From positions 1 to 64,000 of the forward strand of contig JAFDWO010000149.1 in assembly GCA_018268415.1 (NCBI GenBank): 64,000 bases of DNA. Direction: 5' to 3'. A program made the translations under genes and the position numbers. Below the pieces are notes generated by a model that ran no database searches, was not told where the DNA came from, and saw nothing but the letters and a program-made list of their open reading frames with translations. Of this stretch, positions 1-64,000 are shown piece by piece; the first letter of the stretch is position 1; each line of letters opens with the position of its first letter. Source of the DNA: Actinomycetota bacterium (GTDB lineage: Bacteria > Actinomycetota > Thermoleophilia > Solirubrobacterales > 70-9).

Positions 1-202
1 AACTCGACGCGCGTCCCACGGACCCCCCGATCCCGGCCTCCGGGGGCCGGAAGGTGTGATGGGACCGTCACGGAGGAGGGATCTGGTCACGGAGACGTCG
101 GGAAGGTCGCGAGTGTGACGGGACCGTCACGGAACGGGGACCCCGTCACGAAGACGTAGGGAACTCCACGCCTCCTCCCGTGTTGTCCAACGCTCACGGA
201 CG

Positions 203-248
203 CGTTCCGGACTTTGACCCTGCCATGGCAGGGTCAAAGTCCGGAACG
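203..248. repeat. 46-bp perfect palindrome, CTTTGACCCTGCC family
   Basis: Two 23-base arms meet without a loop at CCATGG (centre 225/226). The arm core is ACTTTGACCCTGCC. A sister copy with one changed stem pair (G-C to T-A in TTCCGGAC/TTCCGTAC) lies at 41381-41432, so both arms changed together. It directly follows the shared block ending GGACGCG, the same junction that carries a different hairpin in island 2. Confidence 0.9.
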
Positions 249-438
249 TGTTCCCGGGCCTTCTTTCCGGGCCCGGAAAGGGACCGAAGTTTCCCGAGAA
301 TGTGACGTTCCCGGCATCTTCGTCACCGATCGGGGCGAGGCGTGGACCCTCCCGTACGGACCCGTCACGTAAGTCCGACCTCCCCCCGTCCCTGTGTCTC
401 CCCTCATCCCTGTCCCGCCTTCCCCACGACCCCCTCCC

Positions 439-496
439 GTCCCGGGCGCCTCATGGCGCTCACAGCCTGCCAGGAGCGCCATGAGGCGCCCGGGAC
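439..496. repeat. Hairpin, 23-bp stem, 12-nt ACAGCCTGCCAG loop
   Basis: Arms 439-461 and 474-496 are perfectly complementary (core GGGCGCCTCATGGCGCTC) and enclose the loop ACAGCCTGCCAG at 462-473. The same stem and loop recur at 21680-21737, and in reverse orientation at 41091-41146. Confidence 0.9.
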
Positions 497-589
497 GCAG
501 CTCGGACGGGTGCGGGGGCCGGGGTCGCGCAGCAACTCGGACGCCCGCACCGGCCGGGGTCGCGCCCGTCCCGCCTTGACGGTCCCGCC

Positions 590-640
590 CCCTCCGCTGT
601 TCCTTATGCGCCTATAGGGCGCATAAGGAACAGCGGAGGG
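590..640. repeat. Hairpin, 23-bp stem, GTTCCTTATGCGCC family
   Basis: Arms 590-612 and 618-640 pair perfectly around the loop TATAG. The inner 17 stem pairs (CTGTTCCTTATGCGCC core) recur at 58351-58389 just after the Nramp transporter gene, with a different loop and without the outer stem. Confidence 0.9.
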
Positions 641-779
641 ATCCCGGGGAGGGCGCCTGGCCGCAGCTCTCACCGCCACGCGCACCGCGCCGCATCTCGG
701 ACGGCCGCATCGCCCGGATCGCGCCGCAACGCCGCAGCTCGGACGGCCGCACCGCCCGAGGTCGCGCCCGCGAGCACGA

Positions 780-1889
780 CTAAACCCGGCTCGTGCTCTC
801 CCTCGGAGCGAGGATCGAGCGGTACAGGTCGAGCAAGAGATCGGCGGATTCGTCCCAGCTGAGGGTCGGCGGGCGATCGGTCCGGGGTGGGCGTTCGAGC
901 TCCGCGGCGAGGACGAGGCCCAGCTCGGCTGCCGGGGCGTCCAGGGGGACGGGGCGCGCGAAGCCGGAGGTGGCGAGCTCACGGGTTCCGCCGACGTCGG
1001 CGACGACCAGGCGACAGCCGGCGGCGGCGGCCTCCACCGCGGCGATCGGGTGCGTCTCGAACTCGCTCAGGAGGGCGAAGACCGAGACGCGTCGCAGGAG
1101 CGCCGCCATCTCCTCCGGCCGATCGGCGGGGACGCTGGTGAGCTCGACCCGCGACGCGAGCCCGAGGCGCTCCACCAGGCGCCGGAGCTCGGCCTCCTGA
1201 GGACCCGTGCCGACGATCTGCAGCCGCGCCTCGGGCCGGCGCTCGAGCACCGTCGGAAATGCCTCGATCACCCGGTGGTGGCCCTTGTACCGCTCCAGCC
1301 TGCCCACGCTCGCGATCGTCGGCGGTCCGGAGCGGTCGGGCCGGGCGGTGCCGAAGGAGACGTCGGTGCCGTTGGGAATCAAGGCGAAGTGCTCGGGCCC
1401 GAGCCGCAGCTCGCGCCCGTACTCCTCGATCTCGAAGCGGGCCACCGCGACGAGCTTCGCGGTGCGGGCGAACAGGGGGCGCTGGACCAGGCGCTGCAGG
1501 CGACGTACCCGGTTGCGCAGTCCCGAGCTGTGCCCGCCGCCGTGGAAGGTGAGCACGCAGGGGACCTTCAGGGTGAGCGCCCGCAGCATCGCCGCCGGCG
1601 GGACCAGCGTGTGGTAGCTCTGGACGTGGACGATCTCCGGGTCGGCCAGCCGCATCTCCCGCCAGAGCGCCGGGACGAACGACCAGTCGCGGTCACGCGG
1701 ATAGGCGGGCAGGACGCGGACCTCGTAGCCGTCGCGGCGCTCCACCTCCGGCGCTCCACCGCCGGCGTTGCCGCAGAGCACCGTCACCTCGTGCCCGACC
1801 GCGGCGTGCCGCCGGGCCACCTCGGTCACATGGCGCTCGACGCCGCCCTGGCTGCGCGGATCGCGCGGGGTGATCATCAGGATCCGCAC
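780..1889 (-). CDS. Glycosyltransferase family 4
   Basis: This is a 369-residue cytoplasmic GT-B enzyme expected to move a sugar from a nucleotide-sugar onto a growing glycan. The N-terminal half begins MRILMITPRDPRSQGGVERH, with the usual GGVERH acceptor-side loop. The C-terminal half (about 185-345) has the nucleotide-sugar fold with the E-x7-E pair in EFETHPIAAVE. Length is normal for the family. The start is GTG at 1889. A gap of only 32 bases separates it from the divergent GT4 gene at 1922, so a shared promoter must be compact. Its 3' end faces palindrome island 1. Donor and acceptor cannot be told from sequence. Confidence 0.9.
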   Translation of the reverse strand: MRILMITPRDPRSQGGVERHVTEVARRHAAVGHEVTVLCGNAGGGAPEVERRDGYEVRVLPAYPRDRDWSFVPALWREMRLADPEIVHVQSYHTLVPPAAMLRALTLKVPCVLTFHGGGHSSGLRNRVRRLQRLVQRPLFARTAKLVAVARFEIEEYGRELRLGPEHFALIPNGTDVSFGTARPDRSGPPTIASVGRLERYKGHHRVIEAFPTVLERRPEARLQIVGTGPQEAELRRLVERLGLASRVELTSVPADRPEEMAALLRRVSVFALLSEFETHPIAAVEAAAAGCRLVVADVGGTRELATSGFARPVPLDAPAAELGLVLAAELERPPRTDRPPTLSWDESADLLLDLYRSILAPRESTSRV

Positions 1890-1921
1890 GTGGGCAGCTT
1901 AAGGCCGCATCCCGACCTACG

Positions 1922-3163
1922 ATGCTGCCAGTGAAGGTCCTGATGCTCGCCCAAACCTACGCGCCGGTGGTCGGCGGCGAGGAGCGCCACGTCGAGGACC
2001 TCAGCGGCGAGCTGGCCCGACGCGGTCACGAGGTCGTGGTCGCGACGCTGCGCCAGCCCGGGGGAGAGGAGGCGCCACGGCGCCCCGGCGTGCGGGTGCG
2101 CCGGCTCGACTCGAGCGTCCATCGCATCCCGGGGATCGAGACCCAGGCGGCCGCCAACTACGCTCCTCCCCTGCCGGACCCGGTGACCACCGCGGGACTG
2201 CGCTCCTTACTTCGCGAGGAGCGCCCCGACGTCGTCCACGCTCATAACTGGCTGGTCAACTCCTACCTGCCGTTGGCCCGGCGCCTGGGCGTACCGCTGG
2301 TTCTCTCGCTGCACGATTATGGCCTGCTCTGCCCGACCAAGCGCCTCTTCCTGGAGGGGGCCGTCTGTGCCGGCCCGGCGGCCGCGAAGTGCCTGCGCCA
2401 CGCCGTCGATTTCTACGGCCCGGCCAAAGGGGCCCTGGTTGCGGGCGGCGTTGCCATCGCCGATCCTTGGGTGCGCCGCCGGGTCGATCTCTTCGTCTCG
2501 GTCAGCACCGCCGTGGCCGAGCTGTGTCGGGTCGCGGGACTGCCGAACCAGCGGGTCATCCCCAACTTCGCGCCGCCGCCCCCGCCGCCCCCGGCCGATG
2601 CCGACGAGCGCCTGGCCTTCCTCCCGTCCGGAGACTTCGCGCTGTACTTCGGCGACGTCAGCGAGGACAAGGGGGCGCGGGTGCTGCTCGAGGCCCACGC
2701 GGGGCTCCCCGGCGCACCGCCGCTGGTGATGATCGGCCGCCGGAGCATCGATGGCCTCGATCGCGCGCGGAACGTGATCGCCCCCGGCCCGTTGCCCCAT
2801 CCCCTGGCGATCGAGGCGGTGCGGCGGAGCGCCTTCACGGTGGCACCGTCGGTCTGGGCCGAGCCCTTCGGCATCGTCGCGCTCGAGGCCGGCGCGGCCG
2901 GTAAGCCGGTGCTGGCGTCGGCGGTGGGCGGACTCCGCGACGTCGTGGTCGACGGTGTGACCGGACGCCTGTTGCCGGGCGGTGACGTCGCGGCTCTCCG
3001 GGCCGCGATGGCAGAGCTCTTCGCCGATCGGGAGCTGCGTGGGCGGATGGGTGCCGCGGCGGCGACCCGGATCCCCGCGGTCTTCTCGCCCGCCGCCGTG
3101 GTGCCGCGGTTCGAGGCCGTCTACCGCGAGGTCACGGCGCGCCGCTCGCCGGCATCGGCGTAG
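1922..3163 (+). CDS. Glycosyltransferase family 4
   Basis: This 413-residue GT-B glycosyltransferase starts with KVLMLAQTYAPVVGGEERH and carries DVVHAHNW in the N-terminal domain. The donor domain has AEPFGIVALEA (E-x7-E) near residue 310. A proline-rich linker (PPPPPPPAD) near residue 215 joins the halves. ATG at 1922 was taken as the start; GTG at 1931 is an equally good alternative and neither has a clear Shine-Dalgarno site. The last 43 bases overlap the 3' end of the convergent epimerase gene. The role is probably exopolysaccharide or surface glycan assembly; the sugar is unknown. Confidence 0.88.
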   Translation: MLPVKVLMLAQTYAPVVGGEERHVEDLSGELARRGHEVVVATLRQPGGEEAPRRPGVRVRRLDSSVHRIPGIETQAAANYAPPLPDPVTTAGLRSLLREERPDVVHAHNWLVNSYLPLARRLGVPLVLSLHDYGLLCPTKRLFLEGAVCAGPAAAKCLRHAVDFYGPAKGALVAGGVAIADPWVRRRVDLFVSVSTAVAELCRVAGLPNQRVIPNFAPPPPPPPADADERLAFLPSGDFALYFGDVSEDKGARVLLEAHAGLPGAPPLVMIGRRSIDGLDRARNVIAPGPLPHPLAIEAVRRSAFTVAPSVWAEPFGIVALEAGAAGKPVLASAVGGLRDVVVDGVTGRLLPGGDVAALRAAMAELFADRELRGRMGAAAATRIPAVFSPAAVVPRFEAVYREVTARRSPASA

Positions 3164-4239
3164 GCGGGCACCAGGACCTCGGCGATTCGCTCCGCCGCGT
3201 GCCCGTCCCAGAGCGGCGGCGGTTGTGGGGGTTGGTCCGGGGACCCGTCGAGTGCCTCCGGAATGCTCGCGATCGCGCCAGGGTCGAGGCCGAGCAGCGT
3301 GTTGGTGCCGAGATCGACCGTCACCGGGCGCTCGGTGTTGGCGCGCAGGGTGAAGCAGGGGACGCCGAGGTAGGTCGTCTCCTCCTGGATGCCACCGGAG
3401 TCGGTGAGGACGGCGCGGGCACCGGCGACCAGGGACAGGAAGTCGAGGTAGCCGAGCGGCTCGCTCAGGCGCAGGTCGGGAGCCTCGACGCCACCTCCGG
3501 CAGCCTCCATCATCTTGCGGGTCCGCGGATGGACGGGGAAGACGACCGGCATCTGCCGCGATAAGGCGGCGAGTTGGGCAACGGTCTCGCCGAGCAGGGG
3601 GCCGTCGACGAGGGCCGGGCGGTGCAGGGTGACCAGCGCATAATCGCCAGCCTCGACGCCCAGCCTGGTCGGCGAATCGGCGGCCTCGATCCGGTCCCGC
3701 AGCGCGACGAGGGTGTCGATCATCGTGTTGCCGACCATGTGCATGCGCGCGGCGGGAATGCCTTCGGCGCGCAGGTTGGTGCCCGCCTCCTCGCTGTGCA
3801 TGAAGAGGTACTCGGAGAAGCGGTCGGCGACGATCCGGTTCACCTCCTCCGGCATCGTCAGGTCGAACGAGCGCAGCCCCGACTCGACGTGGGCCACCGG
3901 CAACTGCAACTTACTGGCGACGAGCACCGCCGCCAGGGTGGAGTTGACGTCACCGGGGACGACCAGCAGGTCCGGCCGTTCGTCGATCAGCACGGGCTCG
4001 AGCCGCTCCATCGTCCGCGCGGTCTGCACGGCGTGGCTGCCTGAGCCGACTTCGAGCATGTGGTCGGGGGTCGGCACCCCGAGCTCCTCGAAGAAGATCT
4101 CCGACATCGCCCGGTCGTAGTGCTGGCCGGTGTGGACGATCACGTGATCTCCGTCCGGGTGTCGCGCGCGCATCGCCGCGATCACGGGTGCCATCTTGAC
4201 GAAGTTCGGCCTGGTGCCGATGACGTAGACGACGCGCAC
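3121..4239 (-). CDS. wecB: UDP-N-acetylglucosamine 2-epimerase (non-hydrolysing)
   Basis: Interconverts UDP-GlcNAc and UDP-ManNAc in the cytoplasm. The 372-residue protein has the family landmarks in order: GTRPNFVKMAPV at the N-terminus, HTGQHYD, VPGDVNSTLAA, HVESGLRS, VGNTMIDT, a variant LHRPALVDG where many homologues have HRREN, and TDSGGIQEE. The start is GTG at 4239, one base after the stop of the upstream acyltransferase gene, so the two are probably translated from one message. Together with the UDP-sugar dehydrogenase at 16510 it could supply UDP-ManNAcA for the exopolysaccharide. Confidence 0.93.
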   Translation of the reverse strand: MRVVYVIGTRPNFVKMAPVIAAMRARHPDGDHVIVHTGQHYDRAMSEIFFEELGVPTPDHMLEVGSGSHAVQTARTMERLEPVLIDERPDLLVVPGDVNSTLAAVLVASKLQLPVAHVESGLRSFDLTMPEEVNRIVADRFSEYLFMHSEEAGTNLRAEGIPAARMHMVGNTMIDTLVALRDRIEAADSPTRLGVEAGDYALVTLHRPALVDGPLLGETVAQLAALSRQMPVVFPVHPRTRKMMEAAGGGVEAPDLRLSEPLGYLDFLSLVAGARAVLTDSGGIQEETTYLGVPCFTLRANTERPVTVDLGTNTLLGLDPGAIASIPEALDGSPDQPPQPPPLWDGHAAERIAEVLVPAYADAGERRAVTSR

Positions 4240-4240
4240 G

Positions 4241-5380
4241 CTAGGCCCGCCTGACCGTCGGAATCACGCTGTGCAGCGCCCGCACGAGGCGGCCTACGGC
4301 CGGCCATCGCGAGAGTCCGGCGCCGACCCGGCGCAGCCCGGTCTCGCCGGCGACCAGCAGCCGGACGGGGTCACGGGTGCCGACCAGGATCGCCGTCTGG
4401 CTGGGTCGGGTGAGGTTGGTGAAGCGGCGCTTCCAGTCCTCGGTCCCGAGTAGGAAGTCGTACTCGGCGGCCCCCTCCTCGATTGCCTGGCGGATGGTCA
4501 TCGCCTCGAGCGCGAAGCCGAGCCCGAGCTTGGCCCAGGCCGGGTCGAAGCCACCCTGGTAGGACGCGAAGCTGTCCCCGACCCGCCAGCCGAGGAACGA
4601 GGCGACCTGGCGCCCGTCTGATTCGAGCGCGATCAGGCGGAGCCAGCCGCGCTTGCAGGCGGCGACCCCGAAAGCCTGCAGCGAGCGGCGCGATGCGGCG
4701 TCGAGGGAGGAGCCGCCGAGGCCTTTGCGCCGCAGGTCGTGGAGGCGGAAGAGTTCGGCGAGGTCGGTGGCGACGGTCGCCGGATCGGCCGCGCGGAGGG
4801 TCATCCCGCGCTCGTCGATCAGGTGCCGATAGACGCCGCGGACCCGCTTGCGGAACTTCTGGCTGCGACACGCCAGGTATCCATCCCAGTCGAGGCCACG
4901 CAGGTCGACGTAGGGAACCCCGGTGCGCTGCTGCTCGACCAGGGTCCGCCTGCGCGAGTTGCCCTCGCACGGGGTGCGCCACCAGGAGGCTCCGGCGTCG
5001 GTCCGCTCGAAGAGGAGCATGTTGCGGCCGAGGCCACCCGATTCGATCGCCCTGATGGTCGCCTCCGTCACCTCGACCTCGTCGTCGCGGGCGGCGGCCG
5101 GATGGAAGCGGTCGCCGATCGAGGCGCCGGCGAAGCGGATCGCGCGGGGCCGGCTCGAGCGGTCGACCACGAGTGGCATCACCCCGACCACCTCGTCCTC
5201 GCGACGCACGACGGAGACGAGCGGCGTCGAGGAATCATGCCCTTGGTGCTCCCACCATCCGTGGAACCACTCGGGGGTCACGAAGGCGTTGGAGCGCTGC
5301 ACGGCCAACTCGCGCCAGCGATCTTCGAAGGGCGCCAGGCGCGAAACGTCGGTGATGAGCTCGGCGCTAAGGATCCCCAT
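4241..5380 (-). CDS. GNAT/FemAB-like acyltransferase (CelD/BcsL type)
   Basis: A 379-residue protein of the two-lobed GNAT group found in cellulose and exopolysaccharide clusters. Visible features are an N-terminal FVTPEWFHGWWEHQG segment, a central SQKFRKRVRG basic stretch, and a C-terminal GNAT fold with ASFLGWRVGDSFASYQGGFDP and EYDFLLGTEDWKRRF. That C-terminal pattern is typical of the Acetyltransf_6 family. It probably acylates a sugar or peptidyl acceptor, but the acceptor is unknown. It begins with ATG at 5380 and is followed after one base by wecB. An 83-base gap separates it from the upstream glycosyltransferase. Confidence 0.85.
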   Translation of the reverse strand: MGILSAELITDVSRLAPFEDRWRELAVQRSNAFVTPEWFHGWWEHQGHDSSTPLVSVVRREDEVVGVMPLVVDRSSRPRAIRFAGASIGDRFHPAAARDDEVEVTEATIRAIESGGLGRNMLLFERTDAGASWWRTPCEGNSRRRTLVEQQRTGVPYVDLRGLDWDGYLACRSQKFRKRVRGVYRHLIDERGMTLRAADPATVATDLAELFRLHDLRRKGLGGSSLDAASRRSLQAFGVAACKRGWLRLIALESDGRQVASFLGWRVGDSFASYQGGFDPAWAKLGLGFALEAMTIRQAIEEGAAEYDFLLGTEDWKRRFTNLTRPSQTAILVGTRDPVRLLVAGETGLRRVGAGLSRWPAVGRLVRALHSVIPTVRRA

Positions 5381-5463
5381 CTACTTGTATCTCGACAGCG
5401 GTGGACGAAACTGAAGCGCCGGCAACCTGGATTTGCAGAAGCTCGAGGTACACGAGTCGACGC

Positions 5464-6531
5464 TCAGAGTCGGTCCATTGTGCCGGAAAAACGAGCATTC
5501 ATGGGGCTTCGCTCGGGGAAAAGGAACCAAAGCGCGAGGTGCCGGGCGATCGCCTTCGGCGCCACCGTCATCGCCGTGAACCAGCCGAGGAAGGCGAGGC
5601 GCAGCGCGGGCGAGGCGTTGCGGCGGCGTCGCACCGCCACGAGCGAGGCGCGCAGTAGCCCGAGGCGGGTGTCGCCGGCCACCGGATGGCGGTCGGGCTC
5701 GAGGCGTAGCGAGATCATCCGCCGCGCGAGATCGGCGACCGAGAGGATCCGCGCCGGGTGGGGAATGCCGAGCTCGCCGGCCAGGCTCAGCAGGTCGGCG
5801 GCCGTCCGGTGGCCGTAACGGATCGCGGCCCGGACGCGATCGAGGTCGACCTGCGCGGCCGATGGCTCGTAGTTGTTGGCGCCGTGGACCCGGTAGAAGC
5901 AGCTCACCTCGGTGACGGTCGCCACCCGGCCGAGGAGCGTCGAGAGGTGGATCAGGTGCCAGTCGGCACCGAGCCGGTAGGCCTCCTCGGGAATCGGCAG
6001 GATCGGCGCGAGCATCTGGCGACGGAAGGCGTAGGCGCTGGTCGGCAGCCAGGCGAGGTCGAACGGGTAGGCGAGCTCGGCCGCGCGCAGGTCGCCGCTG
6101 GGGAGCGACCACCGCGGCGGCGGCTTGAGCTCCCCGGTCGGCCTGCCGGCGGCGTCGATCACCTCCATCCGGAAGTGGACCTTGGCCGCGGCGGGGTCCG
6201 CCGCCAACGCCGCCGCGGCGCGTGCCGCCGCCTCGGGATGCAGTAGGTCGTCGGCGTCGAGGAAGATCACCAGGTCGCCCTCGCAGCGCTCGAGGCCGGC
6301 GTTCAGGGCCGAGGCCTGGCCGCCGTTCGCCTGCAGGACGAGCTCGACCCGGTCGGCGTAGGCGTCGAGGATCTCGCGCGAGTCGTCGGTCGAGCCATCG
6401 TCGACGACGATCACCCGGGTCACCGGGTGCGTCTGGGCGAGCGCGCTGTCGACCGCGGCGGCGACGTAGCGGCCGTAGTTGTGGTTGTTGACGACGATGT
6501 CGACCGCGCCACCCGGCGGAGAGGCGGTCAT
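5464..6531 (-). CDS. Glycosyltransferase family 2
   Basis: A 355-residue GT-A glycosyltransferase. The N-terminal domain has VDIVVNNHNYGRYVAAAVDS, VIVVDDGSTDDS and the metal-binding VIFLDADDLLHP, all standard for family 2. The start is ATG at 6531, whose ATGA overlaps the stop of the upstream membrane-protein gene. A longer open frame upstream is only the shadow of that gene. The C-terminal part has LRLAFLGWFTAMTVAPKAIA, possibly a membrane-associated helix. It belongs to the minus-strand run that begins at 11729. Confidence 0.9.
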   Translation of the reverse strand: MTASPPGGAVDIVVNNHNYGRYVAAAVDSALAQTHPVTRVIVVDDGSTDDSREILDAYADRVELVLQANGGQASALNAGLERCEGDLVIFLDADDLLHPEAAARAAAALAADPAAAKVHFRMEVIDAAGRPTGELKPPPRWSLPSGDLRAAELAYPFDLAWLPTSAYAFRRQMLAPILPIPEEAYRLGADWHLIHLSTLLGRVATVTEVSCFYRVHGANNYEPSAAQVDLDRVRAAIRYGHRTAADLLSLAGELGIPHPARILSVADLARRMISLRLEPDRHPVAGDTRLGLLRASLVAVRRRRNASPALRLAFLGWFTAMTVAPKAIARHLALWFLFPERSPMNARFSGTMDRL

Positions 6532-7304
6532 TCCTGTGCCTTGGCCGGGACCCACCCGTAGACCTTGCGATACGGCCGGGCGAGGTCGGCGCGCCGGAAG
6601 AGGAGCACCGAGACGAATGCCGGTCGGCCCGGGCCGGGTCGTGGGGAGACGGCGAGATGGAAGCTCGACACCTCCCCGGGGGCGAGCACCAGCGAGCGCG
6701 TCACGGTGGCGCCGCCGAGAAATTTCGCCCGCACCACGTAGGCGGTCTTCCGTTGCTCCTCGCTGCCGACCCCGATCGTCACCTGGGCCCCGCCTGCCCC
6801 CGGGCGCATCCAGAGCTCGGTGAAGCCTTCCGCCTTGCCGTTGGAGAGCGTGGTGTGGGCGAGGGCGATTGCCGCGCCGGCCAGGACCAGGGCGCCGAGG
6901 CCGAGCGCGACGGTGAGCGGTGCGGGCCTCGGCGGGCGCGGCAAGGCGGGGGACGAGCCGCTCCATTGGTCCGGCCGCCGCGCCGCGGCGATGGCGCAGG
7001 CGACGATCACGACCAGCACCAGGGCGAGCGCCCAGGTGCCGGGCCTCAGGCCGCCGAGGACATCGAGCGGTAGGGGCAGGAGGGCGAGCACCGCCAGGCT
7101 GAGGGCGACGCTGATCCACGCCGACCGCGGCCACGGTTGCGGCGCTTTGACAAAGGCGGCGAGGCTGATCGCGTGGCCGGTGAGGAAGAAGGCGAGCGGG
7201 GCCAGCAGCACCAGGCTGAGCCACTCGATCGGGACCAGCAGGGCCGCCCCCGCGCAGACCACGGCGACGATGACCGCAAGGCGCAGGTCACGGTGGCGGA
7301 TCAC
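6528..7304 (-). CDS. DUF1616-like integral membrane protein
   Basis: A 258-residue protein with about four N-terminal membrane helices, including a LAPLAFFLTGHAISLAAF segment typical of the DUF1616 family. After another helix near residue 130 comes a soluble C-terminal domain of about 110 residues that looks beta-rich and would face outside (SSFHLAVSPRPGPGRP). It starts with GTG at 7304, overlapping the stop of the upstream gene, and ends overlapping the start of the downstream GT2 gene. The function is unknown; the coupling suggests a role with the neighbouring GT-C-like protein in surface glycan assembly. Confidence 0.7.
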   Translation of the reverse strand: MIRHRDLRLAVIVAVVCAGAALLVPIEWLSLVLLAPLAFFLTGHAISLAAFVKAPQPWPRSAWISVALSLAVLALLPLPLDVLGGLRPGTWALALVLVVIVACAIAAARRPDQWSGSSPALPRPPRPAPLTVALGLGALVLAGAAIALAHTTLSNGKAEGFTELWMRPGAGGAQVTIGVGSEEQRKTAYVVRAKFLGGATVTRSLVLAPGEVSSFHLAVSPRPGPGRPAFVSVLLFRRADLARPYRKVYGWVPAKAQE

Positions 7305-9085
7305 GGTCTGCCGCCGAGGTCGTAGACGGCGATCAGGCCGTTGTCATAGATCCGTGCCGCGCCCGGCACCTGCGAGAACTTGCTCGCGACGCCCGGGAAC
7401 AGCAGGTTGTTGTAAGCGCCCGCTCCCCGCAGCGGGAAGAAGTAGCCCTGCAGGCCGTCGCTCGAGATTTCGCGACGGTCGGTGACGACGTACCGGAGGT
7501 TGTTCTCGCGCAGCATGCGGAGCTGCCACGGTTCCAGCGACGGATTGGTGAGCATGTCGGCGACGTCGGGATTCTTGCCCGTCGTCACGTCACGCCCGCC
7601 GGGCACCAGCAGCAGGTTGGCGTCGGCGGTCGCCGCGGCCCAGCCGCCTTCCAGGTCTTCCGCCCGCGCCCATTCGGCCACCGCCAGCGGCGGCGAGGTG
7701 ATCGTGCGGCCTTCGGCGGACACCCGCAACGGCTTCGCCAGTTGGCCGTCCCACGGCCACCCGGAGATCGCGCCGCCGATGAAGACGATGCCGAAGGCTG
7801 CGGTCAGGAGCCATGGCGCCGCCCGGGGGGACGGACGACGCAGCTCGGTCAGTCCGGCCCCGGCGACGACGAAGGCGAGGCCGATGTAGAAGAACTCGCT
7901 CGCCCGGTTGCCGGTCTCCCAGGCCGCCGGCGCCAGCCGCAGGCCGAGGGCGAGGAAGAAGCCGACCGAGGCGACCATGAACAGCAGCGGCCAGGGACGG
8001 GTGCGGTAATCGCGCCAGTTCGCGCGGATCCCGAAGAGCCAGGCGACGCCGAGGAGGGCGACGCCGAGGAGGGCGACGATCCGCGCCCCGATCGGGGCCG
8101 GGGCGGAGGACCCGGAGCTCTGGAAGAGCCCGCGCGGGGCCGACTCGCCGGCGATCGTCTTGCCCAGCGCTTCGAAGGCTTCCGAAAGCGGGTTGGAGAG
8201 GTAGGAGAAGGTCTCGCCGGCGACCACGGCGAGCCAGCCGGCAACGAGGATCAGGGAGAGGAGCGCGAACGGCCAAGGATTGGGCGGCCGCCAGTTGCGG
8301 GCGAAATACCAGAGCAGGATCGAGAGGGCGGCGAGGATCGCGACCAGCGCGTAGGAGGTGAGGTGGTGGGTGATGACGATCGCCGCGATCGCGATCACCA
8401 ACGGCGCCGCCCACTCGCCGAGCAGCGCCCTGGGACTCCGTTCGCGCTCGGCGACCATCAACAGCACGATCACCAGCAGCGGCAGGGCGAGCGACTCGTA
8501 GGAGAACTGCGCTCCCCAGAAGATGAAGTTGAAGTTGGTCGTGTAGATCGCCGCGGCCAGCCCGGCGGTGCGGGCCGAGCCGCCGATCCGGGCGAAGAGC
8601 AGGAAGAGACCGCCGATCAGGACCAGGCGGCCGATGCCGACGAGGACCGTCCCGGCAACGTAGGTGGAGAGGCCGGTGATGCTCGTCAGGGCCGAGGTGG
8701 CGCCCTCCAGCCCCGGGTAGTAGGGCGTGACCTTGAGCACCGGGTTGTGGTGGAACAGGTGGGCGTGCTCGCGAATCTGTTCGACGTTGAAGGCGTGGAT
8801 CAGCTCGTCGGTGAAGGTGAACGTGGGCGCGTCGTGGACGACCTTCACCAGGTAGACGGCGATGCCGAGCAGGCAGACGAGGGCGAGCCGCTCACCCGCG
8901 CCGGCGCCGCTGCCGAGCAGGCGGAAGAAGATCGGCAGCGCGATCGTCAGCAGGCCGACGATGTAGACCGTCATCGCCGGTTCGGTCCCCGCTCGCGCCA
9001 GCGCGTTGGCGAGCGAGCAGAGGAAGACGCCGAGGCCGGCGACGAGCAGGCTGATCGCGAAGCGGTTCACCCGCACCCCGTCCAC
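7301..9085 (-). CDS. Large polytopic membrane protein, GT-C glycosyltransferase-like
   Basis: A 594-residue protein with about a dozen hydrophobic helices, then a C-terminal soluble part of about 130 residues ending in YDNGLIAVYDLGGRP. A loop after the third helix has TFTDELIHAFNVEQ, an acidic pair in the position where lipid-linked-sugar GT-C enzymes carry catalytic acids. This fits a membrane glycosyltransferase using polyprenyl-phosphate sugars, but no named family was recognised. Translation is coupled to the DUF1616-like gene (GTGA overlap at 7301-7304). Confidence 0.65.
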   Translation of the reverse strand: MDGVRVNRFAISLLVAGLGVFLCSLANALARAGTEPAMTVYIVGLLTIALPIFFRLLGSGAGAGERLALVCLLGIAVYLVKVVHDAPTFTFTDELIHAFNVEQIREHAHLFHHNPVLKVTPYYPGLEGATSALTSITGLSTYVAGTVLVGIGRLVLIGGLFLLFARIGGSARTAGLAAAIYTTNFNFIFWGAQFSYESLALPLLVIVLLMVAERERSPRALLGEWAAPLVIAIAAIVITHHLTSYALVAILAALSILLWYFARNWRPPNPWPFALLSLILVAGWLAVVAGETFSYLSNPLSEAFEALGKTIAGESAPRGLFQSSGSSAPAPIGARIVALLGVALLGVAWLFGIRANWRDYRTRPWPLLFMVASVGFFLALGLRLAPAAWETGNRASEFFYIGLAFVVAGAGLTELRRPSPRAAPWLLTAAFGIVFIGGAISGWPWDGQLAKPLRVSAEGRTITSPPLAVAEWARAEDLEGGWAAATADANLLLVPGGRDVTTGKNPDVADMLTNPSLEPWQLRMLRENNLRYVVTDRREISSDGLQGYFFPLRGAGAYNNLLFPGVASKFSQVPGAARIYDNGLIAVYDLGGRP

Positions 9086-9094
9086 GGCGCGACC

Positions 9095-10135
9095 CTAGGT
9101 CCGGTCGGAGGACGGGAGGTCGGAGGACGAGCCGTCGCGCCGCCGGCCGTCCCGCAGCCCGGCGAGGAGGTAACCGGCGGAGGCGGCTCCGATCCCGGCG
9201 ATCAGGGCGAGCGAGCGGAGCGGCCCGTAGGGGTCGCCGCGCAGCAGCTCGCCCAGGCCGCGCAAGAATCCCATCGGCACGGTCACGAAGAGGTGGCGGC
9301 GCTCCGCTTCGAGCCCCGAGTCGGCCCCGACGGTGCTCGCCAGCGCCGCCTTGCTCTCGCCCTCCTCGAAGCTGCGGACGAGGAGGTAACGGAACGTCGT
9401 CCGTCCCGGCACCACTTTGTGACGGACCCGTGCGGTCGGCTGGTAGATCCAGCGCTTCTCCGGGAACGCGGCGCCGATCCGGATCCCGAGGCTGGTGTCC
9501 TCGAGGGCGTGGCCGGCCGAGAGGACCTCGCCGCCGAGCCGTAGCTCGCGCGGCCTCACCCCGGCCGTGAGGCCGCCGATCGCCTCGAGTGCCTCCCGGC
9601 GGACCGCCATGTTCGCGCCGATCGCGTTGCGGATCGGGGCCGGCTCGGTCGGTAGGCCTCGGTAGGAGCAGCCGAAGACCCAGTAGAACTCGGTCGGGAA
9701 CCAGCGGGGTTCGACGCCGACCCACTCGGGGTCCAGGGCGCCGCCGACGCCGATCGTCCGCTCGTCGGCAAAAGCCGCGGCGAGCTCGGCGAGCCATCCG
9801 GGCTCCGGTGCCGCATCGTCGTCGGTGAAGGCGACGAGCTCCCCGCGCGCCGCTTCGACGCCGGTGTTGCGGGCACCGACGATGCCGCGATCGCCACGAT
9901 TCTCGAGGACGGTCACACCGGTGAGATGCTCGCGCCCCCACGCCGCCAGCTCGGTGTTGTGGTCGATCACCACGAAGATCTCCCGGGGGGCGAGGGTCTG
10001 GGCGTTCAGCGCCGCCACGCAGGTTTCGAGGTCGGCGGTAGCGTCGAGGCTCCAGGCGGCGACGACCACCGAGAAGCTCGGGTCGGCGGCGGCTGCCCCC
10101 GCCGGCTCAGCGCTTGGCGATCGGTGCGGCGGCAC
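9095..10135 (-). CDS. Glycosyltransferase family 2
   Basis: A 346-residue GT-A enzyme: SFSVVVAAW at the N-terminus, then RGIVGARNTGVEAARG and the metal-binding LVAFTDDDAAPEPGW, and RYLLVRSFEEGESKA near the end. A single C-terminal hydrophobic segment (LALIAGIGAASAGYLLAG) could anchor it. The start is uncertain. I chose GTG at 10135, which overlaps the upstream gene by 29 bases; the open frame continues to 10264, but that extension lies inside the upstream gene and has no family similarity. Confidence 0.85.
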   Translation of the reverse strand: MPPHRSPSAEPAGAAAADPSFSVVVAAWSLDATADLETCVAALNAQTLAPREIFVVIDHNTELAAWGREHLTGVTVLENRGDRGIVGARNTGVEAARGELVAFTDDDAAPEPGWLAELAAAFADERTIGVGGALDPEWVGVEPRWFPTEFYWVFGCSYRGLPTEPAPIRNAIGANMAVRREALEAIGGLTAGVRPRELRLGGEVLSAGHALEDTSLGIRIGAAFPEKRWIYQPTARVRHKVVPGRTTFRYLLVRSFEEGESKAALASTVGADSGLEAERRHLFVTVPMGFLRGLGELLRGDPYGPLRSLALIAGIGAASAGYLLAGLRDGRRRDGSSSDLPSSDRT

Positions 10136-11729
10136 GGGCCTGCTCGATTGCGGCCGGGCCGGCGACCGGGTGCTCGCTGGGGATGCTGCGCCGGCGCCGC
10201 GCCTCGCGGACGATCGTGCTGAGCACGCGTACTCCGTCGCGGAACGCGTTGAGATTGCTGACACCCGAGAGCCGCTCTTTCTCGTAGCTCGGCACCTCGG
10301 CGATCTTCATCCCGGCACCCGCGATTCGTAGGTTGATCAACGTCTCGACCTCGAAGCCGGGCACGTCGAGCGAGATGAAGGGCAGGCAGCGGACCCAGAA
10401 GGCGTTGTAGCCATAGCAGAGGTCGGTGAAGCGGGTTCCGTGCAGCACGTTGGCGGTGCCGCTCAGGCAGGCGTTGCCGAGCTTGCGCAGCGCGGTGATG
10501 TCGGCGGAGCCACCGCCGTCGAGGAAGCGGGAGCCCTTGGCGAAGTCGGCGCCCTCCTCGAGTGCCTCGACAAACCGGGGGATCTCGGCGGGATCGGCGG
10601 AGCCGTCGGCGTCGAGCATCACGACGAGGTTGCCGGTGACGGCCGCGAAGCCGGTCCGCAGCGCGTCCCCCTTGCCCTTGCCGCCTTGCGTGGTGACCCG
10701 GATCGACGGGTAGGCGCGCCGGGCCACCTCGACCGTCTTGTCGCGCGAGTTGCCGTCGACGAGGATCACCTCGTGAAGGCCGTCGGGGAGTTCGCCGAGG
10801 ACCTGGGCGATGTTGTGCTCCTCGTTCATCGCAGGCACTACCACGCTGACCTTGGTCTTGCGGTTGCCCGAGCGGCGGTCGGGCCCCCGGTATGGGAGGG
10901 CATCGCGGGCGGCGAGCGCTTCGACCTCGATCAGCGGCACGCCGCCAACCCGCGAGGGCCGTGCCGACGGGGCCTCGAGCAGGTCGAGCGGCCGCGGCAG
11001 CATGCTGACCAGCACTCCCACCGCCTTGAACGCGCGGACCAGGGCCAGCAGGCCCTCGTCGTCGGCATGCCTGGTCGCGATCACGACGCGGTCGGCATCG
11101 TGGCGTTCGACCAGCTCCAGCGCCCGGGTCCGGCCGGCCGAGTCATCGGGCTCCAAGGGCGGCACCGTCGCGACGACGGTCGCGTGCCGGCGCAGCGGCG
11201 GGTAGGCCTGCAGGCGCTCGGCCACGTCGGCGTCGCCGACCAGGACCCAACGCTCGATCGGCGTGAGGCTCTGCAGGTAGGGGGCGGCGACGGCCCGGAC
11301 CCCGAAATCGAGGACCGCGAAGGCGGCGAAAAGGGCCAGCTGCTCGGCCCCGTCGAGCGGGGTCAGGAGCGAGGCCGACCAGGCGAAGAGGGCACCGACC
11401 AGCAGCCGGATCACCGACCAGCCGACGCCGCTTTCGTCGGCCAGGATGCCGCGCGCGGGCCGCGCCCCGTAGACGCCGAGGAGGCCGTAGACGAGGACCA
11501 ACAGGGCGGGCGCCACCGGCAGGGCGGGGAACACCTCGACCCGCGCGATCAACGCCACCGCGATCAGCGCCACGGCCGAGCAGGTGAAGTCGATGAACGG
11601 CAGAAGCCACCACCCGATCCCGCGACGGGCCATCGGCATCGAGTCGATCGACGGCCGATCCTGGACGAGCGCCTCGTGCGCCATCGGCGAGATGCGCTCG
11701 TCTATCGGGATCTCGATCGGTGGTTGCAT
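10107..11729 (-). CDS. Fusion: sugar-transferase-like membrane/Rossmann half plus DPM1-type GT2
   Basis: A 540-residue protein in two parts. Residues about 30-300 have four membrane helices followed by a nucleotide-binding-like domain (IERWVLVGDADVAERLQA, DRVVIATRHADDEGLLALVR), as in the N-terminal half of WbaP-type initiating transferases. Instead of the catalytic phosphotransferase half, residues about 310-540 form a dolichol-phosphate-mannose-synthase-like GT2: VSVVVPAMNEEHNIAQVL, LVDGNSRDKT, VVMLDADGSADP. It probably makes a polyprenyl-phosphate sugar. ATG 11729 was taken as the start; ATG 11762 is possible. It is the first gene of the minus-strand run down to 3121. Confidence 0.82.
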   Translation of the reverse strand: MQPPIEIPIDERISPMAHEALVQDRPSIDSMPMARRGIGWWLLPFIDFTCSAVALIAVALIARVEVFPALPVAPALLVLVYGLLGVYGARPARGILADESGVGWSVIRLLVGALFAWSASLLTPLDGAEQLALFAAFAVLDFGVRAVAAPYLQSLTPIERWVLVGDADVAERLQAYPPLRRHATVVATVPPLEPDDSAGRTRALELVERHDADRVVIATRHADDEGLLALVRAFKAVGVLVSMLPRPLDLLEAPSARPSRVGGVPLIEVEALAARDALPYRGPDRRSGNRKTKVSVVVPAMNEEHNIAQVLGELPDGLHEVILVDGNSRDKTVEVARRAYPSIRVTTQGGKGKGDALRTGFAAVTGNLVVMLDADGSADPAEIPRFVEALEEGADFAKGSRFLDGGGSADITALRKLGNACLSGTANVLHGTRFTDLCYGYNAFWVRCLPFISLDVPGFEVETLINLRIAGAGMKIAEVPSYEKERLSGVSNLNAFRDGVRVLSTIVREARRRRSIPSEHPVAGPAAIEQARAAAPIAKR

Positions 11730-11950
11730 CTGGTCATTTTGAAGGGTTTTGTTGATGCCCATATCGGCAGCCCGCTGCCGAAAAGTTGAGCCCTGGCGAA
11801 TTTCCCCCGCCTGGTGAGGTTCGCCTCCCTGGTTGTGCGGGTGCCCGACACCCGTCGGCATTCTTTCAGCAGTCGACCGAACCCGTGGGCGATGTCGTGC
11901 CGCTTTCGCCACCTCCGTGTCCCTGAACCGGTACTTGCCCGGCTCGCCGC
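11730..11950 (-). promoter_or_regulatory. Probable promoter region of the 11729-to-3121 operon
   Basis: These 221 bases between the CitE-like gene and the GT2 fusion are the only sizeable gap upstream of the seven-gene minus-strand run. A locally AT-rich patch (AACAAAACCCTTCAAAATG on the minus strand, 11733-11751) lies just before the ATG. No clear -10/-35 pair or operator was identified. Confidence 0.35.
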
Positions 11951-13003
11951 CTACAGCTCGTAGGCGGCCTGCAGCTCGGGGTCCTTGGCGGCCAGCATTT
12001 CGGCCAGCTCGACCATCACCTTGCACTGCTTCCAGGTCGCGTCGTCCTGCATCTTGCCGTCGATCATGTGGACGCCACGGCCGTCGGGGATCGCCTCCAG
12101 CACCTTCTTGGCGAAGACGACCTCGTCGGCCGGCGGGCTGAAGACCTTCTTCGCGATGCCGATCTGCACCGGGTGCAGCGACCAGGCGCCGACGCAGCCC
12201 ATCAGGAAGGCGGCGCGGAACTGCGCCTCGCAGCCGGCGACGTCCTTGATGTCGCCGAAGGGTCCGTAGAAGGGCAGGATCCCGGCCGAGGTGCAGGCGT
12301 CGACCATGCGGGCGATCGAGTAGTGCCAGAGGTCCTGCTGCGCCGAGATCCGGCCCTCCTCGGGGTTCTCGGGATCGGGCGGGTCGTTGAGGACGAGGTA
12401 ACCGGGGTGGCCGCCGCCGACCCGGGTCGTCTTCATCCGTCGCGCCGCGGCGAGGTCGGCCGGACCGAAGCTCATGCCCTGCATGCGCGGCGAGGCGTTG
12501 GCGATCTCCTCGAGGTTGACGACGCCCTGCGGCGTCTCCAGGATCGCGTGGACGAGGATCGGGCGGTCGAGACCCGCCTTCGCCTCCAGTTGTGCCAGCA
12601 GGCGGTCGACGTAGTGGATGTCCCAGGCTCCCTCGACCTTCGGCACCATGACCACGTCGAGCTTGTCGCCGATCTCACCGATCAGCTGCTCGAGGTCGTC
12701 CAGCACCCAGGGGCTCTCCAGTGAGTTCACCCGCGTCCACAGTGAGGTCGACCCGAAGTCCGACTCCTTCGCCGCCTGGATCAGGCCGGCGCGGGCGGCC
12801 TCCTTGCGGTCCACCGGGACCGCGTCCTCGAGGTTGCCCAGCAGGATGTCGGTCTGCTTGGCGATGTCACCCGCCTTGGCGACCATCTTCGGGTTCGAGA
12901 AGTCAAGGAAGTGGATCATCCGCGAGGGGACGACCGGGATCTCGGTCAGCGGCTGCGGCGCGCCGATCGCCTGCGGATGGAAGAAGTCTCTCGGGTGTTT
13001 CAA
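11951..13003 (-). CDS. mcl: CitE/HpcH-family CoA-ester lyase, probably L-malyl-CoA/beta-methylmalyl-CoA lyase
   Basis: A 350-residue TIM-barrel lyase. [39 protein letters not shown] and [14 protein letters not shown] give the family's active-site pattern, with metal-binding acids in ETPQG and the downstream NLEDAV and GPADLA regions. In the ethylmalonyl-CoA pathway this enzyme splits beta-methylmalyl-CoA to propionyl-CoA and glyoxylate. That specific role is inferred from the other pathway genes in this window (14186, 17835, 38012, 52376). The start is TTG at 13003, preceded by GAGGAGC at good spacing. A citrate-lyase beta-like role elsewhere in metabolism is the alternative. Confidence 0.8.
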
Positions 13004-13038
13004 AGCGCTCCTCGCGTCGTTTCTTGACGGCGCGAAAT

Positions 13039-14109
13039 CTAGTCGAAGGACCTGGCCCGGGCGCGGTAGCGGTAGGCGGCATCGAGGCCGCGCCGGGCCG
13101 CGGCGCCGGCGAGCCCGCCGGGGCCGATCACCATGATCGTCACCCCCCGCCGTTCCGGCAGCAGCCGGTTGAGGAACTCGTTGGCGGGATCGGCGCAGGT
13201 GTCGAGGAGCCGCTCCGAGCGGTCCGCGAGGAATATCCGCATCGCGTCGATTTCCAGCTGGATGCCCGGCGCGAAGCGGCGGAACCGCTCGTCGTAGGCC
13301 ATCTTGAAGCCGAACAGGGTGTCGCCGGCGCTGACGTTGGATTGCATTGCCAGCGTCTCGCCACCGGCCTCCAGCGAGAGCAGCTGCAGGCGCCCGGCGC
13401 GGGCGAAGCCGGCGCAGGCCGCGCGGAAGAACTCGCTGTCGCCGGCGCTCGCCATCGCCGTCCCCTCGCGCCCCTTCCAGCCCGCTGCCTCCAGGTGCAG
13501 GAACTCCTCGACCGCCGCCGGGTCCCCGGCCCGGTCGCGCACCACGGGTTCCTCGCCGAACGCCTCGGCCAGCTGTTGGCGGCGGCGCGCGAGCTCGCGC
13601 CGGCGCTTCGGCTTGAGTGCCGCCAGGTGCGCATCCGGCTCCGCCGAGCGCGCCAGCGCGGCCCGCTCGGAGACGCGCTCGAAGAGGATCTCGGCGCGCC
13701 CGACCGCGTCGGCGGCGCGCCGCACCGCGGCGGTGATCTCGGCGTCGACCGCTTCCCACAGCAGCAGGAACTGGCGGTCCGGCGCCCCGCCGCGCGCGGC
13801 GACCAGCGTCGCGGCGAAGTCATCGACGTGCCCGGGGGCGACGAGCGGGGTGCCGGCGTAGGAGTAGGGGTGGCGCCAGCTCGTCGTCGCCAGGCGGCGC
13901 ATCGTCCCGACCGGCAGGCAGGCGATCCACTCGCCGCCGTCGGCCAGGATCAGGAGGCGCGGTGGCACCGCGTTCGGAGAGCCCGCCGCGGCGGTGACGA
14001 ACTCCGGCTCGAAGAACGGATTCGGCTCGACCGCGTGGTCCGCCAGCGCCGCCCAGGCGTCGAGGTCGGCCGGCGTCAGCGCCTGGAGGGACCTTTCGAG
14101 GAAGCGCAC
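13039..14109 (-). CDS. GNAT/FemAB-like acyltransferase (CelD/BcsL type)
   Basis: A 356-residue relative of the acyltransferase at 4241-5380. It has the [14 protein letters not shown] segment near the N-terminus, a [15 protein letters not shown] basic helix in the middle, and a C-terminal GNAT lobe ([19 protein letters not shown]). The acyl acceptor is unknown. GTG at 14109 gives the family-like N-terminus; the open frame runs to 14199 but would then overlap the divergent acyl-CoA dehydrogenase start. It lies 35 bases upstream of the CitE-like gene on the same strand. Confidence 0.78.
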
Positions 14110-14185
14110 CCGCGCCGAACCTACCGCACTGGACGCTGCCGTCGATATCCTCAGCACACTGAGAAATCTCAACCAGGCAGGAGAA

Positions 14186-15397
14186 ATGGCCGTAGACACC
14201 GCCGCCTATCGCGAAATGACCGACGAGCAGGAAGCGATCGTCGAAATGGTTCGGCAGTTCGCCGACGAGCAGATCATCCCCAACGCCGAGCACTACGACC
14301 ACGAGGACACGTTCCCGGAGCCGATCGTCGAGCAGATGAAGGAGCTCGGGCTGTTCGGGGTGACGATCCCCGAAGAGTACGGCGGCATGGGGCTCGACCT
14401 GACGACCTACGCGATGATCGTCGAAGAGCTCTCGCGCGGCTGGATCTCGATCTCGGGCGTCGTCAACACCCACTTCATCGGCTCCTACCTGTTGATGAAG
14501 TTCGGCACCGACGAGCAGAAGCAGTACTTCCTGCCGAAGATGGCCACCGGCGAGATCCGCGCCGCCTTCTCGCTGTCGGAGCCGGAGACCGGCTCCGACG
14601 TGCAGGGCATCAAGGCCACCGCCAAGCAGGACGCGGATGGCAACTGGGAGCTGAACGGCCAGAAGATGTGGGTCACCAACGGGCTCGGCTCGGGCGTCGT
14701 CTTCGTACTGATGAAGACCGACCCGAAGGCCGATCCGCCCTACAAGGGCATGACTTGCTTCATCACCGAGAAGGAGCCCTGGAAGGAAGTCAACGAGGGC
14801 GACTTCGCCGGCCTCACCGTGCCGCCGAAGATCAGGAAGATGGGCTACAAGGGCGTCGAGTCGACCGAGCTCGTCTACGACGGCTACAAGTGCTCGCCGG
14901 ACCGCGTGCTCGGCGGCCCCGGCGGCGTCGGTGAGGGCTTCGTCCAGATGATGGACGCGCTCGAGGTCGGCCGCGTCAACGTCGCCGCGCGCGGCGTCGG
15001 CATCGCCCAGCGGGCGCTGGAGCTGGCGCTCAAATACAGCCAGGAGCGCAAGACCTTCGGCAAGCCGATCGCCCAGCACCAGGCGATCTCCTTCAAGCTC
15101 GCCGACATGGCGACGCGGCTCGAGGCGGCTCGCCTGGTCACCCGCAAAGCGGCGCGGCTGAAGGACGCGGGCGAGCGCTCCGACCTCGAGGCGGGGATGG
15201 CGAAGCTCCTGGCGTCGGAGACGGGGAAGGAAAACGTCGAGGACGCGTTCCGCATCCACGGCGGTTACGGCTACTCGAAGGAGTACGAGATCGAGCGGCT
15301 CTACCGCGATGCGCCGCTGCTCCTGATCGGCGAGGGGACCTCCGAGATCCAGCGCATGGTGATCGGCAAAAAGGTCCTGCAACGGAACAAGATCTGA
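14186..15397 (+). CDS. Acyl-CoA dehydrogenase, candidate methylsuccinyl-CoA dehydrogenase
   Basis: A 403-residue FAD flavoprotein with the complete family signature: GLFGVTIPEEYGGMGLDL, AFSLSEPETGSDVQGIKA, KMWVTNGLGSG, and the catalytic-Glu motif LLLIGEGTSEIQRMVIGK. ATG 14186 has an AGGAG box seven bases upstream. Substrate cannot be read from sequence. Because crotonyl-CoA carboxylase/reductase, ethylmalonyl-CoA mutase, a MaoC hydratase and a malyl-CoA lyase homologue are in this window, methylsuccinyl-CoA oxidation to mesaconyl-CoA is the best guess. Short-chain or glutaryl-type substrates are alternatives. Confidence 0.85.
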   Translation: MAVDTAAYREMTDEQEAIVEMVRQFADEQIIPNAEHYDHEDTFPEPIVEQMKELGLFGVTIPEEYGGMGLDLTTYAMIVEELSRGWISISGVVNTHFIGSYLLMKFGTDEQKQYFLPKMATGEIRAAFSLSEPETGSDVQGIKATAKQDADGNWELNGQKMWVTNGLGSGVVFVLMKTDPKADPPYKGMTCFITEKEPWKEVNEGDFAGLTVPPKIRKMGYKGVESTELVYDGYKCSPDRVLGGPGGVGEGFVQMMDALEVGRVNVAARGVGIAQRALELALKYSQERKTFGKPIAQHQAISFKLADMATRLEAARLVTRKAARLKDAGERSDLEAGMAKLLASETGKENVEDAFRIHGGYGYSKEYEIERLYRDAPLLLIGEGTSEIQRMVIGKKVLQRNKI

Positions 15398-15415
15398 GCG
15401 GGGGGCGGACCAGAG

Positions 15416-15778
15416 ATGGCTTCCACTCCTGACCTGATCCGCACCGCGATCGAGCGCTTCCAGGCCGAAGTCCCGGCCTTGGCCAAACTGAAGCTGGTCT
15501 TCGGCCTGGAGCTGCGCGCCAAACACGACATCCAGCTGTACCGGGTGGAGCTGCCGGGTCCGGTGATCAAGAAGGACCTCGCCCAGGACGAGCGGGTGCT
15601 GGTGGAAATCGACCGCCCGCAGTTCAACCAGCTGGCCGAGAAAGGGACGCTCGCCAGCTATCGCCGCGCCGCCGAGACCGGCCACATCAAGGTCAGCGGC
15701 GACTCCAACGTGACCAAGCTGATCGTCCAGGTGGTCGAGAAGCAGGAGCAGCGGAACCGGCTGCGGAAAGTGCATTGA
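15416..15778 (+). CDS. Small protein, possibly SCP2-like
   Basis: A 120-residue soluble protein. The C-terminal half (VLVEIDRPQFNQLAEKG, then GHIKVSGDSNVTKLIVQVV) resembles the end of sterol-carrier-protein-2 folds, where a GD-containing strand closes a lipid-binding tunnel. I cannot confirm this without a profile search. It lies 18 bases downstream of the acyl-CoA dehydrogenase, and its TGA overlaps the TTG start of the following methyltransferase, so the three genes look co-transcribed. Confidence 0.6.
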   Translation: MASTPDLIRTAIERFQAEVPALAKLKLVFGLELRAKHDIQLYRVELPGPVIKKDLAQDERVLVEIDRPQFNQLAEKGTLASYRRAAETGHIKVSGDSNVTKLIVQVVEKQEQRNRLRKVH

Positions 15779-16503
15779 GCTCTTTGGGCTCTCACCGGGG
15801 AACCCACGCGCTGTTGCAGTCCGAGGAGGAGTGGGGGGTCCGCGACAGGGTGCTCTCGGAGACGCTCACCGCGCTCGCCCGGCGTGAAGTGCCGGCCGCT
15901 CGCCGCGGCCTCGACGTCGGTTGTCAGAACGGTTGGACCACCGATCGTTACGCCAAGCTCACCGACTTCGACTGGGTCGGGATCGACCCGGTGCTGAAGG
16001 AGGACCAGCGCTCGCCGGAAGGCGTCGACCTCCATCCCGGCGCCGCCGACAAGCTCGACTTTCCCGACGACGCCTTCGACGTGGTGATGCTGGCCAACGT
16101 CTACGAGCACATCTTCCCGGAGAACCGGATCGCCTCGTTTGCCGAGATGCGTCGCGTGCTCAAACCGGGCGGCGCCGTCGTCGGCCAGATCCCCAATCCG
16201 TACTTCCCGATCGAGTCGCACAGCCGGCTGCCGTTCATGGGTTGGCTGCCGATCCGCGCCCAGAAGGTCTACTGGAAGCTCACGCCGGTCGCCTGGGAGC
16301 ACGACTTCTTCGTGGTCACGCCGCGGCACCTACGCCGCGACGCCGCCGCCGGCGGCCTCGAAGCGACCATGGTGCGCAAGTTCAACTATCCGCCCGAGGT
16401 GATCCCGGCGCGAGTACGCGGCGTCTACCGGGCGCTGCGCGCGCCGATGCGCGTCTGGCCGTGGGCGTGGCAGTTCGTGTTACGCCCGCGCCCGGAGAAC
16501 TGA
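15775..16503 (+). CDS. SAM-dependent methyltransferase (class I)
   Basis: A 242-residue methyltransferase with the SAM-binding motif RRGLDVGCQNGWTT, the acidic loop WVGIDPV, the motif-II-like DFPDDAFDVVMLANVYEHI and FAEMRRVLKPGGAVV, all standard for the UbiE/Methyltransf_11 group. The C-terminal part is hydrophobic and aromatic (WPWAWQFVL). The start is TTG at 15775, overlapping the preceding stop (TTGA). It converges with the UDP-sugar dehydrogenase gene with a 6-base gap. A sugar or lipid acceptor is plausible but unproven. Confidence 0.85.
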   Translation: MSSLGSHRGTHALLQSEEEWGVRDRVLSETLTALARREVPAARRGLDVGCQNGWTTDRYAKLTDFDWVGIDPVLKEDQRSPEGVDLHPGAADKLDFPDDAFDVVMLANVYEHIFPENRIASFAEMRRVLKPGGAVVGQIPNPYFPIESHSRLPFMGWLPIRAQKVYWKLTPVAWEHDFFVVTPRHLRRDAAAGGLEATMVRKFNYPPEVIPARVRGVYRALRAPMRVWPWAWQFVLRPRPEN

Positions 16504-16509
16504 GTCCGT

Positions 16510-17757
16510 CTACAGCCGAACGAGATTGGGCGCCGCGATCGTGCGGGTGACGCCGCGGAAGTCGATCACCAGCGGGGCCTTCTCGACCACCAGCTCGTAG
16601 TCGAGCTCCTTGTGCGCGGTGACCACGGCGACGATGTCGGCCGCGGCCAGCCCGGCCTCCAGGTCGACCGACTCGAGCCCGAGTTTGCTCAGCTCCGGGA
16701 CGTAGGGGTCGTGGTAGGAGAGGTCGGCCTCGAGGACCTTCAACAGCCGCATCATCTTCAGTGCCGGGGACTCGCGGATGTCGCCGGAGCCAGCCTTGTA
16801 GGCGGCGCCGAGGATCATCACCTTGGAGCCCTTGACCGGCTTGCCGGAGAGGTTCAGGGCCCGCTCGATGCGCTCCACGCAGTAGGCGGGCTGGGCCTGG
16901 TTGACTTTCCCCGCGAGCTCGATGAACTCCGGGTAGAAGTCGTGCTCGCGGGCCTTGAACGCGAGGTAGAAGGGGTCGACCGGCAGGCAGTGACCACCCA
17001 TCCCCGGACCGGGCTCGAAGCGCATGAAGCCGAAGGGCTTGGTCGAGGCGGCGTCGATCACCTCCCAGACGTCGATCCCGAGCCGGTCGCAGAGCTGTGC
17101 CAGCTCGTTGACGAGGGCGATGTTGACCGAGCGGAAGATGTTCTCGAGCAGCTTCGAGAGCTCGGCGGCCTCGGGCGAGGAGAGGACGACGACCGTCTCA
17201 CAGATCTCGGCGTAGAGGGCACGGGCGCGCTCGGTGCAGGCGTCGGTCAGGCCGCCGACCAGCTTCGGCGTGGTGCGGACCGTGTAGTCGGTGCGACCGG
17301 GATCGATGCGCTCGGGCGAGAAGGCGAGGTGGAAATCACGGCCGACCTTCATCCCCGACTCCTCGAGGATCGGCGCCACCTGCTCACGGGTCGTCCCCGG
17401 ATAGGTGGTCGACTCGAGCACGATCAGCTGCCCCTGCTGCAGCACCTGGGAGAGCGCCGTCGCCGCGTCGAGCAGGTAGGTGAGGTCGGGTTCCCGGGAC
17501 CGGGTCAGCGGCGTCGGCACGCAGATCACGATCGCGTCGCAGGTCGCCAGGTCGGCGTGGCGCGAGGTGGGGTGGAGGCGCTCGCGGATCGGGGCCAGCG
17601 TCGCGTCGGTGATGTCCTCGATGTAGGAACGGCCTTCGGCGAGGGCGCTCGTCTTGCGCTGGTCGAGGTCGAAGCAGACCACCTCGTGACCCTCCTCGGC
17701 GAAGGCCACGGCCAGCGGTAGGCCCACATATCCAAGTCCGACGATTGCGATCTTCAT
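16510..17757 (-). CDS. UDP-N-acetyl-hexosamine/UDP-glucose 6-dehydrogenase family
   Basis: A 415-residue NAD-dependent enzyme that oxidises C6 of a nucleotide sugar to the uronic acid. N-terminal Rossmann motif GLGYVGLPLA, central KLLENIFRSVNIALVNELA with the conserved Lys/Asn, catalytic Cys in GPGMGGHCLPVDP, and a C-terminal nucleotide-sugar domain (ILGAAYKAGSGDIRESP). The pattern is closer to WecC/WbpA/TviB enzymes (UDP-HexNAc) than to UDP-glucose dehydrogenase, but substrate is an inference. ATG 17757 fits the family N-terminus. It would provide the uronic acid needed by the C5-epimerase-like protein at 29180. Confidence 0.88.
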   Translation of the reverse strand: MKIAIVGLGYVGLPLAVAFAEEGHEVVCFDLDQRKTSALAEGRSYIEDITDATLAPIRERLHPTSRHADLATCDAIVICVPTPLTRSREPDLTYLLDAATALSQVLQQGQLIVLESTTYPGTTREQVAPILEESGMKVGRDFHLAFSPERIDPGRTDYTVRTTPKLVGGLTDACTERARALYAEICETVVVLSSPEAAELSKLLENIFRSVNIALVNELAQLCDRLGIDVWEVIDAASTKPFGFMRFEPGPGMGGHCLPVDPFYLAFKAREHDFYPEFIELAGKVNQAQPAYCVERIERALNLSGKPVKGSKVMILGAAYKAGSGDIRESPALKMMRLLKVLEADLSYHDPYVPELSKLGLESVDLEAGLAAADIVAVVTAHKELDYELVVEKAPLVIDFRGVTRTIAAPNLVRL

Positions 17758-17834
17758 GGCGCTGAGTCTAGATCGCCGGCCGGCCCCCCCTCCTTTAGCA
17801 TTGCGCGCCCAAACCAAGAAAAGGCAGGAAAGCT

Positions 17835-18350
17835 TTGAGCGAGCAGATGACGAACGAGTTCACCACCGACCAGGCGGAGCGTGAGGCGAGCGGGGCCCAC
17901 TCCTACGGCCGGTACCTCGAGGAGTTCGAGGTCGGCGACGTCTACAAGCATTGGCCGGCGAAGACCGTGACCGAGTCGGATGACCACCTCTTCTGCCTGA
18001 TCACGATGAACCACCATCCGCTGCACCTCAACGACGTGTACGCGGCGGGCTCGCAGCAGGGCCGCAACGTGGTCGTCGGGCCGCTCGTCTACTCGTTGGC
18101 CCTGGGGATGTCGGTCTCCGACGTCTCCGGCAAGGCGATCGCCAACCTGGCGACGGAAGAGCTGAGCCATCCGAACCCGGTCTTCCACGGCGACACCCTG
18201 TTCTGCGAGACCGAGGTCCTCGAGGTCAACCCGTCGCGGTCGAAGCCGGATCGCGGGATCGTCAAGGTCCACACCCGCGTCCTCAACCAGGACGGCGTGC
18301 TGGTGGCCGAGTTCAAGCGGCTGGTGCTGGTTCCGCGCCGACCGAGCTGA
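17835..18350 (+). CDS. MaoC-family enoyl-CoA hydratase, candidate mesaconyl-CoA hydratase
   Basis: A 171-residue hot-dog-fold protein. The catalytic region DHLFCLITMNHHPLHLNDVYA matches the MaoC/R-hydratase D-x4-H motif, and GPLVYSLALGMS continues the hydratase fold. The C-terminal strands are FHGDTLFCETEVLEV. In the ethylmalonyl-CoA pathway such a protein hydrates mesaconyl-CoA to beta-methylmalyl-CoA; this assignment rests on the other pathway genes nearby. The start is TTG at 17835 with AGGAAAG just upstream; ATG 17847 is an alternative. Confidence 0.8.
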   Translation: MSEQMTNEFTTDQAEREASGAHSYGRYLEEFEVGDVYKHWPAKTVTESDDHLFCLITMNHHPLHLNDVYAAGSQQGRNVVVGPLVYSLALGMSVSDVSGKAIANLATEELSHPNPVFHGDTLFCETEVLEVNPSRSKPDRGIVKVHTRVLNQDGVLVAEFKRLVLVPRRPS

Positions 18351-18388
18351 TTTAGCGGAAGAAGAGAATCGGGGGCTACCCTTTGCTC

Positions 18389-19252
18389 ATGGCGCCCCGC
18401 CTCCGCAGTCCGGCTGCCGCCCTCTTCGGGGCGCTGGTCTGTGTCCTTCTGGCGGGGGCGACCATGACCGCGGTCTACGTGCTTCCCGGGGTGCAACGGC
18501 TCGACGCAGTCGCGTTGCACGGCTTCAACACCCTGGAAGGCGGGCCGCTGGCCGGTCCGACGCTGACGCTCGCCTTCATGTCGGCGCCGCTGGCGATCGT
18601 CCCCGGCCTTCCGCTCCTCTACTGGGCGGGCTCGCACTGGGGTCGCAGACGCGAGGCGCTTGTCGGCGTCGCGGTCGTCCTCGGTTCCTCCGCGATCGCG
18701 GAGGTGGTGAAGGTGGTGTCCGCGCACGAGCGGTTCCAACCCGTGCTCGGCCCGCATCAGGTCAATGCGGCCTCCTTTCCCAGTGGGACCGTGGCCGTGG
18801 TGATGGCATTGGTGGTCGCGGCGCTGATCGTCGTCCCCGACCGCCTACGGGTTCGAACCGCGATCGTCGGGATCACGGCGGTCGTGCTCGTCGCCTTCTC
18901 GGTTCTGGTCAACCTTTGGCACTTCCCCAGCGATGTTCTCGGCGGCATCCTCATCCCGACCGCCTGTGGGTTCGTCGGCATCGCGGCCCTGCGCCACATG
19001 CGGCGGCCGCGCGTCGAGCGCTCTGCGCGGCTGACCGCCCGCCGCCCCGTCGGCCGTCCCTCGCGGGCGATGCTCGAGGCGGGGGCGGCAGCGGCCTTCG
19101 CCGCTTGCGTCGCGGCTGTTCTGATCGCCGGACAGCGGGTCGTCCACTACGCCGACCACTACACGACGACCGTCTTCTCGGCGCTGGCCATCTCGGCCGT
19201 CGCGGCGGCGCTCCTCACCCTCTTCGGGCTCGCGGCGGCGGACGACTCCTGA
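18389..19252 (+). CDS. PAP2-like membrane phosphatase with degenerate motifs
   Basis: A 287-residue protein with about seven membrane helices and the layout of PAP2 lipid phosphatases. Motif 1 is KVVSAHERFQP. Motif 2 reads FPSGT where the family has PSGH, so the proton-donor His is replaced by Thr. Motif 3 is LWHFPSDVLGG: the nucleophile His and the Asp are kept but the usual SR pair is missing. It may have altered or no phosphatase activity. Undecaprenyl or lipid phosphate would be the natural substrate in a polysaccharide region. ATG 18389 was taken; TTG 18383 is possible. Confidence 0.75.
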   Translation: MAPRLRSPAAALFGALVCVLLAGATMTAVYVLPGVQRLDAVALHGFNTLEGGPLAGPTLTLAFMSAPLAIVPGLPLLYWAGSHWGRRREALVGVAVVLGSSAIAEVVKVVSAHERFQPVLGPHQVNAASFPSGTVAVVMALVVAALIVVPDRLRVRTAIVGITAVVLVAFSVLVNLWHFPSDVLGGILIPTACGFVGIAALRHMRRPRVERSARLTARRPVGRPSRAMLEAGAAAAFAACVAAVLIAGQRVVHYADHYTTTVFSALAISAVAAALLTLFGLAAADDS

Positions 19253-19303
19253 TCACCTGGCCTTAACCCGCCTCCCCGGCGGATCGAGGACAATCGGCGG
19301 AGG

Positions 19304-19327
19304 CCACAGGCATGCGGGTGCCTGTGG
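19304..19327 (+). terminator. Hairpin after the PAP2-like gene
   Basis: Perfect 9-bp arms CCACAGGCA and TGCCTGTGG enclose the 6-base loop TGCGGG, 51 bases after the stop at 19252. No T-run follows, so it is a possible rather than certain intrinsic terminator. Confidence 0.45.
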
Positions 19328-19473
19328 ATCAACGACTCAGATCACGCAGGGGGTTCTTTTGATCGGCTACTCCTTCTTGGGCATGGACCAAACGTCCAGA
19401 TTTCGTGCGGACGTTGTGATGAGCGCGGCCGCCTTTCCGCGAGCGGTGGGCGGCACCGGCCGATTCGCTCTCC

Positions 19474-20961
19474 GTGCTCAATCGCCCCGGAAATAACTTC
19501 GGTCGCCTGCCTGTCGCCCTTCTCCTCGTCGCCTTCGTGACCCTCGTGGCCGTCGCGGCGATCGGCGCGACCACGGCCTCGGCACGGGCGACGGGCTGCG
19601 CGCCGACGCTGGAACCCCGGAGCCACCTGGTGGCGGGCCGCTCGATCGCGATCACCGGCACCGCGTGCGCGCCGACCGGGATCCTCGCCAGGTCGGGTAG
19701 CCACTGGGAACTGCTGGCGAGGACGCGCCCGGATTCGTCCGGGCACTTCAGGACCACGGTCAAAGTCCGGATCCACAGGGGTGTCAAGGCGATCGACCTG
19801 AAAGCAGTGAGCTCGAACAACAAGATCTCGCGCAAGGTCCGCGTCGCAGTGGACTCGGTGACCAAGCTGGGCAGTTCGAAGGCTCTCGTCGCGGAAGCTC
19901 CGTCTGGGACCGCGTCGGCGGGAGGCGCATCGTCGGGGAGCACATCGGCGGGCAGCGACAGCGTCTCGCCGAGCGGGCTCCGTTCGTCTGGCAGCACGGA
20001 AACGGGCGGGAAGACCGGCAAGGGCAACGGGAAGTCGAAGACGACGCCCACGCCGACGCCGACGCCGACGCCGACGCCCACGCCGACGCCCACGCCCGAA
20101 CCCACCCCGACCCCAAGCCCCGAAGCGAGTGGCTGTCCGCTCGGCGCCAACTCCACCCAGGGACCCCTTCCGATGACGCTCCCCGGCTGCCGCCTGGTCG
20201 CCTCGGACACGGCCGCCGAAGCAAGTCCGATCTCCTTCTGGAGCGAAATCATGTGCGCCAACTCGTCGCGCTACTCCTGGGGCACAAGCGGCGGTGACGC
20301 GCAGCCGACCGCGATGGGCGCTGCGCAGGGCAACGAAGACTTCCGGCGCACCACGGTCGTCGACGGAGACGAAGTCTGGGGTTCGCGTTGCGAGCTCGGC
20401 CAGAACGACAGTCGTTATGGCCACACGGTCTTCTACCACCAGGGCGAACACCTCGTGACCTACTACTCCGAGCGCCTGCCGTCCAACTTCCCGCTCGGCA
20501 TCACCAAATGGCAGACGGTGATGCAGATGAAGCAGGCCCAGCCCTCCGACGGCGGGGGCGGCGCCCCGATCCTGGAGATGGAAGCCCGCCAGGGAAAGTG
20601 GGTCGTGGTCCAGAACTGGCAGGATCTCTGGAGCTTCCCGGCCCAGGCCGGCAAGTGGACCCGCTTCGCCTGGGACGTCTACTACTCCCAGGATCCGAAC
20701 CAGGGCTGGCTGCAGGTCTCGGCCGACCTCAACGGCGACGGCGACTTCGAAGACCCGGGCGAGCGCAGCCCAGTCTTCCACGTGGCGACGCTGAAAACGG
20801 AGATCGAAGGCCCGAACGGGGCGAGCGACGGCCTCGCCGCCGGCCAGCCGATCCCCTCGCACCTACGGATGGGGATCTACCATGACCCCACGATCTCCTG
20901 TCCGGCGCCGACCGGTTGCTCGGTCGAATTGGACAACGTGCAGGTGGTCGCTCCTCGCTAG
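19474..20961 (+). CDS. Secreted polysaccharide-lyase-like protein, copy 1
   Basis: A 495-residue exported protein. Residues 1-38 form a signal peptide (LPVALLLVAFVTLVAVAAIG then ASA). Next is a small Ig-like domain (about 40-125), a Ser/Gly-rich stretch, and a Thr-Pro linker (about 190-215). The C-terminal domain (about 220-495) looks like the heparin-lyase-I-like jelly roll of PF14099: FYHQGEHLVTYYSERLP, TVMQMKQAQPSDGGGG, FAWDVYYSQDPNQGW, SHLRMGIYHDP. A DLNGDGDFED loop could bind calcium. Two paralogues follow at 21965 and 23144. It is proposed to cleave or bind a uronic-acid polysaccharide; activity is unproven. Confidence 0.75.
   Translation: MLNRPGNNFGRLPVALLLVAFVTLVAVAAIGATTASARATGCAPTLEPRSHLVAGRSIAITGTACAPTGILARSGSHWELLARTRPDSSGHFRTTVKVRIHRGVKAIDLKAVSSNNKISRKVRVAVDSVTKLGSSKALVAEAPSGTASAGGASSGSTSAGSDSVSPSGLRSSGSTETGGKTGKGNGKSKTTPTPTPTPTPTPTPTPTPEPTPTPSPEASGCPLGANSTQGPLPMTLPGCRLVASDTAAEASPISFWSEIMCANSSRYSWGTSGGDAQPTAMGAAQGNEDFRRTTVVDGDEVWGSRCELGQNDSRYGHTVFYHQGEHLVTYYSERLPSNFPLGITKWQTVMQMKQAQPSDGGGGAPILEMEARQGKWVVVQNWQDLWSFPAQAGKWTRFAWDVYYSQDPNQGWLQVSADLNGDGDFEDPGERSPVFHVATLKTEIEGPNGASDGLAAGQPIPSHLRMGIYHDPTISCPAPTGCSVELDNVQVVAPR
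20041..20125 (+). repeat. Hexanucleotide repeat tract encoding the Thr-Pro linker
   Basis: Repeats of ACGCCG/ACGCCC encode alternating Thr-Pro in the linker of lyase-like copy 1. Gain or loss of hexamers would change linker length without a frameshift. Confidence 0.8.
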
Positions 20962-21058
20962 ATGATTGATTCCCCGGGTTCCGGCCGTGAAGCCGGCGCC
21001 CCGGGGGCGGGGAGGGATGCGGCCCCCTGAAGCTGCCGCCCCCAGGGGAAAGGGATGC

Positions 21059-21108
21059 GGCCGTCTCGTCCACGGCCCGGGCAGGCTGTGGCCGTGGCCG
21101 AGACGGCC
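21059..21108. repeat. Hairpin, 19-bp stem, CGGGCAGGCTGT loop
   Basis: Arms 21059-21077 and 21090-21108 pair with one mismatch (core GGCCGTCTCG). The 12-base loop is the complement of the ACAGCCTGCC loop type of the unrelated hairpin at 439-496. The whole element recurs inverted at 41686-41735. Confidence 0.85.
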
Positions 21109-21365
21109 GGGGGATGCGGGGAGCGGGCGGGGGGAAGCACGGAAGGCCCTGGCGGGGAGGATGCGGGCGAGCGTGAGGCGGATCCCTCACGGGTCTCCCA
21201 CGGATCCCCCCGATCCCGGCGTCCGGGGGCCGGAGGGTGCCACGAATCCGTCACGGGACCGTCACCGAAGAGCGACCCCGTCACGAAGACGTAGGGAACT
21301 CCACGCCTCCTCCCGTGTCGTCCAACGCCCACGGACGCGCTGCGTGGGTTTTCCACCGTATAGGG

Positions 21366-21394
21366 GGGTCGATACACGCAGCGTGTATCGACCC
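21366..21394. repeat. Hairpin GGGTCGATACACGC, 1-nt loop
   Basis: Arms 21366-21379 and 21381-21394 pair perfectly. An alternative 9-bp pairing joins CGCTGCGTG (21338-21346) with CACGCAGCG (21375-21383), and the two structures exclude each other. Confidence 0.8.
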
Positions 21395-21425
21395 TCTTCT
21401 CCGACCCGCCCCACCGGTCAGGGAT

Positions 21426-21472
21426 CTCCGTGGTTCGAAATGGTCGCCATACGCCCATTTCGAACCACGGAG
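21426..21472. repeat. Hairpin CTCCGTGGTTCGAAATGG, 11-nt loop
   Basis: Perfect 18-bp arms 21426-21443 and 21455-21472 with loop 21444-21454. Its distal arm overlaps the next hairpin (GGAGGCGTCGGG, 21469-21495, 12-bp arms around AAC), so the two structures compete. Confidence 0.85.
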
Positions 21473-21495
21473 GCGTCGGGAACCCCGACGCCTCC
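21469..21495. repeat. Hairpin GGAGGCGTCGGG, 3-nt loop
   Basis: Perfect 12-bp arms 21469-21480 and 21484-21495 around the loop AAC. Shares four bases with the preceding hairpin. Confidence 0.75.
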
Positions 21496-21526
21496 TCCCG
21501 GGTCCCTCCATGATCAGGGAGCTCCG

Positions 21527-21563
21527 TGGCGGATCTCGGGTCCCCGGGACCCGAGATCCGCCA
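21527..21563. repeat. Hairpin TGGCGGATCTCGGGTCCC, 1-nt loop
   Basis: Perfect 18-bp arms 21527-21544 and 21546-21563 flank a single C. No second copy in this window. Confidence 0.85.
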
Positions 21564-21679
21564 TGCCTACCCCACCATCGGGAGACCCGTCAGCGAAGTC
21601 CGACCTCGTGACGTCCCCGTGTCGTCTTGCCCACGACCTCCTCCCGTCCTGTGCCGCCTTCCCCACGACCCCCCCTCCC

Positions 21680-21737
21680 GTCCCGGGCGCCTCATGGCGC
21701 TCACAGCCTGCCAGGAGCGCCATGAGGCGCCCGGGAC
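21680..21737. repeat. Hairpin, 23-bp stem, ACAGCCTGCCAG loop (copy 2)
   Basis: Arms 21680-21702 and 21715-21737, loop 21703-21714. Stem and loop are identical to the element at 439-496. Confidence 0.9.
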
Positions 21738-21964
21738 GCAGCTCGGACGGGCGCGGGCGCGGAGTCGGGGCGTCACGCGCCTCCGCACCGCAACTCGGCT
21801 AGCCGCAACGGCCCCACACGACACCCCGGCCCCCCGCTCGCCCGCAGAATCGATCATCTAGACACGGGTCGCGGTCTGCGACCATTCGAGGCGGGGGAAT
21901 CGAACTGGCCGCCTCCCGCATCAACAAGCAGCGTCGTCTCACGACGATCGCCTCGGCGATCGTC

Positions 21965-23128
21965 GTGCTGGTCTGTGGGGGGGCCGTCGTCTTCGGGGTG
22001 GCGGGTTGCGGTGGCGGCTCGTCCGGCGATTCCTGTACCGCCGCCGATGGGTGCTTCGAATCTCGCCAGGGAATCGATGAACCGGTAGACCTCACGGTCG
22101 AATCGCTCCCGCAGCGCCCGGTCCGCCCCGAATCGGCGACGGCGCAGGAAATCGAACGCCACGAAAGGGCCTGCGAAGCCGGCAGTTGCCTGGCCCTCCC
22201 GCCTCTGACCGTGGCGACTTCGATCGCGGGGACGGCAACCGAAGAACGGGGGGCATCGAAGAACGCGGTGGACTCGAGGCGGGCCTGCCCGCTCGCCCCG
22301 ACCGAAACCATCGGCGCGATCCCGATGGAGATGCCCAGTTGCCTTCTGGTCGCCTCGGATACTTCGTCGAACCCCAATGAGGGGCCGTTCTGGGGAGAAC
22401 TGCAGTGCGCCGCGGCCTCGCGCTACGAACAGGTCACCGAAGGTGGGGACCCCAGCGCGACCGCCGCCGGGACGCCTCAGGACAACGCCGACTTTCGGCG
22501 CCTCACCGTCCTCAACGGTGACAACTTCTACGGTGCGCGCTGCGAGCTGGGGGAAAACAACAACCAGGGCGGCCCGACCGTCTTCTATCACCAGGGCGAG
22601 CACCTGGTGACCTACTTCTCGGAGAAACTGCCCGCGAATTTCCCCCTCGACACCAAGAACTGGCAGACCGTGATGCAGATGAAGCAGGCCCAGCCCTCCG
22701 ACGGCGGCGGGGGCGCCCCGATCCTCGAGATGGAAGCCCGCGAAGGCAGGTGGATCGTCGACGACAACTGGCACGAACTCTGGAGCACCCCAGCGCGGAC
22801 GGAAACGTGGACTCGCTTCGCCTGGGACGTCTATTACTCCCAGGATCCGAACCAGGGCTGGCTTCAGGTCTCGGTGGACCTCGACGGCGACGGCGACTTC
22901 AACGACCCCGGCGAGCGCAGTCCTGTCTTCCACGTGGCGACGCTGAAAACGGAGATCGAAGGCCCGAACGGGGCGAGCGACGGCCTCGTCGCCGGACAAC
23001 CGATCCCCTCGCACCTACGGATGGGGATCTACCACGACCCCACGATCTCCTGTCCGGCGCCGACCGGGTGCTCGGTCGACGTCGACAACGTGCAGGTATT
23101 CGCACCGGCGCCGCTCGATGGCGGTTGA
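21965..23128 (+). CDS. Polysaccharide-lyase-like lipoprotein, copy 2
   Basis: At least 387 residues. A hydrophobic segment ending VAGCGGGSS looks like a lipobox, so it is probably lipid-anchored outside. The C-terminal 240 residues repeat the lyase-like domain of copy 1 (FYHQGEHLVTYFSEKLP, FAWDVYYSQDPNQGW, DLDGDGDFND). The N-terminal 120 residues differ from copy 1. GTG 21965 is the only conventional start near the signal, but the frame stays open upstream through RINKQRR, exactly the basic n-region a signal needs. A true start near 21910 on a rare codon is therefore likely. Confidence 0.72.
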   Translation: MLVCGGAVVFGVAGCGGGSSGDSCTAADGCFESRQGIDEPVDLTVESLPQRPVRPESATAQEIERHERACEAGSCLALPPLTVATSIAGTATEERGASKNAVDSRRACPLAPTETIGAIPMEMPSCLLVASDTSSNPNEGPFWGELQCAAASRYEQVTEGGDPSATAAGTPQDNADFRRLTVLNGDNFYGARCELGENNNQGGPTVFYHQGEHLVTYFSEKLPANFPLDTKNWQTVMQMKQAQPSDGGGGAPILEMEAREGRWIVDDNWHELWSTPARTETWTRFAWDVYYSQDPNQGWLQVSVDLDGDGDFNDPGERSPVFHVATLKTEIEGPNGASDGLVAGQPIPSHLRMGIYHDPTISCPAPTGCSVDVDNVQVFAPAPLDGG

Positions 23129-23143
23129 CCCGGCGCGCGGTCT

Positions 23144-24145
23144 TTGTACGGACCCTCTAACATCGCTCCGATCCTCGGTAGCCCCCGAACCGATTCGATT
23201 GCCGTACGCCGACGTGTCGCCGCGGCTCTGTTTGTCGCGATCGCCTTGCTTTCCTGCCTCGGTGCGGTCGCAGGCAACGCCGAAGGCACCATGGCGCGCA
23301 CCCCCACCCACAAGGGCGGCGCCTGCCCGCTCCATGGCTCGGTGCCGCTCAGATCGCTGCCGATGACGATCCCCGGGTGCCACCTGGTCGCCTCCGATAC
23401 AGCCGCCAAGCAGAGTCCGATCCCGTTCTGGGGGCAGGTTTTCTGCCAGACGCAGGCCCAGGCCACCACCTCGGACACCGGCGGCGCCCCGGAATCCACC
23501 GCGACCGGTGCTGCGCAGGGAAACTCGGCGGCCAGGACGGTAACCGTCTTCGACGGCGACAACGACTGGGGTGAGCGCTGCGAGCTCGGCGAGAACGACT
23601 GGCGCGACGGCCCGACGACCTTCTACCACCAGGGTCAGCGACGAGCTACATATTTCTCCTTGCGGTTGCCGCAGAATTTTCCCCTCAACACCAATAACTG
23701 GCAGACCGTGATGCAGATGAAGCAGGCCCAGCCCTCCGACGGCGGGGGCGGCGCCCCGATCCTGGAGATGGAAGCCCGCCAGGGAAAGTGGGTCGTGGTC
23801 GAGAACTGGCACGATCTGTTCAGCTTCCCGGCGCGTAAGAAGACGTGGACCCGCTTCGCGTGGGACGTCTACTACTCCCAGAATCCGGCCAAGGGCTGGC
23901 TTCAGGTGTCCGCCGATCTGAACGGCGACGGCGACTTCAACGACCCCGGCGAGCGCAGCCCTGTCTTCCACGTGGCGACGCTGAAAACGGAGATCGAAGG
24001 TCCGAACGGGGCGAGCGACGGCCTCGCCGCCGGCCAGCCGATCCCCTCGCACCTGCGGATGGGGATCTACCACGACCCCGCGATCTCCTGTCCGGCGCCG
24101 ACCGGTTGCTCGGTCGAACTCGATGATGTGCAGGTGCTCCGATGA
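23144..24145 (+). CDS. Secreted polysaccharide-lyase-like protein, copy 3
   Basis: A 333-residue exported protein, the shortest of the three paralogues. A signal region (VRRRVAAALFVAIALLSCLG, about 22-41) precedes a short spacer, then the lyase-like domain (FYHQGQRRATYFSLRLP, FAWDVYYSQNPAKGW, DLNGDGDFND). TTG 23144 is the only conventional start that includes the signal and gives an unusually long n-region. Long stretches of its 3' half are nearly base-identical to copies 1 and 2, suggesting recent duplication or gene conversion. It is convergent with the phosphodiesterase-like gene, 15 bases away. Confidence 0.72.
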   Translation: MYGPSNIAPILGSPRTDSIAVRRRVAAALFVAIALLSCLGAVAGNAEGTMARTPTHKGGACPLHGSVPLRSLPMTIPGCHLVASDTAAKQSPIPFWGQVFCQTQAQATTSDTGGAPESTATGAAQGNSAARTVTVFDGDNDWGERCELGENDWRDGPTTFYHQGQRRATYFSLRLPQNFPLNTNNWQTVMQMKQAQPSDGGGGAPILEMEARQGKWVVVENWHDLFSFPARKKTWTRFAWDVYYSQNPAKGWLQVSADLNGDGDFNDPGERSPVFHVATLKTEIEGPNGASDGLAAGQPIPSHLRMGIYHDPAISCPAPTGCSVELDDVQVLR

Positions 24146-24160
24146 GCGGCGGCGGGTGGT

Positions 24161-25540
24161 TCAGACGGCCTGGAGCACGGGGCGCCCACTGAGGCCGCTG
24201 GGGGCCTCAACGCCGTAGAGCTCGAGAATCGTCGGGGCGACCGCGACGAGTGGCACCTTCTCGGCCAGCACCTGTGGCCGCACCTGTGGCGACCGGATCC
24301 ACATCATCCCGTCCGGATGATGCTGGCCACTCTTCATCAGGTTCAGCTGGTAGAAGCAGTCGAAGAAGGGGACCGTGCTCCCGTCGGCGAGGGTGATCAC
24401 CGCGTCCTCGTCGAGCTGGCGCCACACCTGGCAGCCGGTCTTCAACTCGCGGCCCTCACGCTTGGAGCGCATCAGCTGCTCGCCGTTGACGTTGATTTGC
24501 TCGAACTTTGCCTGCACCGCTTTTGCGGCCTCCTCGTCGGCGAAGTCGAGGTTGAACTCCTCGGCCATCACCGGCGTCACCTCGGCAGGCTGATCGATTC
24601 CGATCTGGCCGAGGAACTTCTGGAAGTCATTCGGCCGGTAGAGCACCTTGCCGCCAATGTCCTCGTACTTGACGCTCGGCTGTTGGCTGAGCGCGGTGAG
24701 GAGGATCAGGGTGGTGTCGTCGCCGACCATGGCCATCAGTTCGCCGAGTAGGCGATCCATCTGTTCGTATCCGAACAGAATGGCCTCTTGGTAGACGGCC
24801 TGCTCGCCCGGCTCCGGTTTGATCTTGAAGTGCTCCGGCTCCATGTTGCGCCAATAAAGGTGCTGATAGTGGGCGGTGCTGTTGAGGAAGAGGGTGGAGA
24901 AGTCTGGCTTTGCCCGCTTCCAGTGCCAGCGGAAGAGGTCGTACTGGATGCGATCGAGGATCACCGGCCGCTTCCACTTCACGTCGCCTCGTTTCTCCCC
25001 GCCGAGCTGCTTGACGATTGAGGTGATCGTCGAGAGGGAGAGCCCGTGGCGGAGCATGAATTTGAGGAAGTCGACCTGGTCACCGCGCGAGAGCGCCGAG
25101 TCTTCGCGGGTGTGCTCCTGCACGTTCGCGGAGACAAACTTGTAGTAGGGCAGCAGCTCGTAGTCGGGATAGGGCGGGACCCGTAGCACCCACGGGTCCG
25201 GCAGCACCCAGCCGTTGATCGGCGTGCGGTAGTTGATGTTCATCGATCCGCACACCCAGACGCTCTTGCCGTTGTCGGAGAGAACGTCCCAGACGTTGTC
25301 GGCCTCAAGTTTGTGACCGTCGCCGAGGTGGTGGATCTGATGTTCGGCGTAGGACAGGCCGGAGTGCACCGTTACCCATTGGATCCACGGCTCAAGGTCG
25401 GGCGCCGGCGCGTCGGCCTCGGTCACCGCGACCTGTGATTCGGCGTGCAGCCGTTTGAAGTTCGGCAGCTTTCCGGCTGCCATGAACTTCTCGGTCAGGG
25501 TCGGGGAAAGCTCGTTGAACTCAAGGGCGATCGCGCGCAT
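24161..25540 (-). CDS. Alkaline-phosphatase-superfamily / type I phosphodiesterase-like protein
   Basis: A 459-residue protein with the nucleotide pyrophosphatase/phosphodiesterase-like layout: N-terminal ALEFNELSPTLTEKF, PNFKRLHAES, a central region with DFSTLFLNSTAHYQHLYW, and GDDTTLILLTALSQQP where canonical members have a metal-binding DHG segment. That replacement means activity is uncertain. No signal peptide is seen. It sits at the edge of the exopolysaccharide cluster, divergent from the GT4 gene at 25592. Confidence 0.7.
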   Translation of the reverse strand: MRAIALEFNELSPTLTEKFMAAGKLPNFKRLHAESQVAVTEADAPAPDLEPWIQWVTVHSGLSYAEHQIHHLGDGHKLEADNVWDVLSDNGKSVWVCGSMNINYRTPINGWVLPDPWVLRVPPYPDYELLPYYKFVSANVQEHTREDSALSRGDQVDFLKFMLRHGLSLSTITSIVKQLGGEKRGDVKWKRPVILDRIQYDLFRWHWKRAKPDFSTLFLNSTAHYQHLYWRNMEPEHFKIKPEPGEQAVYQEAILFGYEQMDRLLGELMAMVGDDTTLILLTALSQQPSVKYEDIGGKVLYRPNDFQKFLGQIGIDQPAEVTPVMAEEFNLDFADEEAAKAVQAKFEQINVNGEQLMRSKREGRELKTGCQVWRQLDEDAVITLADGSTVPFFDCFYQLNLMKSGQHHPDGMMWIRSPQVRPQVLAEKVPLVAVAPTILELYGVEAPSGLSGRPVLQAV

Positions 25541-25591
25541 GTGAGGCGGTCAGTATAGATGTCCCTCGTCCGGCGCTAGGCTGTCCCGCCC

Positions 25592-26812
25592 TTGCGGATT
25601 CTTATTCTCAGCCAATACTTCACTCCGGAGGCGCTGGCACCCCCGGCACGCCTGCATCCGATTGCTGCGACCCTCGCCGAACAGGGGCACGAGGTCGAGG
25701 TGATCTGCGAGGTCCCGAACTACCCGGAGGGGGTCGTGCGCGACGGTTACCGCGGCCGCCCGGTCATCCGCAAGGAGATCGACGGCTTCAAGGTCTCCTA
25801 CGTCTGGGTCAAGACCTCGCCGGTTCGCTCGACCAAGGCCCGACTTCTTCTCTACGGCACCTATGCCACCTCTTCGGTGCTGTGTGGCGCCTTTAGTCGC
25901 CGCCCCGACGTCGTCTTCTGCTCGTCACCGCCGCTACCGGTGGCCGCCGCCGCGGCGGCCGTCGCCAAGCGTCACCGGGTGCCGTGGGTCTTCGACGTCC
26001 GGGATCCCTGGCCCGAGGCCGCCGTGGCGCTCGGCGAGTTGACCAACCCGCGGATCATCCGCTGGGCCGAGCAGCTCGAGAGGAGCCTTTACGCAAGCGC
26101 GTCCGCGATCGTGACCGTCACCGAGCCGTTCCGTGCCGACATTGCCGCCAAGGTGGATGACCCGGGGAAGATCTCGATCATCCCCAATGGCACGACGCGC
26201 CGCTGGATGGCGGCGGGGGAAGCCGGCGTCGATCGTGCGGAGGTCGAGTTGCCTGCCGACCGCTTCGTCTGGACCTATGCGGGCAACCTCGGCATTGCCC
26301 AGGGGCTGGGGGCGGCGATCGAGGCGCAGGCCGAGCTGGGCGAGGGTTTCCAACTGCAACTGGTCGGCACCGGGCCGGTCCAGGGCAAGCTGGAAGAGGA
26401 GGCGGCGAAGTTGCCCGCCGGAAGCGTCGTCTTCCGAGGTCTGGTCCCGCCCGAGGAGGCGGCCCTTTACTTGCGCGCCTCCGACGCCAATCTGGTCGCC
26501 CTCGGTGCCCAGCCGGCGTTGGCCAAGTTCGTCCCCTCGAAGCTCTTCGACTTCTGCGCGGTCGGCCGCCCCGTCGTACTCGCTGCGGCGGGGGAGCCGC
26601 AACGTCTGGCGGCGACCGCCGACGCGGCGATCCCGGTGCCGCCGGAGGATCGCGATGCTTTGGTCGCGGCGCTGCGCAAGCTGCAGGCCGACCCGGTCTT
26701 GTGCGCGAGGCTCAGCGAGAACGGGCGGCGGTTCGCCGCCGACTACCTGCGCGAGGATCAGGTCAAGCGTCTCGAGACGATTCTCGTCGAGGCCGTCGGG
26801 CGCCGCCCTTAG
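25592..26812 (+). CDS. Glycosyltransferase family 4 (WbuB-like)
   Basis: A 406-residue GT-B enzyme of the WbuB/FnlC type: ILILSQYFTPEALAPPAR, EVICEVPNYPEG, WVFDVRDPWPEAAVALGEL and, near the C-terminus, KFVPSKLFDFCAVGRPV, which replaces the classical E-x7-E as in other WbuB-type enzymes. Such enzymes often add amino sugars in O-antigen or capsule units. The start is TTG at 25592, 52 bases from the divergent phosphodiesterase start. Its last four bases overlap the convergent flippase gene. Confidence 0.88.
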   Translation: MRILILSQYFTPEALAPPARLHPIAATLAEQGHEVEVICEVPNYPEGVVRDGYRGRPVIRKEIDGFKVSYVWVKTSPVRSTKARLLLYGTYATSSVLCGAFSRRPDVVFCSSPPLPVAAAAAAVAKRHRVPWVFDVRDPWPEAAVALGELTNPRIIRWAEQLERSLYASASAIVTVTEPFRADIAAKVDDPGKISIIPNGTTRRWMAAGEAGVDRAEVELPADRFVWTYAGNLGIAQGLGAAIEAQAELGEGFQLQLVGTGPVQGKLEEEAAKLPAGSVVFRGLVPPEEAALYLRASDANLVALGAQPALAKFVPSKLFDFCAVGRPVVLAAAGEPQRLAATADAAIPVPPEDRDALVAALRKLQADPVLCARLSENGRRFAADYLREDQVKRLETILVEAVGRRP

Positions 26813-28380
26813 GCGGTTGCGGCCTCTCGACGCCGCCGTAGGCGGGCGAGCAGGCGGCCGACCAGCGAGAACAGATCATTCGCGGTCTCCGGCGCCAGGA
26901 GGCGGATACCGCCGAGATAGATTCCGGCGGCGACGATGCTCTCTCCGGCGATCAGGGCGAGCCCGCCCAGCGTCCCGAGGCTGGTGGCGTCGATCAAGAC
27001 AAACTGGATCGGCACCAGGACCCCCGCCATCACCAGCCCCGCGACGGCGCTCGGCACGATCGAGCCGAGCATCTCCCACATCGAGCTATCGAGCAGGTCG
27101 GCCGTCTTCCAGAGTGCGTAGCCGCCCGCCGCGAGGGCGCCAGCGGAGGTCCCGATCGCGACCCCGATCAACCCCATCCAGAGGAGGGCGACCGCGACCG
27201 CGGCGCCGACCACCAGCATCACCGCCTGTAGGTTGACCAGGACCTGCGGTTTGCCGTCCGCCTTGACCACCTCGGTCGCGAACGCGACGATCGCGCCGCC
27301 TACCGGGGTGCCGGCCAACGCCATCGTCGCGTAGCCGGCGTCCTTCCAGACCTCGCCGAACACGATCACCGCGAGGGGCACGCCGAGGGGGACGAGGATA
27401 AGTCCGAGTGGGAAGGCGACCGCGCACATCAGTCGCAGCGAGCGCAGGCAAGCTTGACGGAAGCGCTCGCGGTCGTCGGTGATCCGCGACAGCGCCGGGA
27501 AGAGGACGTATGAGGCGCTCTGGATCACGACCAGGAGTGAGGTCGAGGACATCCGTTCGGCGTAGCGGTACTGGCCGAGTGGGTTGGAGCCGACGAAGCG
27601 GCCGAGGAGGATGACCGGGATCTCTTCGTTCAACCGCAGGACCATGATCGAGGCGAGGACGTGCCTGCCATAGCCAACCAGCTCCCGGTACATCCCGATC
27701 GAGGCCTTGCGGAAGTCCGGACGCCAGTTGACCAGCGCCCAGGAAAGGATCGCGTCGATCAATGCCGCGGCGTAGTAGCCGATCACCATCGACCAGGCAC
27801 CGAGGCCGTTGCTCGCCGCGATGATCGCGCTGGTTCCCAGCGCGATCACGCCTACCGGCTGGATCACCATCCGCCGCAGGAAGGAGAAACGGCGCTGCAG
27901 CAAGGCCTCGGGGACGACGATCACCGAGCGGATCAGGAGGACACCGGCCATCGCCGCGCCGATCTCGCCGACCCGGTCGTCATGGAAGAGGAGGCCCAGT
28001 AGGGGCGAGGCGGCGAGGGCGGCGAGGCTGAAGGCGATGCCGCCGGCGATGGTGGCGAGGACCGCCGTGCTCGCCGCCTCCTCGATCCGGTCTTTGCGAT
28101 GGATCAGGGCGGCCATCATCCCGGACTCGGTGAAGAGGGCGCCGAAGGTGGCGAGCAGCGAGCCGGCGGTGAAGACGCCGAACTCGTGTGGGCTGATCAG
28201 TCGCGCGAGGACAAGGTAGAAGCCGAGCGTCAGAACCTGGGCGCCGACGTAGCCGACCCCGGCCATGCCAACGCCGCGGACGACGGTGTCGCCCAGCCCC
28301 TCGCCGCCGAGATCGGGGTCGGCGAAAGAGGCGGCCTCGACGTCCTCGTCGGATTGGGGCGGAACCGGTTGCTCACTCAC
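26809..28380 (-). CDS. Polysaccharide flippase (Wzx/WzxC type)
   Basis: A 523-residue protein with a charged N-terminal tail and about 14 membrane helices. GFYLVLARLISPHEFGVFT and ALLQRRFSFLRRM are typical of the WzxC branch of the MOP exporter superfamily, which flips lipid-linked repeat units. Length is normal. It is followed upstream on the same strand by the polysaccharide deacetylase and the C5-epimerase-like gene. Confidence 0.9.
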   Translation of the reverse strand: MSEQPVPPQSDEDVEAASFADPDLGGEGLGDTVVRGVGMAGVGYVGAQVLTLGFYLVLARLISPHEFGVFTAGSLLATFGALFTESGMMAALIHRKDRIEEAASTAVLATIAGGIAFSLAALAASPLLGLLFHDDRVGEIGAAMAGVLLIRSVIVVPEALLQRRFSFLRRMVIQPVGVIALGTSAIIAASNGLGAWSMVIGYYAAALIDAILSWALVNWRPDFRKASIGMYRELVGYGRHVLASIMVLRLNEEIPVILLGRFVGSNPLGQYRYAERMSSTSLLVVIQSASYVLFPALSRITDDRERFRQACLRSLRLMCAVAFPLGLILVPLGVPLAVIVFGEVWKDAGYATMALAGTPVGGAIVAFATEVVKADGKPQVLVNLQAVMLVVGAAVAVALLWMGLIGVAIGTSAGALAAGGYALWKTADLLDSSMWEMLGSIVPSAVAGLVMAGVLVPIQFVLIDATSLGTLGGLALIAGESIVAAGIYLGGIRLLAPETANDLFSLVGRLLARLRRRREAATA

Positions 28381-28403
28381 GGCACTCCTCCGGGAGACCG
28401 CGC

Positions 28404-29183
28404 TCAGCGCGCGAACCTCCGCCTCAACGAGCGTAGTCCGCCGGCGACCACCGGCCAGGCCGAGGTGGCGCGGGCTCGCCGCACCCTAGGCGAGACCTTG
28501 AGGCGGAAGGAGCGCATGTCGTCGTGGACGTAGATGCCGATGCGCGGCCAGGCCAGCGGCTTGGGCGTTGGTGCGCCGGCGGGAAGGGTTGCCGCCGCCG
28601 CGTATCCGGCGGCGCCGGCGGCGGCGGCAACCGCGTCGCTGTGGTCGCCATACGGGTAGGCGATCGTCGTGCACGAGCCGAGCTCCGCTTCGCATGTGGC
28701 TTTCGATTCGGCCAGCTCGGCCCGCATCCGCTCGGACCTGATCTGGCTCAGTTTCGGGTGGCTGCGGGTGTGCGAACCGATCTCCCAGCCCGCATCGCGC
28801 AAGCGTCTTACCTCGTCCCAACCCATGGGGATCAACTCGCGCTGATGCTCGCCGCCGAGCCAGTGTTCGATCCCCGGCCAGGCCATCGGTCGCTCGCTGC
28901 CGATCCAGTCGGTGGGAACGAAGAGCGTCCCTGGTAGGCCGAGCTCGGCGAGGATCGGCTGCGCCAACTCGATCACCGATCGATAGCCGTCGTCGAAGGT
29001 GATTGCGACGCGACGGCCAGGGCCGCCGGCCACCAGCTCGCCGAAGGTGACGCCGCGGTACCCGTGGTCGACCAGGTACTTGAGATGGGCCCGCAGGCGC
29101 TGAGGGGAGATCGCAAGGTCGGCGGGCCAGGTCGGGCTCACCGCGTGATAACAGAGGACGAGCGAGTCGTCGCGACGGCTCAT
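28404..29183 (-). CDS. Polysaccharide deacetylase (NodB/CE4 family)
   Basis: A 259-residue CE4 esterase. Motif 1 VAITFDDGYRSV gives the catalytic Asp pair, SHTRSHPKLS gives the metal-binding His pair, and YPYGDHSD is the third motif. It would remove N- or O-acetyl groups, for example from GlcNAc residues. No signal peptide is visible, so it may act on lipid-linked intermediates inside the cell or be exported otherwise. ATG 29183 overlaps the stop of the upstream epimerase-like gene (ATGA), so the two are translationally coupled. Confidence 0.9.
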   Translation of the reverse strand: MSRRDDSLVLCYHAVSPTWPADLAISPQRLRAHLKYLVDHGYRGVTFGELVAGGPGRRVAITFDDGYRSVIELAQPILAELGLPGTLFVPTDWIGSERPMAWPGIEHWLGGEHQRELIPMGWDEVRRLRDAGWEIGSHTRSHPKLSQIRSERMRAELAESKATCEAELGSCTTIAYPYGDHSDAVAAAAGAAGYAAAATLPAGAPTPKPLAWPRIGIYVHDDMRSFRLKVSPRVRRARATSAWPVVAGGLRSLRRRFAR

Positions 29184-30202
29184 GTTGCGTGGCTCCACGG
29201 CAGACGGTGGGCAAGAACGGGGTTGCGTGGGACGGCGAGCCGGAAGGCGATGGCGGCGGCGATCGCCCGGCTGCGGCAGAGGCGCGACCCGCGGTAGCGC
29301 TCGAAGGCGTCGACGGCGACAGCCAGCTGCGGGCGGTGTGAGAGCTGATCGAGGACTCGCAGCTGCTTGACATGAAGCAGGTGGTAGGCGGGGCTGGCGA
29401 CATGCCTCAGGGGGTTCGGATAGAGGTCGTAGAGGGACCAGTAGCCGCAGTCGTAGCGGTGCATCAACTGCGCCAAGCCATCGGTCGTCGCCTCGAAGAG
29501 CTTCAGCGCCTCGGTGTCGCCGAGGCCGAAACCGACGTCGTAGAGACCCCACATCGCGAAGATCGCGCCGTTCAGGACCGCCGAGGGCTTCGCCGTCGGG
29601 TACTCCTCCAGCACCGGTTGACCGTCGATTTCTGCCAGCGTGCCGCCGTCCTCGGTCGACATCAGAAGGGTCTTGACCGTCCGCCGCGCGGCGTCGGCGT
29701 AGGCCTCCTCACCGGTTTGCAGGTGGACGCGGGTAAGCAGGCTGGCGCACTCGCCCTGGCCCATCGCCGAGATCCAAGGTGGATCGAGCGGGAAGGTGTG
29801 AGGCATCGACTCAAGGTGCATCCAGGCCCCATCGTGGGGTCCGTCCTGCTCAAGGTTGGCGACGATGTGATCGGCACAGGCCTTCGCCCCCTGCAGCCAC
29901 TCGTCGCCCTCGCCGTCGAGGTAGCGCTCGATCGCCCCGAGGCCCCACTGGGCGTTGGTGACAGCAAACTGCTTCACCCGGGCTTCCAGCCAGAACGGAG
30001 GCCATGCCGGCGAGTCGTTCTTCATCCGGAAGTCGATGTAGTAGCCGCGCGGAGTGGTATCACGCTCCCAGTGGCGCCCGATCGGCGGATCGAAGGAGGC
30101 CTCGCTGCCGAAGGTGTTGGGGGATCCGGAATCGAGCCGGAGCCTGCGCCGCATCATGCGGAGCCTGTCGGCGGTGTTCGAGCTGGCCATCGTCTCGGTC
30201 AT
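29180..30202 (-). CDS. D-glucuronyl C5-epimerase-like protein
   Basis: A 340-residue protein matching the C-terminal catalytic domain of heparan/heparosan glucuronyl C5-epimerases. Recognisable in order: SAMGQGECASLLTRVH, EEYPTAKPSAVLNGAIFAMW followed by GLYD, and GYWSLYDLYPNP...HLLHVKQL, which keep the Tyr residues used in catalysis by animal GLCE. Such enzymes turn glucuronate into iduronate in a polymer. Residues 1-45 are polar, with no signal peptide, so action on a lipid-linked intermediate is likely. It is coupled by ATGA overlap to a polysaccharide deacetylase, the same pair of activities used in heparan maturation. Confidence 0.85.
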   Translation of the reverse strand: MTETMASSNTADRLRMMRRRLRLDSGSPNTFGSEASFDPPIGRHWERDTTPRGYYIDFRMKNDSPAWPPFWLEARVKQFAVTNAQWGLGAIERYLDGEGDEWLQGAKACADHIVANLEQDGPHDGAWMHLESMPHTFPLDPPWISAMGQGECASLLTRVHLQTGEEAYADAARRTVKTLLMSTEDGGTLAEIDGQPVLEEYPTAKPSAVLNGAIFAMWGLYDVGFGLGDTEALKLFEATTDGLAQLMHRYDCGYWSLYDLYPNPLRHVASPAYHLLHVKQLRVLDQLSHRPQLAVAVDAFERYRGSRLCRSRAIAAAIAFRLAVPRNPVLAHRLPWSHAT

Positions 30203-30228
30203 GGGCGGCGCGTAGAGTAGTCGCTTCC

Positions 30229-31422
30229 ATGGACCGCGCCGAGCGTCGAATCCGCGTCCTCACCATGGTTGACGGGCTCGGAACGGCCGGGGGAGGCGAG
30301 GGTATCGCCCGTCAGATCGCTCTGCACCTCGACCGCGACCGGTTCGAGGTCGTCTTCTGCGTGACTCGGTGGGGGGCGAAAGAGGCCGCCGATGTGGACG
30401 GCCAAGTCGAGTTGCGCGAGGCGGGAGTCGCGCTCTTCCCGCTGTCGCGTGACGGCCGCTTTGACCTGGCGCCCTGGCGGAGCCTGGTCGGACGGGCGCG
30501 GCGGAGCGAAATCGACGTCGTGCATACCCACAAGATCGGCTCGAACGTGTGGGGGGCTTTACTTTCGCCGCTGATGGGCCGGCCGGTCTTCGTCGCCCAT
30601 GAGCACACCTGGTCCTACGACGGCAATCCGACCCGCGTCTTCCTCGACCGTGAGCTGATTGCTCGCCGGGCCGATGCTTTCGTCGCCGTCTCGCGTGAAG
30701 ACCAGCGGCGGATGATCGAGATCGAGGGCGTGCCACCGGCCAAGACGCGCTTCATCGCCAACGGTATCCCGCCGTTCCCGCCGGCCACACCGGGTCGCGA
30801 TATCCGCGCCGAGCTCGCGATCGCCGCGGACGCGCCGCTGGTCGGCGTTGTCGCGACTCTGCGCCCGCAGAAGGCGCTCGAGGTGATGGTCCGCGCGGCG
30901 GCCCAGGTACATGAGGAAGTGCCGGAGGCAGTCTTCCTGCTGATCGGCGGCGAGGCGGAAGTGGTGGGCGAGGCGGATCGCCTGGCCGCGCTCGCCGGGG
31001 AGCTCGGCCTCGGCGATTCGTTTCGTGTGCTCGGTCAACGCGATGACGTCCCCGACCTGGTCGCGGCCCTCGACATCGGTGCGCTCTCATCCGACTTCGA
31101 GGGCAGCCCGCTCTCGGTGATGGAGTACATGGAGGCGGGGAAGCCGGTCGTCGCCACCAACGTCGGCGGCCTCCCTGACCTGGTGGTCGAGGGTGTCAAC
31201 GGCTTTCTCGTCGAGCGCCAGGATCCCGCCGCCCTCGCGGCGGCTCTGGTCGCGCTCCTGCGTGACCCTGAGCTGGCCCGGCGGATGGGCGAGGCCGGGC
31301 GCACCCGCCGGCGCGAGGAGTTCTCGATCGAGGCCACCGCCCGCCGCTGCGGCGAACTCTACGAAGAGCTTATGGTGGCGAAGGGCTCGACAAGACAGGA
31401 TCGCGATCGAAACGCGCCTTGA
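30229..31422 (+). CDS. Glycosyltransferase family 4
   Basis: A 397-residue GT-B enzyme: TMVDGLGTAGGGEGIARQIA, DVVHTHKIGSNVWGAL, FVAHEHTWSYDG, and the donor-site DFEGSPLSVMEYMEAGKPVV (E-x7-E). ATG 30229 gives the family N-terminus; an open frame from 30004 runs over the divergent epimerase-like gene and is not used. It shares a 26-base divergent gap with that gene. Confidence 0.9.
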   Translation: MDRAERRIRVLTMVDGLGTAGGGEGIARQIALHLDRDRFEVVFCVTRWGAKEAADVDGQVELREAGVALFPLSRDGRFDLAPWRSLVGRARRSEIDVVHTHKIGSNVWGALLSPLMGRPVFVAHEHTWSYDGNPTRVFLDRELIARRADAFVAVSREDQRRMIEIEGVPPAKTRFIANGIPPFPPATPGRDIRAELAIAADAPLVGVVATLRPQKALEVMVRAAAQVHEEVPEAVFLLIGGEAEVVGEADRLAALAGELGLGDSFRVLGQRDDVPDLVAALDIGALSSDFEGSPLSVMEYMEAGKPVVATNVGGLPDLVVEGVNGFLVERQDPAALAAALVALLRDPELARRMGEAGRTRRREEFSIEATARRCGELYEELMVAKGSTRQDRDRNAP

Positions 31423-31444
31423 CGGTGCCTTTGTCGGAGGCGCC

Positions 31445-32593
31445 CTAACGCCCTTCGATGAAGTTGGCGACGCGGTCGACCTCGACCTGGAAGGTGGAGG
31501 CGCGCACCAGCGCATTGCCGGCGCCGATCCGCTCGGTCCGGAGCTTGGGATCGGCGCCCAGTCGGGCGACGGCATCGGCCGCAGCCGGCGCGTCGCCGGC
31601 GGGGATCAGGCTGACGGCGCTGCCGACCGCGGCGCGGATACCGCCGACGTCGGTGGCGACCACGGGCAAGGCGGCGGCGAAGGCCTCGTAGAGGATCTGG
31701 GGGAGGCCCTCGGTCCAGGAGACGTGCAGGAGGACGTGGCTTTCGCGGTAGGCCTCCGCGAGACCACCGGCGTGGGGGACGTAGCCACGAAGGTCGGCAC
31801 GATCGGCGACGCCGAGCTCTTCGAGGCGCTCGCGCAGCGCCGCTTCCAGGCCCCCCTCGCCGCAGACGACGAGTCGCCAGCGCGGATCACGCTCGACCAG
31901 CAGACGCAGCGTGTCGGCAAGCAACAGCGGGTTCTTCTCGACCTCGAGCCGGCCGACACTGAGCGCGACCAGCTCATCGCCCTCGTATGACACTTGGCGC
32001 GCCGCCGGGTCGACCACGTCGTCCTCGTCGACCAGCGACACGCTGATCTCCAGCAGGCGGCGCGAGTGCCGATAGCTCTCGGCAACCGCGGGGCCCACGG
32101 CGATCACCGAGCAGAAGCGGCCGAAGAAGCGAAAGGCGGCGTCCATCAGGTCGGCGATCCGGTGCAGTGAGCGCCGCCCGGGGTGGCGGCTGCGGACGTA
32201 GGCGGGCGTGTCCTGGCGGACGCCGAGGACGACCTTCTTGCGCCGCGCCCAGGCCATGAGGATGAACGGCACGGCGAACGGGTGGGGCCCGAAGATCGCC
32301 ACGCAGTCCACCTCGTCGATCCCTCGCCAGAAGGCGCGGAGGGTGCCTGATGCGCCACGCAGGAACCCGCGGGGGTCGGTGAGCTTCGTGTAGTAGGGGA
32401 ACGGGACGAACCCGACCGCCTCACCGAGCGGATAGCGGGCCGAATCGGAGCCGCCCGGGGCGAGCCGGCCGAGGATCGTCACCTTCTCCAGGCGCTCTCC
32501 GAGGCGATCGAGGAAGAGAGCGAAGGCGCGCTCGGCGTAGATCCGATCGTCTACGCGGTGGTACGCGTAGTCCGTGTAGGCGGCGAGCCGCAT
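31445..32593 (-). CDS. Glycosyltransferase family 4
   Basis: A 382-residue GT-B enzyme with SVGRLEVEKNPLLLADTL opening the donor domain and the E-x7-E motif in WTEGLPQILYEAFAAALP followed by VVATDVGG. The N-terminal part (MRLAAYTDYAYHRVDDRIYA) is less typical. It lies one base after the Wzy-like gene's stop on the same strand, so it is probably in the same operon. Confidence 0.88.
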   Translation of the reverse strand: MRLAAYTDYAYHRVDDRIYAERAFALFLDRLGERLEKVTILGRLAPGGSDSARYPLGEAVGFVPFPYYTKLTDPRGFLRGASGTLRAFWRGIDEVDCVAIFGPHPFAVPFILMAWARRKKVVLGVRQDTPAYVRSRHPGRRSLHRIADLMDAAFRFFGRFCSVIAVGPAVAESYRHSRRLLEISVSLVDEDDVVDPAARQVSYEGDELVALSVGRLEVEKNPLLLADTLRLLVERDPRWRLVVCGEGGLEAALRERLEELGVADRADLRGYVPHAGGLAEAYRESHVLLHVSWTEGLPQILYEAFAAALPVVATDVGGIRAAVGSAVSLIPAGDAPAAADAVARLGADPKLRTERIGAGNALVRASTFQVEVDRVANFIEGR

Positions 32594-32594
32594 G

Positions 32595-33986
32595 TCAGGT
32601 CGCGAGCTCGTTCCGGCGTTCTTTGGTGGCCTTCATCTGGCGCCGGGCGATGCCAAGCATGGCTGGGCCGAGTCCGAGCAGAAGCCAGAGGGGCTTGCTG
32701 TACTCCTCCGAGATGAAGATGTCGGCGACCAGAGTGCCGATCAGGCCGACGGCCAGGCCGCGCGATAGTGCCTCGCAGCCACGGTCTCCGAGGGCGGCAA
32801 AATAACGCGCCGCCCGTAGCGCCGAGCGGACGCAGAAGAGGACGATGACGATGAACATGCCGAGGCCGATCAGGCCCAATTCGGCTGCCATCCCGAGGTA
32901 GGTGTTGTGGACCACTTTCGGGGTGGCGATGATCAGATCGGTGCGACCGAGCGCCCCGGGCTGGCTCAGGAGGTAGTGGCGGGCCGAAGTCTGGAAGTTG
33001 TTGGCACCGATTCCGATCAGCGGTTTCGATTCGACCACCCGCTCGGCGACCGCCCAGATGGTCGTCCTGCCCTCTTTCAGCTGGGTCTCACCTTCGCTGG
33101 TCGAGGCGATGCGTTCACGCGCTGCCGGGGGTGCCAGAACGGCGAAGTAGAAGAAGCTGCCGGAGGCGACGAGTAGCGCTGCCGCGAACGCGACGGGACG
33201 CCAGCGGCCACCGATGATCATCCCCGCGACCAGGGAGACCGCGAGGGCTACGAGACCGCCCCGAGAAACCGTGAGGAAGATGCCGAAGACGCATAAGACC
33301 ACGCATGAGAGGGCAGCGAGCCGCAAGCCCGGCTTGTCGCGAACGTTGACCGTGAAGGCGGCCGAGAGCGCGACCCCTGCAACCAGGATTGAGGCGAGTT
33401 CGTTCGGATCGAGGGCGGTGCCATTCAGTCGCGCTTCTTCGCCGGCGGGATGGGCGAGTCCGTAGACGCAGGCGGCAAGGGCGCCGAGGACGAGCCCCGC
33501 GATCACCGTCATCGCCCCACGGCGGTTGCGGACGGCGGTGTAGACGATTGGGATCAGCATCACGTTGGGGATGTAGCGGGTGAGCGCGGTCCCGACCTCC
33601 GAAGGGCTCTCCGCCCAGGTCATGCCGAGGAGAATCCAGGAGAGGAATAGGCCGAGAAGTAATGAGATCGTCGGGTGGTCCTCGAAGAAGGTGCTCTCCT
33701 TGTCGCGGGTCGAAATCGCCGCGATCCATCCCGCGATCACCATCCCGCCGGCGAGCTTGCCGACGCTTGCCGATGATCCGAGGTCGAGCACCTCGAGGAA
33801 GCTGACGAAGGCGAAAAGGGCGACGCCTGCGGTGAAATTGACGAAGATCACCAGCGCGAACATGAGCCCGACCGCGCCGACCAGTGCCAGTTTCGGTTCG
33901 ACTCCGGCGAGCAGCCCGATCACACAGCAGACGCCGAGGACCGCTGCCGTTCCCAGGTTCGACGGCGATCGCAGCCGCGCCGTCAA
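32595..33986 (-). CDS. O-antigen ligase/polymerase-like membrane protein (Wzy/WaaL)
   Basis: A 463-residue protein with about twelve membrane helices and a large periplasmic-side loop. The loop has RTTIWAVAERVVESKPLIGI, GANNF and VVHNTYLGMAAELGLIGL, the Wzy_C signature seen in WaaL and Wzy proteins. I placed the start at TTG 33986 with AAGGG nine bases upstream, just beyond the upstream gene's TAG. The longer frame to 34106 would overlap that gene by 119 bases. It would polymerise repeat units outside the membrane, with the Wzz/kinase gene upstream controlling chain length. Confidence 0.85.
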   Translation of the reverse strand: MTARLRSPSNLGTAAVLGVCCVIGLLAGVEPKLALVGAVGLMFALVIFVNFTAGVALFAFVSFLEVLDLGSSASVGKLAGGMVIAGWIAAISTRDKESTFFEDHPTISLLLGLFLSWILLGMTWAESPSEVGTALTRYIPNVMLIPIVYTAVRNRRGAMTVIAGLVLGALAACVYGLAHPAGEEARLNGTALDPNELASILVAGVALSAAFTVNVRDKPGLRLAALSCVVLCVFGIFLTVSRGGLVALAVSLVAGMIIGGRWRPVAFAAALLVASGSFFYFAVLAPPAARERIASTSEGETQLKEGRTTIWAVAERVVESKPLIGIGANNFQTSARHYLLSQPGALGRTDLIIATPKVVHNTYLGMAAELGLIGLGMFIVIVLFCVRSALRAARYFAALGDRGCEALSRGLAVGLIGTLVADIFISEEYSKPLWLLLGLGPAMLGIARRQMKATKERRNELAT

Positions 33987-33987
33987 G

Positions 33988-35619
33988 CTAACCCTTGGTG
34001 GTGATCGACTCGTCCGCCGGGCGGCGGGAGCCGGCGGGAAGGCGCTTGCCGCCTTTGCCCTGGCGGGGACCCGGCGAGCCGCCCGGACGGGCGTAATGGT
34101 CGTCACCGTCGGCGGGCCGGTTGACTCCGATCAGGACGAACCCGGAGGGGACGATGCCATTCTCGTCGAGGAGTTCGGCAAGTTCGCTCAGCTTGTCGAG
34201 CCTCGTCCGACCAAGGCGGGTGGTGATCAGGACATCGTCAGCCGTGGTGGCCAGCGGCAAGCCGTCGGCGACCTCGTTCAGAGGGGGAGAGTCGACGATG
34301 ACGTAGTCGGCCTTCTCCCGCGCCTCCTTGATCAGCGCTTCGGCGCGCGGGGTGGAGAAGAGGTCGGTGACCCAGTCGGCGCGGAAGTCGGGCTCGGCGA
34401 GCAGCAGCTTCAGGTTCGGGCCGTAATCTTTGGTGCCCACAAGGCACTCACCGAGGCTGGCTCGGTCGATCAGGGCGGTGACCACGCCCTCGGATGGGTC
34501 CAGGCCGAAGAATCGACCCAGCACCGGCCGACGCAGGTCGGCCTCGATCAGGATGACTCGACGGCCGAGCAGCGCCAGTGAGGCAGCGAGGTTGACCGCG
34601 GTCGTCGTCTTGCCCTCGGTCGGCGAGGAGCCGGTGACGAGGATCAGGCGCCCCTCCTCCTCGGTCCCCGAGCGGCGCGGGCCGGAGAGGGTGGCTCGCA
34701 AGGTCCTGTAGGCCTCGTCGACGAATGGGGATCCCTGACCGGGCGCCAGTGGCCGGTCGGTGCGCGAGCGGGCGCGCGGGATCCGGGCGAGGATCGGCAG
34801 GCGGTAGGTGCGACGTAGCTGCGACTCGCGACGGAGACGCGGGTCGAGCACTTGGAGGGCAAAGGCGCCGCCGATGCCGATGATCAGGCCGGCGATGATC
34901 CCGGCGACGATCGAGAGTGTTTTTTTCGGCGAGGACGGCGCGCTCGGTTCGGCGGCCTTGGTTTGAACCCGCATCGTCGGGTCCGGGCCGGCGCCCAGCG
35001 CCTTCAGCTCGGCGATCTGCGACTGGACCGTCGTGGCGCCGGCTTCGACCACTTCGGCTTCACCGTTGCTCGCGGCGACCGCTTCAAGCCGCGGTAGTCG
35101 TTCGGCGATCTCTTCGTGCATCGTCGCGGTGCGCTCTTCGACCGCGGCCGCGGCAAAGGCATTGGCGATTTCCTGGGCTTCCTTCGGGGAGCTCGCCTTG
35201 GCGGTGACGGCGACGATGTTGCTGTTGGCGACAGGTTCCGCGGACACCGCTTCGAGCAGTTCTTCCGGCGACTTGCCGCTGTTCAGCTTGCTCGCCGTGC
35301 GGCGGGCGACGTCGATGTTGGCGATCAGCTGGGAGGCGGTCTGGACGTCGCGAGTAGGATCGCTCGATTCACGCAGCAGGCCGAGACTGGTCAGGACCGG
35401 GTCGCTGCTGTTGACCGGCGTGATCAGCATGTCGGCCGTGGCGTCGTAGGACTTCGTCGCCGTGAGGACGTAGAGGATGGCGATCAGGGTCGTGACCAGG
35501 ACCGCGGCGACGATCAGCCGCCAGCGCTCCCGCACCGTCTCGACATAGCGTTTGAGTCCCTGCTGCTCTTCGGCGGGACGCAGCCAATCGACTGAGCTTT
35601 TGTAGGGGGCAGGGGTCAA
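33988..35619 (-). CDS. Polysaccharide co-polymerase with BY-kinase domain (Wzz/Wzc)
   Basis: A 543-residue protein. The N-terminal Wzz domain has membrane helices at about 35-55 and 235-255 with a long extracytoplasmic loop between. The cytoplasmic ATPase/tyrosine-kinase domain (about 290-500) has Walker A GSSPTEGKTTTAVNLA, Walker A' VILIEADLRRP and Walker B YVIVDSPPLNEVADG. The usual C-terminal Tyr cluster is nearly absent: one Tyr (DDHYARPGG) lies in a basic Gly/Pro tail. It regulates chain length and export. The start is TTG at 35619 with no strong Shine-Dalgarno site. Confidence 0.9.
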   Translation of the reverse strand: MTPAPYKSSVDWLRPAEEQQGLKRYVETVRERWRLIVAAVLVTTLIAILYVLTATKSYDATADMLITPVNSSDPVLTSLGLLRESSDPTRDVQTASQLIANIDVARRTASKLNSGKSPEELLEAVSAEPVANSNIVAVTAKASSPKEAQEIANAFAAAAVEERTATMHEEIAERLPRLEAVAASNGEAEVVEAGATTVQSQIAELKALGAGPDPTMRVQTKAAEPSAPSSPKKTLSIVAGIIAGLIIGIGGAFALQVLDPRLRRESQLRRTYRLPILARIPRARSRTDRPLAPGQGSPFVDEAYRTLRATLSGPRRSGTEEEGRLILVTGSSPTEGKTTTAVNLAASLALLGRRVILIEADLRRPVLGRFFGLDPSEGVVTALIDRASLGECLVGTKDYGPNLKLLLAEPDFRADWVTDLFSTPRAEALIKEAREKADYVIVDSPPLNEVADGLPLATTADDVLITTRLGRTRLDKLSELAELLDENGIVPSGFVLIGVNRPADGDDHYARPGGSPGPRQGKGGKRLPAGSRRPADESITTKG

Positions 35620-35864
35620 CGTGGGCGGCTCGCCATTCTGTCACTTGCGTATAAGCGCACGATGAATCGTGGGACTATCGGCAGAAACCCACCCAAAACA
35701 TGAGCGGTGCCGGCAAGTATGAGGATTTTCAGCTTGGAAACACGATCCGAAACGGCCGGTCCGATCCTCAAGGAAGCCGAATCGGCTACCGATGGACAGT
35801 TCACGCAGCGAGATGTACAAGTGACTTGACCCGTCCTTCATAATCCGAGCTTGTAGGACCCTAA
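35620..35864. promoter_or_regulatory. Divergent control region between Wzz/kinase and initiating transferase genes
   Basis: These 245 bases are clearly more AT-rich than the flanking genes and hold no ORF. Two inverted repeats are visible: CACGAT-GA-ATCGTG (35658-35671) and AGCCGA-A-TCGGCT (35776-35788). A CATAAT hexamer at about 35841 could be a -10 element for the rightward gene, but its -35 is weak. Probable shared promoter and operator region for exopolysaccharide production. Confidence 0.4.
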
Positions 35865-37352
35865 GTGGCCTCAGATCTAGAAACCCCTACGTCCATGGGC
35901 CGGCTGGCGCGTCCGCGCGATCTCCCGCCCGTCCACCACCTCCAGTCGGCGATGATGGCCCAGCGCCGTCTGCGACTCGTCGTCTTCTGCGTGCTGCCCG
36001 CGCTCGCCGCCGGCGTGCTGGCAGGCCTGCGCTTCGGCGACCTCGGCTTCGGGGCGATCTCTGCCGTTGCGGTCTTCGCTGCCTGCCGGCTGGGGGAGCG
36101 CGAACGCATCCCGATGCACCTGATGCCGCTCTCGACCTTCGTCGTCCGCGCGCTCGCCCCGGTGCTGGGGCTCGGTCTGGCGCTGTTGCTGAACGTCGTC
36201 TATGGCGAGGGTCGTGAAGCGATCGGGATGCTCGTGCCGCTGGTCGGCGCCTGGCTCGTCCTCGCGCTCGGATCCTGGGCGATGCCGCGCTATCTCGCCT
36301 CCCACCAGGTTCGGGTCGCGATGGTCAGCTCTCCCGGCCTCGCCGTGGCGATGGCGTACGAGCTGAAAAGCGCCGGCATCCGCTCCTACGAGGTCGTCGG
36401 CTGGTTGGCCGACGGGCCGCCCGCTGCCGAACCATCGTCGGGGCCGCGCTGGCTGGGATCCCTCGATGACGTCCGCGGGGTGGTCGAGCGCCATGAGATC
36501 GAGCTGCTCGTCTACTCGAGTGGGGTTCCTGGTCATCCCGGCGAGCCGCAGATGGGGCGACTGGAGCTGTTCGAGCGTGTTGCCGCCTCCTGCCTCGACC
36601 TGCCCGTCCGTCTGCTGGAGGCGAGCCGCCTGTACGAGGAGCTGCTCGGCCATGTGCCGCTCGGCCAATCGACCTCGGCCTGGTTCCAGTACCTGATGCA
36701 TCCTCGGTATCGGCCCGGCTCCTCGTTCTCCAAGCGCGCCTTCGATGTCGTCGTCGGATCGGGGATGCTGGTGATCCTCTCTCCGGCGCTCGCCTGCTTC
36801 GCCGTCGCCGTGAAGCTGAGCGACCGCGGGCCGGTCTTCTATCGCCAGCGTCGCGTCGGGGAGGGAGGACGCGAGTTCGAGATGATCAAGCTGCGCTCGA
36901 TGCGGGTCGCCGCCGAGACGGACGGGGCGCAGTGGGCGCGGAGCGACGACGACCGCGTGACGTCCGTCGGCGCCCTGATGCGGCGCCTGCATATCGACGA
37001 GATGCCGCAGCTCTGGAACGTCATCCGCGGTCAGATGACGATCGTCGGGCCGCGGCCGGAGCGTCGGCAGATCGTCTCCTCACTGGAGCGCCAGTTGCCC
37101 TACTACGATCGCCGCCACCTGGTGAAGCCGGGCCTCGCCGGCTGGGCGCAGGCCTGCTGTGGATACGCCGGGTCAGAGCAGGGAACGAGCTGGAAGCTCT
37201 GCCACGACCTCTACTACCTGAAACATCGCTCGGTCTACTTCGACATGCTGGTCCTGTTGGAGAACGTCCGCGTCTCGGTCTCCGGCGTCCAGTTCGGCCT
37301 CGATGCCCCCCAGGAGCAGTTCATCCTCGGGCACAGCGACCAGCTGCAGTAG
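35865..37352 (+). CDS. Polyprenyl-phosphate sugar-1-phosphate transferase (WbaP/ExoY type)
   Basis: A 495-residue initiating enzyme that loads the first sugar phosphate onto undecaprenyl phosphate. The N-terminal half has four membrane helices and a Rossmann-like domain. The C-terminal half (about 295-495) is the bacterial sugar transferase domain: KRAFDVVVGSGMLVILSPAL, GPVFYRQRRVGEGGREFEMI, KLRSM, DEMPQLWNVIRGQMTIVGP then RPE. The start is GTG at 35865. The gene closes the cluster on the right and converges on the gene at 37368, with a short GCCCC/GGGGC stem between them. Confidence 0.92.
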   Translation: MASDLETPTSMGRLARPRDLPPVHHLQSAMMAQRRLRLVVFCVLPALAAGVLAGLRFGDLGFGAISAVAVFAACRLGERERIPMHLMPLSTFVVRALAPVLGLGLALLLNVVYGEGREAIGMLVPLVGAWLVLALGSWAMPRYLASHQVRVAMVSSPGLAVAMAYELKSAGIRSYEVVGWLADGPPAAEPSSGPRWLGSLDDVRGVVERHEIELLVYSSGVPGHPGEPQMGRLELFERVAASCLDLPVRLLEASRLYEELLGHVPLGQSTSAWFQYLMHPRYRPGSSFSKRAFDVVVGSGMLVILSPALACFAVAVKLSDRGPVFYRQRRVGEGGREFEMIKLRSMRVAAETDGAQWARSDDDRVTSVGALMRRLHIDEMPQLWNVIRGQMTIVGPRPERRQIVSSLERQLPYYDRRHLVKPGLAGWAQACCGYAGSEQGTSWKLCHDLYYLKHRSVYFDMLVLLENVRVSVSGVQFGLDAPQEQFILGHSDQLQ

Positions 37353-37367
37353 CGGCCCCGGCGGGGC

Positions 37368-37934
37368 TCAGTGGGCCTCGCCCGAGGCGTGGGCCGGGGG
37401 GCGCGACTCCTCGGCCAACGAGGTGATCTCGAGCGTGCCCTCCGCGGCCTCCTCCAGCACCTCCGTCGCCTCCTGGGCGGAGCGCGCGTAGAGCTCGACC
37501 AGGAGGTGGACGACGATCTGGTCGTCGTCGTGCTTGTGGAAGCGCACGTGGGTGAAGAACTCGCGCACGCCGGCGTCGCCGAAGGCGCCGTAGGTGAGGA
37601 ACTCGGCAGCTTCCGGGCCGGAGCAGGTCTCGACCCGCTCGGCGTCGATGGTCACCGTGCAGGACGCGACCCAGGGCGTCCCCGCCACCATCCGCGGCCA
37701 CCGCTCGCCCACCGGCACCACCTGATCGTCTTCAAACGTCAGGTGCGGCTGGTCGTGCATGCAGTCGAGGCACTGGACCACCGATTCCTGGACCTCGTCG
37801 ACCCCTTCCGCCAGCGTCCCGGTCGCCGGGTCGACCCGGCGGATCGCGTCGTAGTGAATCTGGATCTCGAGGTTCTGCGACCAGCAGCGATAACACCGCA
37901 GCCAGGCCGAGCGGCCGTCTTGAAAATCGCTCAT
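37368..37934 (-). CDS. Uncharacterised protein with two CxxC motifs
   Basis: A 188-residue acidic protein not recognised as a known family. CYRC near residue 14 and CLDC near residue 55 could make a zinc ribbon. The C-terminal half has mixed alpha-beta character (FFTHVRFHKHDDDQIVVHLL, ATEVLEEAAEGT). No signal peptide or membrane segment. It is on the same strand as the ethylmalonyl-CoA mutase gene but lies beyond that gene's 3' end after a 77-base gap. Confidence 0.65.
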   Translation of the reverse strand: MSDFQDGRSAWLRCYRCWSQNLEIQIHYDAIRRVDPATGTLAEGVDEVQESVVQCLDCMHDQPHLTFEDDQVVPVGERWPRMVAGTPWVASCTVTIDAERVETCSGPEAAEFLTYGAFGDAGVREFFTHVRFHKHDDDQIVVHLLVELYARSAQEATEVLEEAAEGTLEITSLAEESRPPAHASGEAH

Positions 37935-38011
37935 GGAGGCTATTGTCGCGCGCGACTGCTCTCGGCGTCGTCACTCACGCGCGGACCGGCCGGCGCGGCC
38001 GCCGAGCGGCC

Positions 38012-40006
38012 CTAGGCGGCCGCCCGCGCGCCGGCCCGCTCGCCGACCAGCTCGACGATCTCGGCCATGATCTGGTTGATGTCGAAGTCCTTCGGCGTGT
38101 AGACGCCCGCCACGCCCGCGGCGCGGAGGCGCTCGGCGTCGGCGGCCGGGATGATCCCGCCGACCACGACAGGGACGTCGACGCCCTCCTCGGCGAGGAG
38201 GCGGACGACCTCGGGGATCAGCTCGAGGTGGGAGCCGGAGAGGATCGAGAGGCCGACCAGGTCGACGTCCTCCTGCAGGGCGGAGTTGGCGATCTCCGCC
38301 GGGGTCAGGCGGATGCCCTGGTAGATGACCTCCATGCCGACGTCACGGGCCCGCAGGGCGATCTGCTCGGCGCCGTTGGAGTGACCGTCGAGGCCTGGCT
38401 TGCCGACCAGGATCTTGATTCGGTGACCGATGCGGTCGCTGGTCTCCTCGACGCGGCGGCGGATCTCCTCCAACTGCGAGCGGTCGGCGGGTGGGGCGGC
38501 GCCGTCGACGCCGGTCGGCGCGCGGTAGGCGCCGAAGACCTCGCGCATCGTCTGCGCCCACTCGCCGGTCGTCGCCCCCGCCTTGGCGGCGGCGATCGTC
38601 GCGGGCATGATGTTCTGGCCGTCGTCGGCGGCGACCCTGGCGAGCTCCGCAAGGGCCGCGTCGACCGTCGCCTGGTCACGACTCGCCTTCCACTCCTCGA
38701 GCGCCTCGATCCGCTCGCGTTCCACCTCGGGGTCGGGCGTCATGATGCCGCCGTCGGCGCCCGCGGTCAGCGGCGATTCCTCGGTCTCTTTGAAGCTGTT
38801 CTGGCCGATCACCTTCTGCTCGCCGCGCTCGATCCGGCCGACCCGCTCGCGGTGGGACTCGACCAGGCGGGATTTCATGTAGGGGACCGCCTTGATCGCG
38901 CCGCCGCGCTCTTCGACCACCTTCATCTCGGCGAGCGCCCCCTCGGAGAGCTCCGCGACCAGGCCGTCCATGACCACCGAGCCGGTGAAGATGTCGGGGT
39001 ACTCGAGCAGGTCGGTCTCCTCGGCCAGCACCTGCTGGATCCGCAGGCTCCACTGCTGGTCCCAGGGGCGGGGGAGGCCCATCGCCTCGTTCCAGGCGGG
39101 CAGCTGCAGCGCCCGGGCGCGGGCGTCGCGGCTCATCGTCACCGCCAGCGCCTCGAGCACGATCCGCTGGATGTTGTTCTCCGGCTGGGCCTCGGTGAGT
39201 CCCAGGCTGTTGACCTGGACGCCGTAGCGGAAGCGGAGCATCTTCTCGTCGGTGACGCCGTAGCGCTCGCGGCCGATCTGCTCCCACAGCGCCGCCATCG
39301 TGCGCAGCTTGGCGATCTCTTCGATCACCCGGATGCCGGCGTTGACGAAGAACGAGATGCGACCGAAGACCTTGGGGAAGTCCGCCTCGGCGACCTGGCC
39401 GCGGGCCTTGACCTCGTCGAGCACGGCGATCGCGGTGGAGAGGGCGTAGGCGATCTCCTGGACCGGCGTCGCGCCCGCCTCCTGCAGGTGGTAGCTGCAG
39501 ATGTTGGTTGGGTTCCAGCGCGGCACCTCGTTGACGCTGAAGGCGACCATGTCGGCGATCAGGCGGAGGCTCGGCTCGGGCGGGAAGGCGTAGGTGCCGC
39601 GCGAGAGGTACTCCTTGATGATGTCGTTCTGGGTCGTGCCGGAGAGGGCGGAGCGGGCGACGCCGTTCTCCTCGGCGACCGTGACGTAGAGGCCGAGCAG
39701 CCAGGCCGCCGTCGCGTTGATCGTCATCGAGGTGTTCATCTCGTCCAGCGGGATGCCCTCGAGCAGTTGGTGCATGTCGCCCTTGTGGGCGACCGAGACA
39801 CCGACCTTGCCGACCTCACCGCGCGCGAGCACGTGGTCGGGGTCGTAACCGGTCTGGGTTGGCAGGTCGAAGGCGATCGAGAGGCCGGTCTGCCCCTTGG
39901 CCAGGTTCCCGCGGTAGAGCTCGTTCGAGCGCTTCGCGTCGGAGTGGCCTGCGTAGGTGCGCATCACCCAGGGGCGATCGCGCTCGGGAAGTCGGTGTCG
40001 AGTCAT
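38012..40006 (-). CDS. ecm: B12-dependent acyl-CoA mutase, probably ethylmalonyl-CoA mutase
   Basis: A 664-residue single-chain mutase. The substrate TIM barrel includes RTYAGHSDAKRSNELYRGNL, GLSIAFDLPTQTGYDPDH and DEMNTSMTINATAAWLL. The C-terminal B12 domain has the DxHxxG motif in KPGLDGHSNGAEQ, then LSILSGSH and VVVGGIIP. Length and single-gene layout match MeaA/Ecm rather than two-subunit methylmalonyl-CoA mutase. Together with the Ccr-like gene at 52376 this supports conversion of ethylmalonyl-CoA to methylsuccinyl-CoA. Start ATG 40006. The long ORF on the opposite strand (about 955 codons) is its shadow. Confidence 0.88.
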   Translation of the reverse strand: MTRHRLPERDRPWVMRTYAGHSDAKRSNELYRGNLAKGQTGLSIAFDLPTQTGYDPDHVLARGEVGKVGVSVAHKGDMHQLLEGIPLDEMNTSMTINATAAWLLGLYVTVAEENGVARSALSGTTQNDIIKEYLSRGTYAFPPEPSLRLIADMVAFSVNEVPRWNPTNICSYHLQEAGATPVQEIAYALSTAIAVLDEVKARGQVAEADFPKVFGRISFFVNAGIRVIEEIAKLRTMAALWEQIGRERYGVTDEKMLRFRYGVQVNSLGLTEAQPENNIQRIVLEALAVTMSRDARARALQLPAWNEAMGLPRPWDQQWSLRIQQVLAEETDLLEYPDIFTGSVVMDGLVAELSEGALAEMKVVEERGGAIKAVPYMKSRLVESHRERVGRIERGEQKVIGQNSFKETEESPLTAGADGGIMTPDPEVERERIEALEEWKASRDQATVDAALAELARVAADDGQNIMPATIAAAKAGATTGEWAQTMREVFGAYRAPTGVDGAAPPADRSQLEEIRRRVEETSDRIGHRIKILVGKPGLDGHSNGAEQIALRARDVGMEVIYQGIRLTPAEIANSALQEDVDLVGLSILSGSHLELIPEVVRLLAEEGVDVPVVVGGIIPAADAERLRAAGVAGVYTPKDFDINQIMAEIVELVGERAGARAAA

Positions 40007-40120
40007 GTCGCAGATGATATTTGGGAGATAGGAGGAAGGTCGCGCAATCCGAAATCCACCGCCCAGGCCGGCGCGCGGCGCAACACTCGGCCCGGACTGT
40101 GTTTAGGTTGGCGACCGCCT

Positions 40121-40810
40121 GTGAAGTCCAAGCTGATCCTTGCCACCGTTCTCGCCTCGGCGCTCGGCCTCGTTGCCGTCGCCTCGGCCTCGGGTGCCTT
40201 CGTCGCGATCTACCGCAACGCGCTCGAAACGACCGCCCAGCGCAGCGAAGTGCTGAAGCTGTCCGGCGGCAGCTGCACGCGGGGCGGCGCGCAGACCGCG
40301 CTGAAGATCACCGTCGGCAAGCTCACCGAAGAGTGCGCCTACCGCACGCCGGTGCTCGGCAGCGATCTCGAAATCGCCGCGACCGGCCGGATCGTCAGCG
40401 GCACGCCCCCCGCGGTCACCAAGAAGGCCTTCCTCGGCATGCAATTGCGCGTCGGCGCCGGCAACAAGCTCGAGCTGCGCGTCTTCCCGTCCCAGCAGAA
40501 GGTACAGCTGGTGAAGATCACCGAAGCGGGCATCCGCTATCTCAAAATCGAAAAGAACGTCAAAGCCGTACAGCCGCCCGAAAAAGCGAACGTGCTGCGG
40601 CTGCGGGTGGTCAGCGCCGCGAAGGAAGAAGCCGGCACCTGCAAGATCGCCGGTTTCCTGTCCGGCGAACAGGTGATCGAAGCGAGCGACGAAGCCTGCG
40701 GCGAAATGACCGGCGAAATGACGGGCCTCTCGGCCGGGGCGCCGAACAACGGCAGCGGCCTGATCGCCAGCTTCGAAGCCATAGTCGTCCGCGCGCCGGT
40801 CCGCTTCTAG
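40121..40810 (+). CDS. Small secreted protein of unknown function
   Basis: A 229-residue protein with an N-terminal signal peptide (KSKLILATVLASALGLVAVA, then SASG). The mature part is rich in beta-prone Val/Lys segments and has four Cys residues (SCTRGG, ECAYR, TCKIAG, EACGE), which could form disulfides. No family recognised. Glu is encoded almost only by GAA, unlike the cytoplasmic neighbours. The start is GTG at 40121, 114 bases from the divergent mutase start. Confidence 0.7.
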   Translation: MKSKLILATVLASALGLVAVASASGAFVAIYRNALETTAQRSEVLKLSGGSCTRGGAQTALKITVGKLTEECAYRTPVLGSDLEIAATGRIVSGTPPAVTKKAFLGMQLRVGAGNKLELRVFPSQQKVQLVKITEAGIRYLKIEKNVKAVQPPEKANVLRLRVVSAAKEEAGTCKIAGFLSGEQVIEASDEACGEMTGEMTGLSAGAPNNGSGLIASFEAIVVRAPVRF

Positions 40811-40821
40811 TCGCCCCCGCC

Positions 40822-40854
40822 GGCGGCGCCTTCGGCAAGTCCGAAGGCGCCGCC
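40822..40854 (+). terminator. Terminator-like hairpin after 40810
   Basis: Perfect 14-bp arms GGCGGCGCCTTCGG and CCGAAGGCGCCGCC with the loop CAAGT begin 11 bases after the stop codon. No T-run follows. Confidence 0.7.
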
Positions 40855-40876
40855 GCCATCCTCCGCTACCGACCGG

Positions 40877-40927
40877 TGTTGATGGGCCGAAAACTCCAGA
40901 CATGGTGGAGTTTTCGGCCCATCAACA
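40877..40927. repeat. Hairpin, 22-bp stem, TTGATGGGCCGAAAACTC family
   Basis: Arms 40877-40898 and 40906-40927 pair perfectly around GACATGG. The core TTGATGGGCCGAAAACTC is shared with the terminator hairpin at 43526-43572; the inner pairs and loop differ. Confidence 0.9.
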
Positions 40928-41090
40928 TGGGGGTGTGACGGGGGACGGGTGTGATCCGCGGCCTGGGGCGGCTGGCCGCGGTGCGGTGCGGGGTGCGCGT
41001 GGCGGCGCGACGCCGGCCGGGGCACCCGTCCGAGGTGCGGTGCGGGGTGCGTCGCCGCCCGACCCCGGCCTCCCCACCCGTCCGAGATGC

Positions 41091-41146
41091 TCCCGGGCGC
41101 CTCATGGCGCTCCTGGCAGGCTGTGAGCGCCATGAGGCGCCCGGGA
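41091..41146. repeat. Hairpin, 22-bp stem, CTGGCAGGCTGT loop (copy 3, inverted)
   Basis: Arms 41091-41112 and 41125-41146 with loop 41113-41124. The stem is that of 439-496 and the loop is its reverse complement, so the element is flipped together with island 3. Confidence 0.9.
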
Positions 41147-41380
41147 CGGGAGGGGGTCGTGGGGAAGACGACACAGGGACGGGAGGGGCTCGTGAAAAGG
41201 CGGGCAGGGACGGGAGGGGGTCGTGAAAAAGGCGGGACAGGGACGGCACGAGGTCGGACTTCCGTGACGGGTCCGTGCGGGAGAGGCCACACCTGGCCCC
41301 GATCGGTCACGAAGACGCCGGGAACGTCACCCTCCCGGGACCCTTCGGTCCGCTCCCGGGCCCGGAAGGAAGGCCCGGGA

Positions 41381-41432
41381 ACGCGTTCCGTACTTTGACC
41401 CTGCCATGGCAGGGTCAAAGTACGGAACGCGT
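41381..41432. repeat. 52-bp perfect palindrome, CTTTGACCCTGCC family
   Basis: Arms of 26 bases meet at CCATGG (centre 41406/41407). Sister of 203-248; TTCCGTAC here against TTCCGGAC there, with the matching change in the other arm. Confidence 0.92.
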
Positions 41433-41685
41433 CCGTGAGCGTTGGACAACACGGGAGGAGGCGTGGAGTTCCCACGGTCTCTGTCACGTGGGCCCGGATC
41501 TGTGACTCTCCCGTCACACCTCCTGGCCCCCGGGGCCGGGATCGGGGGGGATCCATGGGACCCTCCGGCCCCCGGACGCCGGGATCGGGAGGGTCCGTAG
41601 GAGCCCCCGTGTCCCTCGCGTAAGGGATCCGCCCGCACCCTCCCCGGGGCCTTCCGTGCTTCCCCCGCCCGCTCCCCGCACCCCC

Positions 41686-41735
41686 GGCCGTCTCGGCCAC
41701 GGCCACAGCCTGCCCGGGCCGTGGACGAGACGGCC
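41686..41735. repeat. Hairpin, 19-bp stem, ACAGCCTGCCCG loop
   Basis: Inverted copy of 21059-21108. Arms 41686-41704 and 41717-41735, one mismatch; loop 41705-41716 differs at two adjacent positions in type from the ACAGCCTGCCAG loop of the 23-bp stem family. Confidence 0.85.
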
Positions 41736-41752
41736 GCATCCCTTTTCGCAAG

Positions 41753-41861
41753 GGGCGACAGCTCGAGGGGGCCGGGGCCTTCCCCGGGCGACAGCGTCAC
41801 CCGGCCCCCATCCCTCGGGGGGCGACAGCTTCTGGGGCCGGACCATGTCCCGGGCGACAGC
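41753..41861 (+). repeat. Four direct repeats of GGGCGACAGC, 32-34 bp period
   Basis: Copies start at 41753, 41786, 41820 and 41852. The intervals are G/C-rich and not alike, and the repeats are only 10 bases long, so this is not a CRISPR array. Related degenerate units on the other strand occur near 20990-21050 in island 2. Confidence 0.75.
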
Positions 41862-41954
41862 TTTCCGAGGCTCATCTCATCTCATCCCATCGGCCGCCGG
41901 CCTCCCGGGCCTCGTCCGGGACGGCTCCGGGTTCGGGTGCATGGTCCGGTCCGA

Positions 41955-42836
41955 TCAGGTGGGCGGCTCGTCCAGGTGGTCGGTGATCAGCTGCGCCAGG
42001 GCGAGCGACGAGGTGGCGGCGGGAGAGGGTGCGTTGCGGATGTGGACGGCGTGCTCGGTGCGGTGGAGGACGAAGTCGTCGACCAGCTTGCCGCTGCGGC
42101 TGAGCGCCTGGGCGCGGATCCCGGCGGGTCCGGGCCTCGCCTTGGTACCTGCCAGAGCGGGGACCATGCGTGCGACTTCGGTGATCGTGCAGCTTGGCCG
42201 GACGGCGTTCCGGAGTTCGATCAGGCTCGCGCGCCAGTGCTCCCGCGCCATCCTCCAGGTGCCGGGCCGGCGGAGCGTCTCGCCGAGATCACGACGGCTG
42301 ACGCGGCGGAGATCGTGGGCGTCGCGGGCGGGCGCCAGGAGCGCCGTCGGCCCGATCAGCACCTCGCCCGCGAGGTTGCGGGTGAGATGGGCGCCGAGGA
42401 AGGGCAGGCGGCTGGGCGCCGGAGATCGCCGCGATCGAGCCCTACGCCCAGCCGCCGCAGTTCGGGGACGGCGTTGGCGACGCCGCGCCGCTCAAGCTCG
42501 TCGAGCCGGTCCAGCTCGGCCTCGTCCACGGCGACCACCAGCTTGCCCGACCGGCGGTACGGGATCCCCTTCGCGTCGCAGTAGTCGTAGAGGGCGCGGG
42601 ACCCCTCGACGCAAAGCCGCGCCTTGAGCGAGTCCGGCTCGTAGTAGATGCCCGCGTGGACGACGCCGCTCGAGCGGCCGGTCTGGTGCACGCCGATTCG
42701 CGCCGCGGCCTCGAGCACGCAGAGGCGGGCGCCGGGACGGCGGCGGATCTCCCGCGCCACCGCCTGGCCGACGATGCCACCGCCGACGATCACGACGTCG
42801 CACTCGGTGGGCGGCTCGGGGGCGGCGCTACCCATC
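41955..42836 (-). pseudogene. lhgO: L-2-hydroxyglutarate oxidase (LhgO) remnant
   Basis: Two fragments of one flavoprotein. The N-terminal piece (from ATG 42836) has the FAD motif CDVVIVGGGIVGQAVAREI, then TGRSSGVVHAGIYYEPDSLK and VPELRRLG. The C-terminal piece, in another frame, has LPFLGAHLTRNL, EVLIGPTALLAPARD and NAPSPAATSSLALAQLITDH. About 200 central residues are missing. At the junction a 26-base segment (42419-42444) lies between 12-bp inverted repeats. Read on the plus strand it encodes EIAAIEPYA, the sequence expected next on the minus strand, so it seems to have been inverted. The gene cannot make an intact enzyme. Confidence 0.85.
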
Positions 42837-42950
42837 GTTCCTGGCGTCGACCGTGCCGGTGGCTCGCCGTCGCGGTGACGGTTGACGGCTAGAACAAACG
42901 TCCGAAAATTCCAAATTTGACGCAATCGAGCGTGGGAATCTGGCGAGGCT

Positions 42951-43520
42951 ATGGGCATGGCTCGCAGGCTGATTCTTGCCCTCGCGACGATCGCCGTTGC
43001 CGCGGCGGCCCTCGCCGGGCCGGCGGCGGGGCGGGGAGTGGAGGCGATGGTCGCGCCGACATCCGCCTGTCCTGGCCAGACCGGCCTCGCCGAATCGGTC
43101 GCCGTGCAGCAGCGGGCGATGCGCTGCATGACGAACTACGCCCGCGAGCAGGCCGGGCTGCACCGCCTCGCCGATATCCGCAGTCTCGATCGATCGGCTG
43201 CCGACAAGAGCCGGGACATCCTCCGCTGCGACGACTTCAGCCACAACGCCTGCGGACGCCCGTTCACCTACTGGATGGGCCGGGTGGGCTATCTCTCGGC
43301 CCCGTGCTGGCGGGCGGGGGAGAACATCGGCTGGGGGACCGGCGCCCTCGCCGGCGTTCGCTCCATCTTCATCGCCTGGATGCACTCCCCCGAGCACCGC
43401 GCCAACATTCTCGGCCGCTACTCGCAGTTTGGCGTCGGGCTGGAGGTAGGTCGTCTCCAGGGCGCCGAAGGAGCCCACGTCTGGACCCAGGCATTCGGTT
43501 CGCACTGCGGCCGGACCTAA
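42951..43520 (+). CDS. Secreted CAP/SCP-domain protein
   Basis: A 189-residue exported protein. Signal peptide MARRLILALATIAVAAAALA, cleavage probably near AGPAAG. The CAP domain follows: MRCMTNYAREQAGLHRL, ADKSRDILRCDDFSH, GENIGWGTG and WMHSPEHRANIL, matching the YkwD-type CAP signature with its His/Glu cleft residues. Several Cys residues may form disulfides. The molecular role of bacterial CAP proteins is poorly defined. Start ATG 42951 (second ATG at 42957). A long hairpin lies right after the stop. Confidence 0.85.
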   Translation: MGMARRLILALATIAVAAAALAGPAAGRGVEAMVAPTSACPGQTGLAESVAVQQRAMRCMTNYAREQAGLHRLADIRSLDRSAADKSRDILRCDDFSHNACGRPFTYWMGRVGYLSAPCWRAGENIGWGTGALAGVRSIFIAWMHSPEHRANILGRYSQFGVGLEVGRLQGAEGAHVWTQAFGSHCGRT

Positions 43521-43525
43521 GGAGG

Positions 43526-43572
43526 TTGATGGGCCGAAAACTCAAGCCTGGCTTGAGTTTTCGGCCCATCAA
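43526..43572. terminator. Bidirectional terminator hairpin, TTGATGGGCCGAAAACTC family
   Basis: Arms of 23 bases (43526-43548 and 43550-43572) pair perfectly around a single T and fill nearly the whole 54-base gap between two convergent genes (stops at 43520 and 43575). The stem is shared with 40877-40927. Confidence 0.85.
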
Positions 43573-43574
43573 AA

Positions 43575-45434
43575 TCAATCTGCCTTCGGGAACGGGACCT
43601 TTTCATGGACGACTTCGCTGACCAGTCGGGCGTAGATCCCGGCTCCCTTCGGCGTCAGGTGGATGCCGTCCCAGAAGAGGCTTTCGCCGCCTTCTTCGGC
43701 CGCCTGGGCCCAGGGGACTTCGGTGGTGTGATGCCAGTCCTTCGCCGCTTCGGCGATCGCCGCGTTCGACTCTTCCTGCCAGGAGACCGGGGCGTGATCT
43801 GAGATCAGGAAGAGCTGGCCGACGTTGGTGGTCGCCGCGCGCAGTCGTTCCATGTCTTCGCCGTAGAGCGGCCCGTTGTTGCCCCACTGGATGACCATCG
43901 CCGCGGGGTGATGGCCTTCGCGCTTGATCTTCTCGATGATCTTGAGGAATTCGTCGGCCTGGCGACCGACCTTGGCGTCCATCGAGAAGCCCGGGCCGAG
44001 GCGCCTCGCGAGCTGTTCCTCGGCGCCGATCATCACCGAGTCTCCGAGCATCACGATCCGCGGCCAGCGCTTGGCGGGCGGCAGGGTCTTGTGGCTCGGC
44101 GCACGGTGGTGCTTCGCTTCGCCGGGCGGCTTGGGCGGCGACGGGTCGGCCTGCGGTTCGCGTCGTGGCGACCGTTCGGCCTTCGCCGGGACGTGGACCG
44201 AGGTGACGGTCGAGGCGGCCGCGGCGGTCGAGGTCGCCTTGCCCGCCTTGACGATGCCGCTCCAACCGACCACCAGGATCACGCCGAGGACGGCGACGAT
44301 CAGCGCCGGGCGCGCCACCTTCAGCCATGCTCCGCCGCGTCCCGGCAGCTTCGCCTTGCCGCTGAAGGGGAGCTCGACGAAGCGATAGGAGAGGTCGGCG
44401 AGGGCGAGGCAGGCGAGCAGTTGCAGTGGGACGAGGACCCCGCGGGGGAGGTTGACGTCGACCCCGGGGCGGGTCATCGCCAGCACCGGCCAGTGCCAGA
44501 GGTAGAAGCTGTAGCTCCGCAGCCCGAGCCAGAGCAGCGCCGGCCGGCCGATGATGCCGCCGAGCCGCGCCGCCGGGTGGGCGAGCGCCGCGACCAGGAG
44601 CGCGGTGGCGATCGCGACCCACGCGTAGCCACCGTGCCAGAGGGCCAGGTCGTAGTCGTGGACGTGGACGAAGCTGAGGATCAGGTAACCGAGGGCGACG
44701 GCGCCGAGCGCGTCGAGGATCGGCCCGACCAGGGGGCCGAAGGATTTGTGGGTGCGGAGCTCGACCGGGCTCCAGACCAGGGCGAGGGCGACGCCCGCGA
44801 GCAGCCCGACGGCGTGGGTGTCGGTGCCGTAGTAGATCCGCGAGGCGTCGTGGCCCGGGTCGAAGAGGATCCAGGCGAGGGCGACCGAGCCCGCCGCCCC
44901 GGCGAGCACGCCGATCAGCAGTCGGCCACGGCCGAAGAGCTTCATCCCGGCGGCGAAGATCAGTGGCCAGAAGAGGTAGAACTGCTCCTCCACCGAGAGC
45001 GACCAGAGGTGGGTGAAGAGCGAGGGACGCCCGAACTGTTCGAAGTACGAGGTGTGCGCGTAGATGAAGTGCCAGTTGGCGAAGTAGAAGAGCGAGGAGA
45101 GGGCGTCGCCGCGGATCGCGTCGATCTTGTTCGGCTCGGCGATCGCGGAGACGATCATCGCCACGGCGATCAGGACGCCGACGGCGGGGAGGAGACGCCG
45201 CGCACGCCGCAGCCAGAAGCGGCCGAGCGCGATGTGGTCGGTCGAGCGGAACTCGCGCAGGAGCAGCGAGGTGATCAGGTAACCGCTGATGACGAAGAAG
45301 ACGTCGACGCCGAGGAAGCCGCCCGGCACCCAGTCGAGCCCGGCGTGGTAGCCGAAGACGGCGAGCACGGCAAGCGCGCGCATCGCGTCGATCCCCGGCA
45401 TGTAGGGGAAGCGGCTGTCCTTGGGCCTACTCAT
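43575..45434 (-). CDS. OafA/OatA-type acyltransferase with C-terminal SGNH domain
   Basis: A 619-residue membrane protein. Residues about 1-370 form the Acyltransferase-3 domain with ten or so helices: MPGIDAMRALAVLAVFGYHA, GVDVFFVISGYLI, FWLRRARRLLP and LWSLSVEEQFYLFWP. A Pro/Ala-rich linker leads to an extracytoplasmic SGNH domain (about 450-619) with IVMLGDSVMIGAEEQL, VIQWGNNGPLY and the DxxH pair in DGIHLTPKG. This layout matches OatA-like O-acetyltransferases that modify peptidoglycan or surface polysaccharide. ATG 45434 was chosen; the longer frame to 45515 overlaps the ClpS start region. Confidence 0.9.
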   Translation of the reverse strand: MSRPKDSRFPYMPGIDAMRALAVLAVFGYHAGLDWVPGGFLGVDVFFVISGYLITSLLLREFRSTDHIALGRFWLRRARRLLPAVGVLIAVAMIVSAIAEPNKIDAIRGDALSSLFYFANWHFIYAHTSYFEQFGRPSLFTHLWSLSVEEQFYLFWPLIFAAGMKLFGRGRLLIGVLAGAAGSVALAWILFDPGHDASRIYYGTDTHAVGLLAGVALALVWSPVELRTHKSFGPLVGPILDALGAVALGYLILSFVHVHDYDLALWHGGYAWVAIATALLVAALAHPAARLGGIIGRPALLWLGLRSYSFYLWHWPVLAMTRPGVDVNLPRGVLVPLQLLACLALADLSYRFVELPFSGKAKLPGRGGAWLKVARPALIVAVLGVILVVGWSGIVKAGKATSTAAAASTVTSVHVPAKAERSPRREPQADPSPPKPPGEAKHHRAPSHKTLPPAKRWPRIVMLGDSVMIGAEEQLARRLGPGFSMDAKVGRQADEFLKIIEKIKREGHHPAAMVIQWGNNGPLYGEDMERLRAATTNVGQLFLISDHAPVSWQEESNAAIAEAAKDWHHTTEVPWAQAAEEGGESLFWDGIHLTPKGAGIYARLVSEVVHEKVPFPKAD

Positions 45435-45527
45435 CCTGCTTCGATCATTTCGGCTCGGTGGCGAAGGTTCCTTGACCGGGCGCGTCGCCGGCCACCGTCG
45501 GCGAGCTGCATGCATAATCTCGACCGA

Positions 45528-45836
45528 ATGTCGAACTGCGTGCCTTCGATGTCGACGACCATCGAGAAACCCCGCACCTCTGGTCCGGATTCCGGGTTAG
45601 GGGGCAACTGGCGCGTGATCGTTCGTAACGACAACCACAACACTTTCGACCACGTCGCACAGACGCTGTCCCGCGTCCTGCCCGGCGTGAGCCTCGAGCA
45701 GGGCCACCGCATCGCCGACCAGATCCACAACTCCGGCCAGGCGATCGTCTGGACCGGCCCGCGTGAGCCCGCCGAGCATTATTGGGATCAGCTCGACTCC
45801 GCCGGCCTGACGATGGCCCCGCTGGAGCGGGCCTGA
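45528..45836 (+). CDS. clpS: ATP-dependent Clp protease adaptor ClpS
   Basis: About 102 residues. The core NWRVIVRNDNHNTFDHVAQT contains the N-degron pocket residues (NDxxN pattern), QIHNSGQAIVWTG matches the conserved HxxG segment, and a C-terminal HYWDQLDSAG follows. It delivers N-end-rule substrates to a Clp ATPase. The N-terminal tail is poorly conserved; ATG 45510, 45528 and 45549 are all in frame. Its TGA overlaps the ATG of a secreted sugar-dehydrogenase-like gene, an unusual partner. Confidence 0.85.
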   Translation: MSNCVPSMSTTIEKPRTSGPDSGLGGNWRVIVRNDNHNTFDHVAQTLSRVLPGVSLEQGHRIADQIHNSGQAIVWTGPREPAEHYWDQLDSAGLTMAPLERA

Positions 45837-47863
45837 TGCCCCGGTTATACGCCCGTGCCGCCGCCCTGGCGGCGGTCCTCGCGGCAGCTGTCGCGCTGAT
45901 CGCTGCGCCGGGCGCGAGCGCCGCCGTGACGCTGCCGGAAAAATTCGAAGACCAGACCGTGTGGAGTGGCCTGAGCGACCCGATGTTGGTCAAGTTCGCG
46001 CCCGACGGCGAGGTCTTCGTCGGCGAGAAAGGCGGGAGGATCCTCGTCTACGAAAACGTGAACGACCCCACGCCGGCACTCTTCGCCGACCTCGCGAAAC
46101 CGGTCTACGACTACGAAGACCACGGCCTGATCGGGCTGGCGATCGATCCGCTCTTCGACCTCGGGCGCCCCTACGTCTACGCGCTCTACACCTTCAACCA
46201 CAAACTGGCGGACCCCGGTGCGCAGGAACCACAGGGCTTCGAACCCCGCACGCAGACCCCCGCCTGGCCGTCGGCCGAACCGAACTTCGAACACGACAAA
46301 TGCGAAAACAGCGAAAAAGCCAAGGAAGAACACAAGATCGAAAACCCCGGTTGTGAGGTCAGCGGGGTCCTGGTCAAGCTCAAGGCCGACCCGGCCGGCA
46401 CGCACGCCGAACCCTCGGCTGCCGAACCGGAAGAAGACGTGCTGCTCGAAGGTTGGTGCCAGCAGGCGACCACGCACTCGATCGGTGATCTGGGCTTCGG
46501 CCCGGAAGGTGACCTGTACGTCAGCGGCGGCGAAGGGGCGATGTACTCGGAAGCCGACTACGGCCAGTTCGGCAACCCCTGCGAAGACCCGGTCCAGTAC
46601 GAAGAATATGAACCGGGGAAATTCCAGGTGGAACGGCTCACCGCGCTGGGCGGCTCGCTGCGCTCGCAGAGCGTCCTCCGCGACCACCTACTCCCCGATC
46701 ATCCGACGCTCCTGTCCGGCGCGATCCTGCGGATCAACCCCGACACCGGCGAAGGCGTCCCCGGCAACCCGTACTACGCGAGCGGCGAAAAGAACGCGCA
46801 GCGAATCGTCGGCTTCGGCTTTCGCCAGCCATGGCGCTTCTCGATCGACAACCGCCTCGGCGAACTCTACGTCTCCAACGTCGGCAACGGTTCATACGAG
46901 GAGATCGAACGATTGACCCTGGGCTCCTCGACGCCCTACAACGGCGGCTGGCCCTGTTATGAAGGCAGCGAAAACGGCAAGCCCGCGAAAAACTACGCCT
47001 ACGCGGGCGAATCCGCAGGGCAACCCTACCCGTCGATCCAGTACTGCATCGACCAGTACGCGGCCGAAGAAGGCGGGAATCCGGAAACCGAAACGCCGTT
47101 CTATGCCTATCCCCACAACGGGCCGGCCGTGCCCGGCGACCGCTGTTACCACGGCGCGCCGCTGGCGACCGACGTCTCCGGCAACGTCTTCAACGAAGGG
47201 ACCGCCTACGCGAAGTCCTACCGCCATGCCTTCTTCTTCTCCGACGCGATCCGCGGCTGCATCTACGTGATGCAAAGTGGCGCCGACGGCAAACCTGAGC
47301 CGGCGACGGCGACCACCTTCCTCTCCGACACCGAACCGTACGTCTTCCCTGCCGTCGACATGGAGCAGGGACCGGAAGGAAACGTCTTCTACGTCCAGCT
47401 CTCCGGCCCCGGTGGGCAGGGCAGCGTGCATCGGATCGTCTACACCGGCACCTCCGAAGGGGACGAAATCGAACAGGGGGAAAAGGAACAGCGGGAACGG
47501 AAGGAACGGGAAGAAAGGGAAGCGCGGGAAAGGAAGGAACGGGAAGAAAGGGAACAGAGGGAAAAGGGATCGAATCCTGAGCCTCCCAAGCCTCCCGTGA
47601 CCACTTACAACCCGCCGCAGATCAAGCAGCGGCCGAGCAAGAGCACGACCAAGAGGGTCGCCAAGTTCGTGTTCGGCGGCACCGGGGAGACGCGGTTCCG
47701 CTGCAAGCTGGACGGCAAGGGATTCACCTCCTGCAAATCTCCGAAGACCTATAAGCACCTGAAGCCCGGCAAGCACTCCTTCCGCGTCTACGTCGCCGAC
47801 GCCGGGGGCAAGCGATTGAGTGCGAACCGGGTCTTCACCTGGAAGATCGTCGCCAAGTCATGA
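45836..47863 (+). CDS. Secreted glucose/sorbosone dehydrogenase-like beta-propeller protein
   Basis: A 675-residue exported protein. The signal peptide ends in APGASA. The six-bladed GSDH (PF07995) propeller spans about 35-545, with HGLIGLAIDPLF, THSIGDLGFGPEGDLYVSGG, GAILRINPDTGEG and PWRFSIDNRLGELYVSNVGN. After the propeller comes a Glu/Arg/Lys-only segment of about 40 residues, then a small Ig-like domain with paired Cys (RFRCKLDGKGFTSCKSP). It may be PQQ-dependent, but PQQ contacts cannot be verified by eye. Glu is nearly always GAA. Its TGA overlaps the next start (ATGA), so the pair is coupled. Confidence 0.82.
   Translation: MPRLYARAAALAAVLAAAVALIAAPGASAAVTLPEKFEDQTVWSGLSDPMLVKFAPDGEVFVGEKGGRILVYENVNDPTPALFADLAKPVYDYEDHGLIGLAIDPLFDLGRPYVYALYTFNHKLADPGAQEPQGFEPRTQTPAWPSAEPNFEHDKCENSEKAKEEHKIENPGCEVSGVLVKLKADPAGTHAEPSAAEPEEDVLLEGWCQQATTHSIGDLGFGPEGDLYVSGGEGAMYSEADYGQFGNPCEDPVQYEEYEPGKFQVERLTALGGSLRSQSVLRDHLLPDHPTLLSGAILRINPDTGEGVPGNPYYASGEKNAQRIVGFGFRQPWRFSIDNRLGELYVSNVGNGSYEEIERLTLGSSTPYNGGWPCYEGSENGKPAKNYAYAGESAGQPYPSIQYCIDQYAAEEGGNPETETPFYAYPHNGPAVPGDRCYHGAPLATDVSGNVFNEGTAYAKSYRHAFFFSDAIRGCIYVMQSGADGKPEPATATTFLSDTEPYVFPAVDMEQGPEGNVFYVQLSGPGGQGSVHRIVYTGTSEGDEIEQGEKEQRERKEREEREARERKEREEREQREKGSNPEPPKPPVTTYNPPQIKQRPSKSTTKRVAKFVFGGTGETRFRCKLDGKGFTSCKSPKTYKHLKPGKHSFRVYVADAGGKRLSANRVFTWKIVAKS
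47463..47569 (+). repeat. Purine-rich tandem tract encoding a Glu/Arg/Lys helix
   Basis: GGAACGGGAAGAAAGGGAA-type units repeat here and the + strand is almost only A and G. It encodes a run of Glu, Arg and Lys likely to form a rigid single alpha-helix between the propeller and the C-terminal domain. Confidence 0.75.
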
Positions 47864-50526
47864 GGAGACTGTGGCTCGCGCTCGCGCCGGCCGCGGTGGC
47901 ACTCAGCCTCTTGGGCGGCGGCGGCGCCGCGGCGGCGACGCTGCCGACCGGTTTCCAGGACGAAGTGGTCCTGGAAGCGAAACAGCCCGGGATGGAACAC
48001 CCGACGACCTTCAAGTTCGCCCCCGACGGCCGCACGTTCGTCGGTCTGAAGGGCGGCAAGATCCTCGTCTACCCGCCTGGCGCGACCGCCTCGACCGCGC
48101 CGACCGTCTTCGCGAACCTTGCCAAGCAGACCTACGACAACGGCGACCACGGGCTACTCGGACTCGCGATCGACCCCGAATTCGAACACGGCCATCCGTA
48201 TGTCTACGCGCTCTACACCTTCAACCACGAACTCGGCCTGCCGCCGACCGTCGAAATGCCGAAGTATCCGTCGGCGGGCGCGGGCGTCGCCGCTTACGAA
48301 GGCGATTCCTGCCCGGAAGAAAACCGCTGCGTGGTCAGCGGCCGGCTGGTGCGGCTGACGGCCGAAGGCGACCACGCCAGGCAGGCGGGAGGCGAAGCCG
48401 AACAGACGGTCCTGCTCGAAGATTGGTGCCAGCAGTCGAGCAGTCACTCGATCGGTGACCTCGGCTTCGGGCCGGAAGGGGCGCTCTTCGTCAGCGCCGG
48501 AGAAGGTGGGGTCTTCACCAACCCCGATTTCGGCGAGTACGAAAACCTTTGCGGTGACCCCAACGGCACCAAAGGAGAAAACATGGTGCTGAACCCTGGG
48601 GCGGAAGGTGGCTCCCTTCGCTCTCAGAGCATCTTCCGGCCGAATGGCCAGGTGCTGCTCAACGGGACGCTCGACCGGGTCGATCCCGAAACCGGCGAAG
48701 GCTGGCCGGGCAATCCGTACGCCGGCGACGCCAACGCGAACAAACGGCGGATCCTCGCGATGGGTTTCCGCAATCCGTTCCGCTTCGTCGTCAACCCGCG
48801 CCTCGGCGACGTGTTCGTCGGCAACGTCGGTGCCAACACCTACGAGGAGATCGACCGCGTCCCGATCGCCGGTCCGCTCTACAACTCGGGGTGGCCCTGC
48901 TACGAAGGGCTGACTCGCAACTTCGAATTCGAAGTCCTCGGCCTCAATGCCTGCAAACGGCTCTACGAAACGCCGAACTCCACCGCGAACCCGTTCTTCT
49001 ACTACGGCCACACCACGCCGGTCGCCCCCGGCGACACGTGTCCCCACAACTCCGGCTCGGCGATCTCCGGCTCGGCGTTCTACGAAGGCTCGACCTATCC
49101 GAGCGAATATGACGACGCCCTCTTCTTCGCCGACTCGGTCCGCGGCTGCATCTACGTGATGCTCGCCGATGGCGAACATCACGAACCCGATCCGTCGACG
49201 GTGCGGCCGTTCCTTTCCCAAGGGGTCAATTACCCGGGGGTGGACGTCGAGCAGGGGCCGGAAGGCGCGATCTACTACGACAGCCTCTACGAAGGGACGA
49301 TCAACAAGCTCTCCTACGACCCTGGCGCGCCGACCGCTCGCCTGGAGACCACCGGTGATCCGTGGGGTGCGGCGCCGCTGACGGTCAATTTCGACGCCGG
49401 TGGCTCGAGTGGCCCGCTCGGTGACACGCTGAAGTACGAATGGGACCTCGACGGCAACGGCGAATTCAACGATGGCTCGAACTCCCCGACGCAGAACTAC
49501 ACCTATGTCGACGGCAGCCACAACGTGACGGCCGCGGTTCGGGTCGAAGACGTCGATACTCACAAAGCCTCGATCGCCAGGATGACCGTCTATCCCGGCG
49601 ACTCGCCCCCGAAGGTGACGATCTCCGAACCGGCGCCGACCCTCAGCTGGAAGGTCGGCCAGCAGCTTCACTTCGCGGGCTCGGCCGTCGCCGAGGAAGG
49701 GACCGGGGCCCCGCTGCCGCCGGCCGACCTCTACTGGAAGACGCGCCTGCTCCACTGTCCGTTCGAAGCGACGAGTTGCCACGAACACCCGCTCCAGATC
49801 TTCCCCGGAGTCGAAGAAGGCACCGTCGGGGCGCCGGACCACGAGTTCCCCGCCTACGTCAACTTCATCCTCAGTGCCACCGATGCGCGCGGGCTCACCG
49901 CCGAAGCGTCGGTCAAAGTCGAGGCCCGGTCGGTCCCGCTTCAGATCCGCTCCGAGCCGCCCGGGATTCTGGTCGGGGTCGGGGAAACGAAGGTGACCAC
50001 GCCGGCCGAATTCCTCGCGGTCGAAGACTCGCGGACCTACCTGGCGGCCCCGGAAACGGCCGAAGTCGGTGGCGTCACCTATGCCTTCGAACGTTGGTGC
50101 GACGGTGGCTCGCGCGTCCACGAAGTGCCCACCGATGCCGGCGGGACCTACACCGCGATCTACCGGACTTCCGGTGGCCCGGCAGGAGGTTGTGGCGGCA
50201 ACGGGAGCGGTGGGAGTGGCGGAGATGGCGGGAATGGAGGAGGAGGCGGGGCCTCGAGCGGGCCTGGCCGCACCGCGAGGCCGAGGCTGAAGGCTCATCC
50301 CCGGAAGCGGACCCGGTCCACGACCGCAAAGTTTGTCTTCCGTGGAGCGGCGGGGGAGAGGTTCCACTGCAAGCTCGACCGCGGAAAGTTCGTCAGGTGC
50401 CGCTCACCGCGGATCTATCGCCGCCTGGAGCCAGGCCGCCACATCGTGCGTATCTACGCGACGACCGTCACGGGCGCGCGGAGCGCGGCGGTCGTTTTCA
50501 CCTGGAAGGTCCTCGCCAGGTCCTGA
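47860..50526 (+). CDS. Secreted glucose/sorbosone dehydrogenase-like protein with PKD domain
   Basis: An 888-residue paralogue of the preceding protein. Signal peptide MRRLWLALAPAAVALSLLGG. The GSDH-like propeller (about 28-490) has HGLLGLAIDPEFEHGHPYVY, HSIGDLGFGPEGALFVSAGE and GFRNPFRFVVNPRLGD. A PKD domain (about 495-580: LKYEWDLDGNGEFNDGS) and another beta domain follow, then a Gly-rich linker and the same paired-Cys Ig-like end (RFHCKLDRGKFVRCRSP). The start ATG overlaps the preceding stop. The extra domains suggest a wall- or polysaccharide-attached location. Confidence 0.82.
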   Translation: MRRLWLALAPAAVALSLLGGGGAAAATLPTGFQDEVVLEAKQPGMEHPTTFKFAPDGRTFVGLKGGKILVYPPGATASTAPTVFANLAKQTYDNGDHGLLGLAIDPEFEHGHPYVYALYTFNHELGLPPTVEMPKYPSAGAGVAAYEGDSCPEENRCVVSGRLVRLTAEGDHARQAGGEAEQTVLLEDWCQQSSSHSIGDLGFGPEGALFVSAGEGGVFTNPDFGEYENLCGDPNGTKGENMVLNPGAEGGSLRSQSIFRPNGQVLLNGTLDRVDPETGEGWPGNPYAGDANANKRRILAMGFRNPFRFVVNPRLGDVFVGNVGANTYEEIDRVPIAGPLYNSGWPCYEGLTRNFEFEVLGLNACKRLYETPNSTANPFFYYGHTTPVAPGDTCPHNSGSAISGSAFYEGSTYPSEYDDALFFADSVRGCIYVMLADGEHHEPDPSTVRPFLSQGVNYPGVDVEQGPEGAIYYDSLYEGTINKLSYDPGAPTARLETTGDPWGAAPLTVNFDAGGSSGPLGDTLKYEWDLDGNGEFNDGSNSPTQNYTYVDGSHNVTAAVRVEDVDTHKASIARMTVYPGDSPPKVTISEPAPTLSWKVGQQLHFAGSAVAEEGTGAPLPPADLYWKTRLLHCPFEATSCHEHPLQIFPGVEEGTVGAPDHEFPAYVNFILSATDARGLTAEASVKVEARSVPLQIRSEPPGILVGVGETKVTTPAEFLAVEDSRTYLAAPETAEVGGVTYAFERWCDGGSRVHEVPTDAGGTYTAIYRTSGGPAGGCGGNGSGGSGGDGGNGGGGGASSGPGRTARPRLKAHPRKRTRSTTAKFVFRGAAGERFHCKLDRGKFVRCRSPRIYRRLEPGRHIVRIYATTVTGARSAAVVFTWKVLARS

Positions 50527-50542
50527 ACGCGCGGTGGCCGGG

Positions 50543-51961
50543 TCAGGCGGGGCCGGCCGGGTCCTCGGCGGGCGGACGCTCGGAGCGTGTCCGGCCGTGC
50601 CCGAGGGACCAGATCCCGGTGAGGATGGCGACGACGACGGTCAGGCCCGCCAGGGGGATGTTGGTCGGGTCGATCGCCAGCAGCATCGTCGCGGTGACGA
50701 CCGGGGCGGCCACGGCGGCCAAGCGGAGGCTCGCCCCGCGACCGAGGACGATCAGCGAGAGGGCAAAGGTGCCGACAAGGGACTGGCCGAACGTGGCGAA
50801 GCCGGGGCCGACGACGCCGAAGGGGGGGACGAGGATCAGGTCGAGGGCGATGTTGACGATGACCGAGGCGATCCCGACCCTGGCGACCAGGGAGGAGCGT
50901 TTGGAGCCGACGAGGGCGGCCAGGAACGCGTAGTAGGTGGCCGCGAAGACGCCGCTGCCGCCGAGGAGGATGAGCAGGGGCACGGCGGTCTCTTCGAATT
51001 CGGAGCCGAAGACGCGGGGCAGGACGAAGGCGGCGGCGACGCCGGTGATGCCGATCAGGGTGCCCCAGAGGCCCGAGTACTTGAGCAGCCGGGGGAGCGG
51101 CAGCTGTTCCTTCAGATCGAGGCCGGCAGCGCTCGAGCGGGCGTGCTCGGGCAGGGCTGCCGTGAGCCAGTAGCCGGTGAGTGCGGTGACGAAGGTGAAG
51201 ATCGAGTAGGCGAGGGAGTAGATGCCGACCTCGCTGTGGGAGCGGAAGATGGCGAGGGTGAAGGTGTCGGCGTAGGCGACCCCGTAGGAGGCGAGACTGA
51301 CGATCCCCATCGCTCCGACCGCGCCCATCACGGTGCCGATCAGGTGGTCGGGCATCGCGTCGGAGGCCGTGCGGAAGAGCTCCTGCCGGCGGTGGACGAT
51401 GACGATCGCGACCACGAAGGTGACGGCGGCCGCCACGGTCAGGAGCACCTCGGCGCCGATCACCCCGAGGCCGGTGCTTGCCACCGCCAGCAGGGCCACC
51501 GCGAGCGCGATCACCCGCTCGAGCGTCTGCAGGAGCGCGATCTCACCCATCCGCCCCTCCGTCTGCTGGACCGAGAAGACCCCCTGCAGGCCGACCAGGG
51601 CCACCGAGGAGACGACCACGCAGGCAATCGAGGCCGGCGCGTCGATCCCGAGGCCGAAGGCGAGGGGGACGGCGACCACGAGGCTCGCGGCGGTGGCCAT
51701 CGCGGCGACGTAGAGGGATGGCCGGAAGGCGGCGCCGATCGAGCCCTCTTCGGCACTCAGCACCGGGACCGCGAGGAACGGCCACGAGCCGGCCACCAGC
51801 GACACGCCGAGGGTCAGTGCGAGGAAGAGCGAGAGCTCGCCGAAGCCCGCGGTGCCGAGCTCCCGGGTGAGTACGACGATCAGCAGGAAGTAGCCGAGCG
51901 ACCTGCCGATGTAGCCGGCCCAGAGCCAGCCGACGTTGCGCGTCAGGCGCCGCTGGTCCAT
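50543..51961 (-). CDS. Polysaccharide/oligosaccharide flippase (MOP superfamily)
   Basis: A 472-residue protein with 12-14 membrane helices. NVGWLWAGYIGRSLGYFLLI, VLTRELGTAGFGELSLFLAL and a C-terminal IASVIVNIALDLILVPPFGV segment are typical of Wzx-type exporters. It is the second flippase in the window and is not in the main polysaccharide cluster, so it may serve a different glycan. Convergent with the secreted dehydrogenase gene, 16 bases apart. Confidence 0.87.
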   Translation of the reverse strand: MDQRRLTRNVGWLWAGYIGRSLGYFLLIVVLTRELGTAGFGELSLFLALTLGVSLVAGSWPFLAVPVLSAEEGSIGAAFRPSLYVAAMATAASLVVAVPLAFGLGIDAPASIACVVVSSVALVGLQGVFSVQQTEGRMGEIALLQTLERVIALAVALLAVASTGLGVIGAEVLLTVAAAVTFVVAIVIVHRRQELFRTASDAMPDHLIGTVMGAVGAMGIVSLASYGVAYADTFTLAIFRSHSEVGIYSLAYSIFTFVTALTGYWLTAALPEHARSSAAGLDLKEQLPLPRLLKYSGLWGTLIGITGVAAAFVLPRVFGSEFEETAVPLLILLGGSGVFAATYYAFLAALVGSKRSSLVARVGIASVIVNIALDLILVPPFGVVGPGFATFGQSLVGTFALSLIVLGRGASLRLAAVAAPVVTATMLLAIDPTNIPLAGLTVVVAILTGIWSLGHGRTRSERPPAEDPAGPA

Positions 51962-52025
51962 CGCCGACCTATGGTGCTTCTCGGCTGGTGGCTCGTCAAA
52001 GCCCCGGCCGCCGATTGGGGTGTGG

Positions 52026-52340
52026 CTAGACGCCGGTCGGGACGATCGAGTCGGCGACGAGCAGCGTGTGCCAGGTCGGCAGAAGCGGGATCACGTACCA
52101 GTTGAGCACGGCCTCGCGAGCCTCGGCAATCTCCTGCGAGTACCAATAGCGTTCGAATTCGGCCTTGTTCTCCCAGACCATCGTCTGCTGGAAGTAGAGC
52201 GGGTCGTCGTCGGCGCGGGTCAGGGACCAGCTTTTGGCGCCGTAGGCGATGCACTTGGCCGCGGCGGGTTCCCACGCCTCCAGCCAACGGTCGCGCCGGA
52301 ACGGGGCGATGTGCCAGTCGAGTCTGCAGACGTAGAGCAT
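52026..52340 (-). CDS. Small protein, possible dimeric alpha-beta barrel
   Basis: A 104-residue protein rich in Trp. MLYVCRLDWHIAPFRRDRW, LYFQQTMVWENKAEFERYWY and AVLNWYVIPLLPTWHTLLVA suggest a ferredoxin-like fold of the EthD/ABM kind, but no family is certain. It starts 35 bases after the Ccr-like gene on the same strand and could be co-transcribed with it. Confidence 0.6.
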   Translation of the reverse strand: MLYVCRLDWHIAPFRRDRWLEAWEPAAAKCIAYGAKSWSLTRADDDPLYFQQTMVWENKAEFERYWYSQEIAEAREAVLNWYVIPLLPTWHTLLVADSIVPTGV

Positions 52341-52375
52341 CGTTCAATCCTTTCGCATCGTCGCCGCGGGCGTCG

Positions 52376-53638
52376 TCACGCCCCGACCTCGGCCCGGATC
52401 GCGCCCGGGCCCTCCTCGGTCTTGCCGGCGTCCTCGGAGGGGGCGCCGACCAGGACGGCGATCTTGCCGAGGTGCTTGTTTTCGTGCATCAGCTGGTGGG
52501 CGGTCGGCACTCCGTCGAAGTCCATCGTCTGCCAGAGCACGGGGCGGACCTTGCCCTCGGCGATCAGCTGGTTGGCCCGCATGCACTCGTAGGCGTTGGC
52601 GAAGTGCGAGCCGATGATCTGCTTCTGCCGCATCCACAGATAGCGGACGTCGAAGTCGAGCTGGAAGCCCGAGGTGGCGCCGCAGATGACGACCTTGCCG
52701 AACGGCTTGACCACGTAGACCGAGGTCGGGAAGGTGGCTCGGCCGACGTGCTCGAAGACGATGTCGGGGGCGTCGCCGAGGATCTCCTTGACCCGCTCGG
52801 CGAAGCCGCGCGAGGCACGGAAGCGCTCCTTGTCGGCGGCCGGATCGGTGAGGTTGGCGTCGGTCCGCATCATCTCGCCGAACTCGGAGCGGTTGATGTA
52901 GTCGACGGCGCCGAGCTGCTTGACCAGCTCGCCCTTCTCGTCGCTCGAGACCACGCCGACGGCGTTGGCGCCGGCGGCCTTGCAGAGCTGCGTCGCGAAG
53001 ACCCCAAGGCCGCCCGCGGCGCCCCAGATCAGGACGTTGTGACCCGGCTGTAGCTTGCACCGGTCCATCAGCATCCGGTAGGCGGTGAAGTAGGTGAGGC
53101 CGTAGGAGCAGGACTCGGCCCAGCTCATGTTCTGGGGGCGGGGGAGGAGCTGCTGCGCCTGCACCTTGGTGAACTCGGCGAAGGAGCCCCAGGTCGTCTC
53201 GTAGCCCCAGATCTTCTGGCTCGGTGCGGCGAGCGGGTCGAGCCCGTGCACCTCGACGTCCTCGTAGGAGGCCTGGTTGCAGTGGACCACGACCTCGTCG
53301 CCGGGCTTCCATCGGGTGACGCCCTCGCCGACCTTCCAGACGATCCCGGAGGCATCGGAGCCGCCGATGTGGTGGCCGTACTCGGGGTGGTCGCCGTAGC
53401 CGAAGACGGAAACCGGCTTGCCCAGCGCCGCCCAGACGTTGTTGAAGTTCACCCCGGCCGCCATCACGCGGACGATCACCTCGAAGGCGCCCGGCTCCGG
53501 GACCTCGATCTGCTCGAGCTGGAAGGCGTCCTTGGGTTCGCCCTCGCGCTCCTTGCGGATCACCCACGCCGCCATCGTCTCCGGGAGCGTCCCCGGCTCG
53601 ACGTCAAGTTGGGTCAGGTTGCTGGTATCGACCGCCAA
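52376..53638 (-). CDS. ccr: Crotonyl-CoA carboxylase/reductase
   Basis: A 420-residue MDR-family enzyme that reductively carboxylates crotonyl-CoA to ethylmalonyl-CoA with NADPH and CO2. Landmarks: AAGVNFNNVWAALGKPVSVF, YGDHPEYGHHIGGSDASGIV, HCNQASYEDVEVHG, QKIWGYETTWGSFAEF, and NVLIWGAAGGLGVFATQL for NADPH binding. Active-site and CO2-pocket regions (VNFNNVW, HIGGSDASG) look intact. TTG 53638 has GGAGG eight bases upstream. It is the committed enzyme of the ethylmalonyl-CoA pathway, whose other genes are at 38012, 14186, 17835 and 11951. Confidence 0.92.
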   Translation of the reverse strand: MAVDTSNLTQLDVEPGTLPETMAAWVIRKEREGEPKDAFQLEQIEVPEPGAFEVIVRVMAAGVNFNNVWAALGKPVSVFGYGDHPEYGHHIGGSDASGIVWKVGEGVTRWKPGDEVVVHCNQASYEDVEVHGLDPLAAPSQKIWGYETTWGSFAEFTKVQAQQLLPRPQNMSWAESCSYGLTYFTAYRMLMDRCKLQPGHNVLIWGAAGGLGVFATQLCKAAGANAVGVVSSDEKGELVKQLGAVDYINRSEFGEMMRTDANLTDPAADKERFRASRGFAERVKEILGDAPDIVFEHVGRATFPTSVYVVKPFGKVVICGATSGFQLDFDVRYLWMRQKQIIGSHFANAYECMRANQLIAEGKVRPVLWQTMDFDGVPTAHQLMHENKHLGKIAVLVGAPSEDAGKTEEGPGAIRAEVGA

Positions 53639-53737
53639 AGCTTTGCCTCCATCTTGATTTCCCCGCTGGAGCGGCATCCTAGATGAGCCACCCTTACCCG
53701 GCGGCGCGCCCGCCGAGCCAGGCGTTGTCTCGAATCC

Positions 53738-54973
53738 CTACCCGCCGTCGGTCCCGGTGCGAGCGGGCAACTCGACCACCGAGTCGTCGCGCTCGCCGCT
53801 CCGCTCCAGCTCCTCGAGCTCGGCCGCGACCACCCGCCGGGGCGATCCGTCGATCGGTTTCGGCGGCTCGAGCTCCTCGCCCCGCGCCGCGCCGAGCTCC
53901 TGGAAGCGGCGCAGCGACGGCATCACGCGGCTCTCCGCCGAGGCCACCGCGGAGTTGTAGGCGTTGACCGCGGAGGAGAGCTGTCGGCCGCTCTTCGAGA
54001 GGTGCTGGAGGAAGGTGCCCATGCGGCCGTAGAGCTCGTTGGCAGCGCCGGCGATCTCCTGCGCCTCGGCGGCGATCCGCTCCTGGCGCCAGCCCAGCTC
54101 GACCGTCCGCAGCAGCCCGACCAGGGTCGTCGGCGTCGCGATCAGGATCTTCTGCTCGAGGGCGTGGTCGTACAGGCTCGGCTCCGCCTCGAAGGCGGCG
54201 TGCAGGGCGGCCTCCGAAGGCATGAAGCAGACGACGAAGTCGGGCGTGTCGCCGCTCGCGAACTGGTCCTGGTAGCGCTTCGAGGCGAGTTTCGAGATGT
54301 GATCGCGGACCTGGCGCGCATGCCGGATCAGCTCGCCGCGGCGCGAGGATTCGTCTGCGGCTTCGAGCACCTCGAGGTAGGCGTCGAGTGGCACTTTCGA
54401 GTCGATCACGACCTTGCGACCCGCCGGCAGCATCACGATCGCGTCCGGGCGCAGCATCCCGTCCTCACCGTGCAGCGTGGTCTGCGTCTCGAAGTCCACG
54501 TGCTCGGTCATCCCGGCCAGCTCCACGCAGCGCTTCAGCTGCACCTCGCCCCATTCGCCGCGGGTCTTCGGTTGGCGCAGCGCTTTGACCAGGGTGCCGG
54601 TCTGGGCACCGAGGTCGGTAAGCCCGAGCTTCATCTCGTCGAGCAGCGAGCGGACGGCGCCGTCGGCGGCCTTGCGGTCGCGGCTCATCGTCGCCACCTC
54701 GCGTTCGATCCGCAACAGGTTCTGGCCGATCGGCTCGGTGAGGCGGCGGAATTCTGCCTCGCGGCGCTCCAGCGCCGCCTCGGCGGTCTTGGCGTCCACC
54801 TTGCGCGACTCCTCGTTCATCCGCTGCAGGTCGGCGACCGCGGCGGAGGTCGCCTCCTGGACGGCGGCGCGGACGTCGACCGGCTCGGGCGCGGGCTCCT
54901 CCTTGCGGCCCATGGTCAGGTAGACCAGGGCGGCGACAAGGAGCAGGACGGCGATGGCGAGGACGACGGTCAT
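53738..54973 (-). CDS. rmuC: DNA recombination protein RmuC
   Basis: A 411-residue protein with an N-terminal membrane anchor (MTVVLAIAVLLLVAALVYLT), a coiled coil (about 40-115) and the RmuC nuclease-like core: KTRGEWGEVQLKRCVELAGM, PDAIVMLPAGRKVVIDSKVP and FVVCFMPSEAALHAAFEAEP. The D-x-n-DSK pattern fits its PD-(D/E)XK-like fold. RmuC limits recombination between inverted repeats in E. coli, of interest given the palindromes in this window. ATG 54973 removes an artificial upstream extension. Confidence 0.9.
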   Translation of the reverse strand: MTVVLAIAVLLLVAALVYLTMGRKEEPAPEPVDVRAAVQEATSAAVADLQRMNEESRKVDAKTAEAALERREAEFRRLTEPIGQNLLRIEREVATMSRDRKAADGAVRSLLDEMKLGLTDLGAQTGTLVKALRQPKTRGEWGEVQLKRCVELAGMTEHVDFETQTTLHGEDGMLRPDAIVMLPAGRKVVIDSKVPLDAYLEVLEAADESSRRGELIRHARQVRDHISKLASKRYQDQFASGDTPDFVVCFMPSEAALHAAFEAEPSLYDHALEQKILIATPTTLVGLLRTVELGWRQERIAAEAQEIAGAANELYGRMGTFLQHLSKSGRQLSSAVNAYNSAVASAESRVMPSLRRFQELGAARGEELEPPKPIDGSPRRVVAAELEELERSGERDDSVVELPARTGTDGG

Positions 54974-55049
54974 CGGACCAACGATGGTTGCGCGTGGGGC
55001 GGACGCCACCTGGGCGTCGCGATTACCGCAAAGAGCGCCCGGTCGGGGC

Positions 55050-55538
55050 CTACGGCAACAGCAGGTCGTTCTTCGACGACGCCCGGTACGGGCCGACCTT
55101 GAGGGTCGCGGGGGCGCCGCGGGCTCCCGCGGCGGCGATCGTGTAGCTGCCGGTCGGTAGTTCGGTGGCGAAGGTGGCGGGGCTGCGGGCGTAGATCCGC
55201 GGCGAGGTCGCCCGCTGGGGCCCGCGGATCACCAGCTTCGACTTCTTGTTGGTCTGGTTGGCGGTGACGAAGACGACGTTGAGCGGTGCCTGGGTCCTGA
55301 TCGGCGGCTGCGGGTGGTTCTGGTTCTGGGGCAGCTGCTGGTGCCTTTCCGGCCCCATGCCGATGCTGTGTGGGATGACAACGATGCCGCTGTGGCCGAT
55401 CGTCACGCTGACGCGGGTCGGCATCGCGGGCCGCGGTTCGTTGGGGTGGGTCTCGGCGCCGCAACCGGCGCCGACCAAGGCCAAGATCAACGCGGCGAGC
55501 GCGCCGCCCCCCGCGACTCTGGCTCTCCCGAGAACCAT
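55050..55538 (-). CDS. Small proline/glutamine-rich lipoprotein
   Basis: A 162-residue protein. The N-terminal signal ends in the lipobox LVGAGC, so it is predicted to be lipid-anchored. The mature part has an IGMGPERHQQLPQNQNHPQP low-complexity stretch, then a beta-rich domain (NVVFVTANQTNKKSKLVI, TELPTGSYTIAAAG) ending in DLLLP. No family recognised. Confidence 0.68.
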   Translation of the reverse strand: MVLGRARVAGGGALAALILALVGAGCGAETHPNEPRPAMPTRVSVTIGHSGIVVIPHSIGMGPERHQQLPQNQNHPQPPIRTQAPLNVVFVTANQTNKKSKLVIRGPQRATSPRIYARSPATFATELPTGSYTIAAAGARGAPATLKVGPYRASSKNDLLLP

Positions 55539-55550
55539 CTCGGCGTGAAT

Positions 55551-56495
55551 CTAGCCGAAGGGGAGGGCGACAACTTCAGCCGTAACGCCATCTTCACCTA
55601 CGGCGACCTCGACGCCCGGCTCCGCCTCGCGCCGCAGGATCGCCAGGCCGATCGGGCCGCGGGCGGGGGAGACGACCGCGCCGCCGAGGGTCCCGACCTC
55701 CTTCTCGCCCAGGCGCAGCGCCGCGCCGGGCTCCGCCGCGCCACTCAGCCGCAGGCCGCGCAGGTGGCGGTTCGGCTTGCCCTTGTAGTGGAGCCGGGCG
55801 ACGGTCTCCTGGCCGATGTAGCAGCCCTTGGTGAAGCTCACGGCGTCCTCGACGATCCCGGCCTCGGCGGGCATCGTGCCCGCGTCCATCTCGGCGCCGA
55901 AGCGGGGGACGCCGGACTCGACCCGGAGGATCTCGACCGCCTCCGGGCTGACCTCGACCGCGCCGGCGTCGGTGAGGGTGGCGACCACGCGCTCGCGGTC
56001 GGCGAGCGGCAGGAGCAGGTCGATCCCGTCCCGGGTGCCGACCGCGACCACGTCGACGCCCGCCACCGTCGTCGCCTGGTTGGCGAACCGGCGCAGCGGC
56101 GGCGTCCCCGCGATCTCGACGGCGCGCGGACCGATCAGCGAGATGGCGCCCCGCTCGGCGGTCGCATCGGCGACCTGCACATCGCGCCCGATCGAGTACA
56201 TCGTCAGGTGCCGGAGGACGGCGTCCTTGGCGGCCGGTTCCGTGTCCAGGAGGATCGCCTCCGTGCCCACCCGCAGCACCCGCAGGTCCGCCTGCATATG
56301 GCCCTTGCGGTCGAGCAGCGCCGCGTACTGTCCCTCGCCGACCCCGATCGCCGCGACGTCATTCGTGAGCTGCCCCTGCAGGTACTCCGTCCCGTCCGGC
56401 CCGAGCACGTCGATGAACCCGCGCTCCCTGACGAGCAGCCCGCATTCCTCGCGCAGTTGGCGGTACTGGGCGTCGAGCTCCACGGTCACCGGCAT
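55551..56495 (-). CDS. ygfZ: YgfZ/GcvT-like folate-binding protein
   Basis: A 314-residue aminomethyltransferase-like protein with the YgfZ signature KGCYIGQETVARLHYKGK. YQLRE and LTNDVAAIGVGEGQYAALLD are also present. YgfZ proteins act with tetrahydrofolate in iron-sulfur cluster enzyme maintenance. It is divergent from the MntR-like regulator gene, whose operators lie in the shared 63-base gap. Confidence 0.88.
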   Translation of the reverse strand: MPVTVELDAQYRQLREECGLLVRERGFIDVLGPDGTEYLQGQLTNDVAAIGVGEGQYAALLDRKGHMQADLRVLRVGTEAILLDTEPAAKDAVLRHLTMYSIGRDVQVADATAERGAISLIGPRAVEIAGTPPLRRFANQATTVAGVDVVAVGTRDGIDLLLPLADRERVVATLTDAGAVEVSPEAVEILRVESGVPRFGAEMDAGTMPAEAGIVEDAVSFTKGCYIGQETVARLHYKGKPNRHLRGLRLSGAAEPGAALRLGEKEVGTLGGAVVSPARGPIGLAILRREAEPGVEVAVGEDGVTAEVVALPFG

Positions 56496-56528
56496 GGGCC
56501 GATTCTAGGAAGCTGGAGACGCGGGCTT

Positions 56529-56567
56529 TTTAGATGTGTCTAAACTTCATTTTTAGACGTGTCTAAT
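56529..56567 (+). promoter_or_regulatory. Two MntR/DtxR-type operators; the second overlaps the start codon
   Basis: TTTAGATGTGTCTAAA (56529-56544) and TTTAGACGTGTCTAAT (56552-56567) are near-perfect palindromes 23 bases apart. The second contains the GTG start (56559) of the regulator gene, so binding would cover the translation start and probably the transcription start. They very likely mediate manganese-dependent autoregulation of the regulator-transporter pair. Confidence 0.8.
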
Positions 56568-57044
56568 TCCCAGGCAATCGAGGACTACGCGAAGGCGGTC
56601 TACGCGCTCGGGCTCGACCGTGACGGTCGGGTGCCCAGCGGCGAGGTCGCCGTCCGCCTCGGCGTCACCCCGGCGACCGCCACCGCGATGCTGCAGAAGC
56701 TCGCCGAGCTCGGCCTCGCCGATTACGTCCCTTACAAGGGGGTGAGCCTGACGCCCGCCGGGGAGAAGGTGGCGCTCGAGGTGATCCGCCACCACCGGCT
56801 GATCGAGGCCTTCCTCGCCGAGGCGCTGGGCATGCCGCACGACCGCGTCCACGCCGAGGCCGAGGTGCTCGAGCACTACATCTCCGAGGACCTCGAGGCG
56901 CTGATCGCGGCGAAGCTCGGCGAACCGAGCCACGACCCGCACGGCACCCCGATTCCGGGCCCCGAGCTGACGCCGCCCGCGTTCGAGTCCCCGGCCGTCC
57001 CCCCGTCGAGGTCTTCCGCCGACCGGCCGGGGGCGACGCCGTGA
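56559..57044 (+). CDS. mntR: MntR/DtxR-family metalloregulator
   Basis: A 161-residue regulator. Winged-helix DNA-binding domain (about 5-65: IEDYAKAVYALGL, PATATAMLQKLAELGLADYV) then a dimerisation domain with metal ligands in ALEVIRHHRLIEAFLAEAL and HAEAEVLEHYIS. No C-terminal FeoA/SH3 domain, as in MntR; a Pro-rich tail (about 130-161) is unusual. The GTG start has no Shine-Dalgarno site and lies inside its own operator, suggesting a leaderless or nearly leaderless message. TGA overlaps the GTG of the Nramp gene. Confidence 0.9.
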   Translation: MSNSQAIEDYAKAVYALGLDRDGRVPSGEVAVRLGVTPATATAMLQKLAELGLADYVPYKGVSLTPAGEKVALEVIRHHRLIEAFLAEALGMPHDRVHAEAEVLEHYISEDLEALIAAKLGEPSHDPHGTPIPGPELTPPAFESPAVPPSRSSADRPGATP

Positions 57045-58351
57045 CGGCGCCCGCCGCGGGCTCGGAAGCCGCCGAGCAGGCCCTTCCCGGCGAGGCCGCG
57101 GTCGCCGCGGCGGCCCACCGCTCCCTCTACGGCAACGCGCGCGGCCTCTCGCGCATCTGGCCTTTCCTCGGCCCGGCCTTCATCGCCGCGGTCGCCTACA
57201 TCGACCCCGGCAACTTCGCCACCAACATCAGCGGCGGTGCCAAGTTCGGCTACCTGCTGTTGTGGGTGGTGCTTGCCGCCAACCTGGTCGCGATGCTGGT
57301 CCAGGCACAGTCGGCGAAGCTCGGTATCGCCACCGGCAAGAACCTCGCCGAGCTCTGCCGCGAACGCTTCTCCCGGCGCACCTCGATCGGTCTCTGGCTG
57401 CAGGCCGAGGTGGTCGCGATGGCCTGTGACCTCGCCGAGATCGTCGGCGCCGCCCTCGGCCTCAACCTTCTCTTCGGCATCCCGCTCTTCGTCGCCGGGC
57501 TGATCGCCGGCGCCGGCACCTTCACCCTGCTGGCCCTGCAGCGGCGCGGCGTGCGGCAGCTCGAGGCGGCGATCACGGTCCTCGTCGGCGTCGTCGTCGT
57601 CGCCTTCGTCTACGAGCTGATCGACGCCTCGCCCGACGGCGGTGAAGTCGCCAAGCATCTCTTCGTCCCCGGCTTCGGCGGCACCGAGTCGATCCTGCTG
57701 GCGACCGGCATCGTCGGCGCGACGGTGATGCCGCACGTGATCTACCTGCACTCGGCGCTGACCCAGAACCGGATCATCGGCCGCAACGACGCCGAGCGTC
57801 GCCGCATCCTGCGGTTCGAGAAAATCGACGTGGTGATCGCCCTGGCGCTGGCCGGCGCGGTCAACCTGGCGATGATGATCGTCGCCGCGGCTCTCTTCCA
57901 CGGCGGGGGGCTGACCGGGATCGAAACCATCGAAGGCGCCTACTCCGGCCTCCAGCAGCTCGACTCCCCGGGCGCCGCGACGATCTTCGGCGTCGCCCTG
58001 CTCGCCTCCGGCTTCGCCTCGTCCTCGGTCGGGACCCTGGCCGGGCAGGTGGTGATGCAGGGCTTCATCCATCGCCAGATCCCGCTCTTCCTGCGCCGCG
58101 CGATCACGCTCGCGCCGGCGCTCCTGATCCTGGCGATCGGTGTCAACCCGACCGACGCGCTGGTCGGCTCGCAGGTCGTCCTCTCCTTCGGCATCCCGTT
58201 CGCCCTGGTGCCGCTGCTGATGATCGCCTCCAAGCGCGAGGTGATGGGGGAGCTGGTCAACCCACGCTGGCTCTCGATTCTCGCCGGCGTGCTGGCGTCG
58301 CTGATCATCGCCCTGAACGTCTTCCTGCTCTACCAGTTCGTCGCCGGTTAG
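57041..58351 (+). CDS. mntH: Nramp-family divalent metal transporter MntH
   Basis: A 436-residue proton-coupled Mn(II)/Fe(II) importer with about 11 membrane helices. The metal-site motif DPGN is in VAYIDPGNFATNISGGAKFG, and helix 6 has VGATVMPHVIYLHSAL (MPH motif). The first 40 residues are a variable cytoplasmic tail. GTG 57041 overlaps the regulator's stop, so both share one message and the operators at 56529-56567. Confidence 0.92.
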   Translation: MTAPAAGSEAAEQALPGEAAVAAAAHRSLYGNARGLSRIWPFLGPAFIAAVAYIDPGNFATNISGGAKFGYLLLWVVLAANLVAMLVQAQSAKLGIATGKNLAELCRERFSRRTSIGLWLQAEVVAMACDLAEIVGAALGLNLLFGIPLFVAGLIAGAGTFTLLALQRRGVRQLEAAITVLVGVVVVAFVYELIDASPDGGEVAKHLFVPGFGGTESILLATGIVGATVMPHVIYLHSALTQNRIIGRNDAERRRILRFEKIDVVIALALAGAVNLAMMIVAAALFHGGGLTGIETIEGAYSGLQQLDSPGAATIFGVALLASGFASSSVGTLAGQVVMQGFIHRQIPLFLRRAITLAPALLILAIGVNPTDALVGSQVVLSFGIPFALVPLLMIASKREVMGELVNPRWLSILAGVLASLIIALNVFLLYQFVAG

Positions 58352-58389
58352 CTGTTCCTTATGCGCCTCACAGGCGCATAAGGAACAGC
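58351..58389 (+). terminator. Terminator hairpin, GTTCCTTATGCGCC family
   Basis: Perfect 18-bp arms (58351-58368, 58372-58389) around CAC begin at the last base of the mntH stop codon. The stem core is identical to that of the longer hairpin at 590-640 in island 1. Confidence 0.8.
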
Positions 58390-58421
58390 CGGCGGGGAGG
58401 AGCGGTAGCCTTGGCGACTCC

Positions 58422-58787
58422 ATGGCACTCGCAGACGACTTCCAGCGCATCCTCGACGCGCTCCCGCCGGACTGGACCGACCTCGAGGTCGACCTGCGCA
58501 TCGACGACGAGAGCCGTTACATCGACTGTGCCGTCTTCCTCAGCCAGGTCAACGCCCAGGTCTACAACCGGCCGCGCCAGTGGCACTGGCGGCTGATCGT
58601 CGCCCACAGCTTCGGCCACGCCGCCGCGGCGGAGACGGTCAAGGGCGTGCTGGCGAAGATCGACGGCGAGGGCGTCAACGGTGAGCTGCACGTCGCCGAG
58701 GTCCGCGAGGGCCGCTCCGAGGTCGTCCAGATGTGGGGACGCCCGGAAAGCGTCCGCGAGGAGTTCCGCGAGCGCCGCTCGATCTGA
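58422..58787 (+). CDS. Small conserved-looking protein of unknown function
   Basis: A 121-residue soluble protein. ALADDFQRILDALPPDWTDL, ESRYIDCAVFLSQVNAQVYN, WHWRLIVAHSFGHAAAAETV and GELHVAEVREGRSEVVQMWG indicate a compact alpha-beta fold. No family recognised. It is followed by a REC-like gene after 22 bases, probably in one operon. Confidence 0.7.
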   Translation: MALADDFQRILDALPPDWTDLEVDLRIDDESRYIDCAVFLSQVNAQVYNRPRQWHWRLIVAHSFGHAAAAETVKGVLAKIDGEGVNGELHVAEVREGRSEVVQMWGRPESVREEFRERRSI

Positions 58788-58809
58788 GGCCGGCCGAGGC
58801 CCCGCCGCG

Positions 58810-59133
58810 ATGGCCCGCGTCCTCAGCATCTCCACCGACCTCATGCTCGGCAGCCGGGTCGACGCCGGCCTGACCGCCGCCGGCCACACGGTGGTGACGG
58901 CCCCGGCGATCGCCGGGGCGCCGCTGGACGAGGTCGACCTGATCGTCGCCGACCTCGACGTCGAGAAGCCGGCGGCCCTGGTCGCCGCCGGCCTGCCGGT
59001 CCTCGGGTACTACTCGCACGTCGACACCGACACCAGGGCGCTCGCCGACGCGGCGGGAGTCGACAAGGTGGTGCCGCGCTCGCGCATGGCGCGCGAGCTG
59101 CCGGACCTGGTGGCGGCGTTGCTTGCGGGGTAG
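58810..59133 (+). CDS. Small receiver-domain-like protein
   Basis: A 107-residue protein with the beta-alpha layout of response-regulator receivers: ARVLSISTDLMLGSRVDAGL, VDLIVADLDVEKPAALVAAG, LPVLGYYSHVDTDTRALADA and a C-terminal VDKVVPRSRMARELPDLVAA. The aspartate in IVADLD is near the phospho-acceptor position, but the DD pair of strand 1 and the conserved Lys context are weak. It has no output domain. Confidence 0.6.
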   Translation: MARVLSISTDLMLGSRVDAGLTAAGHTVVTAPAIAGAPLDEVDLIVADLDVEKPAALVAAGLPVLGYYSHVDTDTRALADAAGVDKVVPRSRMARELPDLVAALLAG

Positions 59134-59156
59134 GAGCGGAACCCTCACGCATCTCT

Positions 59157-61280
59157 GTGACCTCCCCTCCTCGCGCGGTGCCGGGTACGGTCGATGCTGC
59201 GCAGATGGCGAAGCTGAGCGAGTACGAACGCAAACGGGATTTCGGCAAGACCGCCGAGCCGACGCCGGGCGAAGGGCCGCGGCGGCACCAGGGGTTGCCG
59301 CGCTTCGTCGTCCAGCAGCACGACGCGACCCGGCTGCACTGGGACCTGCGCCTCGAGCACGATGGCGTCGCCGTCTCCTGGGCCGTGCCCAATGGCATCC
59401 CCAAGGATCCGAGCGAAAATCGCAAGGCGGTCCACACCGAGGACCACCCGCTCGAGTACATGACCTTCGAGGGTGAGATCCCGAAGGGCGAGTACGGCGC
59501 CGGCACCGTGGCGATCTGGGACCGCGGCACCTACGCGCTGGAGAAGTGGCGCGAGGACGAGATCATCTTCCGCTTCGAGGGCGAGCGGCTGCGCGGGCGT
59601 TACGTCCTCTTCCGGGCGGGCGGGCCGAACGACTGGATGATCCACCGGATGGAGCCGGTGGAAGGGAACCCGGATCCCTTCCCCGACCCGCTGCCGCCGA
59701 TGCTTGCCAACGCGGGCGAGCTACCGCGGTCGACCCGCGGCTGGGCGGCGGAGCTTGCCTGGGGCGGGGTGCGCGCGATCGCCCGCTGCCGGCCGGGGCG
59801 ACTCGACCTCCGCGACGGCGACCTCGTCGACATCGGCCCCCGCTGGCCCGAGGTCCACCGGCTGACCCGCCAGGTCGGCGCCCACGACCTCGTCCTCGAC
59901 GGTGAGATCGTGGTCTTCGACGACCAGGGCCGCCCCGATCGCGGGCGCCTCGCCCGCCGCGATAAGCCCGGCTCCGACGGCGCCCTCCGTCGCCGCGCTC
60001 GCGAGAGCCCGGCGACCTACGTGATCTTCGACCTTCTCTTCCTCGACGGCGAGGACCTGACCGACGCGCCCTACCGGCGTCGCCGTGAGCTGCTCGCCGG
60101 GCTCGGTCTCGAGGGCGACGCCTGGCGCGTCCCCGCCAACGCGACGGCGAAGATCAAGGACCTTCTCGCGGCGAGCGCCGGTCAGGGTGTCGAAGGGCTG
60201 GTGCTGAAGAAGCAGTCGAGCCTCTACGCGCCGGGCCGTCGCACCGGGGAGTGGCTGCTCGTGCGCGCCGACGGTGGGCGGGGCGTGCCCGGCGGCGACG
60301 CCACGAGCGGAGGCGCCGCCGCGCCGCCGCGCGGTGCCGGCATCACCGCCGCCGCGGAGCCGATCGCCAAGAACAAATTCCGCCTCGAGGTGGCCGATCG
60401 CGAGCTCACCGTCTCCAACCTCACCAAGGTCCTCTATCCCGTCGTCGGCTTCACCAAGGGCGACCTGATCGACGCCTATGCCGACCTCGCCGAGGTCCTC
60501 CTGCCGCACCTGCGCGGCCGGCCGGTGACCCTGAAGCGCTATCCCGACGGCGTCGACGGGAAGCTCTTCTTCCAGAAGCGCTGCCCGCCGGGCCGCCCCG
60601 CCTGGCTGGCGACCGCGCGGATCTACTCCAAGAGCCACCGGGGCGAGATCGACTATTGCCTGCTGGGCGACCTGCCGAGCCTGGTCTGGGCGGCGAACCT
60701 GGCGAACATCGAGCTGCACACCTCGCTGGCCCGGGTCGACGATCTCGACCGCCCCGACTCGCTGGTCTTCGACCTCGATCCCGGCCCGCCTGCGGACGTG
60801 ATCGATTGCGCCCGCATCGCGGTTCGCCTCCACGCCTTCTTCGCCCAGCTCGGGCTCGACAGCTACGCCAAGACCTCCGGCTCGAAGGGTCTCCACCTCC
60901 ACGTGCCGTTGAACGGCACCGTCACCTTCGCCGCCTCTCGACCGTTCGCCAAGGCCGTCGCCGAGACCTTCGCGGCGCGCTTCCCCGACGAGGTCGTCTC
61001 GCTCCAGGCGAAGGCGAAGCGGGAGGGCCGCGTCCTCATCGACTGGAGCCAAAACGACCCTCACAAGACGACCGCCTCGGTCTACTCGATTCGCGCCCGG
61101 GAGCGCCCGACCGCCTCGACCCCGCTCGAATGGTGCGAGGTCGAGGCGGCGGCGGAGGCGGGCGACCCGGCCGCCCTCGTCTTCACCGTCGACGATCTCC
61201 GCCGCCGCATCGCCGCCAAAGGCGACCTCTACGCGCCGCTCCTCACCCAGAGGCAGGAGCTGCCCGACTTCTCCGGTTAG
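59157..61280 (+). CDS. ligD: LigD-like protein: phosphoesterase, degenerate ligase and polymerase domains
   Basis: A 707-residue LigD homologue in the order PE-LIG-POL. The 3'-phosphoesterase (about 40-165) has FVVQQHDATRLHWDLRLEHD and EDHPLEYMTFEGEIPKGEYG. The ligase domain (about 185-370) has lost the adenylation motif: ELAWGGVRA occupies the place of the usual E-x-K-x-DGxR, so the nucleophilic Lys and the Asp are missing, although LDGEIVVF and EGLVLKKQS remain. The final KxK is LLVR. The polymerase domain (about 400-690) looks intact (DSLVFDLDPGP, KTSGSKGLHLHVPL). No Ku gene lies in the window. Confidence 0.85.
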   Translation: MTSPPRAVPGTVDAAQMAKLSEYERKRDFGKTAEPTPGEGPRRHQGLPRFVVQQHDATRLHWDLRLEHDGVAVSWAVPNGIPKDPSENRKAVHTEDHPLEYMTFEGEIPKGEYGAGTVAIWDRGTYALEKWREDEIIFRFEGERLRGRYVLFRAGGPNDWMIHRMEPVEGNPDPFPDPLPPMLANAGELPRSTRGWAAELAWGGVRAIARCRPGRLDLRDGDLVDIGPRWPEVHRLTRQVGAHDLVLDGEIVVFDDQGRPDRGRLARRDKPGSDGALRRRARESPATYVIFDLLFLDGEDLTDAPYRRRRELLAGLGLEGDAWRVPANATAKIKDLLAASAGQGVEGLVLKKQSSLYAPGRRTGEWLLVRADGGRGVPGGDATSGGAAAPPRGAGITAAAEPIAKNKFRLEVADRELTVSNLTKVLYPVVGFTKGDLIDAYADLAEVLLPHLRGRPVTLKRYPDGVDGKLFFQKRCPPGRPAWLATARIYSKSHRGEIDYCLLGDLPSLVWAANLANIELHTSLARVDDLDRPDSLVFDLDPGPPADVIDCARIAVRLHAFFAQLGLDSYAKTSGSKGLHLHVPLNGTVTFAASRPFAKAVAETFAARFPDEVVSLQAKAKREGRVLIDWSQNDPHKTTASVYSIRARERPTASTPLEWCEVEAAAEAGDPAALVFTVDDLRRRIAAKGDLYAPLLTQRQELPDFSG

Positions 61281-63637
61281 GCCTGGCGACCGCTCCCCCG
61301 CGGCTCGCCGGGAAACACCAGAACCGGATGGACGATGCTCTTGCGCACGGTGCCCGGCGTGCTCAGGCGCAACCGGAAGCGGGCCTCGACCCGGCGTCCG
61401 GCGAGGGCCGCCCGGGTCGGCGCGGCGACCCGCAGCCGCACGGTCGCGCGGCCGCCCGGCGCGACTCGCCGCGGCGCGACCACGGACGCGGCGTAGCTCT
61501 TGCCATCCGCCCGGAGCCGCACCTGCTTCGGCGCCCGTAGGAGGCAAGCCTGCGCCGCGGCGCACTCGACCTTCGCGACCACCGCGGCGCCGCCGCGGGT
61601 GAGGACGACGCGTCGCGGGGTCGCCAGCCGGAACGGCTGTGCCGATGGGGTCGCCGTCGTCGGGGTCGCGACCGGTGCCGATGCCTCGCCGCCACCACCG
61701 CGGCCCGCCGGCGTGTCGCCGCCGCCCCCACCGTCACCGCCGTCGGTCGGCGGGGTCTCGCCGGGCGTCGAGACGACGACGCGCAAGGTCGCCGGCTCGC
61801 TGGCGATGGTGCCCGCCGCGTTGGTGAAGACGGCGCGGTAGCGCGTGCCCGAGGTCGCCTGCGTCGCCGCCACGCCGAGCTCCGGCGAGGTCTCACCTTC
61901 GATGTCGCTCCAGCGCGTCGCCCCGGGCGCCCGACTCTGCCACTGGAGCGACGGCGCGGGCTCGCCGCTCGCCGCCGCGGCGAAGCTCGCCGTGGCGCCG
62001 CCGTCCGCCGCCGCCAGCCTCACCTCGGCGTCGACCGGCTGGGCGGTGACGGCGGGGGAGGTGCCGACCTGGCCGAGCTTGCCGACCCTGCCGTCGCGCC
62101 AGCTCATGTAGGCGGTGCCGTTGTCGGCGATCGCCACGTCGTTGGCGACGTTGGAGCCGTTGCTGATCGTCGCCACCCGTTCGCCGTCGTCGAAGACGAC
62201 GAATTTCGTGCCGCCCCGGTCGCTGGCGATGAAGCGATCGCCGTCGGCGGAGATCGCGGTCGCGACCGATCCCCAGACTTCTTCGGCGGGGTGCGTCTCG
62301 GTCGTGTAGCCGCCGCTGCCGTCGGGATGCATCTCGACGAGCTCCGAGGTGATCACCGGGTAGGCACTCGCGTCGAGCTTCAGCCAGGCGAGCGTGCCGT
62401 CGTCGGCGATCGCCAGGTTGCCGGCGCCGGCGGTGTCGGGGAGCGGCGTGATCGTGGCTTCGTCGGTGCCCTGGAAGGTGACCTTGGAGATCGAGCTGCC
62501 GTACAGGTACAGTCGCCCGTCGGGGCCCATCTTGACCCGCTGGTTTTCGTAGTTTTCCCAGGAGTCGTGGTCCCAGCCGCCGCCCGCGACCGGGGTGAAC
62601 CGGTGTAGCGCGAAGCCGTAGGTGGTGAACAGCGCGCCGTCGGATTCGCGCACCGCGAGCTCGTTGCTGGCGATGCCGACGCCCATCGGGATCGGCGTCG
62701 GATCGAGGGTTGGGGTGCCGCTCGCGCCGGTGATCCGGCGGATCGAGGTGTTGATGCCGTAGGCGGTGTCGGCCGCCTTGTCGACGGCGACGTTGCGGAG
62801 TTCCGATTCGACCGCGACCGTGTCGATGGTCGCCAGCGAGCCACCGTCGAGGACGGCCAGCGAGCCGCCGTCGTAGCTCGAGGCCCAGACGCGGCCGCCA
62901 GGGCCGATCGCCAGGTGGCCGACGCCGGTGTGCACGGTGCCGGTGGCGGCGAGGCCCAGCAGCGGGGTGCCCGGCGCCGTCCACTCTTCGGCGACCGGCT
63001 TGCCGCCCGGGCCCTCGTAGCCGAACGTGAACGGGTCGAGCGCGGTTCCGGCGCCGTAGAAGCCGGCGAAGGGAGCGACGCCTTCCGGGTCGAGGGCGGC
63101 CGGCAGCGCCGACCAGGTGGTCGTGGTCGCGTCGATCGCCGGGGTCGCCGCCGAGATGTCGAGGTTGGCGAGCTTCGCGTTCGCGTAGTGGACGAAGGCC
63201 GCGCCTTCTTCCAGCGAGCGGCTCGTCACTTCGGCGTAGAGCGCCGCGCCTTCCGCGGTGATCTCGACCCGCGGGCTCCAGATCCGCAGGTCGAGCTGGC
63301 CGTCGTGGCCGCTGAAGTGGACCGAGCCGCCGAGCTGGACGACGGTCGAGCCGGCCTCGGGGTCGAAGGACCCGGAGACGATCGGGAAGTGGAAGGTGCT
63401 GTCGGGGTTGATGCTCGCGCCGTCGGCGACTTCGGTCGAGCCGTTGGCGATCGGGCCGGCGATGTAGGAGCGGAAAGAGGCCTTGATCCCCCAGTCGGCG
63501 CCCGCGCCGAAGCCGATCGGCTCCGGTTCGGCGGCTTCCGCGGACGGGGTGGAGGTGAAGGCGAAGAGGCTCGCCAAGGCGGCGAGGGCCAGGGGGATCC
63601 AGGGCGCGGGGCGCGCCCGGCCGGTCGGGATCGACAT
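61277..63637 (-). CDS. Secreted HtaA-domain protein with beta-propeller and Ig-like parts
   Basis: A 786-residue exported protein. After a signal peptide (LALAALASLFAFTSTPSAEA) comes an HtaA domain (about 45-185) with GADWGIKASFRSYIAGPIAN and VQLGGSVHFSGHDGQLDLRI; HtaA binds haem in corynebacteria. A YVTN/NHL-like propeller follows (about 215-530: GTVHTGVGHLAIGPGGRVWA). Then an Ig-like domain, a Gly-rich linker and a C-terminal beta domain. ATG 63637 was chosen; AAAGGA lies ten bases upstream. Haem or haemoprotein capture is inferred from the HtaA domain only. The gene ends 4 bases inside the ligD-like stop. Confidence 0.78.
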   Translation of the reverse strand: MSIPTGRARPAPWIPLALAALASLFAFTSTPSAEAAEPEPIGFGAGADWGIKASFRSYIAGPIANGSTEVADGASINPDSTFHFPIVSGSFDPEAGSTVVQLGGSVHFSGHDGQLDLRIWSPRVEITAEGAALYAEVTSRSLEEGAAFVHYANAKLANLDISAATPAIDATTTTWSALPAALDPEGVAPFAGFYGAGTALDPFTFGYEGPGGKPVAEEWTAPGTPLLGLAATGTVHTGVGHLAIGPGGRVWASSYDGGSLAVLDGGSLATIDTVAVESELRNVAVDKAADTAYGINTSIRRITGASGTPTLDPTPIPMGVGIASNELAVRESDGALFTTYGFALHRFTPVAGGGWDHDSWENYENQRVKMGPDGRLYLYGSSISKVTFQGTDEATITPLPDTAGAGNLAIADDGTLAWLKLDASAYPVITSELVEMHPDGSGGYTTETHPAEEVWGSVATAISADGDRFIASDRGGTKFVVFDDGERVATISNGSNVANDVAIADNGTAYMSWRDGRVGKLGQVGTSPAVTAQPVDAEVRLAAADGGATASFAAAASGEPAPSLQWQSRAPGATRWSDIEGETSPELGVAATQATSGTRYRAVFTNAAGTIASEPATLRVVVSTPGETPPTDGGDGGGGGDTPAGRGGGGEASAPVATPTTATPSAQPFRLATPRRVVLTRGGAAVVAKVECAAAQACLLRAPKQVRLRADGKSYAASVVAPRRVAPGGRATVRLRVAAPTRAALAGRRVEARFRLRLSTPGTVRKSIVHPVLVFPGEPRGSGRQA

Positions 63638-63698
63638 CGGCAAGGGGTCCTTTCGGGAGGGGTGGACGATTCGGGGAGCGCCGGACCCGGAAGCCGCC

Positions 63699-63759
63699 TT
63701 AGGGTTCCCTAAGTCGAGCGCGGGAGGACTATATCCCGAAATGAATTAGGGCGCCCTAA
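63699..63759. promoter_or_regulatory. Twin TTAGGG-NN-CCCTAA operators in the divergent gap
   Basis: TTAGGGTTCCCTAA (63699-63712) and TTAGGGCGCCCTAA (63746-63759) lie 47 bases apart between the HtaA-type gene and the YihY-type gene. The second is a perfect palindrome. They look like sites for one dimeric repressor or activator acting on both genes. Confidence 0.65.
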
Positions 63760-63808
63760 TAATCATCGACCGCGAGGCCCCGGCACTCGATCGGGTAGGA
63801 AAGACGCC

Positions 63809-64000
63809 GTGGACGCCAAAGCCCCGCTTCGTCGCTTCGACGAGTACCAGCAGACGAAGCCCGCGCTGGCGCTCCCGCTCGGCATCGTGAAGAAGTTCAG
63901 CGACGACGAAGGCGGCAGCATGGTCTCGCTGATCGCCTACCGGGCCTTCTTCTCGCTCTTCCCGTTGCTGCTGCTGATGACGACGATCCTCGGGTTCGTC
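63809..64000 (+). CDS. YihY/BrkB-type membrane protein (partial, cut by window end)
   Basis: The first 64 residues are visible from GTG 63809, with AGGAAAG upstream. RRFDEYQQTKPALALPLGIV, VKKFSDDEGGSMVSLIAYRA and FFSLFPLLLLMTTILGFV match the N-terminus of YihY/UPF0761 membrane proteins. The rest lies outside the window. Confidence 0.8.
   Translation, partial: MDAKAPLRRFDEYQQTKPALALPLGIVKKFSDDEGGSMVSLIAYRAFFSLFPLLLLMTTILGFV

Follow-up and report, generated by a model that had tools for sequence, protein, structure and literature searches.

The locus and its genes

The window analyzed here is the whole stretch of 64,000 nucleotides, taken from one of the 160 contigs of a 4.74-Mb Actinomycetota genome. 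On its minus strand, an open reading frame at 29180..30202 runs from an ATG start to a TGA stop, encodes 340 amino acids and has a high third-position G+C content (0.86); it is a real gene. Both motifs that the preliminary description had regarded as clear signs of an epimerase were found in it (EEYPTAKPSAVLNG and GYWSLYDLYPNP). A Pfam search at an E-value of 0.001 returned a single family, PF06662 (C5-epim_C), with 134.7 bits against a curated cut-off of 23.3, which assigns the protein to the GLCE-type domain family; no NCBIfam model matched the frame. This was the sole PF06662 match in the window genome, and 2 of 14 control genomes contained one. When compared with PDB sequences using phmmer, the protein matched human and zebrafish GLCE at 5.7e-19 to 2e-18, and a family profile of 15 sequences (the window protein and its relatives) matched GLCE at 3e-48 to 4.3e-45. 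The AlphaFold model of the epimerase (window protein and one relative), examined for an alpha/alpha toroid fold, was mostly helical and poor (pLDDT 51, pTM 0.60); a fold search of the PDB with this poor model ranked GLCE chains second, third and sixth (E 0.025-0.055), with a designed helical repeat at the top, and gave no match at E ≤0.001. The start codon is uncertain, further in-frame ATG codons being present at residues 5, 16 and 17, and 26 bases lie between the annotated ATG and that of the divergent glycosyltransferase gene at 30229.

Around the epimerase gene we found a Wzx flippase (26809..28380, minus strand; PF13440/PF01943), a Wzy-like polymerase/O-antigen ligase (32595..34106, minus; PF04932), a Wzz/BY-kinase co-polymerase (33988..35619, minus; PF02706 and PF13614) and an initiating polyprenyl-phosphate sugar-1-phosphate transferase (35865..37352, plus; PF02397), which together identify a Wzx/Wzy exopolysaccharide locus. 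Its three core glycosyltransferases were all GT4-type by Pfam: GTa (25592..26812, plus), GTb, the divergent neighbour of the epimerase (30229..31422, plus), and GTc (31445..32593, minus). The best PDB sequence match of the protein encoded at 24161..25540 reached only E 0.11.

Relatives of the epimerase and associated genes

Homologues were grouped into close epimerases (type A; at least 284 bits with phmmer) and intermediate ones (type B). The 40 stretches fetched for comparison covered 41 of the 73 PF06662 matches outside the window, the strongest included, and gave 12 type A loci when the window is counted; L095 (genome G303, 235 bits), on a contig that ends 324 bases past the epimerase, was excluded from type A. 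The BY-kinase, Wzy, GTb and GTc were jointly present in 9 of the 11 type A relatives, and GTc in 10; the GTb match of L049 was weak (52 bits).

The catalytic residues of human GLCE are given as E499, Y500, N510, Y560 and Y578 (PMC13308652). In an alignment of a human GLCE fragment with 42 PF06662 proteins, the window protein kept all five, as E200, Y201, N211, Y258 and Y273. The same was true of 23 of the 42 proteins overall, namely the window protein, the 11 other type A and all five type B proteins, L032, L095 and 4 of 21 distant proteins; the E499 equivalent was missing from the remaining 17 distant proteins, and L096 and L102 carried valine at the Tyr500 position. Across 15 of the 17 window, type A and type B proteins (L039 and L048 were left out of the alignment), 41 columns were invariant. 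Judged by its sequence, the protein is a new member of PF06662 with its catalytic residues intact. Its description as a C5-epimerase homologue thus agrees with the PF06662 match and with every GLCE residue tested, and the catalytic tyrosines, whose absence had been named as the observation that would count against it, are present in the sequence alignment, the model being too poor to judge geometry.

Type A or B epimerases were present in 12 of the 50 genomes in the window's family and, outside it, in 5 of 51 other genomes (G063, G076, G080, G086 and G090), all from one single family of the same order. One of these, G076, carries a homologue of 48-49% identity in stretch L041 (contig G076:C93; VAWV01000055.1, Actinobacteria bacterium isolate AC_15). 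Among 396 genomes drawn from across the phylum, 16 had any match at ≤1e-10: these comprise the window genome, two other members of its family, G303 (from another family of the class) with a homologue 47% identical, and 12 with at most 41% identity. This distribution is compatible with transfer or loss. The family name itself is not new, since the homologues in all four plasmid records that have one are already annotated as 'D-glucuronyl C5-epimerase family protein'.

Four genomes of the same genus (G005-G008) combine a type B epimerase with PF14099, Wzx, Wzy, CE4 and a WecG-family gene, and their loci also contain a gene family with a heparinase II/III-like representative (in L038). Flanking genes common to both suggest that these loci occupy the same chromosomal place as the window.

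In the window itself, PF14099 ('polysaccharide lyase') is represented by three tandem paralogues on the plus strand (19474..20961, 21965..23128 and 23144..24145). All three fail to show the full set RxE, QxH and YxKxGxY, which we take to be the lyase motifs of PL7-type lyases. QMK stood in place of QxH in all seven window-type copies (three in the window, three in L035 and one in L049), QxH was retained in all eight type B copies, and the PF14099 protein of L103 had QFK and that of L106 no such motif. Because QMK replaces QxH and so loses the histidine, the window-type proteins may not be active lyases. A PDB sequence search with one window and one type B PF14099 protein gave no matches, and an AlphaFold prediction of the trio was uninformative (pLDDT 28).

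Of the 50 genomes in the window's family, 12 had the epimerase, 13 had PF14099 (counted at E 0.001, with one of them, G017, only below the family cut-off) and seven had both (Fisher P 0.007). In all seven, the two lay on the same contig, 1.7 to 12.6 kb apart; the 11-kb distance in the proximity statistic was set after the data had been seen. In G022 the nearest PF14099 match falls below the family cut-off, and 12.6 kb separate the epimerase from the closest match that exceeds it. Of the 38 family genomes lacking the epimerase, 6 had PF14099. Five of these six regions were fetched; exopolysaccharide-type genes surrounded PF14099 in L103 and L106, and a search for them around PF14099 in L104, L105 and L107 found none. 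Since PF14099 is found without the epimerase, and partly without exopolysaccharide genes, we regard it as only an associated gene.

Coupling to the deacetylase and cellular location

The gene adjoining the epimerase (28404..29183, minus strand) encodes a CE4 polysaccharide (N-)deacetylase, with a PF01522 match of 92.9 bits and the sequences TFDDG, SHTRSH and AYPYG, which presumably represent the CE4 motifs TFDDG, HxxxH and AYPYG; TFDD(G/A), SHxxxH and AYPYG were intact in all eight CE4 partners. The overlap of the two genes is exactly the four bases previously described, the stop of the epimerase and the start of the deacetylase overlapping as ATGA. An exact four-base overlap recurred in 7 of the 12 type A loci (window included), as ATGA in six and as GTGA in L040. 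An artefact of chance open reading frames was ruled out, the overlap being common to so many loci. In an eighth locus (L043, genome G019), the epimerase and the deacetylase are in frame as a single open reading frame of 612 amino acids; its junction has 120 bases without a stop in any frame, and the only start codon in the CE4 frame is a GTG within the conserved core motif. We consider this a probable natural fusion. It is known from one draft genome, where a sequencing frameshift is possible. With the overlap in seven loci and a fusion in the eighth, the coupling is stronger than the preliminary description had claimed.

The pair is not obligatory, however, because 4 of the 12 type A loci lack an adjacent CE4 gene: in L049 it lies in the locus but away from the epimerase, none was found in the loci of L034 and L048, and none in L039, where the epimerase is near the contig end. 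Likewise, none was seen next to the L095 epimerase in the 324 bases before its contig ends. In type B loci, CE4 was nearby in four of five. A mirror-tree comparison of epimerase and CE4 gave r 0.968, a value inflated by species relatedness and of little weight. In the published literature covered (titles and openings of abstracts, few of them from subscription papers), no bacterial epimerase-CE4 pair or fusion was described. What is new here is that a Wzx/Wzy locus carries a conserved module of epimerase and N-deacetylase that is probably cytosolic and in one case fused.

Location was assessed by hydropathy alone, as the best 19-residue mean within the first 60 residues. This value was at most 1.22 in all eight epimerases and all eight CE4 proteins; the window epimerase, at -0.41, has no hydrophobic N-terminal segment and, by this measure, none of the export signal or anchor of GLCE proper. 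In contrast, the first and third PF14099 proteins of the window have hydrophobic N-termini (2.84 and 2.58). An internal stretch of the L037 CE4 protein reached 1.67. The family profile covered residues 294-578 of the 585 in zebrafish GLCE, and the window protein does not contain the N-terminal beta-hairpin and beta-sandwich domains. With both the beta domains and the export signal missing, it is not GLCE proper.

In Wzx/Wzy systems, polymerisation takes place outside the cytosol, so that a cytosolic epimerase would reach only the lipid-linked repeat unit. Given the lack of a hydrophobic N-terminus and the Wzx/Wzy/BY-kinase locus, this unit is its likely substrate in the cytosol, and the enzyme, predicted to be cytosolic, likely acts there and not on the finished chain as in animals. 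Action after polymerisation, in the manner of GLCE, is probably to be discounted, since the beta domains and a visible N-terminal export signal are both absent.

We therefore have a working model that we hold to be reasonably probable, in which a minimal cytosolic GLCE-family hexuronyl C5-epimerase and the CE4 N-deacetylase from the overlapping frame would form one functional unit. The most likely substrate of both enzymes would be the repeat unit linked to undecaprenyl diphosphate, prior to its flipping by Wzx. The CE4 enzyme would deacetylate an N-acetylhexosamine to a free amine, and C5 of the neighbouring D-glucuronate would be inverted by the epimerase, with the tyrosine-based GLCE chemistry, to give L-iduronate. 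The resulting exopolysaccharide would contain iduronate and free amines and would probably be sulfated in some relatives, and the pair is best labelled the GLCE-family epimerase/deacetylase module of a probably iduronate-containing exopolysaccharide.

The polymer and comparison with known systems

The model presupposes a supply of UDP-GlcA. A TuaD-like UDP-glucose dehydrogenase is encoded on contig 50 of the window genome (447.9 bits; the best model, below its strict cut-off of 700), as would befit a heparan-type locus, and 15 of the 16 epimerase genomes searched had a closely similar copy (68 to 100% identity), so the supply is probably available. In G012 and G027 the copy is split into two, and G023 has only a 35% fragment. 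The proposal in the preliminary description of a heparan-like or other iduronate polymer is thus plausible in its second half, as this dehydrogenase could supply UDP-GlcA. Heparan as such is unsupported: the locus is of Wzx/Wzy type with three GT4-type transferases and no sulfotransferase, the epimerase has neither the beta domains of GLCE nor an export signal visible by hydropathy, and the uronic acid may not be GlcA.

Sulfation was surveyed in 18 chosen genomes, G080 (type B) being left out. A search of the window genome for PF13469 and PF00685 found none in the locus and matches only on contigs 39 and 3; the contig 39 protein matched 3rnl (6.6e-22) and then HS3ST1 (2e-12) in the PDB. In 5 of the 18 genomes, PF13469 matches were located no more than 10 kb from the epimerase, with proximity probabilities, which count matches and not genes, of 7e-6 in G012 and G030, 0.007 in G023, and non-significant values of 0.13 in G033 and 0.09 in G311. 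The gene directly after Wzx was a PF13469 sulfotransferase in L033, L036 and L037 (on the opposite strand in L037). Among the relatives, the PDB comparison covered the two L036 proteins: the Wzx-adjacent one matched 3rnl at 2.7e-42, followed by heparan 3-O-sulfotransferases and NDST at 3.7e-5 to 8.9e-3, and the second matched 3rnl at 1.9e-12, followed by HS 3-O-sulfotransferases from 1e-10. A PF13469 search of three type A genomes (G063, G076 and G090) and G303 gave no match at all; with four epimerase genomes devoid of it, sulfation by PF13469 enzymes does not belong to the system in general.

These observations bear on whether a true heparan backbone of alternating GlcA and GlcNAc is made here and then N-deacetylated and epimerised as in animals. 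The coupling of the epimerase to an N-deacetylase would fit such a polymer, as would the PF13469 sulfotransferases beside the locus in some relatives, the heparan-type resemblance of the two from L036 and of the one outside the locus in the window genome, the heparinase II/III-like and PF14099 genes of G005-G008, and the deacetylation of heparosan in vitro by some CE4 enzymes (PMC13353177). We nevertheless consider it unlikely. The same source places heparosan-specific deacetylases closer to CE18 than to CE4 (PMC13353177), the window has no sulfotransferase, the beta domains of GLCE are missing, and by Pfam none of the three core GT4 enzymes in this Wzx/Wzy system is a transferase of heparosan-synthase type, the two GT2-type genes of the window (9098..12026) being at least 17 kb away. 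GT4 is a retaining family, from which alpha-linkages are expected, and GLCE acts on beta-GlcA; as the core transferases are GT4-type, the GlcA in the polymer may be alpha-linked and would then become beta-L-IdoA, which differs from heparan. Heparan is thus only one of several candidate products.

The substrate could also be another D-hexuronate, for example ManNAcA converted to L-GulNAcA. Among equivalog models, the nucleotide-sugar dehydrogenase in the window (16510..17817, minus strand) comes nearest to those for UDP-ManNAc dehydrogenases (276 bits, under their cut-offs), nearer than to UDP-glucose dehydrogenase, and the window also contains a WecB-like epimerase (3121..4239; 314.5 bits, above the cut-off), which together keep ManNAcA a live alternative. 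In G005-G008 a copy of this dehydrogenase gene is found roughly 3 kb from that of the epimerase; each of the four has a WecG-family gene, and the G005 locus (L038) has a WecB-like gene. Yet the 11 other type A neighbourhoods yielded no window-type dehydrogenase, whereas nearly all epimerase genomes searched carry the UDP-GlcA-type enzyme. The bacterial relative that has been characterised is described in PMC13308652. To our knowledge, the characterised relatives use GlcA, and we judge a different hexuronate to be improbable. Smaller still is the chance that the PF06662 protein is no epimerase at all and binds the polymer or catalyses another reaction, as may be the case in the distant PF06662 group. 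The family is broad enough to allow this, given its many distant members without the E499 equivalent and the two with valine at the Tyr500 position, but the window protein and its type A and type B relatives have kept both the five residues and the invariant columns.

We thus retain the cytosolic epimerase/N-deacetylase module, acting on a lipid-linked, GlcA-containing repeat, as the preferred reading. A bolder extension, to which we give only tentative credence, is that this lineage independently assembled a 'mini heparan-sulfate' chemistry, with the epimerase, the N-deacetylase and, in sister genomes, sulfotransferases acting on lipid-linked units in the cytosol, so that repeats would be uniform before polymerisation. 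If so, every repeat would be modified alike, in contrast to the patchy post-polymerisation modification in animals.

The preliminary description had remarked that few bacterial C5-epimerases of this type are characterised, and the part of the literature covered indeed names one (PMC13308652). This is RED65_08024 of Bermanella marisrubri, a GLCE homologue like the window protein (PMC13308652), which was assayed on desulfated heparan/heparin (PMC4432689, PMC12834895, PMC13308652) and for which the native polymer is unknown according to the portion of PMC4432689 covered. Unlike in the window, no CE4 coupling is mentioned for it in the covered parts of these sources (PMC4432689, PMC12834895, PMC13308652). 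Halobacterium salinarum Agl32 is a single helical domain whose substrate is an oligosaccharide that is still lipid-linked and has yet to cross the membrane (PMC13308652); according to its authors, none of the GLCE catalytic residues is present at the equivalent positions (PMC13308652), whereas the alignment shows all five in the window protein. A joining of N-deacetylation to a second modification in one polypeptide, analogous to the epimerase-CE4 fusion, is known from NDST1 (PMC12834895), where the partner domain is a sulfotransferase and not an epimerase. Actinomycete loci of Wzx/Wzy type with putative sulfotransferases have been reported, and wps-1 of Actinoplanes missouriensis has two, one of heparan type (PMC13390465); the term 'epimerase' is absent from the main text of that paper, unlike the situation in the window locus, and sulfated bacterial polysaccharides are there said to have been reported previously from cyanobacteria only (PMC13390465).

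The animal enzyme (PDB 6HZZ, 4PW2) has in common with the window protein the catalytic domain, the five residues and the blocks WxSAMxQG, EEYPT..VLNG and YDL..YH..H..QL. In contrast to it, the window enzyme has 340 residues, no beta-hairpin or beta-sandwich domains and no hydrophobic N-terminus, and is encoded in a Wzx/Wzy locus together with CE4. Such a compact epimerase, its link to an N-deacetylase and the probable fusion offer a testable way towards an iduronate polymer native to bacteria, and possibly a soluble tool toward heparin-like synthesis. Together, these comparisons suggest a bacterial polymer that has chemistry in common with heparan and is not clearly heparan, and they bear on the question of whether heparan-type chemistry arose once or was assembled repeatedly from the same enzyme families.

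Sulfotransferases and atypical epimerase-family proteins

Rows of strong matches to the sulfotransferase family PF13469 were found in three of the compared genomes (G012:C4:156577-168129, G023:C108 and G030:C193), on contigs other than the one bearing the epimerase; all three genomes also have sulfotransferases beside the epimerase. The window's own genome encodes a sulfotransferase outside the epimerase locus (L079 9241..10233, contig 39), which matched the PDB sequences 3rnl (6.6e-22) and HS3ST1 (2e-12).

Two proteins with the GLCE-type PF06662 domain (L096 3529..4500 and L102 9031..10911) have valine at the position of human Tyr500 and possibly catalyze a different chemistry. A sulfotransferase is found near the L096 gene. 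In a large group of distant PF06662 proteins from the same order as the window genome (L050-L071), the catalytic glutamate is absent in 17 of the 21 aligned members.

Other polysaccharide-type genes of the window

Three genes of the polysaccharide lyase family PF14099 lie in tandem at 19474..24145. Their N-terminal parts are divergent and their C-terminal halves almost identical, which suggests recent duplication or gene conversion. All three copies carry QMK at the position of the QxH found in the PF14099 proteins of type B loci, those with the intermediate relatives of the window epimerase. Flanked by these genes and a GT4 gene, a 459-aa protein (24161..25540, minus strand) had no match in Pfam or NCBIfam at E 0.001, and a PDB sequence search gave no meaningful match. 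A second polysaccharide-type region (780..14199) contains two GT4, two GT2 and two GNAT (Acetyltransf_6) genes, a WecB-like epimerase and a weakly Wzy-like membrane protein.

Apparent counterpart locus in the same genus

At apparently the same chromosomal place, relatives of the same genus (L038, L044, L045 and L047) have a different locus, carrying a divergent epimerase, a WecG-family gene, and PF14099 and heparinase II/III-like genes. Compared with the window, this looks like serotype-like swapping in which the epimerase, CE4 and PF14099 genes were retained.
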